A stretch of DNA of 64,000 nucleotides from Watersipora subatra. Lineage: Eukaryota; Bryozoa; Gymnolaemata; Cheilostomatida; Watersiporidae. Position 1 is the first letter of the stretch, and each line of letters begins with the position of its first letter. Shown here in pieces: positions 1 to 64,000 of the stretch. The translations under genes and the position numbers were made by a program. The notes below the pieces were generated by a model. The model was not told where the DNA came from. It saw nothing but the letters and a program-made list of their open reading frames with translations, and ran no database searches. The stretch is from the NCBI RefSeq assembly GCF_963576615.1, contig NC_088711.1, forward strand, positions 36,568,121-36,632,120. The letters run 5' to 3'.

Positions 1-2149
1 CTACCATGTCTTATATATACAACAGGGTAAAATCTTCACATAATAGAACTACCATGTCTTATATATAAAACAGGGTGAAGTCTTCACATAATAGAACTAC
101 CATGTCTTATATATACAACAGGGTAAAGACTTCACATAATAGAACTACCATGTCTTATATATAAAACAGGGTGAAGTCTTCACATAATAGAACTACCATG
201 TCTTATATATACAACAGGGTTAAGACTTCACATAATAGAACTACCATGTCTTATATATAAAACAGGGTTAAGACTTCACATAATAGAACTACCATGTCTT
301 ATATATAAAACAGGGTTCAGACTTCACATAATAGAACTACCATGTCTTATATATAAAACAGGGTTAAGGCTTCACATAATAGAACTACCATGTCTTATAT
401 ATACAATAGGGTGAAGTCTTCACATAATAGAACTACCATGTCTTATATATACAACAGGGTTAAGACTTCACATAATAGAACTACCATGTCTTATATATAA
501 AACAGGGTAAAGACTTCACATAATAGAACTACCATGTCTTATATATAAAACAGGGTGAAGTCTTCACATAATAGAACTACCATGTCTTATATATACAACA
601 GGGTTAAGACTTCACATAATAGAACTACCATGTCTTATATATACAACAGGGTTAAGACTTCACATAATAGAACTACCATGTCTTATATATACAACAGGGT
701 AAAGTCTTCACATAATAGAACTACCATGTCTTATATATAAAACAGGGTTAAGACTTCACATAATAGAACTACCATGTCTTATATATAAAACAGGGTTAAG
801 ACTTCACATAATAGAACTACCATGTCTTATATATAAAACAGGGTTAAGGCTTCACATAATAGAACTACCATGTCTTATATATACAATAGGGTGAAGTCTT
901 CACATAATAGAACTACCATGTCTTATATATACAACAGGGTTAAGACTTCACATAATAGAACTACCATGTCTTATATATACAACAGGGTAAAGACTTCACA
1001 TAATAGAACTACCATGTCTTATATATAAAACAGGGTTAAGGCTTCACATAATAGAACTACCATGTCTTATATATACAATAGGGTGAAGTCTTCACATAAT
1101 AGAACTACCATGTCTTATATATACAACAGGGTTAAGACTTCACATAATAGAACTACCATGTCTTATATATAAAACAGGGTAAAGACTTCACATAATAGAA
1201 CTACCATGTCTTATATATAAAACAGGGTAAAGACTTCACATAATAGAACTACCATGTCTTATATATAAAACAGGGTTAAGACTTCACATAATAGAACTAC
1301 CATGTCTTATATATAAAACAGGGTTAAGACTTCACATAATAGAACTACCATGTCTTATATATAAAACAGGGTGAAGTCTTCACATAATAGAACTACCATG
1401 TCTTATATATAAAACAGGGTAAAGACTTCACATAATAGAACTACCATGTCTTATATATAAAACAGGGTTAAGACTTCACATAATAGAACTACCATGTCTT
1501 ATATATAAAACAGGGTTAAGACTTCACAAAATAGAACTACCATGTCTTATATATACAACAGGGTTAAGACTTCACATAATAGAACTACCATGTCTTATAT
1601 ATAAAACAGGGTTAAGACTTCACAAAATAGAACTACCATGTCTTATATATACAACAGGGTTAAGACTTCACATAATAGAACTACCATGTCTTATATATAC
1701 AACAGGGTGAAGTCTTCACATAATAGAACTACCATGTCTTATATATAAAACAGGGTTAAGACTTCACATAATAGAACTACCATGTCTTATATATACAACA
1801 GGGTAAAGTCTTCACATAATAGAACTACCATGTCTTATATATAAAACAGGGTTAAGACTTCACATAATAGAACTACCATGTCTTATATATAAAACAGGGT
1901 TAAGACTTCACATAATAGAACTACCATGTCTTATATATAAAACAGGGTGAAGTCTTCACATAATAGAACTACCATGTCTTATATATAAAACAGGGTTAAG
2001 ACTTCACATAATAGAACTACCATGTCTCATATATACAACAGGGTAAAGTCTTCACATAATAGAACTACCATGTCTTATATATAAAACAGGGTGAAGTCTT
2101 CACATAATAGAACTACCATGTCTTATATATACAACAGGGTAAAGTCTTC

Positions 2150-5100
2150 ACATAATAGAACTACCATGTCTTATATATAAAACAGGGTAAAGACTTCACA
2201 TAATAGAACTACCATGTCTTATATATAAAACAGGGTAAAGTATTCACATAATAGAACTACCATGTCTTATATATAAAACAGGGTTAAGACTTCACATAAT
2301 AGAACTACCATGTCTTATATATAAAACAGGGTTAAGACTTCACATAATAGAACTACCATGTCTTATATATACAACAGGGTAAAGTATTCACATAATAGAA
2401 CTACCATGTCTTATATATACAATAGGGTAAAATCTTCACATAATAGAACTACCATGTCTTATATATACAACAGGGTTAAGACTTCACATAATAGAACTAC
2501 CATGTCTTATATATAAAACAGGGTTAAGACTTCACATAATAGAACTACCATGTCTTATATATACAACAGGGTTAAGACTTCACATAATAGAACTACCATG
2601 TCTTATATATACAACAGGGTAAAGTCTTCACATAATAGAACTACCATGTCTTATATATACAATAGGGTAAAGTCTTCACATAATAGAACTACCATGTCTT
2701 ATATATAAAACAGGGTAAAGTATTCACATAATAGAACTACCATGTCTTATATATACAATAGGGTAAAATCTTCACATAATAGAACTACCATGTCTTATAT
2801 ATACAACAGGGTTAAGACTTCACATAATAGAACTACCATGTCTTATATATAAAACAGGGTTAAGACTTCACATAATAGAACTACCATGTCTTATATATAA
2901 AACAGGGTTAAGACTTCACATAATAGAACTACCTTGTCTTATATATACAATAGGGCAAAATCTTCACATAATAGAACTACCATGTCTTATATATACAACA
3001 GGGTTAAGACTTCACATAATAGAACTACCATGTCTTATATATACAACAGGGTAAAGACTTCACATAATAGAACTACCTTGTCTTATATATAAAACAGGAT
3101 AAAGTCTTCACATAATAGAACTACCATGTCTTATATATAAAACAGGGTAAAGTATTCACATAATAGAACTACCATGTCTTATATATACAACAGGGTAAAG
3201 ACTTCACATAATAGAACTACCATGTCTTATATATAAAACAGGGTTAAGACTTCACATAATAGAACTACCATGTCTTATATATACAACAGGGTTAAGACTT
3301 CACATAATAGAACTACCATGTCTTATATATACAACAGGGTTAAGACTTCACATAATAGAACTACCATGTCTTATATATACAACAGGGTTAAGTCTTCACA
3401 TAATAGAACTACCATGTCTTATATATAAAACAGGGTTAAGACTTCACATAATAGAACTACCATGTCTTATATATACAACAGGGTAAAGTATTCACATAAT
3501 AGAACTACCATGTCTTATATATACAACAGGGTAAAGACTTCACATAATAGAACTACCATGTCTTATATATAAAACAGGGTTAAGACTTCACATAATAGAA
3601 CTACCATGTCTTATATATACAACAGGGTTAAGACTTCACATAATAGAACTACCATGTCTTATATATACAACAGGGTAAAGTCTTCACATAATAGAACTAC
3701 CATGTCTTATATATAAAACAGGGTTAAGACTTCACATAATAGAACTACCATGTCTTATATATAAAACAGGGTAAAGTATTCACATAATAGAACTACCATG
3801 TCTTATATATACAATAGGGTAAAATCTTCACATAATAGAACTACCATGTCTTATATATACAACAGGGTTAAGACGTCACATAATAGAACTACCATGTCTT
3901 ATATATAAAACAGGGTGAAGTCTTCACATAATAAAACTACCATGTCTTATATATAAAACAGAGTGAAGTCTTCACATAATAGAACTACCATGTCTTATAT
4001 ATAAAACAGGGTAAAGTATTCACATAATAGAACTACCATGTCTTATATATACAATAGGGCAAAATCTTCACATAATAGAACTACCATGTCTTATATATAC
4101 AACAGGGTTAAGACTTCACATAATAGAACTACCATGTCTTATATATACAACAGGGTAAAGTCTTCACATAATAGAACTACCTTGTCTTATATATAAAACA
4201 GGATAAAGTCTTCACATAATAGAACTACCATGTCTTATATATACAACAGGGTAAAATCTTCACATAATAGAACTACCATGTCTTATATATACAACAGGGT
4301 TAAGACTTCACATAATAGAACTACCTTGTCTTATATATAAAACAGGGTGAAAACGTCACATAGTAGAACTACCATGTCTTATATATAAAACAGGGTAAAG
4401 TATTCACATAATAGAACTACCATGTCTTATATATACAACAGGGTAAAGACTTCACATAATAGAACTACCATGCCTTATATATACAATAGGGTAAAATCTT
4501 CACATAATAGAACTACCATGTCTTATATATACAATAGGGTGAAGTCTTCACAAAATAGAACTACCATGTCTTATATATACAACAGGGTTAAGACTTCACA
4601 TAATAGAACTACCATGTCTTATATATACAACAGGGTAAAGACTTCACATAATAGAACTACCATGTCTTATATATACAACAGGGTTAAGACTTCACATAAT
4701 AGAACTACCATGTCTTATATATAAAACAAGGTAAAGTATTCACATAATAGAACTACCATGTCTTATATATAAAACAAGGTAAAGTATTCACATAATAGAA
4801 CTACCATGTCTTATATATACAATAGGGTAAAATCTTCACATAATAGAACTACCATGTCTTATATATAAAACAGGGTTAAGACTTCACATAATAGAACTAC
4901 CTTGTCTTATATATAAAACAGGGTTAAGACTTCACATAATAGAACTACCATGTCTTATATATACAACAGGGTAAAGTCTTCACATAATAGAACTACCATG
5001 TCTTATATATAAAACAGGGTTAAGACTTCACATAATAGAACTACCACGTCTTATATATAAAACAGGGCAAAATCTTCACATAATAGAACTACCATGTCTT

Positions 5101-8100
5101 ATATATACAACAGGGTTAAGACTTCACATAATAGAACTACCATGTCTTATATATAAAACAGGGTTAAGGCTTCACATAATAGAACTACCATGTCTTATAT
5201 ATACAACAGGGTAAAGTCTTCACATAATAGAACTACCATGTCTTATATATACAATAGGGTAAAATCTTCACATAATAGAACTACCATGTCTTATATATAC
5301 AACAGGGTTAAGACTTCACATAATAGAACTACCATGTCTTATATATACAACAGGGTAAAGTCTTCACATAATAGAACTACCTTGTCTTATATATAAAACA
5401 GGATAAAGTCTTCACATAATAGAACTACCATGTCTTATATATAAAACAGGGTGAAAACGTCACATAATAGAACTACCATGTCTTATATATAAAACAGGGT
5501 AAAGTCTTCACATAATAGAACTACCATGTCTTATATATACAATAGGGCAAAATCTTCACATAATAGAACTACCATGTCTTATATATACAACAGGGTAAAG
5601 TCTTCACATAATAGAACTACCATGTCTTATATATAAAACAGAGTGAAGTCTTCACATAATAGAACTACCATGTCTTATATATACAACAGGGTTAAGACTT
5701 CACATAATAGAACTACCATGTCTTATATATAAAACAGGGTTAAGACTTCACATAATAGAACTACCATGTCTTATATATACAATAGGGCAAAATCTTCACA
5801 TAATAGAACTACCATGTCTTATATATAAAACAGGATAAAGTATTCACATAATAGAACTACCATGTCTTATATATACAATAGGGCAAAATCTTCACATAAT
5901 AGAACTACCATGTCTTATATATACAACAGGGTTAAGACTTCACATAATAGAACTACCATGTCTTATATATAAAACAGGGTTAAGACTTCACATAATAGAA
6001 CTACCATGTCTTATATATACAACAGGGTAAAGTCTTCACATAATAGAACTACCTTGTCTTATATATAAAACAGGATAAAGTCTTCACATAATAGAACTAC
6101 CATGTCTTATATATAAAACAGGGTGAAGTCTTCACATAATAGAACTACCATGTCTTATATATAAAACAGGGTTAAGACTTCACATAATAGAACTACCATG
6201 TCTTATATATAAAACAGGGTTAAGGCTTCACATAATAGAACTACCATGTCTTATATATACAACAGGGTAAAGTCTTCACATAATAAAACTACCATGTCTT
6301 ATATATAAAACAGGGTAAAGTCTTCACATAATAGAACTACCTTGTCTTATATATAAAACAGGGTTAAGACTTCACATAATAGAACTACCATGTCTTATAT
6401 ATACAACAGGGTGAAGTCTTCACATAATAGAACTACCATGTCTTATATATAAAACAGGGTTAAGACTTCACATAATAGAACTACCATGTCTTATATATAA
6501 AACAGGGTTAAGGCTTCACATAATAGAACTACCATGTCTTATATATACAACAGGGTAAAGTCTTCACATAATAGAACTACCATGTCTTACATATACAACA
6601 GGGTGAAGTCTTCACATAATAGAACTACCATGTCTTATATATAAAACAGGGTTAAGACTTCACATAATAGAACTACCATGTCTTATATATACAACAGGGT
6701 AAAGTCTTCACATAATAGAACTACCATGTCTTACATATACAACAGGGTGAAGTCTTCACATAATAGAACTACCATGTCTTATATATACAACAGGGTGAAG
6801 TCTTCACATAATAGAACTACCATGTCTTACATATACAACAGGGTGAAGGCTTCACATAATAGAACTACCATGTCTTATATATACAACAGGGTTAAGTCTT
6901 CACATAATAGAACTACCATGTCTTATATATACAACAGGGTGAAGACTTCACATAATAGAACTACCATGTCTTATATATACAACAGGGTTAAGGCTTCACA
7001 TAATAGAACTACCATGTCTTATATATAAAACAGGGTGAAGTCTTCACATAATAGAACTACCATGTCTTATATATAAAACAGGGTAAAGTCTTCACATAAT
7101 AGAACTACCATGTCTTATATATAAAACAGGGTTAAGGCTTCACATAATAGAACTACCATGTCTTATATATACAACAGGGTAAAGACTTCACATAATAGAA
7201 CTACCATGTCTTATATATACAACAGGGTTAAGTCTTCACATAATAGAACTACCATGTCTTATATATACAACAGGGTGAAGACTTCACATAATAGAACTAC
7301 CATGTCTTATATATACAACAGGGTTAAGGCTTCACATAATAGAACTACCATGTCTTATATATAAAACAGGGTGAAGTCTTCACATAATAGAACTACCATG
7401 TCTTATATATAAAACAGGGTAAAGTCTTCACATAATAGAACTACCATGTCTTATATATACAACAGGGTAAAGACTTCACATAATAGAACTACCATGTCTT
7501 ATATATAAAACAGGGTAAAGTCTTCACATAATAGAACTACCATGTCTTATATATACAACAGGGTAAAGACTTCACATAATAGAACTACCATGTCTTATAT
7601 ATAAAACAGGGTGAAGTCTTCACATAATAGAACTACCATGTCTTATATATACAACAGGGTAAAATCTTCACATAATAGAACTACCATGTCTTATATATAA
7701 AACAGGGTGAAGTCTTCACATAATAGAACTACCATGTCTTATATATACAACAGGGTAAAGACTTCACATAATAGAACTACCATGTCTTATATATAAAACA
7801 GGGTGAAGTCTTCACATAATAGAACTACCATGTCTTATATATACAACAGGGTTAAGACTTCACATAATAGAACTACCATGTCTTATATATAAAACAGGGT
7901 TAAGACTTCACATAATAGAACTACCATGTCTTATATATAAAACAGGGTTCAGACTTCACATAATAGAACTACCATGTCTTATATATAAAACAGGGTTAAG
8001 GCTTCACATAATAGAACTACCATGTCTTATATATACAATAGGGTGAAGTCTTCACATAATAGAACTACCATGTCTTATATATACAACAGGGTTAAGACTT

Positions 8101-11040
8101 CACATAATAGAACTACCATGTCTTATATATAAAACAGGGTAAAGACTTCACATAATAGAACTACCATGTCTTATATATAAAACAGGGTGAAGTCTTCACA
8201 TAATAGAACTACCATGTCTTATATATACAACAGGGTTAAGACTTCACATAATAGAACTACCATGTCTTATATATACAACAGGGTTAAGACTTCACATAAT
8301 AGAACTACCATGTCTTATATATACAACAGGGTAAAGTCTTCACATAATAGAACTACCATGTCTTATATATAAAACAGGGTTAAGACTTCACATAATAGAA
8401 CTACCATGTCTTATATATAAAACAGGGTTAAGACTTCACATAATAGAACTACCATGTCTTATATATAAAACAGGGTTAAGGCTTCACATAATAGAACTAC
8501 CATGTCTTATATATACAATAGGGTGAAGTCTTCACATAATAGAACTACCATGTCTTATATATACAACAGGGTTAAGACTTCACATAATAGAACTACCATG
8601 TCTTATATATACAACAGGGTAAAGACTTCACATAATAGAACTACCATGTCTTATATATAAAACAGGGTTAAGGCTTCACATAATAGAACTACCATGTCTT
8701 ATATATACAATAGGGTGAAGTCTTCACATAATAGAACTACCATGTCTTATATATACAACAGGGTTAAGACTTCACATAATAGAACTACCATGTCTTATAT
8801 ATAAAACAGGGTAAAGACTTCACATAATAGAACTACCATGTCTTATATATAAAACAGGGTAAAGACTTCACATAATAGAACTACCATGTCTTATATATAA
8901 AACAGGGTTAAGACTTCACATAATAGAACTACCATGTCTTATATATAAAACAGGGTTAAGACTTCACATAATAGAACTACCATGTCTTATATATAAAACA
9001 GGGTGAAGTCTTCACATAATAGAACTACCATGTCTTATATATAAAACAGGGTAAAGACTTCACATAATAGAACTACCATGTCTTATATATAAAACAGGGT
9101 TAAGACTTCACATAATAGAACTACCATGTCTTATATATAAAACAGGGTTAAGACTTCACAAAATAGAACTACCATGTCTTATATATACAACAGGGTTAAG
9201 ACTTCACATAATAGAACTACCATGTCTTATATATAAAACAGGGTTAAGACTTCACAAAATAGAACTACCATGTCTTATATATACAACAGGGTTAAGACTT
9301 CACATAATAGAACTACCATGTCTTATATATACAACAGGGTGAAGTCTTCACATAATAGAACTACCATGTCTTATATATAAAACAGGGTTAAGACTTCACA
9401 TAATAGAACTACCATGTCTTATATATACAACAGGGTAAAGTCTTCACATAATAGAACTACCATGTCTTATATATAAAACAGGGTTAAGACTTCACATAAT
9501 AGAACTACCATGTCTTATATATAAAACAGGGTTAAGACTTCACATAATAGAACTACCATGTCTTATATATAAAACAGGGTGAAGTCTTCACATAATAGAA
9601 CTACCATGTCTTATATATAAAACAGGGTTAAGACTTCACATAATAGAACTACCATGTCTCATATATACAACAGGGTAAAGTCTTCACATAATAGAACTAC
9701 CATGTCTTATATATAAAACAGGGTTAAGACTTCACATAATAGAACTACCATGTCTTATATATACAACAGGGTAAAGACTTCACATAATAGAACTACCATG
9801 TCTTATATATACAACAGGGTTAAGACTTCACATAATAGAACTACCATGTCTTATATATACAACAGGGTAAAGTCTTCACATAATAGAACTACCATGTCTT
9901 ATATATACAACAGGGTAAAGACTTCACATAATAGAACTACCATGTCTTATATATAAAACAGGGTGAAGTCTTCACATAATAGAACTACCATGTCTTATAT
10001 ATACAACAGGGTAAAGACTTCACATAATAGAACTACCATGTCTTATATATACAACAGGGAAAAGTCTTCACATAATAGAACTACCATGTCTTATATATAA
10101 AACAGGGTTAAGACTTCACATAATAGAACTACCATGTCTTATATATAAAACAGGGTAAAGTCTTCACATAATAGAACTACCATGTCTTATATATACAACA
10201 GGGTTAAGACTTCACATAATAGAACTACCATGTCTTATATATAAAACAGGGTTAAGACTTCACATAATAGAACTACCATGTCTTATATATACAACAGGGT
10301 AAAGTCTTCACAAAATAGAACTACCATGTCTTATATATAAAACAGGGTTAAGACTTCACATAATAGAACTACCATGTCTTATATATACAACAGGGTGAAG
10401 ACTTCACATAATAGAACTACCATGTCTTATATATACAACAGGGTTGAGACTTCACATAATAGAACTACCATGTCTTATATATACAACAGGGTGAAGTCTT
10501 CACATAATAGAACTACCATGTCTTATATATACAACAGGGTAAAGTCTTCACAAAATAGAACTACCATGTCTTATATATAAAACAGGGTTAAGACTTCACA
10601 TAATAGAACTACCATGTCTTATATATACAACAGGGTAAAGACTTCACATAATAGAACTACCATGTCTTATATATAAAACAGGGTTAAGACTTCACATAAT
10701 AGAACTACCTTGTCTTATATATAAAACAGGGTGAAGTCTTCACATAATAGAACTACCATGTCTTATATATAAAACAGGGTTAAGACTTCACATAATAGAA
10801 CTACCATGTCTCATATATACAACAGGGTAAAGTCTTCACATAATAGAACTACCATGTCTTATATATACAATAGGGTGAAGTCTTCACATAATAGAACTAC
10901 CATGTCTTATATATAAAACAGGGTTAAGACTTCACATAATAGAACTACCATGTCTTATATATACAACAGGGTAAAGTCTTCACATAATAGAACTACCATG
11001 TCTTATATATACAACAGGGTAAAGACTTCACATAATAGAA
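2150..11040. repeat. Older related higher-order block in the satellite
   Basis: This block matches the region from about 15,080 to 24,190 in variant-unit order, but with changes in unit number. The offset is 12,911 at 2,353, 12,815 at 4,422, 12,863 at 5,190-9,750 and 13,151 at 10,374-10,950. Each step is a whole number of 48-bp units (allowing for the single-base deletion at 11,131). The match is lost near 11,040/24,190. It is an older duplication that has since gained and lost whole units. Confidence 0.8.
7633..9722. repeat. Internal duplicate of satellite positions 1-2,090
   Basis: The variant-unit order of 1-2,090 recurs here at a constant offset of 7,632 bp (159 units). It includes rare variants such as GGGTTCAGAC at about 313 and 7,945, and the CTCATATATAC variant near 2,027 and 9,659. 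The match ends near 2,090/9,722. Since 7,633-9,722 also lies inside the older block, the left edge of the window is the start of another, partly unseen, higher-order copy. Confidence 0.82.
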
Positions 11041-11769
11041 CTACCATGTCTTATATATACAACAGGGTTAAGACTTCACATAATAGAACTACCATGTCTT
11101 ATATATACAACAGGGTAAAGACTTCACATATTGAACTACCATGTCTTATATATAAAACAGGGTTAAGGCTTCACATAATAGAACTACCATGTCTTATATA
11201 TAAAACAGGGTTAAGACTTCACATAATAGAACTACCATGTCTTATATATAAAACAGGGTTAAGACTTCACAAAATAGAACTACCATGTCTTATATATACA
11301 ACAGGGTTAAGACTTCACATAATAGAACTACCATGTCTTATATATAAAACAGGGTTAAGACTTCACAAAATAGAACTACCATGTCTTATATATACAACAG
11401 GGTTAAGACTTCACATAATAGAACTACCATGTCTTATATATACAACAGGGTGAAGTCTTCACATAATAGAACTACCATGTCTTATATATAAAACAGGGTA
11501 AAGACTTAACATAATAGAACTACCATGTCTTATATATACAATAGGGTAAAATCTTCACATAATAGAACTACCATGTCTTATATATAAAACAGGGTTAAGA
11601 CTTCACATAATAGAACTACCATGTCTTATATATAAAACAGGGTTAAGGCTTCACATAATAGAACTACCATGTCTTATATATACAACAGGGTAAAGTCTTC
11701 ACATAATAGAACTACCATGTCTTATATATACAATAGGGTAAAATCTTCACATAATAGAACTACCATGTC

Positions 11770-13870
11770 TTATATATAAAACAGGGTGAAAACGTCACAT
11801 AATAGAACTACCATGTCTTATATATAAAACAGGGTTAAGACTTCACATAATAGAACTACCATGTCTTATATATACAACAGAATAAAGTCTTCACATAATA
11901 GAACTACCATGTCTTATATATACAACAGGGTTAAGACTTCACATAATAGAACTACCATGTCTTATATATACAACAGGGTGAAGACTTCACATAATAGAAC
12001 TACCATGTCTTATATATACAACAGGGTGAAGTCTTCACATAATAGAACTACCATGTCTCATATATAAAACAGGGTTAAGACTTCACATAATAGAACTACC
12101 ATGTCTTATATATAAAACAGGGTAAAGTATTCACATAATAGAACTACCATGTCTTATATATACAACAGGGTTAAGACTTCACATAATAGAACTACCATGT
12201 CTTATATATAAAACAGGGTTAAGACTTCACATAATAGAACTACCATGTCTTATATATACAATAGGGTAAAATCTTCACATAATAGAACTACCATGTCTTA
12301 TATATACAACAGGGTTAAGACTTCACATAATAGAACTACCATGTCTTATATATACAACAGGGTAAAGTCTTCACATAATAGAACTACCTTGTCTTATATA
12401 TAAAACAGGATAAAGTATTCACATAATAGAACTACCATGTCTTATATATACAATAGGGTAAAATCTTCACATAATAGAACTACCATGTCTTATATATAAA
12501 ACAGGGTGAAAACGTCACATAATAGAACTACCATGTCTTATATATAAAACAGGATAAAGTATTCACATAATAGAACTACCATGTCTTATATATACAATAG
12601 GGTAAAGTCTTCACATAATAGAACTACCTTGTCTTATATATAAAACAGGATAAAGTCTTCACATAATAGAACTACCATGTCTTATATATAAAACAGGGTG
12701 AAAACGTCACATAATAGAACTACCATGTCTTATATATAAAACAGGGTAAAGTCTTCACATAATAGAACTACCATGTCTTATATATACAACAGGGTAAAGT
12801 CTTCACATAATAGAACTACCTTGTCTTATATATAAAACAGGATAAAGTATTCACATAATAGAACTACCATGTCTTATATATACAATAGGGTAAAATCTTC
12901 ACATAATAGAACTACCATGTCTTATATATAAAACAGGGTGAAAACGTCACATAATAGAACTACCATGTCTTATATATACAACAGGGTTAAGACTTCACAT
13001 AATAGAACTACCATGTCTTATATATAAAACAGGGTTAAGACTTCACATAATAGAACTACCATGTCTTATATATAAAACAGGGTAAAGTATTCACATAATA
13101 GAACTACCATGTCTTATATATACAATAGGGTAAAGACTTCACATAATAGAACTACCATGTCTTATATATACAACAGGGTTAAGACTTCACATAATAGAAC
13201 TACCATGTCTTATATATAAAACAGGGTAAAGTATTCACATAATAGAACTACCATGTCTTATATATACAACAGGGTAAAGTCTTCACATAATAGAACTACC
13301 TTGTCTTATATATAAAACAGGATAAAGTCTTCACATAATAGAACTACCATGTCTTATATATACAATAGGGTAAAATCTTCACATAATAGAACTACCATGT
13401 CTTATATATAAAACAGGGTGAAAACGTCACATAATAGAACTACCATGTCTTATATATAAAACAGGGTAAAGTATTCACATAATAGAACTACCATGTCTTA
13501 TATATACAATAGGGTAAAATCTTCACATAATAGAACTACCATGTCTTATATATAAAACAGGGTGAAAACGTCACATAATAGAACTACCATGTCTTATATA
13601 TAAAACAGGGTAAAGTATTCACATAATAGAACTACCATGTCTTATATATACAACAGGGTAAAGTCTTCACATAATAGAACTACCATGTCTTATATATAAA
13701 ACAGGGTTAAGTCTTCACATAATAGAACTACCATGTCTTATATATAAAACAGGGTAAAGTATTCACATAATAGAACTACCATGTCTTATATATACAATAG
13801 GGTAAAATCTTCACATAATAGAACTACCATGTCTTATATATAAAACAGGGTGAAAACGTCACATAATAGA
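11770..13870. repeat. CpG-bearing variant domain of the satellite
   Basis: This part of the array is enriched in units whose dyad reads GTGAAAACGTCAC instead of GTGAAGACTTCAC. These alternate with GGATAAAGTATTC and AATAGGGTAAAATC variants in a loose short period of about 9 units (432 bp). The consensus 48-bp unit has no CpG at all, so this variant is almost the only source of CpG in the array. Single copies also occur near 4,351, 5,449, 18,310, 22,921, 25,130, 29,731, 35,788 and 36,172. Confidence 0.75.
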
Positions 13871-16800
13871 ACTACCATGTCTTATATATAAAACAGGGTA
13901 AAGTATTCACATAATAGAACTACCTTGTCTTATATATACAATAGGGTAAAATCTTCACATAATAGAACTACCATGTCTTATATATACAACAGGGTAAAGT
14001 CTTCACATAATAGAACTACCATGTCTTATATATAAAACAGGGTTAAGACTTCACATAATAGAACTACCATGTCTTATATATAAAACAGGGTAAAGTATTC
14101 ACATAATAGAACTACCATGTCTTATATATACAACAGGGTAAAATCTTCACATAATAGAACTACCATGTCTTATATATAAAACAGGGTAAAGTATTCACAT
14201 AATAGAACTACCATGTCTTATATATACAATAGGGTAAAATCTTCACATAATAGAACTACCATGTCTTATATATAAAACAGGGTTAAGACTTCACATAATA
14301 GAACTACCTTGTCTTATATATAAAACAGGGTTAAGACTTCACATAATAGAACTACCATGTCTTATATATACAACAGGGTAAAATCTTCACATAATAGAAC
14401 TACCATGTCTTATATATACAACAGGGTTAAGACTTCACATAATAGAACTACCTTGTCTTATATATACAACAGGGTAAAGACTTCACATAATAGAACTACC
14501 ATGTCTTATATATACAACAGGGTTAAGACTTCACATAATAGAACTACCTTGTCTTATATATAAAACACGGTTAAGACTTCACATAATAGAACTACCATGT
14601 CTTATATATACAACAGGGTAAAATCTTCACATAATAGAACTACCATGTCTTATATATAAAACAGGGTTAAGACTTCACATAATAGAACTACCATGTCTTA
14701 TATATACAACAGGGTAAAGTCTTCACATAATAGAACTACCATGTCTTATATATAAAACAGGGTAAAGTATTCACATAATAGAACTACCATGTCTTATATA
14801 TACAATAGGGTTAAGACTTCACATAATAGAACTACCTTGTCTTATATATACAACAGGGTAAAGACTTCACATAATAGAACTACCATGTCTTATATATACA
14901 ACAGGGTTAAGACTTCACATAATAGAACTACCTTGTCTTATATATACAACAGGGTAAAGACTTCACATAATAGAACTACCATGTCTTATATATACAACAG
15001 GGTTAAGACTTCACATAATAGAACTACCATGTCTTATATATACAATAGGGTAAAGTCTTCACATAATAGAACTACCATGTCTTATATATAAAACAGGGTA
15101 AAGACTTCACATAATAGAACTACCATGTCTTATATATAAAACAGGGTAAAGTATTCACATAATAGAACTACCATGTCTTATATATAAAACAGGGTTAAGA
15201 CTTCACATAATAGAACTACCATGTCTTATATATAAAACAGGGTTAAGACTTCACATAATAGAACTACCATGTCTTATATATACAACAGGGTAAAGTATTC
15301 ACATAACAGAACTACCATGTCTTATATATACAATAGGGTAAAATCTTCACATAATAGAACTACCATGTCTTATATATACAACAGGGTTAAGACTTCACAT
15401 AATAGAACTACCATGTCTTATATATAAAACAGGGTTAAGACTTCACATAATAGAACTACCATGTCTTATATATACAACAGGGTTAAGACTTCACATAATA
15501 GAACTACCATGTCTTATATATACAACAGGGTAAAGTCTTCACATAATAGAACTACCATGTCTTATATATACAATAGGGTAAAGTCTTCACATAATAGAAC
15601 TACCATGTCTTATATATAAAACAGGGTAAAGTATTCACATAATAGAACTACCATGTCTTATATATACAATAGGGTAAAATCTTCACATAATAGAACTACC
15701 ATGTCTTATATATACAACAGGGTTAAGACTTCACATAATAGAACTACCATGTCTTATATATAAAACAGGGTTAAGACTTCACATAATAGAACTACCATGT
15801 CTTATATATACAACAGGGTTAAGACTTCACATAATAGAACTACCATGTCTTATATATACAACAGGGTAAAGTCTTCACATAATAGAACTACCTTGTCTTA
15901 TATATAAAACAGGATAAAGTCTTCACATAATAGAACTACCATGTCTTATATATAAAACAGGGTAAAGTATTCACATAATAGAACTACCATGTCTTATATA
16001 TACAACAGGGTAAAGACTTCACATAATAGAACTACCATGTCTTATATATAAAACAGGGTTAAGACTTCACATAATAGAACTACCATGTCTTATATATACA
16101 ACAGGGTTAAGACTTCACATAATAGAACTACCATGTCTTATATATACAACAGGGTTAAGACTTCACATAATAGAACTACCATGTCTTATATATACAACAG
16201 GGTTAAGTCTTCACATAATAGAACTACCATGTCTTATATATAAAACAGGGTTAAGACTTCACATAATAGAACTACCATGTCTTATATATACAACAGGGTA
16301 AAGTATTCACATAATAGAACTACCATGTCTTATATATACAACAGGGTAAAGACTTCACATAATAGAACTACCATGTCTTATATATAAAACAGGGTTAAGA
16401 CTTCACATAATAGAACTACCATGTCTTATATATACAACAGGGTTAAGACTTCACATAATAGAACTACCATGTCTTATATATACAACAGGGTAAAGTCTTC
16501 ACATAATAGAACTACCATGTCTTATATATAAAACAGGGTTAAGACTTCACATAATAGAACTACCATGTCTTATATATAAAACAGGGTAAAGTATTCACAT
16601 AATAGAACTACCATGTCTTATATATACAATAGGGTAAAATCTTCACATAATAGAACTACCATGTCTTATATATACAACAGGGTTAAGACTTCACATAATA
16701 GAACTACCATGTCTTATATATAAAACAGGGTGAAGTCTTCACATAATAAAACTACCATGTCTTATATATAAAACAGAGTGAAGTCTTCACATAATAGAAC

Positions 16801-17703
16801 TACCATGTCTTATATATAAAACAGGGTAAAGTATTCACATAATAGAACTACCATGTCTTATATATACAATAGGGCAAAATCTTCACATAATAGAACTACC
16901 ATGTCTTATATATACAACAGGGTTAAGACTTCACATAATAGAACTACCATGTCTTATATATACAACAGGGTAAAGTCTTCACATAATAGAACTACCTTGT
17001 CTTATATATAAAACAGGATAAAGTCTTCACATAATAGAACTACCATGTCTTATATATACAACAGGGTAAAATCTTCACATAATAGAACTACCATGTCTTA
17101 TATATACAACAGGGTTAAGACTTCACATAATAGAACTACCTTGTCTTATATATAAAACAGGGTGAAAACGTCACATAGTAGAACTACCATGTCTTATATA
17201 TAAAACAGGGTAAAGTATTCACATAATAGAACTACCATGTCTTATATATACAACAGGGTAAAGACTTCACATAATAGAACTACCATGTCTTATATATACA
17301 ATAGGGTAAAATCTTCACATAATAGAACTACCATGTCTTATATATACAATAGGGTGAAGTCTTCACAAAATAGAACTACCATGTCTTATATATACAACAG
17401 GGTTAAGACTTCACATAATAGAACTACCATGTCTTATATATACAACAGGGTAAAGACTTCACATAATAGAACTACCATGTCTTATATATACAACAGGGTT
17501 AAGACTTCACATAATAGAACTACCATGTCTTACATATACAACAGGGTGAAGTCTTCACATAATAGAACTACCATGTCTTATATATAAAACAGGGTGAAGT
17601 CTTCACATAATAGAACTACCATGTCTTATATATAAAACAAGGTAAAGTATTCACATAATAGAACTACCATGTCTTATATATACAATAGGGTAAAATCTTC
17701 ACA

Positions 17704-20700
17704 TAATAGAACTACCATGTCTTATATATAAAACAGGGTTAAGACTTCACATAATAGAACTACCTTGTCTTATATATAAAACAGGGTTAAGACTTCACAT
17801 AATAGAACTACCATGTCTTATATATACAACAGGGTAAAGTCTTCACATAATAGAACTACCATGTCTTATATATAAAACAGGGTTAAGACTTCACATAATA
17901 GAACTACCACGTCTTATATATAAAACAGGGCAAAATCTTCACATAATAGAACTACCATGTCTTATATATACAACAGGGTTAAGACTTCACATAATAGAAC
18001 TACCATGTCTTATATATAAAACAGGGTTAAGGCTTCACATAATAGAACTACCATGTCTTATATATACAACAGGGTAAAGTCTTCACATAATAGAACTACC
18101 ATGTCTTATATATACAATAGGGTAAAATCTTCACATAATAGAACTACCATGTCTTATATATACAACAGGGTTAAGACTTCACATAATAGAACTACCATGT
18201 CTTATATATACAACAGGGTAAAGTCTTCACATAATAGAACTACCTTGTCTTATATATAAAACAGGATAAAGTCTTCACATAATAGAACTACCATGTCTTA
18301 TATATAAAACAGGGTGAAAACGTCACATAATAGAACTACCATGTCTTATATATAAAACAGGGTAAAGTCTTCACATAATAGAACTACCATGTCTTATATA
18401 TACAATAGGGCAAAATCTTCACATAATAGAACTACCATGTCTTATATATACAACAGGGTAAAGTCTTCACATAATAGAACTACCATGTCTTATATATAAA
18501 ACAGAGTGAAGTCTTCACATAATAGAACTACCATGTCTTATATATACAACAGGGTTAAGACTTCACATAATAGAACTACCATGTCTTATATATAAAACAG
18601 GGTTAAGACTTCACATAATAGAACTACCATGTCTTATATATACAATAGGGCAAAATCTTCACATAATAGAACTACCATGTCTTATATATAAAACAGGATA
18701 AAGTATTCACATAATAGAACTACCATGTCTTATATATACAATAGGGCAAAATCTTCACATAATAGAACTACCATGTCTTATATATACAACAGGGTTAAGA
18801 CTTCACATAATAGAACTACCATGTCTTATATATAAAACAGGGTTAAGACTTCACATAATAGAACTACCATGTCTTATATATACAACAGGGTAAAGTCTTC
18901 ACATAATAGAACTACCTTGTCTTATATATAAAACAGGATAAAGTCTTCACATAATAGAACTACCATGTCTTATATATAAAACAGGGTGAAGTCTTCACAT
19001 AATAGAACTACCATGTCTTATATATAAAACAGGGTTAAGACTTCACATAATAGAACTACCATGTCTTATATATAAAACAGGGTTAAGGCTTCACATAATA
19101 GAACTACCATGTCTTATATATACAACAGGGTAAAGTCTTCACATAATAGAACTACCATGTCTTATATATAAAACAGGGTAAAGTCTTCACATAATAGAAC
19201 TACCTTGTCTTATATATAAAACAGGGTTAAGACTTCACATAATAGAACTACCATGTCTTATATATACAACAGGGTGAAGTCTTCACATAATAGAACTACC
19301 ATGTCTTATATATAAAACAGGGTTAAGACTTCACATAATAGAACTACCATGTCTTATATATAAAACAGGGTTAAGGCTTCACATAATAGAACTACCATGT
19401 CTTATATATACAACAGGGTAAAGTCTTCACATAATAGAACTACCATGTCTTACATATACAACAGGGTGAAGTCTTCACATAATAGAACTACCATGTCTTA
19501 TATATAAAACAGGGTTAAGACTTCACATAATAGAACTACCATGTCTTATATATACAACAGGGTAAAGTCTTCACATAATAGAACTACCATGTCTTACATA
19601 TACAACAGGGTGAAGTCTTCACATAATAGAACTACCATGTCTTATATATACAACAGGGTGAAGTCTTCACATAATAGAACTACCATGTCTTACATATACA
19701 ACAGGGTGAAGGCTTCACATAATAGAACTACCATGTCTTATATATACAACAGGGTTAAGTCTTCACATAATAGAACTACCATGTCTTATATATACAACAG
19801 GGTGAAGACTTCACATAATAGAACTACCATGTCTTATATATACAACAGGGTTAAGGCTTCACATAATAGAACTACCATGTCTTATATATAAAACAGGGTG
19901 AAGTCTTCACATAATAGAACTACCATGTCTTATATATAAAACAGGGTAAAGTCTTCACATAATAGAACTACCATGTCTTATATATAAAACAGGGTTAAGG
20001 CTTCACATAATAGAACTACCATGTCTTATATATACAACAGGGTAAAGACTTCACATAATAGAACTACCATGTCTTATATATACAACAGGGTTAAGTCTTC
20101 ACATAATAGAACTACCATGTCTTATATATACAACAGGGTGAAGACTTCACATAATAGAACTACCATGTCTTATATATACAACAGGGTTAAGGCTTCACAT
20201 AATAGAACTACCATGTCTTATATATAAAACAGGGTGAAGTCTTCACATAATAGAACTACCATGTCTTATATATAAAACAGGGTAAAGTCTTCACATAATA
20301 GAACTACCATGTCTTATATATACAACAGGGTAAAGACTTCACATAATAGAACTACCATGTCTTATATATAAAACAGGGTAAAGTCTTCACATAATAGAAC
20401 TACCATGTCTTATATATACAACAGGGTAAAGACTTCACATAATAGAACTACCATGTCTTATATATAAAACAGGGTGAAGTCTTCACATAATAGAACTACC
20501 ATGTCTTATATATACAACAGGGTAAAATCTTCACATAATAGAACTACCATGTCTTATATATAAAACAGGGTGAAGTCTTCACATAATAGAACTACCATGT
20601 CTTATATATACAACAGGGTAAAGACTTCACATAATAGAACTACCATGTCTTATATATAAAACAGGGTGAAGTCTTCACATAATAGAACTACCATGTCTTA

Positions 20701-23700
20701 TATATACAACAGGGTTAAGACTTCACATAATAGAACTACCATGTCTTATATATAAAACAGGGTTAAGACTTCACATAATAGAACTACCATGTCTTATATA
20801 TAAAACAGGGTTCAGACTTCACATAATAGAACTACCATGTCTTATATATAAAACAGGGTTAAGGCTTCACATAATAGAACTACCATGTCTTATATATACA
20901 ATAGGGTGAAGTCTTCACATAATAGAACTACCATGTCTTATATATACAACAGGGTTAAGACTTCACATAATAGAACTACCATGTCTTATATATAAAACAG
21001 GGTAAAGACTTCACATAATAGAACTACCATGTCTTATATATAAAACAGGGTGAAGTCTTCACATAATAGAACTACCATGTCTTATATATACAACAGGGTT
21101 AAGACTTCACATAATAGAACTACCATGTCTTATATATACAACAGGGTTAAGACTTCACATAATAGAACTACCATGTCTTATATATACAACAGGGTAAAGT
21201 CTTCACATAATAGAACTACCATGTCTTATATATAAAACAGGGTTAAGACTTCACATAATAGAACTACCATGTCTTATATATAAAACAGGGTTAAGACTTC
21301 ACATAATAGAACTACCATGTCTTATATATAAAACAGGGTTAAGGCTTCACATAATAGAACTACCATGTCTTATATATACAATAGGGTGAAGTCTTCACAT
21401 AATAGAACTACCATGTCTTATATATACAACAGGGTTAAGACTTCACATAATAGAACTACCATGTCTTATATATACAACAGGGTAAAGACTTCACATAATA
21501 GAACTACCATGTCTTATATATAAAACAGGGTTAAGGCTTCACATAATAGAACTACCATGTCTTATATATACAATAGGGTGAAGTCTTCACATAATAGAAC
21601 TACCATGTCTTATATATACAACAGGGTTAAGACTTCACATAATAGAACTACCATGTCTTATATATAAAACAGGGTAAAGACTTCACATAATAGAACTACC
21701 ATGTCTTATATATAAAACAGGGTAAAGACTTCACATAATAGAACTACCATGTCTTATATATAAAACAGGGTTAAGACTTCACATAATAGAACTACCATGT
21801 CTTATATATAAAACAGGGTTAAGACTTCACATAATAGAACTACCATGTCTTATATATAAAACAGGGTGAAGTCTTCACATAATAGAACTACCATGTCTTA
21901 TATATAAAACAGGGTAAAGACTTCACATAATAGAACTACCATGTCTTATATATAAAACAGGGTTAAGACTTCACATAATAGAACTACCATGTCTTATATA
22001 TAAAACAGGGTTAAGACTTCACAAAATAGAACTACCATGTCTTATATATACAACAGGGTTAAGACTTCACATAATAGAACTACCATGTCTTATATATAAA
22101 ACAGGGTTAAGACTTCACAAAATAGAACTACCATGTCTTATATATACAACAGGGTTAAGACTTCACATAATAGAACTACCATGTCTTATATATACAACAG
22201 GGTGAAGTCTTCACATAATAGAACTACCATGTCTTATATATAAAACAGGGTTAAGACTTCACATAATAGAACTACCATGTCTTATATATACAACAGGGTA
22301 AAGTCTTCACATAATAGAACTACCATGTCTTATATATAAAACAGGGTTAAGACTTCACATAATAGAACTACCATGTCTTATATATAAAACAGGGTTAAGA
22401 CTTCACATAATAGAACTACCATGTCTTATATATAAAACAGGGTGAAGTCTTCACATAATAGAACTACCATGTCTTATATATAAAACAGGGTTAAGACTTC
22501 ACATAATAGAACTACCATGTCTCATATATACAACAGGGTAAAGTCTTCACATAATAGAACTACCATGTCTTATATATAAAACAGGGTTAAGACTTCACAT
22601 AATAGAACTACCATGTCTTATATATACAACAGGGTAAAGACTTCACATAATAGAACTACCATGTCTTATATATACAACAGGGTTAAGACTTCACATAATA
22701 GAACTACCATGTCTTATATATACAACAGGGTAAAGTCTTCACATAATAGAACTACCATGTCTTATATATACAACAGGGTAAAGACTTCACATAATAGAAC
22801 TACCATGTCTTATATATAAAACAGGGTTAAGGCTTCACATAATAGAACTACCATGTCTTATATATACAACAGGGTAAAGACTTCACATAATAGAACTACC
22901 ATGTCTTATATATAAAACAGGGTGAAAACGTCACATAATAGAACTACTTTGTCTTATATATACAACAGGGTAAAGACTTCACATAATAGAACTACCATGT
23001 CTTATATATAAAACAGGGTGAAGTCTTCACATAATAGAACTACCATGTCTTATATATACAACAGGGTAAAGACTTCACATAATAGAACTACCATGTCTTA
23101 TATATACAACAGGGTAAAGTCTTCACATAATAGAACTACCATGTCTTATATATAAAACAGGGTTAAGACTTCACATAATAGAACTACCATGTCTTATATA
23201 TAAAACAGGGTAAAGTCTTCACATAATAGAACTACCATGTCTTATATATACAACAGGGTTAAGACTTCACATAATAGAACTACCATGTCTTATATATAAA
23301 ACAGGGTAAAGTCTTCACATAATAGAACTACCATGTCTTATATATACAACAGGGTTAAGACTTCACATAATAGAACTACCATGTCTTATATATAAAACAG
23401 GGTTAAGACTTCACATAATAGAACTACCATGTCTTATATATACAACAGGGTAAAGTCTTCACAAAATAGAACTACCATGTCTTATATATAAAACAGGGTT
23501 AAGACTTCACATAATAGAACTACCATGTCTTATATATACAACAGGGTGAAGACTTCACATAATAGAACTACCATGTCTTATATATACAACAGGGTTAAGA
23601 CTTCACATAATAGAACTACCATGTCTTATATATACAACAGGGTGAAGTCTTCACATAATAGAACTACCATGTCTTATATATACAACAGGGTAAAGTCTTC

Positions 23701-24519
23701 ACAAAATAGAACTACCATGTCTTATATATAAAACAGGGTTAAGACTTCACATAATAGAACTACCATGTCTTATATATACAACAGGGTAAAGACTTCACAT
23801 AATAGAACTACCATGTCTTATATATAAAACAGGGTTAAGACTTCACATAATAGAACTACCTTGTCTTATATATAAAACAGGGTGAAGTCTTCACATAATA
23901 GAACTACCATGTCTTATATATAAAACAGGGTTAAGACTTCACATAATAGAACTACCATGTCTCATATATACAACAGGGTAAAGTCTTCACATAATAGAAC
24001 TACCATGTCTTATATATACAATAGGGTGAAGTCTTCACATAATAGAACTACCATGTCTTATATATAAAACAGGGTTAAGACTTCACATAATAGAACTACC
24101 ATGTCTTATATATACAACAGGGTAAAGTCTTCACATAATAGAACTACCATGTCTTATATATACAACAGGGTAAAGACTTCACATAATAGAACTACCATGT
24201 CTTATATATAAAACAGGGTTAAGGCTTCACATAATAGAACTACCATGTCTTATATATACAATAGGGTGAAGTCTTCACATAATAGAACTACCATGTCTTA
24301 TATATACAACAGGGTTAAGACTTCACATAATAGAACTACCATGTCTTATATATACAACAGGGTTAAGACTTCACATAATAGAACTACCATGTCCTATATA
24401 TACAACAGGGTTAAGACTTCACATAATAGAACTACCATGTCTTATATATAAAACAGGGTGAAGACTTCACATAATAGAACTACCATGTCTTATATATACA
24501 ACAGGATAAAGTCTTCACA
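17704..24519. repeat. 6,816-bp higher-order repeat, first copy
   Basis: Within the 48-bp array, the pattern of variant units from about 17,704 recurs 6,816 bp (142 units) later. Anchor blocks that recur at exactly this offset begin at 18,053, 19,541, 20,021, 21,050, 22,613, 23,525 and 24,245. The copies differ by only a few substitutions, for example TTATATA versus TTACATA near 18,255/25,071 and TCTTACA versus TCGTACA near 19,450/26,266. This is a recent tandem duplication of a large block rather than unit-by-unit turnover. Confidence 0.9.
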
Positions 24520-27500
24520 TAATAGAACTACCATGTCTTATATATAAAACAGGGTTAAGACTTCACATAATAGAACTACCTTGTCTTATATATAAAACAG
24601 GGTTAAGACTTCACATAATAGAACTACCATGTCTTATATATACAACAGGGTAAAGTCTTCACATAATAGAACTACCATGTCTTATATATAAAACAGGGTT
24701 AAGACTTCACATAATAGAACTACCATGTCTTATATATAAAACAGGGCAAAATCTTCACATAATAGAACTACCATGTCTTATATATACAACAGGGTTAAGA
24801 CTTCACATAATAGAACTACCATGTCTTATATATAAAACAGGGTTAAGGCTTCACATAATAGAACTACCATGTCTTATATATACAACAGGGTAAAGTCTTC
24901 ACATAATAGAACTACCATGTCTTATATATACAATAGGGTAAAATCTTCACATAATAGAACTACCATGTCTTATATATACAACAGGGTTAAGACTTCACAT
25001 AATAGAACTACCATGTCTTATATATACAACAGGGTAAAGTCTTCACATAATAGAACTACCTTGTCTTACATATAAAACAGGATAAAGTCTTCACATAATA
25101 GAACTACCATGTCTTATATATAAAACAGGGTGAAAACGTCACATAATAGAACTACCATGTCTTATATATAAAACAGGGTAAAGTCTTCACATAATAGAAC
25201 TACCATGTCTTATATATACAATAGGGCAAAATCTTCACATAATAGAACTACCATGTCTTATATATACAACAGGGTAAAGTCTTCACATAATAGAACTACC
25301 ATGTCTTATATATAAAACAGAGTGAAGTCTTCACATAATAGAACTACCATGTCTTATATATACAACAGGGTTAAGACTTCACATAATAGAACTACCATGT
25401 CTTATATATAAAACAGGGTTAAGACTTCACATAATAGAACTACCATGTCTTATATATACAATAGGGCAAAATCTTCACATAATAGAACTACCATGTCTTA
25501 TATATAAAACAGGATAAAGTATTCACATAATAGAACTACCATGTCTTATATATACAATAGGGCAAAATCTTCACATAATAGAACTACCATGTCTTATATA
25601 TACAACAGGGTTAAGACTTCACATAATAGAACTACCATGTCTTATATATAAAACAGGGTTAAGACTTCACATAATAGAACTACCATGTCTTATATATACA
25701 ACAGGGTAAAGTCTTCACATAATAGAACTACCTTGTCTTATATATAAAACAGGATAAAGTCTTCACATAATAGAACTACCATGTCTTATATATAAAACAG
25801 GGTGAAGTCTTCACATAATAGAACTACCATGTCTTATATATAAAACAGGGTTAAGACTTCACATAATAGAACTACCATGTCTTATATATAAAACAGGGTT
25901 AAGGCTTCACATAATAGAACTACCATGTCTTATATATACAACAGGGTAAAGTCTTCACATAATAGAACTACCATGTCTTATATATAAAACAGGGTAAAGT
26001 CTTCACATAATAGAACTACCTTGTCTTATATATAAAACAGGGTTAAGACTTCACATAATAGAACTACCATGTCTTATATATACAACAGGGTGAAGTCTTC
26101 ACATAATAGAACTACCATGTCTTATATATAAAACAGGGTTAAGACTTCACATAATAGAACTACCATGTCTTATATATAAAACAGGGTTAAGGCTTCACAT
26201 AATAGAACTACCATGTCTTATATATACAACAGGGTAAAGTCTTCACATAATAGAACTACCATGTCGTACATATACAACAGGGTGAAGTCTTCACATAATA
26301 GAACTACCATGTCTTATATATAAAACAGGGTTAAGACTTCACATAATAGAACTACCATGTCTTATATATACAACAGGGTAAAGTCTTCACATAATAGAAC
26401 TACCATGTCTTACATATACAACAGGGTGAAGTCTTCACATAATAGAACTACCATGTCTTATATATACAACAGGGTGAAGTCTTCACATAATAGAACTACC
26501 ATGTCTTACATATACAACAGGGTGAAGGCTTCACATAATAGAACTACCATGTCTTATATATACAACAGGGTTAAGTCTTCACATAATAGAACTACCATGT
26601 CTTATATATACAACAGGGTGAAGACTTCACATAATAGAACTACCATGTCTTATATATACAACAGGGTTAAGGCTTCACATAATAGAACTACCATGTCTTA
26701 TATATAAAACAGGGTGAAGTCTTCACATAATAGAACTACCATGTCTTATATATAAAACAGGGTAAAGTCTTCACATAATAGAACTACCATGTCTTATATA
26801 TAAAACAGGGTTAAGGCTTCACATAATAGAACTACCATGTCTTATATATACAACAGGGTAAAGACTTCACATAATAGAACTACCATGTCTTATATATACA
26901 ACAGGGTTAAGTCTTCACATAATAGAACTACCATGTCTTATATATACAACAGGGTGAAGACTTCACATAATAGAACTACCATGTCTTATATATACAACAG
27001 GGTTAAGGCTTCACATAATAGAACTACCATGTCTTATATATAAAACAGGGTGAAGTCTTCACATAATAGAACTACCATGTCTTATATATAAAACAGGGTA
27101 AAGTCTTCACATAATAGAACTACCATGTCTTATATATACAACAGGGTAAAGACTTCACATAATAGAACTACCATGTCTTATATATAAAACAGGGTAAAGT
27201 CTTCACATAATAGAACTACCATGTCTTATATATACAACAGGGTAAAGACTTCACATAATAGAACTACCATGTCTTATATATAAAACAGGGTGAAGTCTTC
27301 ACATAATAGAACTACCATGTCTTATATATACAACAGGGTAAAATCTTCACATAATAGAACTACCATGTCTTATATATAAAACAGGGTGAAGTCTTCACAT
27401 AATAGAACTACCATGTCTTATATATACAACAGGGTAAAGACTTCACATAATAGAACTACCATGTCTTATATATAAAACAGGGTGAAGTCTTCACATAATA

Positions 27501-30500
27501 GAACTACCATGTCTTATATATACAACAGGGTTAAGACTTCACATAATAGAACTACCATGTCTTATATATAAAACAGGGTTAAGACTTCACATAATAGAAC
27601 TACCATGTCTTATATATAAAACAGGGTTCAGACTTCACATAATAGAACTACCATGTCTTATATATAAAACAGGGTTAAGGCTTCACATAATAGAACTACC
27701 ATGTCTTATATATACAATAGGGTGAAGTCTTCACATAATAGAACTACCATGTCTTATATATACAACAGGGTTAAGACTTCACATAATAGAACTACCATGT
27801 CTTATATATAAAACAGGGTAAAGACTTCACATAATAGAACTACCATGTCTTATATATAAAACAGGGTGAAGTCTTCACATAATAGAACTACCATGTCTTA
27901 TATATACAACAGGGTTAAGACTTCACATAATAGAACTACCATGTCTTATATATACAACAGGGTTAAGACTTCACATAATAGAACTACCATGTCTTATATA
28001 TACAACAGGGTAAAGTCTTCACATAATAGAACTACCATGTCTTATATATAAAACAGGGTTAAGACTTCACATAATAGAACTACCATGTCTTATATATAAA
28101 ACAGGGTTAAGACTTCACATAATAGAACTACCATGTCTTATATATAAAACAGGGTTAAGGCTTCACATAATAGAACTACCATGTCTTATATATACAATAG
28201 GGTGAAGTCTTCACATAATAGAACTACCATGTCTTATATATACAACAGGGTTAAGACTTCACATAATAGAACTACCATGTCTTATATATACAACAGGGTA
28301 AAGACTTCACATAATAGAACTACCATGTCTTATATATAAAACAGGGTTAAGGCTTCACATAATAGAACTACCATGTCTTATATATACAATAGGGTGAAGT
28401 CTTCACATAATAGAACTACCATGTCTTATATATACAACAGGGTTAAGACTTCACATAATAGAACTACCATGTCTTATATATAAAACAGGGTAAAGACTTC
28501 ACATAATAGAACTACCATGTCTTATATATAAAACAGGGTAAAGACTTCACATAATAGAACTACCATGTCTTATATATAAAACAGGGTTAAGACTTCACAT
28601 AATAGAACTACCATGTCTTATATATAAAACAGGGTTAAGACTTCACATAATAGAACTACCATGTCTTATATATAAAACAGGGTGAAGTCTTCACATAATA
28701 GAACTACCATGTCTTATATATAAAACAGGGTAAAGACTTCACATAATAGAACTACCATGTCTTATATATAAAACAGGGTTAAGACTTCACATAATAGAAC
28801 TACCATGTCTTATATATAAAACAGGGTTAAGACTTCACAAAATAGAACTACCATGTCTTATATATACAACAGGGTTAAGACTTCACATAATAGAACTACC
28901 ATGTCTTATATATAAAACAGGGTTAAGACTTCACAAAATAGAACTACCATGTCTTATATATACAACAGGGTTAAGACTTCACATAATAGAACTACCATGT
29001 CTTATATATACAACAGGGTGAAGTCTTCACATAATAGAACTACCATGTCTTATATATAAAACAGGGTTAAGACTTCACATAATAGAACTACCATGTCTTA
29101 TATATACAACAGGGTAAAGTCTTCACATAATAGAACTACCATGTCTTATATATAAAACAGGGTTAAGACTTCACATAATAGAACTACCATGTCTTATATA
29201 TAAAACAGGGTTAAGACTTCACATAATAGAACTACCATGTCTTATATATAAAACAGGGTGAAGTCTTCACATAATAGAACTACCATGTCTTATATATAAA
29301 ACAGGGTTAAGACTTCACATAATAGAACTACCATGTCTCATATATACAACAGGGTAAAGTCTTCACATAATAGAACTACCATGTCTTATATATAAAACAG
29401 GGTTAAGACTTCACATAATAGAACTACCATGTCTTATATATACAACAGGGTAAAGACTTCACATAATAGAACTACCATGTCTTATATATACAACAGGGTT
29501 AAGACTTCACATAATAGAACTACCATGTCTTATATATACAACAGGGTAAAGTCTTCACATAATAGAACTACCATGTCTTATATATACAACAGGGTAAAGA
29601 CTTCACATAATAGAACTACCATGTCTTATATATAAAACAGGGTTAAGGCTTCACATAATAGAACTACCATGTCTTATATATACAACAGGGTAAAGACTTC
29701 ACATAATAGAACTACCATGTCTTATATATAAAACAGGGTGAAAACGTCACATAATAGAACTACCTTGTCTTATATATACAACAGGGTAAAGACTTCACAT
29801 AATAGAACTACCATGTCTTATATATAAAACAGGGTGAAGTCTTCACATAATAGAACTACCATGTCTTATATATACAACAGGGTAAAGACTTCACATAATA
29901 GAACTACCATGTCTTATATATACAACAGGGTAAAGTCTTCACATAATAGAACTACCATGTCTTATATATAAAACAGGGTTAAGACTTCACATAATAGAAC
30001 TACCATGTCTTATATATAAAACAGGGTAAAGTCTTCACATAATAGAACTACCATGTCTTATATATACAACAGGGTTAAGACTTCACATAATAGAACTACC
30101 ATGTCTTATATATAAAACAGGGTAAAGTCTTCACATAATAGAACTACCATGTCTTATATATACAACAGGGTTAAGACTTCACATAATAGAACTACCATGT
30201 CTTATATATAAAACAGGGTTAAGACTTCACATAATAGAACTACCATGTCTTATATATACAACAGGGTAAAGTCTTCACAAAATAGAACTACCATGTCTTA
30301 TATATAAAACAGGGTTAAGACTTCACATAATAGAACTACCATGTCTTATATATACAACAGGGTGAAGACTTCACATAATAGAACTACCATGTCTTATATA
30401 TACAACAGGGTTAAGACTTCACATAATAGAACTACCATGTCTTATATATACAACAGGGTGAAGTCTTCACATAATAGAACTACCATGTCTTATATATACA

Positions 30501-31383
30501 ACAGGGTAAAGTCTTCACAAAATAGAACTACCATGTCTTATATATAAAACAGGGTTAAGACTTCACATAATAGAACTACCATGTCTTATATATACAACAG
30601 GGTAAAGACTTCACATAATAGAACTACCATGTCTTATATATAAAACAGGGTTAAGACTTCACATAATAGAACTACCTTGTCTTATATATAAAACAGGGTG
30701 AAGTCTTCACATAATAGAACTACCATGTCTTATATATAAAACAGGGTTAAGACTTCACATAATAGAACTACCATGTCTCATATATACAACAGGGTAAAGT
30801 CTTCACATAATAGAACTACCATGTCTTATATATACAATAGGGTGAAGTCTTCACATAATAGAACTACCATGTCTTATATATAAAACAGGGTTAAGACTTC
30901 ACATAATAGAACTACCATGTCTTATATATACAACAGGGTAAAGTCTTCACATAATAGAACTACCATGTCTTATATATACAACAGGGTAAAGACTTCACAT
31001 AATAGAACTACCATGTCTTATATATAAAACAGGGTTAAGGCTTCACATAATAGAACTACCATGTCTTATATATACAATAGGGTGAAGTCTTCACATAATA
31101 GAACTACCATGTCTTATATATACAACAGGGTTAAGACTTCACATAATAGAACTACCATGTCTTATATATACAACAGGGTTAAGACTTCACATAATAGAAC
31201 TACCATGTCCTATATATACAACAGGGTTAAGACTTCACATAATAGAACTACCATGTCTTATATATAAAACAGGGTGAAGACTTCACATAATAGAACTACC
31301 ATGTCTTATATATACAACAGGATAAAGTCTTCACATAATAGAACTACCATGTCTTATATATAAAACAGGGTTAAGACTTCACA
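24520..31383. repeat. 6,816-bp higher-order repeat, second copy
   Basis: This block directly abuts the first copy and repeats its order of variant units at a constant +6,816 bp offset until about 31,350-31,380. There the next unit pattern stops matching the start of the copy and a different short-period pattern begins. No unit-number change was seen between the two copies at the anchors compared, so the duplication is younger than the other internal duplications. Confidence 0.88.
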
Positions 31384-34300
31384 TAATAGAACTACCATGT
31401 CTTATATATAAAACAGGGTAAAGACTTCACATAATAGAACTACCATGTCTTATATATACAACAGGGTAAAGACTTCACATAATAGAACTACCATGTCTTA
31501 TATATAAAACAGGGTAAAGTCTTCACATAATAGAACTACCATGTCTTATATATACAACAGGGTTAAGACTTCACATAATAGAACTACCATGTCTTATATA
31601 TACAACAGGGTTAAGACTTCACATAATAGAACTACCATGTCTTATATATAAAACAGGGTTAAGACTTCACATAATAGAACTACCATGTCTTATATATACA
31701 ACAGGGTAAAGTCTTCACAAAATAGAACTACCATGTCTTATATATAAAACAGGGTTAAGACTTCACATAATAGAACTACCATGTCTTATATATACAACAG
31801 GGTGAAGACTTCACATAATAGAACTACCATGTCTTATATATACAACAGGGTAAAGACTTCACATAATAGAACTACCATGTCTTATATATACAATAGGGTG
31901 AAGTCTTCACATAATAGAACTACCATGTCTTATATATACAACAGGGTTAAGACTTCACATAATAGAACTACCATGTCTTATATATACAACAGGGTTAAGA
32001 CTTCACATAATAGAACTACCATGTCTTATATATAAAACAGGGTTAAGGCTTCACATAATAGAACTACCATGTCTTATATATACAATAGGGTGAAGTCTTC
32101 ACATAATAGAACTACCATGTCTTATATATACAACAGGGTTAAGACTTCACATAATAGAACTACCATGTCTTATATATACAACAGGGTTAAGACTTCACAT
32201 AATAGAACTACCATGTCTTATATATAAAACAGGGTGAAGACTTCACATAATAGAACTACCATGTCTTATATATACAACAGGATAAAGTCTTCACATAATA
32301 GAACTACCATGTCTTATATATAAAACAGGGTTAAGACTTCACATAATAGAACTACCATGTCTTATATATAAAACAGGGTAAAGACTTCACATAATAGAAC
32401 TACCATGTCTTATATATACAACAGGGTAAAGACTTCACATAATAGAACTACCATGTCTTATATATAAAACAGGGTAAAGTCTTCACATAATAGAACTACC
32501 ATGTCTTATATATACAACAGGGTTAAGACTTCACATAATAGAACTACCATGTCTTATATATAAAACAGGGTAAAGTCTTCACATAATAGAACTACCATGT
32601 CTTATATATACAACAGGGTTAAGACTTCACATAATAGAACTACCATGTCTTATATATAAAACAGGGTTAAGACTTCACATAATAGAACTACCATGTCTTA
32701 TATATACAACAGGGTAAAGTCTTCACAAAATAGAACTACCATGTCTTATATATAAAACAGGGTTAAGACTTCACATAATAGAACTACCATGTCTTATATA
32801 TACAACAGGGTGAAGACTTCACATAATAGAACTACCATGTCTTATATATACAACAGGGTAAAGACTTCACATAATAGAACTACCATGTCTTATATATACA
32901 ATAGGGTGAAGTCTTCACATAATAGAACTACCATGTCTTATATATACAACAGGGTTAAGACTTCACATAATAGAACTACCATGTCTTATATATACAACAG
33001 GGTGAAGTCTTCACATAATAGAACTACCATGTCTTATATATAAAACAGGGTTAAGACTTCACATAATAGAACTACCATGTCTTATATATACAACAGGGTA
33101 AAGTCTTCACATAATAGAACTACCATGTCTTATATATAAAACAGGGTTAAGACTTCACATAATAGAACTACCATGTCTTATATATAAAACAGGGTGAAGT
33201 CTTCACATAATAGAACTACCATGTCTTATATATAAAACAGGGTTAAGACTTCACATAATAGAACTACCATGTCTCATATATACAACAGGGTAAAGTCTTC
33301 ACATAATAGAACTACCATGTCTTATATATAAAACAGGGTTAAGACTTCACATAATAGAACTACCATGTCTTATATATACAATAGGGTGAAGTCTTCACAT
33401 AATAGAACTACCATGTCTTATATATACAACAGGGTTAAGACTTCACATAATAGAACTACCATGTCTTATATATACAACAGGGTGAAGTCTTCACATAATA
33501 GAACTACCATGTCTTATATATAAAACAGGGTTAAGACTTCACATAATAGAACTACCATGTCTTATATATACAACAGGGTAAAGTCTTCACATAATAGAAC
33601 TACCATGTCTTATATATAAAACAGGGTTAAGACTTCACATAATAGAACTACCATGTCTTATATATAAAACAGGGTTAAGACTTCACATAATAGAACTACC
33701 ATGTCTTATATATAAAACAGGGTGAAGTCTTCACATAATAGAACTACCATGTCTTATATATAAAACAGGGTTAAGACTTCACATAATAGAACTACCATGT
33801 CTCATATATACAACAGGGTAAAGTCTTCACATAATAGAACTACCATGTCTTATATATAAAACAGGGTTAAGACTTCACATAATAGAACTACCATGTCTTA
33901 TATATACAACAGGGTAAAGTCTTCACATAATAGAACTACCATGTCTTATATATACAACAGGGTAAAGACTTCACATAATAGAACTACCATGTCTTATATA
34001 TACAACAGGGTAAAGTCTTCACATAATAGAACTACCATGTCTTATATATACAACAGGGTAAAGTCTTCACATAATAGAACTACCATGTCTTATATATAAA
34101 ACAGGGTTAAGACTTCACATAATAGAACTACCATGTCTTATATATACAACAGGGTAAAGTCTTCACATAATAGAACTACCATGTCTTATATATACAACAG
34201 GGTAAAGACTTCACATAATAGAACTACCATGTCTTATATATAAAACAGGGTTAAGGCTTCACATAATAGAACTACCATGTCTTATATATACAATAGGGTG

Positions 34301-35960
34301 AAGTCTTCACATAATAGAACTACCATGTCTTATATATACAACAGGGTTAAGACTTCACATAATAGAACTACCATGTCTTATATATACAACAGGGTTAAGA
34401 CTTCACATAATAGAACTACCATGTCCTATATATACAACAGGGTTAAGACTTCACATAATAGAACTACCATGTCTTATATATACAACAGGGTTAAGACTTC
34501 ACATAATAGAACTACCATGTCTTATATATACAACAGGGTTAAGACTTCACATAATAGAACTACCATGTCCTATATATACAACAGGGTGAAGACTTCACAT
34601 AATAGAACTACCATGTCTTATATATACAACAGGATAAAGTCTTCACATAATAGAACTACCATGTCTTATATATAAAACAGGGTGAAGACTTCACATAATA
34701 GAACTACCATGTCTTATATATACAACAGGATAAAGTCTTCACATAATAGAACTACCATGTCTTATATATACAACAGGGTTAAGACTTCACATAATAGAAC
34801 TACCATGTCTTATATATAAAACAGGGTTAAGACTTCACATAATAGAACTACCATGTCTTATATATAAAACAGGGTAAAGACTTCACATAATAGAACTACC
34901 ATGTCTTATATATAAAACAGGATAAAGTCTTCACATAATAGAACTACCATGTCTTATATATAAAACAGGGTTAAGACTTCACATAATAGAACTACCATGT
35001 CTTATATATAAAACAGGGTAAAGACTTCACATAATAGAACTACCATGTCTTATATATACAACAGGGTAAAGACTTCACATAATAGAACTACCATGTCTTA
35101 TATATAAAACAGGGTAAAGTCTTCACATAATAGAACTACCATGTCTTATATATACAACAGGGTTAAGACTTCACATAATAGAACTACCATGTCTTATATA
35201 TACAACAGGGTTAAGACTTCACATAATAGAACTACCATGTCTTATATATAAAACAGGGTTAAGACTTCACATAATAGAACTACCATGTCTTATATATACA
35301 ACAGGGTAAAGTCTTCACAAAATAGAACTACCATGTCTTATATATAAAACAGGGTTAAGACTTCACATAATAGAACTACCATGTCTTATATATACAACAG
35401 GGTGAAGACTTCACATAATAGAACTACCATGTCTTATATATACAACAGGGTAAAGACTTCACATAATAGAACTACCATGTCTTATATATACAACAGGGTG
35501 AAGTCTTCACATAATAGAACTACCATGTCTTATATATACAACAGGGTAAAGTCTTCACAAAATAGAACTACCATGTCTTATATATAAAACAGGGTTAAGA
35601 CTTCACATAATAGAACTACCATGTCTTATATATACAACAGGGTAAAGACTTCACATAATAGAACTACCATGTCTTATATATAAAACAGGGTTAAGACTTC
35701 ACATAATAGAACTACCTTGTCTTATATATAAAACAGGATAAAGTCTTCACATAATAGAACTACCATGTCTTATATATAAAACAGGGTGAAAACGTCACAT
35801 AATAGAACTACCTTGTCTTATATATACAACAGGGTAAAGACTTCACATAATAGAACTACCATGTCTTATATATACAACAGGGTGAAGTCTTCACATAATA
35901 GAACTACCATGTCTTATATATACAACAGGGTAAAGTCTTCACAAAATAGAACTACCATGT
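31321..35960. repeat. Short nested higher-order repeats near the array edge
   Basis: Here the large 142-unit period gives way to smaller ones. A block starting with a GGATAAAGTC unit at 31,321 recurs at 32,281 (+960 bp, 20 units) and 34,921 (+3,600 bp, 75 units). After one added unit the first pair continues at +1,008 bp (31,781 versus 32,789). A further pair at about 33,046 and 33,526 is spaced 480 bp (10 units). The layered sizes suggest repeated local unequal exchange close to the right end of the array. Confidence 0.75.
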
Positions 35961-36788
35961 CTTATATATAAAACAGGGTTAAGACTTCACATAATAGAAC
36001 TACCATGTCTTATATATACAACAGGGTAAAGACTTCACATAATAGAACTACCATGTCTTATATATACAACAGGGTAAAGACTTCACATAATAGAACTACC
36101 ATGTCTTATATATAAAACAGGGTGAAGTCTTCACATAATAGAACTACCATGTCTTATATATAAAACAGGGTGAAAACGTCACATAATAGAACTACCTTGT
36201 CTTATATATACAACAGGGTAAAGACTTCACATAATAGAACTACCATGTCTTATATATAAAACAGGGTGAAGTCTTCACATAATAGAACTACCATGTCTTA
36301 TATATACAACAGGGTAAAGACTTCACATAATAGAACTACCATGTCTTATATATAAAACAGGGTGAAGTCTTCACATAATAGAACTACCATGTCTTATATA
36401 TACAACAGGGTAAAGACTTCACATAATAGAACTACCATGTCTTATATATAAAACAGGGTTAAAACTTCACATAATAGAACTACCATGTCTTATATATAAA
36501 ACAGGGTTAAGACTTCACATAATAGAACTACCATGTCTTATATATACAACAGGGTAAAGTCTTCACATAATAGAACTACCATGTTTTATATATGCAACAG
36601 GGTGAAGTCTTCACATAATAGAACTACCATGTCTTATATAAACAACAAGGTAAAGTCTTCACATAATAGAACTACCATGTCTTATATATACAACAGGGTT
36701 AAGACATCACATAATAGAACTACCATGTCTTATATATACAACAAGATAAAAAGCCCACATACTCCCAGCTATCAGGAGTTGCATTTAC

Positions 36789-36921
36789 CTTCTTCGCTTG
36801 CTACTAAAGGATGCAATTCAGCAGCAGAATTGTCCAACACTGGTTGATCTTTATCGCTTTCCAACTCATCTACTTCTCTGGAATCCTTGTGGAGGTTTAT
36901 ATCAACTTCCTCAGTATCCAT
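36789..36921 (-). CDS. Candidate first coding exon of an unrecognised gene
   Basis: On the minus strand an ATG at 36,921 opens 44 codons plus one base. The start context is good (ACAATGG, A at -3 and G at +4), with an in-frame TGA about 21 bp upstream. The peptide begins MDTEEVDINLHKDSREVDEL and continues acidic and hydrophilic, ending ...HPLVASEE. The exon ends in a strong donor, GAAGAAG|GTAAAT, at 36,788/36,787. Unspliced, the frame would stop five codons later, giving a 49-residue peptide. A plausible acceptor (CCTTCTTTAG) sits 11 bp before the ATG, so a 5' untranslated exon or spliced leader may precede it. I do not recognise the protein and infer no function. The donor lies only about 43 bp from the last 48-bp satellite unit, so the intron would run into the array. 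The alternatives are a chance frame or a decayed gene. The codon pattern, start context and donor together make coding the better reading. Confidence 0.55.
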
Positions 36922-37031
36922 TGTTACGTACCCTAAAGAAGGTCACAAGATCACATGGAATGAAAATAATACAGTTTGGAACACAATTTATTTCACAATT
37001 GTAGCTGGACCACAACTACTTTTAGGTAGCA

Positions 37032-37060
37032 ATAAATACTGTTTAGAAGACAGTATTTAT
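37032..37060. other. Perfect 11-bp hairpin upstream of the minus-strand exon
   Basis: ATAAATACTGT at 37,032-37,042 and ACAGTATTTAT at 37,050-37,060 are exact reverse complements around a 7-base loop. The hairpin lies about 110 bp upstream of the candidate ATG at 36,921, between the exon and the 17-bp minisatellite. It could be a regulatory or RNA structure, or a chance feature of AT-rich DNA. Confidence 0.6.
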
Positions 37061-37096
37061 AAGCTAATGGCAGCAATCAGAAGTCATTTTATGACC

Positions 37097-37488
37097 TACA
37101 GGTTAACACTAACTACAGGTTAACATTGAATATGGGTTAACACTGACTGCAGGTTAATACAGAGAACAGGTTAACACTGTATACAGGTTAACACTGTATA
37201 CAGGTTAACACTGTCTACAGGTTAACAATGACTACAGGTTAACACTGACTACAGGTTAACACTGACTACAGGTTAACACAGACTACAGGTTAATACAGAC
37301 TATAGATTAACACAGACTACTGGTTAACACAGATGACAGATTAACACTGTCTACAGGTAAACAATGACTACAGGTTAACACTGACTGCAGGTTAACACAG
37401 ACTATGGATTAACACTGACTACTGGTTAACACAGTCGACAGATGAACACTGTCTACAGGTTAACAATGACTGCAGGTTAATACAGACG
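37097..37488. repeat. 17-bp minisatellite, about 23 units
   Basis: A tandem repeat with consensus AGGTTAACACTGACTAC, each unit carrying the HpaI-type palindrome GTTAAC. Units vary mainly at the last six bases and at the AACACTG segment (AACAATG, AATACAG). A 102-bp (six-unit) higher-order pattern is visible between about 37,331 and 37,433. It shows no obvious similarity to the 48-bp satellite and lies on the other side of the candidate exon. Confidence 0.93.
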
Positions 37489-37754
37489 TTTGGCTTAAAC
37501 TCTGGACATATTTTATTTTCGTAGATCATATAAATTACTAAGCAAGGCTCTACAATATTGAAAATATGAAAGTATACATTTATTTCTTATCAAGTAGGAA
37601 AAGAGGCAATAACAAGAATACATCTCCAACTAGCGTACCATCAGTTATTATTTTTAAAACAAAGATTTGAATGAATTATAACCTCATGCGTACAAGGCAA
37701 ACAAAAACATAAATTTTGAAATCTCTTCTCTAGAGCAAACGTACGACATGCATA
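37489..37754. other. No recognisable feature
   Basis: AT-rich sequence between the minisatellite and the pogo-like terminus. I see no convincing exon, RNA gene or repeat. Confidence 0.5.
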
Positions 37755-37868
37755 CAGTAAAACCTCTAATTGAACGCCACCTCTATTTGAACGCCACCTC
37801 TATTTGACAGCAACTATGAAAAAAAGGTTGAAAAATAGAACGCAACCCTCTATTTGAACGCCCCTTTG
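37755..37868 (+). mobile_element. pogo/Tigger-like DNA-transposon terminus
   Basis: After a TA dinucleotide the sequence starts CAGTAAAACCTCTAATTG and then repeats the motif TTGAACGCCACCTCTATT in near-tandem form. A third, diverged motif follows after an A-rich GGTTGAAAAATAGAACGC segment. A TA target followed by CAGT is typical of pogo/Tigger-type Tc1/mariner elements, whose ends often carry internal repeats. I found no matching reverse-oriented right end, so this is a fragment or solo end. Assignment rests on the terminal pattern only. Confidence 0.5.
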
Positions 37869-39243
37869 ACAATATTTGATCTTTATGAACCCATAATATC
37901 AAGTGATCAGTAGAAAAGTGCCCACAAAATCATATTAATAATGAATCGTTTACATCAATAACAATCAATTCTCTCGTTGTCCAACTCCAAAGCTTTGCGC
38001 TTTTTTCGTTAAAAATTGGAAAGCAACACCCTAAAAATAATTAATAACTGCATCAAGCTAGTAATAGTTCCTTGTTTGATACTTCGAAGTACATGTACAT
38101 GTTTAAAAACGGTTTAAATTTACAATGAAAGATGAATGATTAGCTGTAGGCCAAAGGCTACGATTGGCGAGCAAAACCTTTACGCATTGAATTTGTGCTA
38201 AATGCAACGCGTAAAAGCTTTGAGCTGCCAAAAAATTGTTCAGCAGTGCAAAAGAAGAGTTGAGGCCAGAAGACACTGTGGAAAGTATTAGACAACCAGA
38301 AGATGTTCGTTCCATCGAAAGCAACAATCAGAATGCTGTTTTCCGAGCAAACAATGCAAATATTTTTGTTTTAAAAACTTTAATTTTTGTTTCTGCATGT
38401 AATGTAAGTATTGTTCGTTTATGTCACTTGTTCATGAATATATATTTGTAGCATTTGATAGATTATCGTTATATAATTTATAAATTTGCAGATTTATACC
38501 ATTTCCTTCGTTTTTTTGTGACGTCATTCCATCGTTGTCTGCCATCTTTATGGACAACTTTTATCGTTAAAAACACGAAGCTTTTGCAATTAATTATTGC
38601 AAACAATGCTTTTGTTTGCAAATTTTTTATTTTAGTATCAAAACACCACCGAAAAATACTATTAATCAAGAGAATGACGATCGTTTTCTACAAAGATGGC
38701 GGCTTTTTCATGGACGAGCGCATTTGCAAACAGGGTGATGACGTCAAAAAAAGATGGATTATTTGATAGCATCATGGCGGTAATCTGACCTTACAATTGT
38801 TCGACGCTCGTAACTTCTCTTCTATTGCACATAAAAAGTTAGTTATGGCTGCAAACTGTAGCAAACATATCAATGAACGCAATGACCTTCTATGCAACAT
38901 TGGTAAATATAGATACAACCTAAAATATGTCTTCAAATTTAGAATAAAATAAACATTGAAAGTGCCAACAAATCGCAGAGCAGGACACAAGTTATAATAT
39001 CGTCGCTGGTTAATTGTAAGCAATAGGTATCTACTGGTAGATATATTTCTCGGGTCCTCAATGCATATTTATTAAACGATCTTTGACAAGTTGGAGGTAA
39101 GTTAGCAAATTTATTGCATCCAAAAGGTTCAATATCGCTTCACTGGAAAGAGAGGGCAAAATATAGGCAACATTCGCTTCGCCCGTAAAAGGGATAAATT
39201 TATCTTCCTAAAGTTTTAACGAGCCATTTGAAAAATACAATGC
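37869..39243. other. Gene-poor stretch with a coding-like scrap and paired CRE motifs
   Basis: No complete gene is visible. A plus-strand frame at about 38,236-38,340 (FSSAKEELRPEDTVESIRQP and following) looks compositionally like coding sequence but has no start or splice context, and may be a transposase relic of the element to its left. Two perfect TGACGTCA palindromes occur at 38,519-38,526 and 38,739-38,746. Each is flanked by a T- or A-run and, at different spacing, an AAAGATGG-type motif, in inverted orientation. This could be a diverged inverted repeat or a regulatory cluster. Confidence 0.3.
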
Positions 39244-39312
39244 CAGCCTCTATTTAAACACTACCTCCAATCGACCGCCATGATAGAGGAAGGGTTGAAA
39301 AATAAAGCGTGT
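39244..39312 (+). mobile_element. Second, diverged copy of the pogo-like terminal motif
   Basis: AGCCTCTATTTAAACACTAC, followed by CTCCAATCGACCGCC, ATGATAGAGGAAGGG and TTGAAAAATAAAGCG, parallels the motif series at 37,780-37,850 in order and orientation, with many substitutions. The same orientation argues against its being the opposite terminal repeat of one element; two related insertions are more likely. Confidence 0.4.
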
Positions 39313-40844
39313 AATAAAATAAATATTTTATCAGACAGCGTTGCTTGAGCTTCAGAGTTGGTGATGTTGAAGTATGTGCTGGTTCTGTACTTCAAATAAC
39401 ATTTATGGCTAAGTGAGATTTAAAACTGATAGCCGAAGCTTAAAAAACTAGCCAAACATATGAATGTACAGCAATAATTGTTTTCCATTCCCAAATCCCT
39501 TTTACGAAAAAAAGACATAGGTTTAAAATTATGTGCTTGAAATTACTTCATGAGTAAAAGCTCATATCTGTTCAATTCAAAAATATGATATGTAGATGAA
39601 AGATTAGAATATACATGTACATGATGGCCTATAACGCAACAGACTCCTCAATTTTCCAAAATAACTTGCAAAGTGTACTGCAAATATGACCAAGACAAGC
39701 TTCAATTTGACAGAGTGCCAAATTTAGTCTTAGAAAAATATATTGATGGTATAAAGAGAACTGAGTCAACCGGTTAATCAGGTTTCATTTATGAGATATA
39801 ATGAACTTTTCAATACTGTATACAAGACTAATTTATCTCTCAACCTGTGCTCAAATGCTTCCCTCACTCTCCAATAATTAAATAACCTTCATTTCCTCTA
39901 CTTAATATTAATAACGCTTGATATTATTAGGCTAAAAACTCATTGAAAATAATGATTTTAGATTTGTCAATAAATAGCAATCAACTATCTGCCATAATAA
40001 AAATCAATGGCAAGAGCTCCACAGTTAAAGCAAAATTACATGTATATTGTGTTGTTATACTATGTAGTTCTATTATCCTGTCCATGTCAGACGGGCTTGA
40101 GGGCTTCTATTAGACAAATTGTCATATATCAGTCTACCTGAACCTATCTTGCTTATTTGCTGCTCTGTGGTTAGCTTTTTTATAGCACTTATTAGCTGAC
40201 TTTGTATGACATCAGTAGCTAGCCTTAGCATGAGAATTGATGTTTGATGCTTCACAACCACTTGAGACTATTAATTTTAGAATCCTTGCAATTGAGTGTT
40301 ACTGCACTAAATGCTGGCATCCTCATATGTCATGATGAACTTAAATGGGAACACGCATCTATTTCCCAATTGCAAAAAATATATATATATGAGCAATCTT
40401 TATTGTGGTAATCAATAGTCATCTTTTATGTTTTGTATCTCTTGAACTATCTATTGTCTCTAGTGATAAGTTTTTCTTAACGCCACTCTCAATTCTCGAC
40501 AACTTGAACAGTCAATGCCTTTACTGAGCTTTTGAGATAATACTGTTAACTACTGAGAGTAAGTAATAAACCATATTGCTCTATTTGAATATGTTGTTGG
40601 CAGCTGAATCATTGTGTGGATAAGTATTCTGCAAATAAACTATGTACCTGGTAAGTGCATCATTATGACTGTCAGACAACTACATCATTCACCTTTGACT
40701 GAAACATGCGTAACATTGTCCCAAACAATCACTTTTTTTTTCAGTAGCTCGTTGTATGGAAATACTACGAAAACAATATACCAATAGGGAATGCAGCCAG
40801 ACCACAGGATAAGCATATAATGCGTACAAGCAGCAAGACGCCTA
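39313..40844. other. No recognisable feature
   Basis: AT-rich intergenic or intronic sequence. A short AT dinucleotide run is at about 40,379-40,391. The longest minus-strand frame (about 62 codons near 40,073-40,261) has no coding signature that I trust. Confidence 0.5.
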
Positions 40845-41703
40845 AAAGATGTCAAAAGATCCGATAATTGAAAAGATCAAAAGAAAACTAGAAACTTCCA
40901 AATTGGAAGAAATCAGTCATGGAAACTGCATCAGCACCGCCTGTGGAAACCACCAAAGGGAAGTGGAAGCAATTAAACCTACCAACCACCTTCACCAGAA
41001 AACCACCAGAGAAACATTAGAGACGAATCAAATGAGTGCACACATATAGATCTGCCACCCCTGTCAAACATGACCTAGATCCCAGGAGTAAGTCACGAGC
41101 TCCACCCTACACGCCGACATCACGTGCCCCAGCTGAAGACTTACGCAAACAAGATATCTTCACAAGCCTGACAGAAAGCATTGAACCTTAATACTCAACC
41201 TACACCCACAGGCTAACCATCCCACATGCCGGAAATCTATAAAAGAGAACAGCTCGAATGACTCAATATCTCTATCCCCATCTCTATCTCCGGTTCTAAC
41301 TTGAGCTCTGCCTCTGGCTCTCTCTCTTTCCAAGGGCCTCCTTGGACGCTTTTCCATCTGCCTGCTGAGGAGCTGCTCTCTCGCTTCTCTACCGATGGAG
41401 CCACCTTCTCCTTCATCGGCTGAGCCTGTTCTACACCACTATCTCAACTGCTGACACTCTCTACATATGGCCTCTCACGACTCTCGTTCGACTGACGAAA
41501 CTCACAGCTGTACAGGACTTATCAACAAGCGTAGACGACCGTTCGAGTCAGGATGTAATTTTTATTAGCTCTTCTGATTGTTTGTCATTAATATTATTGT
41601 TTTAGAATTTTGTTAGTTGTGTATTTCATTGTTTTATTTGTTTTTATGTTTTATTTGTAGAATAAAAAAGTAAGTTTGACTGGTAGATATTAGTATTGCT
41701 TAC
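40845..41703 (+). mobile_element. LTR-like retroelement fragment (tentative)
   Basis: A 66-codon frame from ATG at 40,849 (MSKDPIIEKIKRKLETSKLE, lysine- and glutamate-rich) leads into a block of clearly higher GC and pyrimidine content. That block contains TATAAAAG at 41,238-41,245 and, after a pyrimidine-rich 400 bp, AATAAA at 41,661-41,666. It could be bounded by TGTCAAAC (about 41,070) and GCTTACA (about 41,703), giving the TG...CA ends, internal promoter and polyadenylation signal of a solo LTR. I see no clear target-site duplication, primer-binding site or polypurine tract. A decayed ordinary gene end is the alternative. Confidence 0.3.
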
Positions 41704-42907
41704 AATAGCTTAACACCTTCACTATACCTGAACCAGTAATAATTAAATTAGTTCCCACAAGCTAAGCAAAAGTACACAAACTAAACATAGTCAAAATAGA
41801 ATAATATGACAAGCAAATTCAACAATGATGTTGCATGTGAATTCGGATGAGTTATGCATAACATAATTTCTCCACAACCACACATAACAATCTAACATGT
41901 GGTGTTTGCACCCGACTTGACTATAGGTTTGCATTAACTCTGTCAGTTGCATGTTCAGCGCATTTAATTACCTATTTCTAATTGATGGTATTTGACCTCA
42001 AAATTAATAGTTATAAAAAATACAGTAAAGCTCTTAAAAATGAAACAAAGAAGTTGTAACAAATATAACGCTATTACCGTGAATTTCGTTAAATGTATAT
42101 TTACATTCGGCATTCTCATCGGTAGATAATTGAATTAGCTGTAAGTATTGAACATATTTGTAGACAATACACTAAAACTAAATTAGGCTACAGAAAATAC
42201 ATTAAAATTTCAATGCTGTAAAATGTCAAAAATTATTTTTGCAAAGGGGTACAAAAGCCTGCAAACGTCCGGCCAGCCGAGAGAACAGGCAGCGGCAGCA
42301 CAGGAGCTACAAAGCGTTAAAATGGAAACTACAAGTGTTTGGGTATTTATAGCCTATAAACCTCATTACCATCGTTCGTAGCGGTCGGTCGCGCGACAAT
42401 AACTTATTTTTGTAAAACCCTACGTCCCAAAATCCGAGCATCCGACACCGGCCTGCTTTAGATATCTACCGTATATGATTTTTGCCAACTTTTATCCATT
42501 TGTTACAGTTCATGTTTACCCTTTTTCGTTCTTCTGATTGTGTTTATGAATTTAACTTATTTTTCCTTTGATTGAATTTTTTAACTGAGACTACAAAAAT
42601 GCTGGGACAGGTGATCGTGATCTATTATCTGAAATGTTCGAAGTATCTCAAATTCAATAGAAAAATAATGACTGTTTTAACTTATAACAATGCGTTATAC
42701 ATGTACAGTATGTGTATTTTGCATTACAGGTCAAATGGTCAACAACTAATCTGACCACTAAGCTGCTAAGGTGAGGGGTCAGATCACCTTGACAGCTAAG
42801 TAATTACAAACTTCTCAGTGTAATAACAGCGTTACCCTTTGGGGAGTAAAACTGGACGTTCCTGTTACCACAAATCTATAGGGGAAATGCAAAATAATAT
42901 TACACAA
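41704..42907. other. No gene; one CpG-richer patch
   Basis: Mostly AT-rich with no recognisable coding exon. A short GC/CpG-richer patch at about 42,260-42,450 includes CCGGCCAGCCGAG and GGTCGGTCGCGCGAC, unlike its surroundings. It could be a regulatory segment or part of an unrecognised repeat. Confidence 0.35.
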
Positions 42908-43235
42908 CATGTGCTAGAGACCACCAGAACTAATGTAAGTGATAGAAAGACAACCGGTGCTGATGTACGTGCGAGAGACCATCAGAGCTGCTACATGTGC
43001 TAGAGACCTCAGAGCTGATGGATGTACTAAAGACCACCAGAACTTATGAATGTGGTAGAGACTACCAGAACTAATGTAAGTGATAGAAAGAAAACCGGTG
43101 CTGATGTACGTGCGAGAGACTACCAGAGCTGCTACATGTGCTAGAGACTACCAGAGCTGATGTATATGCTAGAGACCACCAGAACTGATGTATGAGCTAG
43201 AGACTACCAGAGCTGATACATGTGCTAGTGACCAT
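42908..43235. repeat. Degenerate 28-bp minisatellite with 141-bp super-repeat
   Basis: About twelve imperfect units built on GTGCTAGAGACCACCAGAGC plus TGATGTAT. A five-unit block containing AATGTAAGTGATAGAAAG and ACCGGTGCTGATGTACGTGC recurs about 141 bp apart (about 42,926 and 43,067), so the array has also grown by multi-unit duplication. Confidence 0.85.
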
Positions 43236-43689
43236 TAACTACTCAGAATTCCATTGATCTTTGACCTGAAGCATTTTTAAAGTTAAGAGTTTTTAACCAG
43301 TTTTCAAGAATCCACTCATATAGTTTCTATATGCTTTCTAATACAGTTTAAACTATAGAGTTTGTATAGTGTGCAACTCAGATAAGTTTCAGTTAATGAA
43401 GTTTTTTACCGTGCCAAACTGAAAACTGAACAAAAATATTAGGTACAGGGTGGTTTTGACAAATTATATTTAGTATTTGTTCTTGTGACAATAATTCATG
43501 AATTCAGTTTTGAGTAAAAACTATGTATTATATAATACATAGTTTTGATGGTCAAAACATATCTAGGCAAAAAGCATCTTACAACTAAGCTTGACATGGA
43601 TCATATCTGTCTGTTAACTGCATATTTGGTTTATCTATGTTTATAGTTGACTTGTCTCTATGAATTATAGTTCAATGCCATCAATAATT
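43236..43689. other. AT-rich stretch, possibly 3' part of the retroelement
   Basis: No gene is recognised. On the minus strand this lies directly downstream of the reverse-transcriptase relic. The segment at about 43,600-43,690 reads partly open (for example NEIIDGIE), so the relic may extend into it. Confidence 0.35.
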
Positions 43690-44345
43690 TCATTAATTTT
43701 GTATGGTTCATAAAACAATTTACTATTATCAGCTATCAGCATACACAATTGATGATAGCTTTCTTGCAAGTTGTACCAGATCATTAGTATATACTAAATA
43801 TAGGTAGGTCTAAAAATAGAAGCTTGAAGCTTTGTATCTTAAACCAACATAACTTGTTTTATATATTCTAAATAGTCTTTCTTCTAGTTCATTGATGAAA
43901 TAAGTTGTTTTATTGTTAGTTTGAGAAATAATATATGTTGGTATCAAAAAGCTTCACTAAAATCAAGATATATTCCTAAAATTATTTTGCTTTGATTCAT
44001 AAAAATTATCTTATTAGCAAGTTCGAATAAGGCAGGACAAGTATTTCTGTTTTAACTGTTGCCAAATTTTCTAGGTGTGAGAATAATGACGTGTTTTAAA
44101 TTAAGTAAAAATGTATTGATCCACAGCTTGCTCAAAAATTTTGCTAAAAACAGGTATTATGGAAATAGGTTGATAATTTGAAATAAGCCCTAGTAAGCCC
44201 TTTTTATACAATGTTTTTACAATGTTTTTACATTGGCTATCTTCAAACTATAAGGAAAAATACTGTTTCTTAAACTGAAGCTTGTCGCTCAGCAATATTT
44301 GCTAGTCTAGAAAGGAGGAAATCTAAACCACTAGCTTTAACAATG
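43690..44345 (-). pseudogene. Decayed non-LTR retrotransposon reverse transcriptase
   Basis: Read on the minus strand from right to left, the frames give, in family order: KASGLD (about 44,339-44,322), FPYSLKIANV, NYQPISIIPVFSKIFEQAVD (about 44,190-44,120), GIYLDFSEAF (about 43,977-43,948), YTNDL, and YADS (about 43,745). These correspond to the KSSGLDG, FPDSLKIAKV, NYRPISILPVFSKIFEK, IFLDFSKAFD and FADD segments of CR1/Jockey-group reverse transcriptases, which copy RNA at a nicked target. The copy is dead: in-frame stops follow IFT and SEAF, frames shift, the second catalytic aspartate of the FADD box is serine, and the gap between the KAFD and FADD boxes is about half the usual length, so the GVPQGS region is deleted. 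No endonuclease domain or 3' tail was recognised. Confidence 0.85.
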
Positions 44346-46119
44346 ACTCTGTAAAAGAACTATCAATGTCATGCAATAACAATCTTGTGCTTTTAAGGAG
44401 TTATAAAACTATCCCGTTTCTCAGGTAAAACTAAAATTGAAAAACTTTGGTGAGAAAGGCCATTATTGATGTAAAATATTTATGTATGGAATGGGCTAAA
44501 TGTGGAGTCACCTCAACATTATTTTATAGAAGAATATTTGAAGCACTACTCGAAGTCAATCATTTGTACAACTGCCACTTCATAATTCCCGTTAAGGCTT
44601 ATGGCATTCTTAAGATGCACAAGTTCTTATTAACCGGATTGCGTATACATTTAAGACTGCGTTTGATCCAAGTGTTCAACGGGAAATTCAAACTTTGCCG
44701 AAACAGATAATCCCCTTTTTATCATGTTGAAATTTTTTTGGTTAATCCCTGGTTGTTTGCATTATTATTTTTTTAATGTTGCCATAGATTTTTTAACAAG
44801 CACACTTTACACCAATTTCCAAAATTATTTTGATAAAGCTAACTGTGCAATTGCAAACTTAATTCTGTCAACCTGGGCTTAGGCAATCTGCTTAAAAGTC
44901 TACTTCCCTAAAACGCTCAAATCTTATTTGTACCTAATGAACTTTTCAAATTGTTCAGTGAATTTTTCAAGTTTTATATTCAAAATTAGTTTATGTTATA
45001 TAAAAATTTGGGATTATTAAATGTATGACTGATATGGTATAACGAAAATCCATAATAGCACAGGTTAGAACAAAATATTGAAAAAAAATGTATGAAGCAT
45101 GTCTTACACAAATCCTATATCTGCTCAATAAGGTCTTTGTGAGTGCCTTCTGATTGAATCAAAATTGAAGGACAACCATTGCGCTTTGTAAAATAGTTTT
45201 TTGGTTGATACTCAAAACACATTTGTTTAAGTGCATCTTTTGAAATCTTTAGGCAATTTTAAGAGCTAAGCTTGCTGCTTGCTAAGCATCTCATAAAAAT
45301 CTGGTGAATATTTCACCTCTACATCTAACTGGGGGACCTGGAGAGAAATTTATTGCCAACAGAAGAGCTCCTCCGAAATTACCGCATTTATGTGCTTCTA
45401 TAACTTTCTGATAATAAATAAAAACAGGCATTTGTGAGCTTGTACAACTTTCTGTATTTACAAACACGTGAGGGAAAATTCTCTGATTATCTTATGGAAC
45501 CAGTGATCATAAGGCCCGTCGGATCTAGTCACATGGGAATAGATGAAACACATCAGGAGGCTTGTATAGGATCTCTACGGTATTTCTCAACTGGTATCCT
45601 TTGAAACCGTCTCCCAGCCGTGAATAAACAAGTCCCACATAGACTCTATAACATGATAACTCTGAGGCGTGCCTCTGTGATGAATTCATTTACATGTCAA
45701 TAGAAGACTCAGTTTGCATTGTGTAATGAACTCCCTGTAACACAATGGGTTGCAAAGAAGGTATTGCATTCGGGCGCTGGTGCGAGAGACAAGAGCGATA
45801 ATATGATAGAAGCAGTAGTGCTTGTGGAATAGTTCAATTATTAATCCTTGAGCTTCCATCCACTCACCAGCAAGCAGTGAGCATAAGAAGACATTAACGT
45901 GGCTCGAACAAATGGTGGTTCAATGGATATTTGAAAAGGTAAGCCATACCTCTGAGTAAAGGAAGGATTCTCTGGTTTACAAAGATACGCAGCAATAAAC
46001 TCTGCGGTAGTCAATTTGGTTTCTTATGTGTACCGTAGTAACAAAGGGTGAGTGCTGTCTAGTTGCAAATATCTTTTTCTCTGCATAACAGCTAAAAGTA
46101 TTTGGCATCCTATATGTGT
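44346..46119. other. No convincing feature
   Basis: AT-rich sequence. The 87-codon frame at 44,447-44,710 lacks splice or start context, and I cannot match it to any family. A short open patch near 45,290-45,410 is also unconvincing. The 5' part of the retroelement to the left may lie here, decayed beyond recognition. Confidence 0.4.
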
Positions 46120-47350
46120 AACTTTTTATTGGCATTAGTGAATCATCAACAAAAATGAAGTTATTACACGCTAAAAAAGAACGAAAAGACAGAAATCAGG
46201 AATTATTGAGTTGAACATAAGTGCATCAGAAGTTGGTAATAGAACTGTTTTGTGGAGGAGTCGAGATAGTGTATTGTAGGCAATAGTAACAGAAAGTTGA
46301 TAAACTCATAAACTGAAATATACGGTAGTGGATGTAGTATGTTGGTGTCGCGGAACAGAAAACAATGTTTGTTGTATGTGTGGACGGAGAAATACAAATA
46401 TTCTTGGCACACTTTACGCAGGATTTTGATACCTGTTATACAAATGCAGAAATTGTTGGAATACTGTGTTTAAAGAGTTTGTAATGTGATTTGTAGAAGT
46501 GGGGTAAGCTGGAATACGTGAACGATAATACATGTCTTATTATAAATTGCTATAAGAGATATATGTATGCATTCTGGTGATGTCTACAGGGCACTAGTAA
46601 GTAAAGACTATATTCTGTAGTATTGCGTGGTATCACTCTGCCTTGCCCACTTTCTTACTAGTATTAACCAAAAGCAGTTCAAGTACTGTTTGATTAGGCT
46701 TGCAGATAAGAGGTGGCAAATGGTACGTGCACTAGAGACGGTTTTACTTATAGAAAGTTTAGATTTTAGCTGCATAAGCAGCTGTGAGGCACTGAATTTG
46801 CCAAAAAACCAATCATTTTGAAAATTTTATTAGAACTAAGAATAATGTGACCATATCTGATGTTTTTGATTCATAAACAGTTTTAATACAAAGTAATTGC
46901 ATTGTCTCATTTACTAGTTTTGTTAAACCATCAACATTCCTTTTAGGCTAAACACAGTCATAGTCTCCTGAGATAACTGCAGCGCTATTAACATATTATT
47001 GCCTTATCCCAAACATCTTCATTTCGGCAATTGTGTTACAGGTTTCAAAATCTTGCATAAACTATGCCTAGAATATTTGTATTTATCCTTCCACACTTAT
47101 GACAAACATTGTTTTCTATTCCGTGATACCAACTTACTACATCCACCATCATATGTTTTAGTTTATGAACTTTCTGTTACTACAACCTTCAATTCACTAT
47201 CCCAACTCCTCTGCAATACTATTAGATTACCAACTTTTAAAACACTCATGTTCAACTCACTCAATAATTCCTGATTTTTGACTTTTCTTATTTGTTTTGG
47301 CGTGTAACGAAATACATTTTGTTGATGATTACTAAAGCCAATAAAAAGTT
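46120..47350. mobile_element. 1.23-kb fold-back element with 346-bp inverted arms
   Basis: Bases 46,120-46,465 and 47,003-47,350 are inverted copies of each other (about 346 and 348 bp), separated by 537 bp. The outer ends match as CCAATAAAAAGTT on one strand, and similarity stops on both sides at the same point. The shared arms explain the mirrored frames on opposite strands containing KHCFLFRDTN at about 46,300 and 47,115. Divergence between arms is moderate, with small indels. I saw no transposase in the spacer and no clear target-site duplication, so I call it a non-autonomous fold-back or MITE-like element, or an inverted duplication of a longer repeat. Confidence 0.8.
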
Positions 47351-49156
47351 GGCCAATATACCACACTTGACATCTGCATTGCTGTGTAAGACCAGTAAGA
47401 TTGCAGATTCAGATGTCAATAAGGGAGCTCATCTTTCAATCATACTATCAGGTGAACAAGTTATTAAATTTCTAGCCAGCGCCCGTGGTAAATACCGAGT
47501 TTGATAGCTGCTACAGCCAAGTTTAAAATGCTCTGATCTATTATAAAAATAAATAGTGAAATGCTTTGTTAAAATGGCATTAGAGTCAACATATAGGTTA
47601 GATACGTGGAGATATGGCACTAGCAAAATTAATCTCTGATCTGAAGGCTGCTTATAACTAACTATCCTGTTTGGGAAGGCAAAAGTAAGACAAGTCACTG
47701 AAAATATGAGCTTACAATTAGAGGCCAGCGTCTTTCATTAGCGCGTCATTTTATTGCAGGTGCTCTTATAGTAGCATCTGACCGCTGGACTACTTGCTTG
47801 GCCAACTGACTTCCGATGATGACTATCATCTGATCTGAATAAACTCTCAATATTCTTGATTCAGGTAAGAAATGCTGTCTAAATGAAGTCCACATAGCTT
47901 TGGGACGCTAAGCTCTGTTATATTAAAACATGGCTACACGTTTGCACGCTAGCTCTGCTGCTGTATCTCTATCTCATCTGCTTCAATGCTGCTATGGTAT
48001 ATTTACTATTTTATCTCTACTGTGTTCGTAAAGAACTTTTAAGCGCCTGGTTGTGCTAGCAGTCAGATCATATCACAAATTAAAAGCACGATTATACACA
48101 AAAGAAAAAAATGAAACCTTAGAATGTTACATACAAAACATTCTTTGGGATCTGATTTTGTGCCTAATTGATTTTAAATATATTGGTGCACATGAAAGAT
48201 TTTATGTAGTTATTGGGGATATATGTCCTTGCACAGACCTATAACATCATTACTTGTGTGTGATAGGTAAAAAGGAAGTTGGAATATATTATCAGAACAT
48301 TCTAGCAAAGCATTGACAGGCGAGAAGGGATTTTGTTGAAAGATCTGCGTTTAGCGATATGGCTTATTAATACTATTGGTCATTGTCTCTCGTTGTTATT
48401 TTCTGGGGTACAGCTTCATTTTCTGTATACGTTTTTCTCCGTGTTGCCACCTTTGGCTTTAGTCTCAGTATTGTGGAAATATTCACTCATAATGAATCCT
48501 CTTTTGCTCACTTGATTCTGTCCAATCAGTGGCCAAAGTACAGATACTAAATTTCAAAGAGCAGCGGGTACATTACCAAGTGGCTAGTATCAGTTGGTAA
48601 TGTAATTTTAGTCAGGCTGGGACAATTAACAGACACTCTTTCAAAGTCTATTAGCCTTAGAGACACGTACATGCACACCCATATTGCAGAGCTTTCTGAG
48701 TAGGCATTTAGGCCAGTGTAGTAATTTGTTACTTTTGATTGATGGCAGCACAGACGCAGAGCTAGTTCATTCTTAGTTTTAAAAATTTATTACACCTAAT
48801 CGATTGGGAGCTGCCAATAAAACTTTTCAGCTGTGGTTAAAAAAAACGAAATGACAAGCAGTGGCAGAGCCATGATCTTGACTGTCTTCAGGGAACACGT
48901 GCCATCACAACCATTATAAAGGGCAGCAGGTTAACTGTAATTACAGGGTCGAAAGATACAGATAAGATTCTGTGCCTTGAACTTCACTGAGGATGCCCAT
49001 CATTGCTATTGAATATAGAACACTGATGCAGCATTTCTTGTCAAACTGAGCCCTACATCGGTGCATGTGTAGATGAGAAGGGGCTTGTCTTGGCTAAATT
49101 ACAGTTGTTAGAAACCAAAGCAAGTATATTTAGCCTGACTAAACCATGCATTAGCA
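47351..49156. other. No recognisable feature
   Basis: AT-rich stretch with several open frames of 60-90 codons on both strands, all of leucine/isoleucine-rich low-complexity composition and without splice or start context. I see no repeat or RNA gene. Confidence 0.45.
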
Positions 49157-49500
49157 CTAAAAAAGTAAGCTCCTCTTCCAATCATTAGGAGACTGAAATC
49201 TGCTAACAAGTGTAGTAGCTATTAAACAAAAAGATGGTGCAGCCTGGTGATAAAGGATTGGAGCTAAATGGTGGTCTAGAAGTAAGACAACTCCAAAAGG
49301 TTGTACTTTGGCTATTGGCCCATCAACCCAATCACAAAACATGACACCTGCCTTTTGCAAAGGATAGATGACAGACTGGATGCACTGCTGGGAGTGTCTG
49401 GTTCAGCACTTGATATTCTTTGGGGCTAACAGCAAGCTTTCCATAACCAAAACCTAAACCAAAAACGACACTGTTCTCACTAAAGGAGGATTCTTGTAAG
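49157..49500 (-). pseudogene. Coding-like relic with a frameshift, family unknown
   Basis: On the minus strand a 47-codon stretch (about 49,498-49,340; containing VVFGLGFGYGKLAVSPKEYQ and LPAVHPVCHLSFAKG) ends in TGA. A neighbouring frame takes over at the same point (about 49,360-49,157; KAGVMFCDWVDGPIAKVQPF and following). The switch occurs at a CAAAAGGCAGG run, as if one base had been gained or lost. Composition looks like protein, but I do not recognise it. It could be a mobile-element relic, a frameshifted pseudogene exon, or chance. Confidence 0.25.
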
Positions 49501-49913
49501 GGACGGTGCACCCACTAAGCTCGAGTTTTAACCTTTGAACATTTCATGGCAAGGTTTTTCTGTAGACTATATTGGAGTTATCCGATAATACATCTATATG
49601 ACATAGACTTCCAAGGAATTTTACCAATCACTGTTCTCACTCCCGTTCTCGCATTCTCTTATAATAAATTCTTCTATTGTGTTTGTTTAGTTGAATATTG
49701 TTGTAAAAATTGGCTTTTGGTAGCTTAAAACAAAAATACAAACAGGAAAGTTGGTTGCTGAGGCCTTGTTTCTACAAATGATTATAACTGGTCATGCGGT
49801 AGGCTGTAAGCTGACCTGCTGTATAAATAGTTCCTGCCAGTCATTTTCATGCAATCGTGTACTTTTAGTCGGTGTTTCCTCTGTATACTGAAGACTGCTG
49901 CTAAGTTAACCAA
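49501..49913. other. No recognisable feature
   Basis: A 60-codon plus-strand frame at 49,546-49,728 is hydrophobic and has no supporting context. Nothing else is visible. Confidence 0.4.
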
Positions 49914-50085
49914 TCTACTGATGGTTGGTTAATATGGTCAGTTATTAAGTTGTGTCGAGTGTACTGGTTGGTTAATATTATCAGTTGTCAAGTTGTGTTG
50001 AGTGTAATGATTGGTTAACATTTTCAGCTGTCAAGTTGTTGCAAGTGTACTGGTTAGTTAACATTGTCAGGTATTTAGCCGAGTC
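49914..50085. repeat. 43-bp tandem repeat, four units
   Basis: The segment GGTTGGTTAATAT starts at 49,923 and recurs at 49,966, 50,009 and 50,052 with substitutions. Each unit contains a TCAGTTGTCAAGTTGTG core followed by GAGTGTACT, giving a 43-bp period. Confidence 0.85.
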
Positions 50086-50724
50086 AAGTTGTTTACCACA
50101 TGAAGTAATAAAACTTGTTTGCATATGTTCATGGGGCTCTGGCAGAATTATGTGTCTTCCTGACATTCTATGTCCAATTTGTCAGACCATCAGGGTACAA
50201 TCCTCTGTTGCCATCATATCAACTTGACCACTTTGAAGTCTGATAGCTATATAGCTACGATCAGCGCATTGTTAAAAGATTAGCAAATACATTGTATTCT
50301 GGCTACTTGATAGAACTGCAAATATTGGCACCAGCTTTGAGGTTTGTTATAGCATGAATAATTAATTTTATATTGTATAAAGCCAAAGAACCTTTTGACT
50401 GCGCGAGCTTTTGTAATATGTCCTGGCTGTCTTATGACATGCAAAATCCTAATATAATATTTATTCTAGTTGCCATAAACACACCTTCCAGATTCTCTCA
50501 ATGAGTGCAAAATGTGCTTTGAGCTGAGCTTTAAATTTCTGAGAATTCTCACAAATTGCTTGCGTCTTGAGCATGTGGAAAGACATACAAGCATCTGTCA
50601 AAATCTTAGCTGTGCGATTGTATGAGCACACTTGCTGACCGACTGGGCATTTCCTTGGCTAGTTCACATTGTATCGCCGTATGTTGGAGTTGTCCTTTCG
50701 GCGTTCATCGTCAACTATGCTCAC
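50086..50724. other. No recognisable feature
   Basis: AT-rich, becoming somewhat CpG-richer from about 50,600 towards the candidate exon on the minus strand. Confidence 0.4.
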
Positions 50725-50819
50725 CGTAACTGATAGTATCGATGAAGCGATGTTGATACATCAGGAAAGTTTGCAGCTGTCAAACTTTCCCTATATTTCA
50801 CATTTACATTGTGCACCAT
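50725..50819 (-). CDS. Weak candidate first exon, unknown gene
   Basis: On the minus strand GCCAAAATGG at 50,819 is a very good animal start context. It opens 31 codons plus two bases (MVHNVNVKYRESLTAANFPD and following, ending ...HRYYQL) and stops at a good donor, TTACG|GTGAGC (50,724/50,723). The surrounding 50,690-50,910 is richer in CpG than its neighbours, as 5' ends often are. The frame is also open upstream of the ATG. Against it: the exon contains a perfect 10-bp inverted repeat, and no second exon was found. I do not recognise the peptide. Confidence 0.28.
50764..50790. other. Perfect 10-bp hairpin
   Basis: GGAAAGTTTG at 50,764-50,773 and CAAACTTTCC at 50,781-50,790 are exact reverse complements around CAGCTGT. 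The hairpin lies inside the weak minus-strand exon candidate. It could be an RNA structure or a protein-binding dyad. Confidence 0.5.
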
Positions 50820-50903
50820 TTTGGCGATGGTAATTTGCTGACGAGCCCGTGATTTATTTCCGTCTATGGTGGTTACTATGAGACTAGTATTTGTTTCGAG
50901 CAC

Positions 50904-52504
50904 ACGAAAACAAAAATGTTCTTTCGCGAAAAATTAAAAAGATAAATGGGAACAATCTCATGGAGTATTTAAAAATGCAACCGTGGATGGGTTTGTGGTA
51001 TTGTGAACGTTGTTATTATTGACGATCACCGAAGTATTGTGGCAGCAACGCTGACATATGGCGATATAGTGTGAACCAGCCTGTGACGCCTTGTATTGCA
51101 AGACCTATGTGCGTGCACAAGTGCGATTCTATTGGTCCATGCAGCCGTTTATAATGCACAAATATAGTGCATCACACAGTTGTTTGATTTCCAAACGGAA
51201 ATTTAATCACAATAGAATGAGAGCATCACTGCTGCTTTCTTGTGATGGCATTGCAGTGCCATATTCTATGCTGTATGAAAACTTAGTATACATTAGTAAT
51301 GGTAACTGTTATAATTGGCATTGCTTAAGATCGTTTCAAGTACTTGTAACAAACATTAAGTTTATTCTTGCCTTGGGTGGTCTTGGCGCTGACCAATGGC
51401 TTCTCTCGCCTCGATCTTCTGAGTTAAAGGAAAGGCACAGCCAGTTGGTCTAACAGGAACTCCAGGTGTCAGAGCTAGCTGCTGATAAAACCTGCCATGC
51501 AGGAGTATCTAACTCCATCCTTGAAACAGTAATGCCAACACAATAATAATACGAAGTTTTTGCATGTGGGGAACTCTATGGTGTAGCATAAAAATATTCA
51601 ACTGCCCATGTTCCTTGTAACAAAGAAAGTTTATATTAAACATTACATTATTTTATAGAAAATAAAATTATGATATAAAAAGAATTGTGGCATAGGTTTG
51701 ACATCAACTGCTAGAGTTCCCAATAACTTGGAATAACTAGAGAAATTACTAAAAATGTCTGTAATTTAAACTAACATAAACCAAAATTAACACAATGAGA
51801 GTGTGCTAAGACCAGTAACTGTTTCTTATGTTTAAAAAGAAAAATAAATGATTTTTTTAAGAGAGGTAGATGGGAGGTACATGTAGATTAGACAAGATAC
51901 AAGATTAGACACGGTAACCTAGATCAGACATTACAACTAGGTAGATAGCTACTTTATGTTAGATAACTAGAGTACGTATCAGCCGAAACACGTCATAAAA
52001 TGAGTTCTTTGAGATGAGTGCTACCACAGCCTTTTGTTGCCTACTGATTGATCATTCCAATCTATAGTAAACAATTGGAGAATTGAATAGAACTATCAGA
52101 ATGCGTCAAACTGCAGATGATTTAGGAATGAAATTTCAAACTGAATCCGAGCTAAACTATTTGATGCGCATTCTTGAGACATGAAACCTATGCGGCTGTT
52201 GAAGATTTGACAATTCTACCCGTGCTCTACATAAAATACACTGTACAGTAAACAGGTGTGTAACCGACGAATAATGATCGCTAAACCGCTTCTGTAATAA
52301 GTACATGTAGTACATGTTTAAAGTTAGAGCTCAAGAAGTTTCATTACTGTTAGAAAAGTGACACGTTCATCACTCCATCAACCACTCGTTTCTATGTCGA
52401 CTTATATCGTAAATTGTGTTTGTTTTTGGATGAGAGATACTGCGAATTGTTCAGTAGGCTATATGTACACGCCTGATTAGGGTTGAGAGTCTTGCAAATA
52501 CAGA
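50904..52504. other. No convincing gene
   Basis: A 120-codon plus-strand frame at 51,091-51,453 (non-ATG opening; contains LGGLGADQWLLSPRSSELKE) is the longest open stretch here. It is rich in C, Y, S and H and lacks start or splice support, so I do not annotate it as a gene. The rest is AT-rich with TACATGTA-type palindromes near 52,300. Confidence 0.4.
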
Positions 52505-53170
52505 AGATGCTCCAACAAAGTAAATAATCCGTTACAAGAACGGTTAGGTTATAGGGTTTTACTTTATAAAAACAATAAAATGCTTGTAAATTGCCTCCGT
52601 TCCAAGATCATTCCTAACTCATTCCTTTGTTTTTATCCAAATAGAAAAAGCTAGGGCGTAGGATCTGGTAGAGTTCATATTTTCGAGTTATTTCAGGCCC
52701 AGACTTCCAAAAAGTTAAAATACTCTTTAGAAACGTCATACCGTAGACACTCCTACAACATAAATAATCCATGCCAGGAATGTCTACGTTGTAGGGATTT
52801 TATGTTATAGGAACTTTAAAATACATTTAAACTGCCTAATCTGTTCCAAGATCTTTCCTAACTCATTCCTTCCTTATCCACAAGGAAAAAAACTAAACCT
52901 AACTTTTTATTTATTGGCTGTATCATAAGTGCAGTATTATTGGTTTGTATCGACAGCGTTTCTCCTTTTTCTTATCAATCTTTTTTTTATACAAACGGTA
53001 ATATACATGTAAATTGCCTCCATTCCAAGATCATTCCTAAACTCCTAAAGGCCCTTCAAATAGAAAAATAACTAAACTTAACTTTTTGATCAGATGGCTG
53101 TACTGCAACTGAAGTATTACTGGTTTGCTTTGACAATCTTTCTCTTTTTTATCACGTTCACTTGGTTTAG
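52505..53170. repeat. Three diverged copies of a local duplication
   Basis: The segment TTCCAAGATCATTCCTAACT, with a preceding TAAATTGCCTCC and a following AAATAGAAAAA, appears at about 52,600, 52,850 (as TTCCAAGATCTTTCCTAACT) and 53,020. The first two copies also share an upstream AATAATCC...TAGGG...TTATA pattern. The last two share a downstream AACTTTTT...GGCTGTA...GTATTA.TGGTTTG pattern. Spacing is about 243 and 182 bp, so the copies have gained or lost internal segments. Confidence 0.75.
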
Positions 53171-53528
53171 GATGCATGTTTATGGTAGTTCTACGTTGAG
53201 TTAAGGAGAGTACACACATTCAATGTCAATATAAATCGATGTTTTCTGTATCTTTCTAAACATCAGTCTATTCTGAAAAGAAACTTGAATTTCACTAGAT
53301 GCTTAGTTGCTGCAAGTTCTAAACCTACTGTTACAGCTTATACAATATTAACTTTTATGCTAATAACACTGGAGCGTTAACCAGCTAAAGTTTAAAACCG
53401 CCCTGGATAAAATTAATATTTTACAATTACAAATTTTACAAATTTATTAAATATTTTACTTGTTTTAATATTTTAGTATTCAGCATTGAGACATCATCAT
53501 TATAAAAGGTCACACTATTAGTTTCAAA

Positions 53529-53708
53529 CAAATCTCTATATTTAAATACTAATGTTTGTCCGTCTTTACCTTTTTCTGTCTAGCTATAGCGATTAGGTTT
53601 TAAGAATGATATACCTGCTGTGAGCTGGATTTGAACTCACAACCCCCAGTTCCGCGAACATGCATTTATCCAATACACTATGCTGTCTAACTGGCTATAC
53701 CATGGAAT
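53529..53708 (-). mobile_element. tRNA-derived SINE
   Basis: On the minus strand a tRNA-like head carries an A-box-like TAGCCAGTTAG near 53,695 and a B box GAGTTCAAATCC near 53,625, the two halves of an internal RNA polymerase III promoter. The B box is followed by a pairing CAGCTCAC, as in a T arm. The tail runs through GACAGAAAAAGG and AAAGACGGACAAACATTAG to an AT-rich end, as in many invertebrate SINEs. The length of about 180 bp and the loss of cloverleaf pairing favour a SINE over a working tRNA gene. Confidence 0.7.
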
Positions 53709-54039
53709 AAATTTGGCACATGGAATACATGCCAATCTTTTATGGCTTCATGTTAAACACTGCAGCTAGCGTTATGCGCAAAGCCATACCAGAAAAAATG
53801 CATGCTCATAAGTGAAGAAACATGCGTAAACTCGTATAGCCAACAAAACTATTGAAATCATTATAGATCTGTAGTAGGCAATGCAGCCGGTATGGTAGGA
53901 ATTACACAGAAATAAACACAGTAAGCATAAATAGCACAGTACACATAAATAAACAAACACCTTTATTTAAAAGTTAGAATGATAAATGTTGATGTTGTAT
54001 ATGTTGATCAAAAGTAAATTTTCTGTACAAAAACCTTTT
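53709..54039. other. No recognisable feature
   Basis: A 62-codon cysteine/leucine-rich minus-strand frame near 53,772-53,960 has no support. Nothing else is visible. Confidence 0.4.
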
Positions 54040-54750
54040 TATTACCCGTGCAACGCCGGGTAGCCTGTCTTGACAAACTGTTGCTTTTGCGGAATTGTCC
54101 ACCGTTGAGCGGAGCGAGCAAAACAACAGCTTGTCACAAGACGCACTGCATCTGTTGCATCAGCTGCACTGAAAGGGAGTTGTTCTCTTCCGTCTATGCG
54201 GTTTGGCTGCGATGTTATGTCATTTGCTCCATTGGTAATCATTACAGATTTCACGCAAAAATTTATGTAAAAAATTGAGATATAAACATTTAACCAGAGA
54301 CCAGTCCCTGCGGTAAACTTTAGTAGAACTTGAGGATAAAATAAGTTTACAATAAAATCAGTAAGAACAAATGAAACTGACTGATACAAAAATACAAACA
54401 CAACTGACTGAGCGCACAAATAACAACATGTTTAGTTGCTGTTGTTGCTTAAATTCTCAAGTTCTACTAGAGCTTACTGCAGAAACAGGTGTCTGGTTAA
54501 ACGTTGTGTTCTTATTTTTTTCTACATAACTTTTTGTGCGAAATCCGTTATGATTACCAACGGAGCGAATGACATAACATCGCAGCTAAACCGCATAGAC
54601 GGAAGAGAACAACTCTCTTTCAGTGCAGCTGATGCATCAGGTGCAGTGCGTCTTGTGACAAGCTGTTGTTTTGTTCGTCCCGCTCGCCGGGGGACAACTC
54701 CCCAAAACAACAGTTTGTCAAGACAGGCTAAACGCTGGGCACCCAGCTAG
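54040..54750. mobile_element. Inverted repeat with arms of about 280 bp and hairpin ends
   Basis: Bases of about 54,058-54,338 and 54,450-54,732 are inverted copies separated by about 110 bp. This accounts for mirrored frames sharing SVMITNGANDITSQ and NRIDGREQL on opposite strands. Each arm ends outward in a short GC-rich hairpin that differs between arms: ACCCG...CGGGT at 54,044-54,061 on the left, and GCTGGG-CA-CCCAGC at 54,734-54,747 on the right, the latter running into CTAG (54,747-54,750). A hairpin followed by CTAG resembles a Helitron 3' end, but the usual spacer is missing and the base after CTAG is not T. Two head-to-head copies of one short non-autonomous element is the simplest reading. 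Confidence 0.75.
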
Positions 54751-54815
54751 CATTTTATATAATTGCATGAAGAAATTGACATGCTCATATATACATGTGA
54801 TACTATGCATCAAAA

Positions 54816-54845
54816 CCTGTCTTGTTATGTTTTAGCTACAGAAAA
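54816..54845 (+). promoter_or_regulatory. Splice acceptor before the long exon
   Basis: A pyrimidine-rich run CCTGTCTTGTTATGTTTTAG ends in AG at 54,834-54,835; an alternative AG follows at 54,840-54,841. The start codon lies only 5-11 bases downstream, so the 5' untranslated sequence is probably supplied by an upstream exon or by a trans-spliced leader. Confidence 0.55.
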
Positions 54846-57800
54846 ATGGGTAACAGTCGAAGCTCTCACAATTTCTCTTCCTCTCGCAGTGCCTCTCTGA
54901 GTGATCTTCCTTACAAACTAGCTTCAACAAGCTATAATTCCAAAAAAAGCATGTTGCCCGGTTTGAACGCTTCTTCCCAGCCACGAGAAAATAAGCTATC
55001 AACTCGTTCATCAAGTGTAAGCTCCTTAAATGATAAAACTAAGCTAGACTCATCTAGCGTTACTGAAAAACCTGCGGCTGTAAAAAGAACATCAACCATT
55101 GCGGTGACAAGACAGCGACCACCATCTAGTCAACCCACGCCCCGACAATATCCTGACTCTAAACCTTTGGGGCCTCGGCAATTCAATAATGACTATTTGC
55201 AGTCGGACGTTAAGAAGCTTTTTAAATCTACTGACAAAAGATATTCTCAAGCACTGATACAGAATGCAGATGATGCAGATGACACGCTTGAAGGTTTAGA
55301 TGCAAAGTTGGCAATCCTTAAAAAGCAGCGGTCCCAAGAAGATGTTGTTGATGCTGTTCAAGTTAAGAAAAGCAGAAAATCTAAAAAAGCTCCATTACTA
55401 CCACTTCAAGTCACTAACCCAGATCCAAAGAATAAAATCTCTAGCAGCGAGAATGGAGCAGATGCTAATCATAATACAGGCAGCGAGAACTTCAACAACA
55501 ATAAAAACAGTAGTAGTCCAAAAAAGGGTTCGATGAATGAAATAAAAAAACCTGCGGGAATGGCAAGAAAAAGGTCAGCTGCTCCAGCTCCTCCAAAATC
55601 AACTTTGAAGTCAGCAGTATCTCCACCAACAAAATCACCAAGCAACGCAAATGGCAACTTTGAACATCCAAACGATTTCCCAAATGGGATACGAGCAAGC
55701 CAACCAGTTTCTATCACTGTGGAAGAAACTGTAGAAAAAAACGACAAAGAGAAAACGGTTAGAGAAACCCCTTTGAGCAGTGATCCTGGAAAACAGTCAG
55801 ACCCGCTCTCAGATGAGTTTACTGCGGTAGAGAATGCACTAACTCACAAACAAGAAGTATCACCCAGTCTTTTGATAGTAACCATAAAAGATGAAACTAC
55901 TACCCAAAGTTTTCCTAATAATACAGAAAGTATAGAACCAAGTGTACAAAAGACGATAATAGAGCGTGAAATGTTCAGCTCAACAAAGGTCAGCAGCAAC
56001 AGAAAGCAGAGCCGAGCTCCTCCAGCTCCAACTACAACTTTGTCAGAATTGGGCAGCCATAAAGCAACCAAAAACTCGGACCAAGTTCTAGGAATCCGTC
56101 TGGCAGATGAGGATACGTTCACAAAAGCTCTGATAGCAGAAAGTACTACAGCAGTAGAAATAAAAACAGAAGATGGTGGCATCTCACCTGTTGACATTGC
56201 AGTCCAGTGTGACCAATCATTGTTAGCTGAAGAACAACAGAACGGCGATCAAACAGGAAACATTCAAAAGCCTTCAATTAAGGAGAATGCTAAGAAAGAT
56301 TGTGCAGCAAAATCAGATGAATCTTTGCCAGATAACAGTACAACTAGCGATGAAATTAAGACGATTTGCATAACAAAACCCATAGAAATTGCTAAAGGCA
56401 AAACTGATGATGCTTTACCACCACTTACAGACAAGGAACAGGAAACTACGGACCTGTTGGAAGCAGAACGTGTTTACTCACATTCCACTGTTGATGATAA
56501 ATGGGGTGATAAGGAAAAACTAGTGGATGAAACTGCACCACTTCCAGAAGTTGTACAGCCAAAAGTTGAAAATAATACACAAAATGGTGCTGATATAACT
56601 CAACAAAGTGTTGACAGTGCAGAAACTGAACAGGATACCATCATTAATGTTAAAACCGATGCTGAAGAGATGCTGGTAGATACCGTTCACCACAGCACAA
56701 CTGATGTTGAAATAACTGACCAACCCAACTGCCCAACACCTCAGTCCTACCTAAATGAGCAAAAGAGAACGACTGAAGCAGACGTCTCTAATGAAATACT
56801 AAAAACTGACCGTTCACTTCTCACAAAGCAGCCAACAGAAGCTTCTGATGGTGTAAACATTCCTAAATTACAAAGCAAAGTTGAGGCAACGACAGTTGAG
56901 GTCTCAAAGCATCTGCCAAGTCCTACTAGCATAGATTGCCATGAGTTCAACCTAATACCAGCTGTACCATCTCAAGACCCTGTACCAGATACCCATGAGA
57001 GCAGTCCGAAACATGTAGAAAACTCTCCACACCTTAAAACAGAAAATTTTCACCTAAACTCATCTGCGCAATTGCAACATCTTGCACCAGACTCCCATGA
57101 TCTCAGCCTCAAATCTTTTGAACAATCTCAAGATCTTGTAGGAGACCCTACTAAGAGTGCCTCACCGTCTGTGACTCTACACTCAAGTTCAAACATATTT
57201 GTTCCAGATGTAACAGATCACAGTAAAGAAACCAAGAAACATAAAAGCAAATACACTGGCATATTTCGTATTACTAAAACCATGAGAAGGTTTATGTCAT
57301 CAGTTGGTAAGCCATCTAAGACCCACAATGAACCAGAAGATGTGCCTGTAGATGAAGAAGTGAAATTTTCGACTGATAATTGGGTGCTCGCAGATGGGAA
57401 CAGGAAACCAACGCCGCGAAAAGAATACAAGCCAACATGGTGTGATGAAGATGCACAAAATAAAATTGATCTTCAAGAACAGCCCACCACAGAAGCCGAT
57501 CAAAAAACAACTGAAAAAGCTGAATTGACTGTACAACCAATAGATACTGAGTTGCCTAAAAATAATGATCAGCCATACCCAAATGAAAACTGGACACTTG
57601 GCAACAAGGAGGCAGTTCATACTTCACCAGACGATCGGAAACCTGAACCAAATCAGCAACAAGAATTCTTACAAGTAATAAGCTCAGCACCAGTAGTGCA
57701 ACAAATGAATGAGTTCGGGAATTTACAAGAATGTGCTAAGGATACTAGAGTGGAGTTGAGCCACGCAGAACCAGATGTAAGGGTCAAGCAAATAGAATTT

Positions 57801-58400
57801 ACCGAGACCAAATTGAGTCTTCTCGATGTGCCGAGTAGCATCAACAAGGATCAGTTAGTAAGTGACGAAGATGATCAACCCGAGGTTGTTAGAGATGACA
57901 TAAAACCTGATTCAAATATTGATGGTGCTAACATGGAAACTCCTGGCAAAACAAAACTTGAGCCAAAATCTGACAATAATTCAGTGCTAAACCCAGATGA
58001 AACGGCGAAAGCTATTACAGAACAATTGCAACCTGGTGCACTCTCGCCAAGGAAAGAGGTAATAACTCTTTCGAAGGCTGAAGTCGGTATATATGCACAA
58101 CCACGAAACATTGCTGATAAGTCCTCTATGGTAATAGAAAAGGCAGAAATGTACACATTTGAAGGAAATAAACCTGTACGGGTGGATGAACTTGCTACAA
58201 CTGCTGAAACAGTGACATTACGCAGCAAGCATAAATCTTCCATCACAGACAGACAAGAAGCTGAGGATGCTAAACACAAAAATGCGGAAAGTACCCCACA
58301 GAGGTTAGTAGAGACTATGGGTCTTAACCTTTTTTCAGTTGACAATTTTCCCATTGATCGTGTATTACAGGCCACAGTATGTTACCGCATAAGCACATAG
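54846..58400 (+). CDS. Long exon of a disordered, probably myristoylated protein
   Basis: An uninterrupted frame of 1,184 codons starts at ATG 54,846 (AAAAATGG, good context). An upstream in-frame TTG at 54,822 lies in the intron-like acceptor and is not used. The protein starts MGNSRSS, fitting the N-myristoylation pattern G2-x-x-x-S6, which suggests membrane anchoring. Most of it is hydrophilic and rich in E, K, S, T, P and D, with no membrane span or recognisable enzyme fold. Visible patches: a basic KKSRKSKK run near residue 173, proline-rich APAPPKS near 244 and APPAPTT near 390, a basic FRITKTMRRF segment near 806, and two related motifs, DNWVLADGN near 843 and ENWTLGN near 914. The frame stops at 58,400, but a donor-like CAGAG|GTTAGT at 58,303/58,304 would end the exon after 1,152 codons plus two bases. 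I do not recognise the family; a scaffold or cytoskeleton-linked role would be a guess. Confidence 0.85.
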   Translation: MGNSRSSHNFSSSRSASLSDLPYKLASTSYNSKKSMLPGLNASSQPRENKLSTRSSSVSSLNDKTKLDSSSVTEKPAAVKRTSTIAVTRQRPPSSQPTPRQYPDSKPLGPRQFNNDYLQSDVKKLFKSTDKRYSQALIQNADDADDTLEGLDAKLAILKKQRSQEDVVDAVQVKKSRKSKKAPLLPLQVTNPDPKNKISSSENGADANHNTGSENFNNNKNSSSPKKGSMNEIKKPAGMARKRSAAPAPPKSTLKSAVSPPTKSPSNANGNFEHPNDFPNGIRASQPVSITVEETVEKNDKEKTVRETPLSSDPGKQSDPLSDEFTAVENALTHKQEVSPSLLIVTIKDETTTQSFPNNTESIEPSVQKTIIEREMFSSTKVSSNRKQSRAPPAPTTTLSELGSHKATKNSDQVLGIRLADEDTFTKALIAESTTAVEIKTEDGGISPVDIAVQCDQSLLAEEQQNGDQTGNIQKPSIKENAKKDCAAKSDESLPDNSTTSDEIKTICITKPIEIAKGKTDDALPPLTDKEQETTDLLEAERVYSHSTVDDKWGDKEKLVDETAPLPEVVQPKVENNTQNGADITQQSVDSAETEQDTIINVKTDAEEMLVDTVHHSTTDVEITDQPNCPTPQSYLNEQKRTTEADVSNEILKTDRSLLTKQPTEASDGVNIPKLQSKVEATTVEVSKHLPSPTSIDCHEFNLIPAVPSQDPVPDTHESSPKHVENSPHLKTENFHLNSSAQLQHLAPDSHDLSLKSFEQSQDLVGDPTKSASPSVTLHSSSNIFVPDVTDHSKETKKHKSKYTGIFRITKTMRRFMSSVGKPSKTHNEPEDVPVDEEVKFSTDNWVLADGNRKPTPRKEYKPTWCDEDAQNKIDLQEQPTTEADQKTTEKAELTVQPIDTELPKNNDQPYPNENWTLGNKEAVHTSPDDRKPEPNQQQEFLQVISSAPVVQQMNEFGNLQECAKDTRVELSHAEPDVRVKQIEFTETKLSLLDVPSSINKDQLVSDEDDQPEVVRDDIKPDSNIDGANMETPGKTKLEPKSDNNSVLNPDETAKAITEQLQPGALSPRKEVITLSKAEVGIYAQPRNIADKSSMVIEKAEMYTFEGNKPVRVDELATTAETVTLRSKHKSSITDRQEAEDAKHKNAESTPQRLVETMGLNLFSVDNFPIDRVLQATVCYRIST

Positions 58401-61400
58401 ATGCTATGAAAAGTAAACAGTGTTTAGAAGCTAAATTTTGTGTGATAATAAGAAGTAAAATGACATCACTAATCGTATTCCGTTGCATGGGTTCATCTAA
58501 AGAGTAGTAGCATATGTGCACAACCAGTTCTATCCACAAAATGCTTACCTTCTCCAATGCCATTGCTTGCAGGTTGTCATTGCTTTACAGTCGCACATAT
58601 ATGTAAATACATTTACTGGCCGCTTACCAAAACTGATGACTGTAGATTCGGGTGCCTACCCAAAAAGTCGAGAACAATTATGCTACATAACCAATGCTTC
58701 CTAGAAAACACCTTGATAATATTGTTTTCTTACTGGAACTGCGCATTTGTGGGACTGTTAGTATTTTATGTTCATAATGTGTCATTAGACCCATTCACGA
58801 GGATTTACATTACTTGTGGCATTCGGTCATTGCAAGTATTCACTCATCGGTGTATCTTTTGAGAAACTTGAATAAGTCATGACAGATTGGTTAGAGTTAG
58901 TATTTGGAAAGTTAGTTAGTAAAGGTGCCACTAACTAGATGCAAACGAACAAATAAATTCAAAGGTGTTTCCATACAAGGCTGGATTGGTAATCATTCTG
59001 TCAGTTGCGAGCTGGTGATAACATGAAATGACGAAAGAGAGCCAGTCTAAGATTTAAGGTTAATACGCTAAATCTACCTCTGCATAACTGGTATTGCTTT
59101 TGTTACTAGCGATGTACAACAGATCAAAAGAAGCTCTTCATCTTTAGCATTTATGACACCCAAAGCCTATGGTTCCTCATCGTCGGTCTACCGGCCCGTG
59201 TCACAGATTATGTCTGCCGTCGCTCCAACATAGCGATACAAGGAAGCTTGCTATGCAACATGTTTGAATTGTAAGTCGAGTCAGGTAGGCAATTATTCTA
59301 CCTTGTGTTGATCTTATCAGGTTTCATTTAAAGACATTGAATACGTCTGCACTCATTGAATTTCAGATCACAAGTCATTCTGCTAACCTAATAGAAAGTC
59401 ATGCAACAATTCCTTCCTAACAGCCCTTTTAACAACAACATCTCTTTGAATGAAGTCACATCTGAAAAATGGCAACTAATCACAGACTATGACTAGCTTG
59501 GAAAACATTTAACAGGATTTTATAAATACTTTTATTTTATAATATTTTGAATTGTGTAGTTGTGCTCAAAACTGAGTACTTGAAACGATTTTGATATAAT
59601 TCAAACATTAGCACTCTATGAAAGATTGCCGTCGTATGTCCTATACTAGAGCTTGCGTTATTTTCGCTGGTTGCGTATAGACTATTCAACTGCTAACAAA
59701 GTAAATTACTAGATGTAATCTGTATTTTAATATCTAAATGATTGGGTTAGCTTCACACTGCTTTGAGATTGTCCCTGGATTAAAGTTTTCATAGCAGTCC
59801 AAATACTTTATAAGATTGAAAGTGTGAATAACTCTATGTATATAGTTGAAACATTATTTTTTAATTCTCTCAATAGTGTCACCATTGTAGTTGTCTGCTC
59901 AGATCATTTTTCTTATCAAGGACAGATAACACCAAATCACTTATTGATATTCAATTTCATATAAACTGGATTGTATCAAAATGCACTAGTCTTTAGACAA
60001 GTGCATGTTGCTGTTTCTAAATTTACACCTGAGTCGGTAAAATGCAACTATTCTACCTTTGAAATAGAACAATCAGTAATGAAACAATTAAAATGGCCTC
60101 ATCAGAATGAAGCTGCCACATGACATCATTTGCTAGCAAGTTAACCGCTTCAGACTACCTTAGGCCCCACACTTGTGGTGACTCACCAAACCAAACAGCT
60201 CTGCCAGGACATCATACAAATTGACTACCCATTTAAATGAATTTATTAAAGGTTCAAAGTGGAAGCGTATCATGTAGCAGCGTTAAAAATAATAAATTTG
60301 GACCTGCTGATTCACTCCACACTTTAGATGGGGAGGCTATGGCAAAGCAGGTGCTATGTACCATTTACGCTCGTAGTTTCCTCAAGAGAAAATTTAGAGT
60401 GTAACGAATGTGCTAACAGTATTGAAAATGTTTTGCTATCTATTGTGACGTAGACTCGTGTTTTGTAGACACGAACAAGCACATGCCTCCAGTTCCGACA
60501 GATACCAGTCTAGACATTACCTAACACAAAGACTAACCAGAAACCATCAACGAGAATGAAGTTTATTTTTTACTTGCTGTTCCCCCGGCTCTATTATTGT
60601 TATTCGTACTTTTTTATCGCAAACATTATTTTCATACAAATTGAATTTCAAATAAATATATTACATGAAATGTCAGCACACATGAACAACCTGTCCAACA
60701 ATGGAGCACTATATGATAGATTGAAGATTGAGCAGCACAAGTTTCTCTAAATGAACATCTCCAAACCTTTTTAGATATCTCTAGATACTGAACAAGTCAA
60801 GTTAAGGTGTCAAAAAGGATGTTGGAATGCATCTGGTTGTGAGTCTCTATATAAAAATAGAAAGATTTAGGAAAGATTTATAAAAAGGCAGTAAGATGGA
60901 GTATGCGCAGTGTAATAGCAGTGAGGGCAGGCTTTTCGTTGAGTTGTCATGACTCGCATTTCGTCATGACTCGCATTTCTAATTATCAGCTTGCCTCCAA
61001 CTTGACCTCCTTTTTCATGTGATTTCGCCGCAGCATCTCTAACAGAAAAGGACAGTATTAGTCAAATTTACAACAAAACAATGCATGCAAGATGTTGGAT
61101 CTGTAGATTTATCTCCTTGTTATTCTTGATTATTAATAGTAATTATTTTGCCTTTATGATTGCTCTTGTAGCATAACATACCCCAACTACTGACCAGGTA
61201 GGTGTGGCCTAAGCATGAGGGTACTAACTGTGCTTTGGCTGCATATAATTTTATACATAACCAAGAGGCTTTAACTAAACATGCAAACAGAAGTAAAATT
61301 GAGACACCTCACATCTTCAACTACTTGCAAGTAGTTGCACACATACAACGGACTAGCGAATACGGGGTCTGCTATTATACTGGATAGCCATTCTAGAAAG

Positions 61401-61429
61401 AAAGCATATGTAACTTCTATTGTGACCAA
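58304..61429. other. Probable intron or 3' flank; no clear gene
   Basis: AT-rich sequence after the long exon. Open frames of 60-100 codons at 58,516-58,862 and 60,556-60,750 lack splice or family support. A two-copy 18-bp repeat (TCATGACTCGCATTTCG) is at about 60,946-60,982. A minus-strand acceptor with a long pyrimidine tract (GTCCTTTTCTGTTAG) at about 61,055-61,039 precedes an open stretch and is discussed as a finding. Confidence 0.4.
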
Positions 61430-62228
61430 CATTAAACTATAACTGTCACGAACAACTTTTATCGTATTTATTAGGTAAATCAGACACGCTGATTCCGATT
61501 TTGTACTCAAAATAAAGATTAGTCCACTAACCTTCAGTCATTTAGGCTTTTTTAAAGCGTTTCAATGTCCGTTTCGAAAACAACACAATCGGCATTACAA
61601 GCTCCGCCCATAAATATGTGACGAAACCTAGCTTTTTCAGGAACGGAAGTTAGCAATGTTTAGTCGATTTAGAATAATAGAGATGGGTGTCTTAAAACCC
61701 ATTGTTATCTAAATCCAGCCTGAAAAATAATTTCAGTTTTTTATGAATGGTATATAAACTATTTAAAATTGCTCGTAGCTTGTTACATGACATTTAAATG
61801 GGCTGAACGCCGAGAAAAATGAGCTCAAAAAGCGCTGTTTTATCACAAGCTAGCGTTGTTATCACGCTTTTTTCAATATGCAATGCTAAATAGCTTATCT
61901 ACCTTTCAGAAAAGACTGATATTATTTTCAAGGCTGAATTTAGATATTAATGGATTTTAAAACACCCATCTCTATTATTCTAAACCGGTCTAAACATTCC
62001 TACGTAACTTCATTTCCTAAAAAGCTAGTTTACGTCACGTATTTATGGGCGAAGCTTGTTATGCCGATCGTGTTGTTTTCGAGACCAATATTAAAACGCT
62101 GTAAAAAAGCCTTCATTACTCTGAAAGTTAGTGGACTAATCTTTATTTTGAGTACAAAATTGGAATCAGCGTGTCTGATTTACCTAGTAAATATGATAAA
62201 AGTTGTTCGTGACAGTTATGGTTTAATG
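61430..62228. mobile_element. 0.8-kb fold-back element with arms of about 335 bp
   Basis: Bases 61,430-61,760 and 61,892-62,228 are inverted copies separated by about 131 bp. The outer ends read CATTAAACTATAACTGTCAC on the left and its near-perfect complement on the right, where similarity stops abruptly. The arms share ACAACTTTTATC, TCAGACACGCTGATTCC and AATAATAGAGATGGGTGT. No transposase frame lies inside, and I could not identify a convincing target-site duplication. It resembles a long-TIR MITE. Confidence 0.85.
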
Positions 62229-62673
62229 CGAGCAGCCTCGACTATGGGTATCTTAAGCTCTACCCATGTTATAACAGGGAAGGTACTGAAAGTGCTTAGC
62301 AGCAAACCAGTACTGAATGGTTTTAGCAGTTGACAATGTTGCTCAAATTGACGCAGCAAAAAGAAGTAATCAATTAAACTGGCCTACCTGCGGTGGCTAT
62401 TCTCCCTTCAGCTACAAGTACGTCGCACAACACACCATGTCGTGCTCTATATGTATTTTCAAGCCTCCAATAGAAAAGCATCTCATATATCTGAGCTCGG
62501 ATATCGCGAGGTGACCTGTACTCTATTTCATTCAGCTTGTCTATCAACAAAACATGCTAAAAGGTTAGTTGGAAGATAGGATAACTTAAACTTATGCTGG
62601 TCACTTCCGGTAACTTGGAGATTCTTATCACCATTGTTAAGTTTTTATAAACAACAGAAAGTATTATTTTCAG
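62229..62673. other. No gene; ends in an acceptor-like tract
   Basis: No recognisable feature apart from the pyrimidine-rich GTATTATTTTCAG at 62,661-62,673, which would be a good splice acceptor for the candidate exon that follows. Confidence 0.4.
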
Positions 62674-62943
62674 ACCAAAGCTGATAAGGTATTCAGGCCG
62701 CGATCTCGGAAAGTGGAGTCGAGTCACATTTATGAAAATAGCGATAGCAAGTTAGTAAAGCTAGAAAATTTACTCTTATCTAGGCCAATCAAATATGCTC
62801 TTTCAAAATCTGAATTGGCTTTAGCCAATATAAGCTTGAAACATTACAAAGTTGCCCCACAAAGCCATTGCTATGAAAACAGGAGAGAATTAAAATGGTG
62901 TCACACGAGTCAAACAATAGTTTTTTCTCACTGGTTCAATTGA
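62674..62943 (+). CDS. Candidate exon, partial, unknown product
   Basis: Directly after the acceptor TATTATTTTCAG the phase-0 frame reads TKADKVFRPRSRKVESSHIY and remains open and hydrophilic (ENSDSKLVKLENLLLSRPIK) to a stop at 62,943. An internal donor-like AGCAA|GTTAGT at about 62,750 could shorten it to about 77 bp. The hydrophilic composition resembles the long exon upstream. However, that exon's donor at 58,303 leaves two bases of a codon, which would require a different frame here (RPKLIRYSGRDLGKW...), also open up to the internal donor. It may therefore be the next exon of that gene, an exon of another gene, or a relic. Confidence 0.3.
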   Translation, partial: TKADKVFRPRSRKVESSHIYENSDSKLVKLENLLLSRPIKYALSKSELALANISLKHYKVAPQSHCYENRRELKWCHTSQTIVFSHWFN

Positions 62944-63031
62944 TAATAAAGACAAACAATACTTTTAAAGAATACTTTGGGACTGTAACAGATACAGAAA
63001 GTTGAATAAGAAAGTTTAGATGCCGGTAATT

Positions 63032-63560
63032 TACCGCGTTCAATTGGATAATTGATGCTGAAGTTGACTATGACAAAATAATTACAAGGCTAGACGAGCA
63101 GGAAGCCATTAGAGTTGAGACTGCAACAGTTAACTTTATTCATGAAAGTGAGCTTCAACTTTATAACCAAGAAGTCGACCTTCCAAGTTACACTCTTCAT
63201 TGTAAATGTTCTTGCAAATTGGGCCCAGAAAAGTCTAAGTGTATCACTTAATTTGAAAATGATGAAATAAGTCTCTCGAGATGTGCTTGCTCTGAACTAT
63301 CCAGCAGTGAGTTGGATATAAGTACCTCAGCTAAGACCAAGTGTAGGTTTCCTGCTAGTAAAAACACTGTTTCTACTAAAGGGGCTAGTAATACACTTAG
63401 GCAGAAAGCTAGAACTGTGTATAAACATCGTAGTAAGCCCGTACACAGACTTATGTTTGCATATACGTACCGTAAATTCCGGCGCATAAATCGAAAATTC
63501 GACACAAATTTCAAGCTTAAAAATTCCTCCTTGACTTATATGGCGGGCACGATTTTATGA
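63032..63560 (+). pseudogene. Coding-like relic with one internal stop
   Basis: One frame runs about 176 codons from just after a TAA at about 63,029 to 63,560, interrupted only by TAA at 63,249-63,251. Before the stop it reads IDAEVDYDKIITRLDEQEAI and later a cysteine cluster (LHCKCSCKLGPEKSKC). After it, a second cluster follows (SLSRCACSELSSSELDI), then a basic stretch. Composition on both sides of the stop is alike and protein-like, so this looks like a once-coding segment broken by a single nonsense change, or a recoded stop. The family is not recognised. From about 63,465 the sequence changes to a repeat-like motif. Confidence 0.4.
63470..63560. mobile_element. Possible end of a dispersed DNA-element repeat
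   Basis: TACCGTAAATTCCGGCGCAT at about 63,468-63,487 and, about 50 bp later, TTATATGGCGGGCACGATTT resemble the paired motifs of short dispersed repeats that I associate with many aquatic-animal genomes. The match is from memory of the pattern only. It would explain where the coding-like relic to its left ends. Confidence 0.22.
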
Positions 63561-64000
63561 CATGAATTCTCGTGAATTTCAACTTCAAAACCATTGCAAA
63601 TCAAAAGTATATGATATGAAATATAGGGATTTATTTACAAGATAGTAAAATACTAGTAATCCTACTCAACATACACGTAAGATGGATCAAACACAAAGTC
63701 CTATTCTTCACCATTCAAATTGTCATCACTAGGATTCTCTTTAGGAATAACGTGTTTTTGTTAAATTTAATGCTTTCTCTGTAGTACCTGCCTACAAGCC
63801 CAAACTTCGGTAACCCATTTGACAACTCACTATTGTCCAACTATCCTTGTTCTTGTACAAAATAATTATTTTGCAATCAAGATTCAAGATTCCAAGAATC
63901 AAGATTCCTAACAAAGACCCATCTTGAGGCATGACTTTTCTGTTAAAAATGTACATATTATCAAAACTGGCATTATTGGAGAGGCGGGCCAATACGATGG
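63561..64000. other. No recognisable feature
   Basis: AT-rich to the end of the window. A short direct repeat, CAAGATTC followed by CAAGATTCC and CAAGAATCAAGATTCC, lies at about 63,876-63,909. Confidence 0.4.

What the first reader, a model, noticed from the sequence alone, without database searches (positions are those of the whole stretch)
36746..36921. A coding exon abuts the satellite: the 36.7-kb array may be a first intron
The minus strand has an ATG in strong context, 44 clean codons, and a GAAGAAG|GTAAAT donor only about 43 bp from the last satellite unit. Transcription in this direction must cross the array to reach a second exon. A gene whose first coding intron holds more than 36 kb of pure 48-bp satellite would be a striking case of intronic heterochromatin, comparable in kind to the giant satellite introns of some fly Y genes.
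Basis: partly seen in the sequence, partly recalled or inferred. Interest (0 to 1): 0.85.

Follow-up and report, generated by a model that had tools for sequence, protein, structure and literature searches.

The report
Transporter gene with 82-kb satellite intron
A small first exon and eleven further exons of what looks like a single-copy sodium/proton transporter gene lie on either side of an 82,000-letter block of one 48-letter repeat that was found nowhere else in this animal's assembled genome, so the gene probably has to be transcribed and spliced across an intron that is almost pure satellite DNA.

Summary
The own genome (G000, 784 Mb) let me cross the array. It runs on left of the window to C4:36522905: 1,708 head-to-tail 48-bp units, 81,983 bp, uninterrupted. 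The minus-strand exon (36921-36789) ends 21 bp from it. Beyond the far end, 81 bp away on the same strand, is an acceptor (TTCTTTTTCCAG|G) whose exon continues in frame (phase 1). With it and ten further exons the model is a 563-aa open frame that matches SLC9B2/NHA2 sodium/proton exchangers (E 1.2e-111; PF00999 E 4.6e-30). An own-genome protein search gave 12 places, all these 12 exons. Intron 1 is 82,085 bp, 99.88% satellite; the others are 0.4-6.7 kb. All copies of a 28-base satellite core in the genome (1,472 exact; 1,706 with up to 3 mismatches) lie in this array. The array appears to have grown by recent multi-kb block duplications. Not shown: RNA. The exon 1-exon 2 join rests on frame, splice sites, coding statistics and position; exon 1 lies in the unconserved N-terminal tail. 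Species not identified.

The parts
1..36767 (+). Right-hand 36.8 kb of an 81,983-bp array of a 48-bp satellite (whole array C4:36522905-36604887; 1,708 units, 91 distinct, all in one orientation, one 1-bp deletion)
36720..36767 (+). Last satellite unit, diverged (11 of 48 mismatches)
36772..36774 (-). TGA that would end the frame if the donor were not used
36783..36788 (-). Splice donor of exon 1 (AAG|GTAAAT); start of the 82,085-bp intron
   Evidence: 8/9 to consensus; 1.45% of 21,056 flanking GT sites score as high on a small weight matrix made from the gene's other donors
36789..36921 (-). First coding exon of an SLC9B/NHA-like gene (MDTEEVDINLHKDSREVDELESDKDQPVLDNSAAELHPLVASEE|G), ends in phase 1
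36922..36934 (-). 11 nt before the ATG preceded by an acceptor-like CCTTCTTTAG; possible 5'-UTR intron or trans-splice acceptor; if used, the exon is 144 nt and phase 1-1
   Evidence: 3.8% of 22,025 flanking AG sites score as high
37032..37060 (-). Short hairpin (ATAAATACTGT/ACAGTATTTAT) with a TATA-like stretch upstream of exon 1; role unknown
37096..37480 (.). 17-bp minisatellite, 22.6 copies, upstream of exon 1

Best explanation
The finding is the first coding exon of an apparently single-copy SLC9B/NHA-type sodium/proton antiporter gene on the minus strand. Its first coding intron (82,085 bp) consists, except for 21 bp at the donor end and 81 bp at the acceptor end, of one uninterrupted 48-bp satellite that was found nowhere else in the assembled genome. 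RNA polymerase II would cross the whole array; the spliceosome would join exon 1 (acidic tail) to exon 2 and the membrane domain. Shown by sequence: the array and its limits, the exons on both sides, frame, splice-site sequences, family, confinement of the satellite to this array. Inferred: that the primary transcript crosses the array and is spliced. Also inferred: the satellite arose inside this intron as a minisatellite, of which this gene has several others, and grew recently by duplication of blocks of about 4-8 kb (unequal exchange or replication-based), tolerated because the repeat carries no poly(A) hexamer AATAAA/ATTAAA on the transcribed strand and no splice site there as strong as the exon 1 donor or the exon 2 acceptor.
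For: Full array and far side in hand. Far-side acceptor TTCTTTTTCCAG|GA, phase 1 as required; exon 2 open; exons 3-12 in frame, 563 aa without stop. SLC9B2 structures at E 1.2e-111 and 1.8e-111 over model residues 99-562 and 83-561, with the DD ion-site pair aligned; PF00999 E 4.6e-30. Own-genome protein search (E up to 0.01): 12 of 12 matches are these exons. Exon 1 coding signal 0 of 200 simulations and 0 of 163,575 windows. Satellite core: 1,472 of 1,472 exact and 1,706 of 1,706 copies with up to 3 mismatches lie in this array (genome counts; positions). On the transcribed strand of the array 0 of 8,399 GT and 0 of 5,043 AG sites score as high as the exon 1 donor or exon 2 acceptor, and AATAAA and ATTAAA occur 0 times. 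These absences follow from the 48-bp consensus and are permissive, not evidence of selection.
Against: No transcript evidence. Exon 1 and most of exon 2 lie outside the region aligned to known NHA2 proteins, so homology does not confirm the join. The exon 2 frame is open upstream through the 81 bp and 58 bp into the array, about 46 codons, with in-frame ATGs, so a start on the far side is conceivable. The exon 2 acceptor is only moderate by a matrix made from the gene's ten other acceptors (2.9% of 22,025 AG sites score as high); the exon 2 donor (AAG|GTTGAT) is 6 of 9. The array is not free of usable-looking sites: its best minus-strand GT (5.9) scores above the gene's own weakest donor (5.1), its best AG (5.57) is about equal to the gene's two weakest acceptors (5.6), and 1,741 GT sites match the consensus at 6 and 118 at 7 of 9 positions. 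The exon 3 start has three in-phase options, and the exon 10/11 junction was chosen by frame after a first model ran into stops there because its exon 10 end was mis-specified.
Confidence: 0.85

Rival explanations
1. Exon 1 was once part of the gene but is now cut off: transcripts start between the array and exon 2 (or in the last satellite units), so the array is upstream DNA, not an intron.
For: The exon 2 frame is open upstream for about 46 codons with in-frame ATGs; exon 1 is not in the conserved part.
Against: Exon 1 keeps an intact frame, a strong coding signal, an 8/9 donor and the right phase; exon 2 keeps an acceptor that needs an upstream exon, and there is little room for one in 81 bp or in the uninterrupted array.
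Confidence: 0.08
2. The 49-codon frame is chance and the array is intergenic.
For: An ATG frame with an 8/9 donor occurs in 36.5% of simulated 27-kb stretches; no Pfam match above a cut-off and no PDB match to the peptide alone. The real flanks also hold two other exon-like sites by simple rules, against 0.14 per 27 kb simulated.
Against: Codon statistics not reached in 200 simulations, whereas the two other exon-like sites score at most 0.12 on the G1-G2 measure; the next coding exon on that strand across the array fits in phase.
Confidence: 0.03
3. Exon 1 is an internal exon (144 nt, phase 1-1) and coding exons exist further upstream, so the array fills a later intron.
For: Acceptor-like CCTTCTTTAG 11 nt before the ATG with an open frame through it; it scores 6.2, slightly above the gene's weakest acceptors (5.6).
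Against: On the minus strand up to the plus-strand gene at 54846 only one stretch is well above the simulated mean of 12.0 bits: 41282-41443 with 18.2 (18.1, simulated maximum 21.7), and it looks like part of an LTR; the next are 11.6 and less. Strong ATG context; 98 residues before the aligned part against 69 in 7p1i, so the tail is already long enough. Short exons would be missed.
Confidence: 0.1
4. Assembly artefact: the array was placed here or its length is wrong.
For: Recurring array blocks of about 4-8 kb are 99.7-100% identical (19 of the 20 longest rows), which is hard to assemble; no reads were available.
Against: Both flanks are exons of one apparently single-copy gene in the right order and strand; all copies found lie in one array with one 1-bp indel in 82 kb. 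Length error is more likely than misplacement.
Confidence: 0.04

Closest known systems
Drosophila Y-linked fertility genes kl-3 and kl-5 with satellite-filled gigantic introns (PMC6508621, passages read)
   Same: A protein-coding gene whose introns, including the first for kl-3, hold tandem satellite DNA that must be transcribed and spliced across.
   Different: There the introns reach megabases and hold simple satellites such as (AATAT)n, on the Y chromosome, spermatogenesis only. Here 82 kb of a 48-bp unit not found in the rest of the genome, in a transporter gene on a 67-Mb contig of unknown sex linkage, assembled from exon to exon.
CACNA1C intronic 30-bp VNTR 'TRACT', 3-30+ kb (PMC13131567, search listing only)
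   Same: Intronic tandem array of a short unit in an ion-transport gene.
   Different: Here 82 kb in the one assembly and 99.88% of the intron; length variation between individuals not testable. That TRACT is private to its locus is recalled.
Local repeats such as those of the Firre locus (PMC4820808, search listing only)
   Same: Repeats that occur many times within one locus and not elsewhere.
   Different: Firre is a non-coding RNA gene (recalled); here a single continuous satellite block in a protein-coding gene's intron.
SLC9B2/NHA2 sodium/proton exchanger (7p1i, 7b4l; PMC9174904, passages read)
   Same: Whole membrane domain aligned, DD pair present.
   Different: N-terminal tail not alignable; gene carries the satellite intron.

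Membership tests
SLC9B/NHA sodium/proton antiporter | Homology to NHA2 over the whole membrane domain | tested here: met
   7p1i E 1.2e-111 (model 99-562), 7b4l E 1.8e-111 (model 83-561)
SLC9B/NHA sodium/proton antiporter | Na_H_Exchanger fold family PF00999 | tested here: met
   E 4.6e-30, 105.2 bits, cut-off 26.2
SLC9B/NHA sodium/proton antiporter | DD ion-binding pair in the core (D278/D279 in human NHA2) | tested here: met
   SLDD of the model aligned to SFDD
SLC9B/NHA sodium/proton antiporter | Sodium or lithium/proton exchange activity | not testable with these tools
   needs expression
Gene with satellite-filled giant intron (Drosophila Y-loop kind) | Intron made up almost wholly of satellite DNA | tested here: met
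   81,983 of 82,085 bp
Gene with satellite-filled giant intron (Drosophila Y-loop kind) | Megabase intron size | tested here: not met
   82 kb
Gene with satellite-filled giant intron (Drosophila Y-loop kind) | Satellite is transcribed within the primary transcript and spliced out | not testable with these tools
   no RNA data; exons, frame and phase fit
Gene with satellite-filled giant intron (Drosophila Y-loop kind) | Y linkage and spermatocyte expression | not tested
   sex linkage and species unknown
Intronic VNTR (CACNA1C TRACT kind) | Short-unit tandem array in an intron; confined to one locus (recalled for TRACT) | tested here: met
   all 1,706 genome copies with up to 3 mismatches of a 28-base core lie in one intron
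Intronic VNTR (CACNA1C TRACT kind) | Length variation between individuals | not testable with these tools
   one assembly only; recent block duplications make it likely

The most novel reading that the evidence does not exclude
The array is more than passive filler: a satellite born, amplified and homogenised inside the transcription unit of one apparently single-copy gene and kept there because it does something, either as a timing or gating device for this transporter or, more boldly, as a chromosome-specific heterochromatic or centromere-like site (it lies about 54% along a 67-Mb contig and was found on no other contig) that the gene is transcribed through.
Probability: 0.06. Interest if true: 0.9.

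Novelty: new variant of a known kind. Interest (0 to 1): 0.62.

Why it matters
Satellite-filled introns are best documented for fly Y chromosomes, where, by recollection, the repeats are shared with other heterochromatin and hard to assemble. Here both exons, the whole 82 kb between them and its block-by-block growth can be read, in a gene of known family, and the repeat appears private to the intron. That makes two open questions testable at one locus: how a satellite is born and grows, and how far a gene can be stretched by pure satellite and still be transcribed and spliced. As a single-locus repeat it also gives a clean probe: satellite RNA or DNA signal should come from this intron alone. 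What I say about the literature is limited to the ten searches made, in a library that lacks most subscription papers.

Tried and rejected
Considered and set aside: (1) The array as a coding repeat: one of six frames is open in many units and varies most at third positions, but 359 of 765 window units carry A at unit position 20, which makes a TAA, and the longest open run in the window part is 178 codons. (2) Growth by slippage of single units: adjacent units are no more alike than random pairs (0.9398 against 0.9427; 0.9439 against 0.9469 in the window), while 1,540 of 1,708 units lie in blocks of 15+ units that recur; of the 20 longest rows listed, 19 have 99.7-100% nucleotide identity and one reads 0.37, which I put down to the single 1-bp deletion shifting the register. 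(3) A simple higher-order repeat (96 or 240 bp, as TRF suggested): autocorrelation at these lags is barely above that at 48. The fall of fixed-lag identity with distance is at least partly that deletion and was discarded for the unit-based measure. (4) Lack of poly(A) hexamers, strong splice sites and CpG (65 against 1,816 expected) as signs of selection: each follows from one 48-bp consensus, so it is one draw, not thousands. (5) Viral or prokaryotic origin of the repeat: no exact match to a 27-base core in viral contigs or genome contigs. (6) Rfam on the window: nothing at gathering score. (7) Taxon: molluscan hemocyanin PF14830 not found, but the control rang nowhere either, so it says nothing. 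(8) PF00999 alone over the genome found 11 places, none in this gene, presumably because its single exons score too low. (9) The exon-like scan did not list exon 1 itself, by my reading because of its end margin; it listed two other sites (three frames) in the real flanks. (10) The bacterial promoter and terminator scan says nothing for a eukaryote.

Full report
What was checked. The minus-strand frame is as described: ATG at 36921, 44 codons and one base, GAAGAAG|GTAAAT, TGA at 36774-36772 if unspliced. The donor matches the consensus at 8 of 9 positions. A frame with such a donor is not in itself rare (36.5% of 200 simulated 27-kb stretches). Its codon content is: 25.5 bits against a mean best of 12.0 and a maximum of 21.7 over 200 simulations, and a position-1/position-2 G asymmetry of 0.4255 that 0 of 163,575 simulated stop-free windows reach. 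The first measure was trained on the long plus-strand frame of the same window and is mostly amino-acid composition (22.1 of 25.5 bits). The second needs no training, but it is not sensitive: exons 2-12 of the gene itself range from 0.023 to 0.386.

The array. In the window it has 766 units including the diverged last one. When the own genome became reachable (window = C4:36568121-36632120 of a 783.7-Mb assembly in 239 contigs), 200 kb to the left were fetched. The array ends there at C4:36522905. In all it has 1,708 units, 81,983 bp, 91 distinct unit sequences (the two edge units included), one orientation and one 1-bp deletion; only the two edge units differ at more than 7 of 48 positions (14 and 11 mismatches). 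A 28-base core occurs 1,472 times exactly in the whole genome, and 1,472 lie in this array; with up to three mismatches 1,706 in the genome and 1,706 in the array; none in reverse. The repeat is therefore private to this locus in this assembly, within the limits of that pattern.

The other side. On the minus strand, 81 bp past the far end of the array, stands TTCTTTTTCCAG|GAAATGAAGAG. Exon 1 ends in phase 1; this exon supplies the two missing bases (G|GA = Gly) and reads NEEMRADDNLFSGEAVYRPTTAPIEPDQDHSRFSCTACRK. Ten more exons follow within about 26 kb. The joined model has 564 codons including the stop and no internal stop; introns are 82,085, 742, 2,768, 503, 3,328, 1,777, 1,291, 3,499, 3,729, 392 and 6,656 bp. 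The only PDB sequences matched (E up to 0.001) are two SLC9B2/NHA2 exchangers (E 1.2e-111 over residues 99-562 and 1.8e-111 over 83-561); Pfam gives PF00999 at 4.6e-30; the two-aspartate ion site described for NHA2 (PMC9174904, passages) is present in the alignment. A protein search of the own genome returns 12 places, exactly these 12 exons, so the gene appears single-copy at that sensitivity (E up to 0.01, 12 candidates scored); distant relatives exist, since PF00999 matches 11 places elsewhere.

How sure is the join? Shown: same strand, order, phase, splice-site sequences, coding statistics of exon 1, and nothing but the uninterrupted array between exon 1 and exon 2. Against: the tail encoded by exon 1 and most of exon 2 is not conserved in NHA2, so homology is silent there; the exon 2 acceptor is moderate by a matrix built from the gene's own ten other acceptors (2.9% of 22,025 flanking AG sites are as strong) and its donor is 6 of 9; the frame upstream of exon 2 is open 58 bp into the satellite with possible start codons; and there is no RNA. 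Details of the model that could be off: the exon 3 start (three in-phase AGs), the exon 10/11 junction (chosen by frame after a first attempt failed there), and a donor-like GAAAA|GTGAGT at the stop codon that could add a further exon.

How it probably works. Inference: polymerase II crosses about 82 kb of satellite before exon 2. On the transcribed strand none of 8,399 GT or 5,043 AG sites in the array scores as high as the exon 1 donor or the exon 2 acceptor, and AATAAA and ATTAAA do not occur. The array is not blank, however: its best GT (5.9) scores above the gene's weakest donor (5.1), its best AG (5.57) is close to the two weakest acceptors (5.6), and 118 GT sites match the donor consensus at 7 of 9 positions. 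Because the array is one 48-bp sequence repeated, these scores are close to a single draw rather than evidence of selection; they would only help to explain why the gene tolerates the insert. At a few kb per minute (recalled) the crossing would take tens of minutes.

How it grew. Adjacent units are no more alike than random pairs, yet 1,540 of 1,708 units belong to blocks of 15 or more units that recur elsewhere in the array. The longest are 157 and 143 units (7.5 and 6.9 kb) at 99.95 and 99.94% identity; two block pairs of 4.9 kb and one of 3.8 kb are 100% identical. So recent growth was by duplicating multi-kb blocks. The gene looks prone to this: outside the satellite, tandem arrays (TRF score 100 or more) cover 8,617 of 26,479 bp (33%) of the gene span against 10,190 of 155,538 bp (6.6%) of the rest of the 182 kb examined. 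The four longest arrays of that stretch (1.2-2.4 kb; periods 30, 18, 24 and 30) all lie in other introns of this gene.

What is known. Drosophila kl-3 and kl-5 have introns of simple satellite DNA reaching megabases, also in the first intron of kl-3 (PMC6508621, passages). A 30-bp intronic VNTR of 3-30+ kb is described in CACNA1C (PMC13131567, listing only). In Tribolium, dispersed single satellite repeats are enriched in introns (PMC5844308, passages). NHA1 and NHA2 control sperm motility in mice by the title and abstract start of PMC4823964 (listing only), a loose parallel to the fly fertility genes that is only a lead. Among the papers listed by ten searches I saw no case of a locus-private satellite of this size filling an intron; that is a statement about those listings only.

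Verdict. It is a new variant of a known kind: a satellite-filled intron, with a repeat private to it, in an apparently single-copy transporter gene.

Noticed in passing
C4:36496580-36522823 (loci L006-L009; introns 3, 5, 8, 9 of the gene): Each of four other introns of the same gene holds its own minisatellite (1.2-2.4 kb; periods 24, 30, 30, 18), and these are the four longest tandem arrays in 182 kb outside the satellite; tandem repeats cover 33% of the gene span against 6.6% outside.
   Followed up: partly
window 54846-58397 (+): 1,184-codon open frame, disordered and charged by eye, starting MGNSRSS (possible myristoylation site, recalled), probably the large first exon of a neighbouring divergent gene; no Pfam or PDB match at E up to 1.
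   Followed up: partly
window 41050-41690: Looks by eye like a solo LTR: TATA-like TCTATAAAAGAG, AATAAA, and a spurious coding-like minus-strand frame at 41282-41443. Not compared with any element library.
   Followed up: no
window 46141-47330 and 54061-54730: Two foldback, MITE-like elements: the longest arms are 148 and 190 nt, 84% and 89% complementary.
   Followed up: no
window 37032-37060: Hairpin ATAAATACTGT-loop-ACAGTATTTAT about 110 nt upstream of the exon 1 ATG; as RNA -17.9 kcal/mol for 66 nt, z -3.9.
   Followed up: partly
window 1-36767: Unit variation is concentrated at unit positions 20, 29 and 33; their order along the array looks aperiodic within blocks but is copied faithfully between blocks kilobases apart, like a barcode.
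   Followed up: partly
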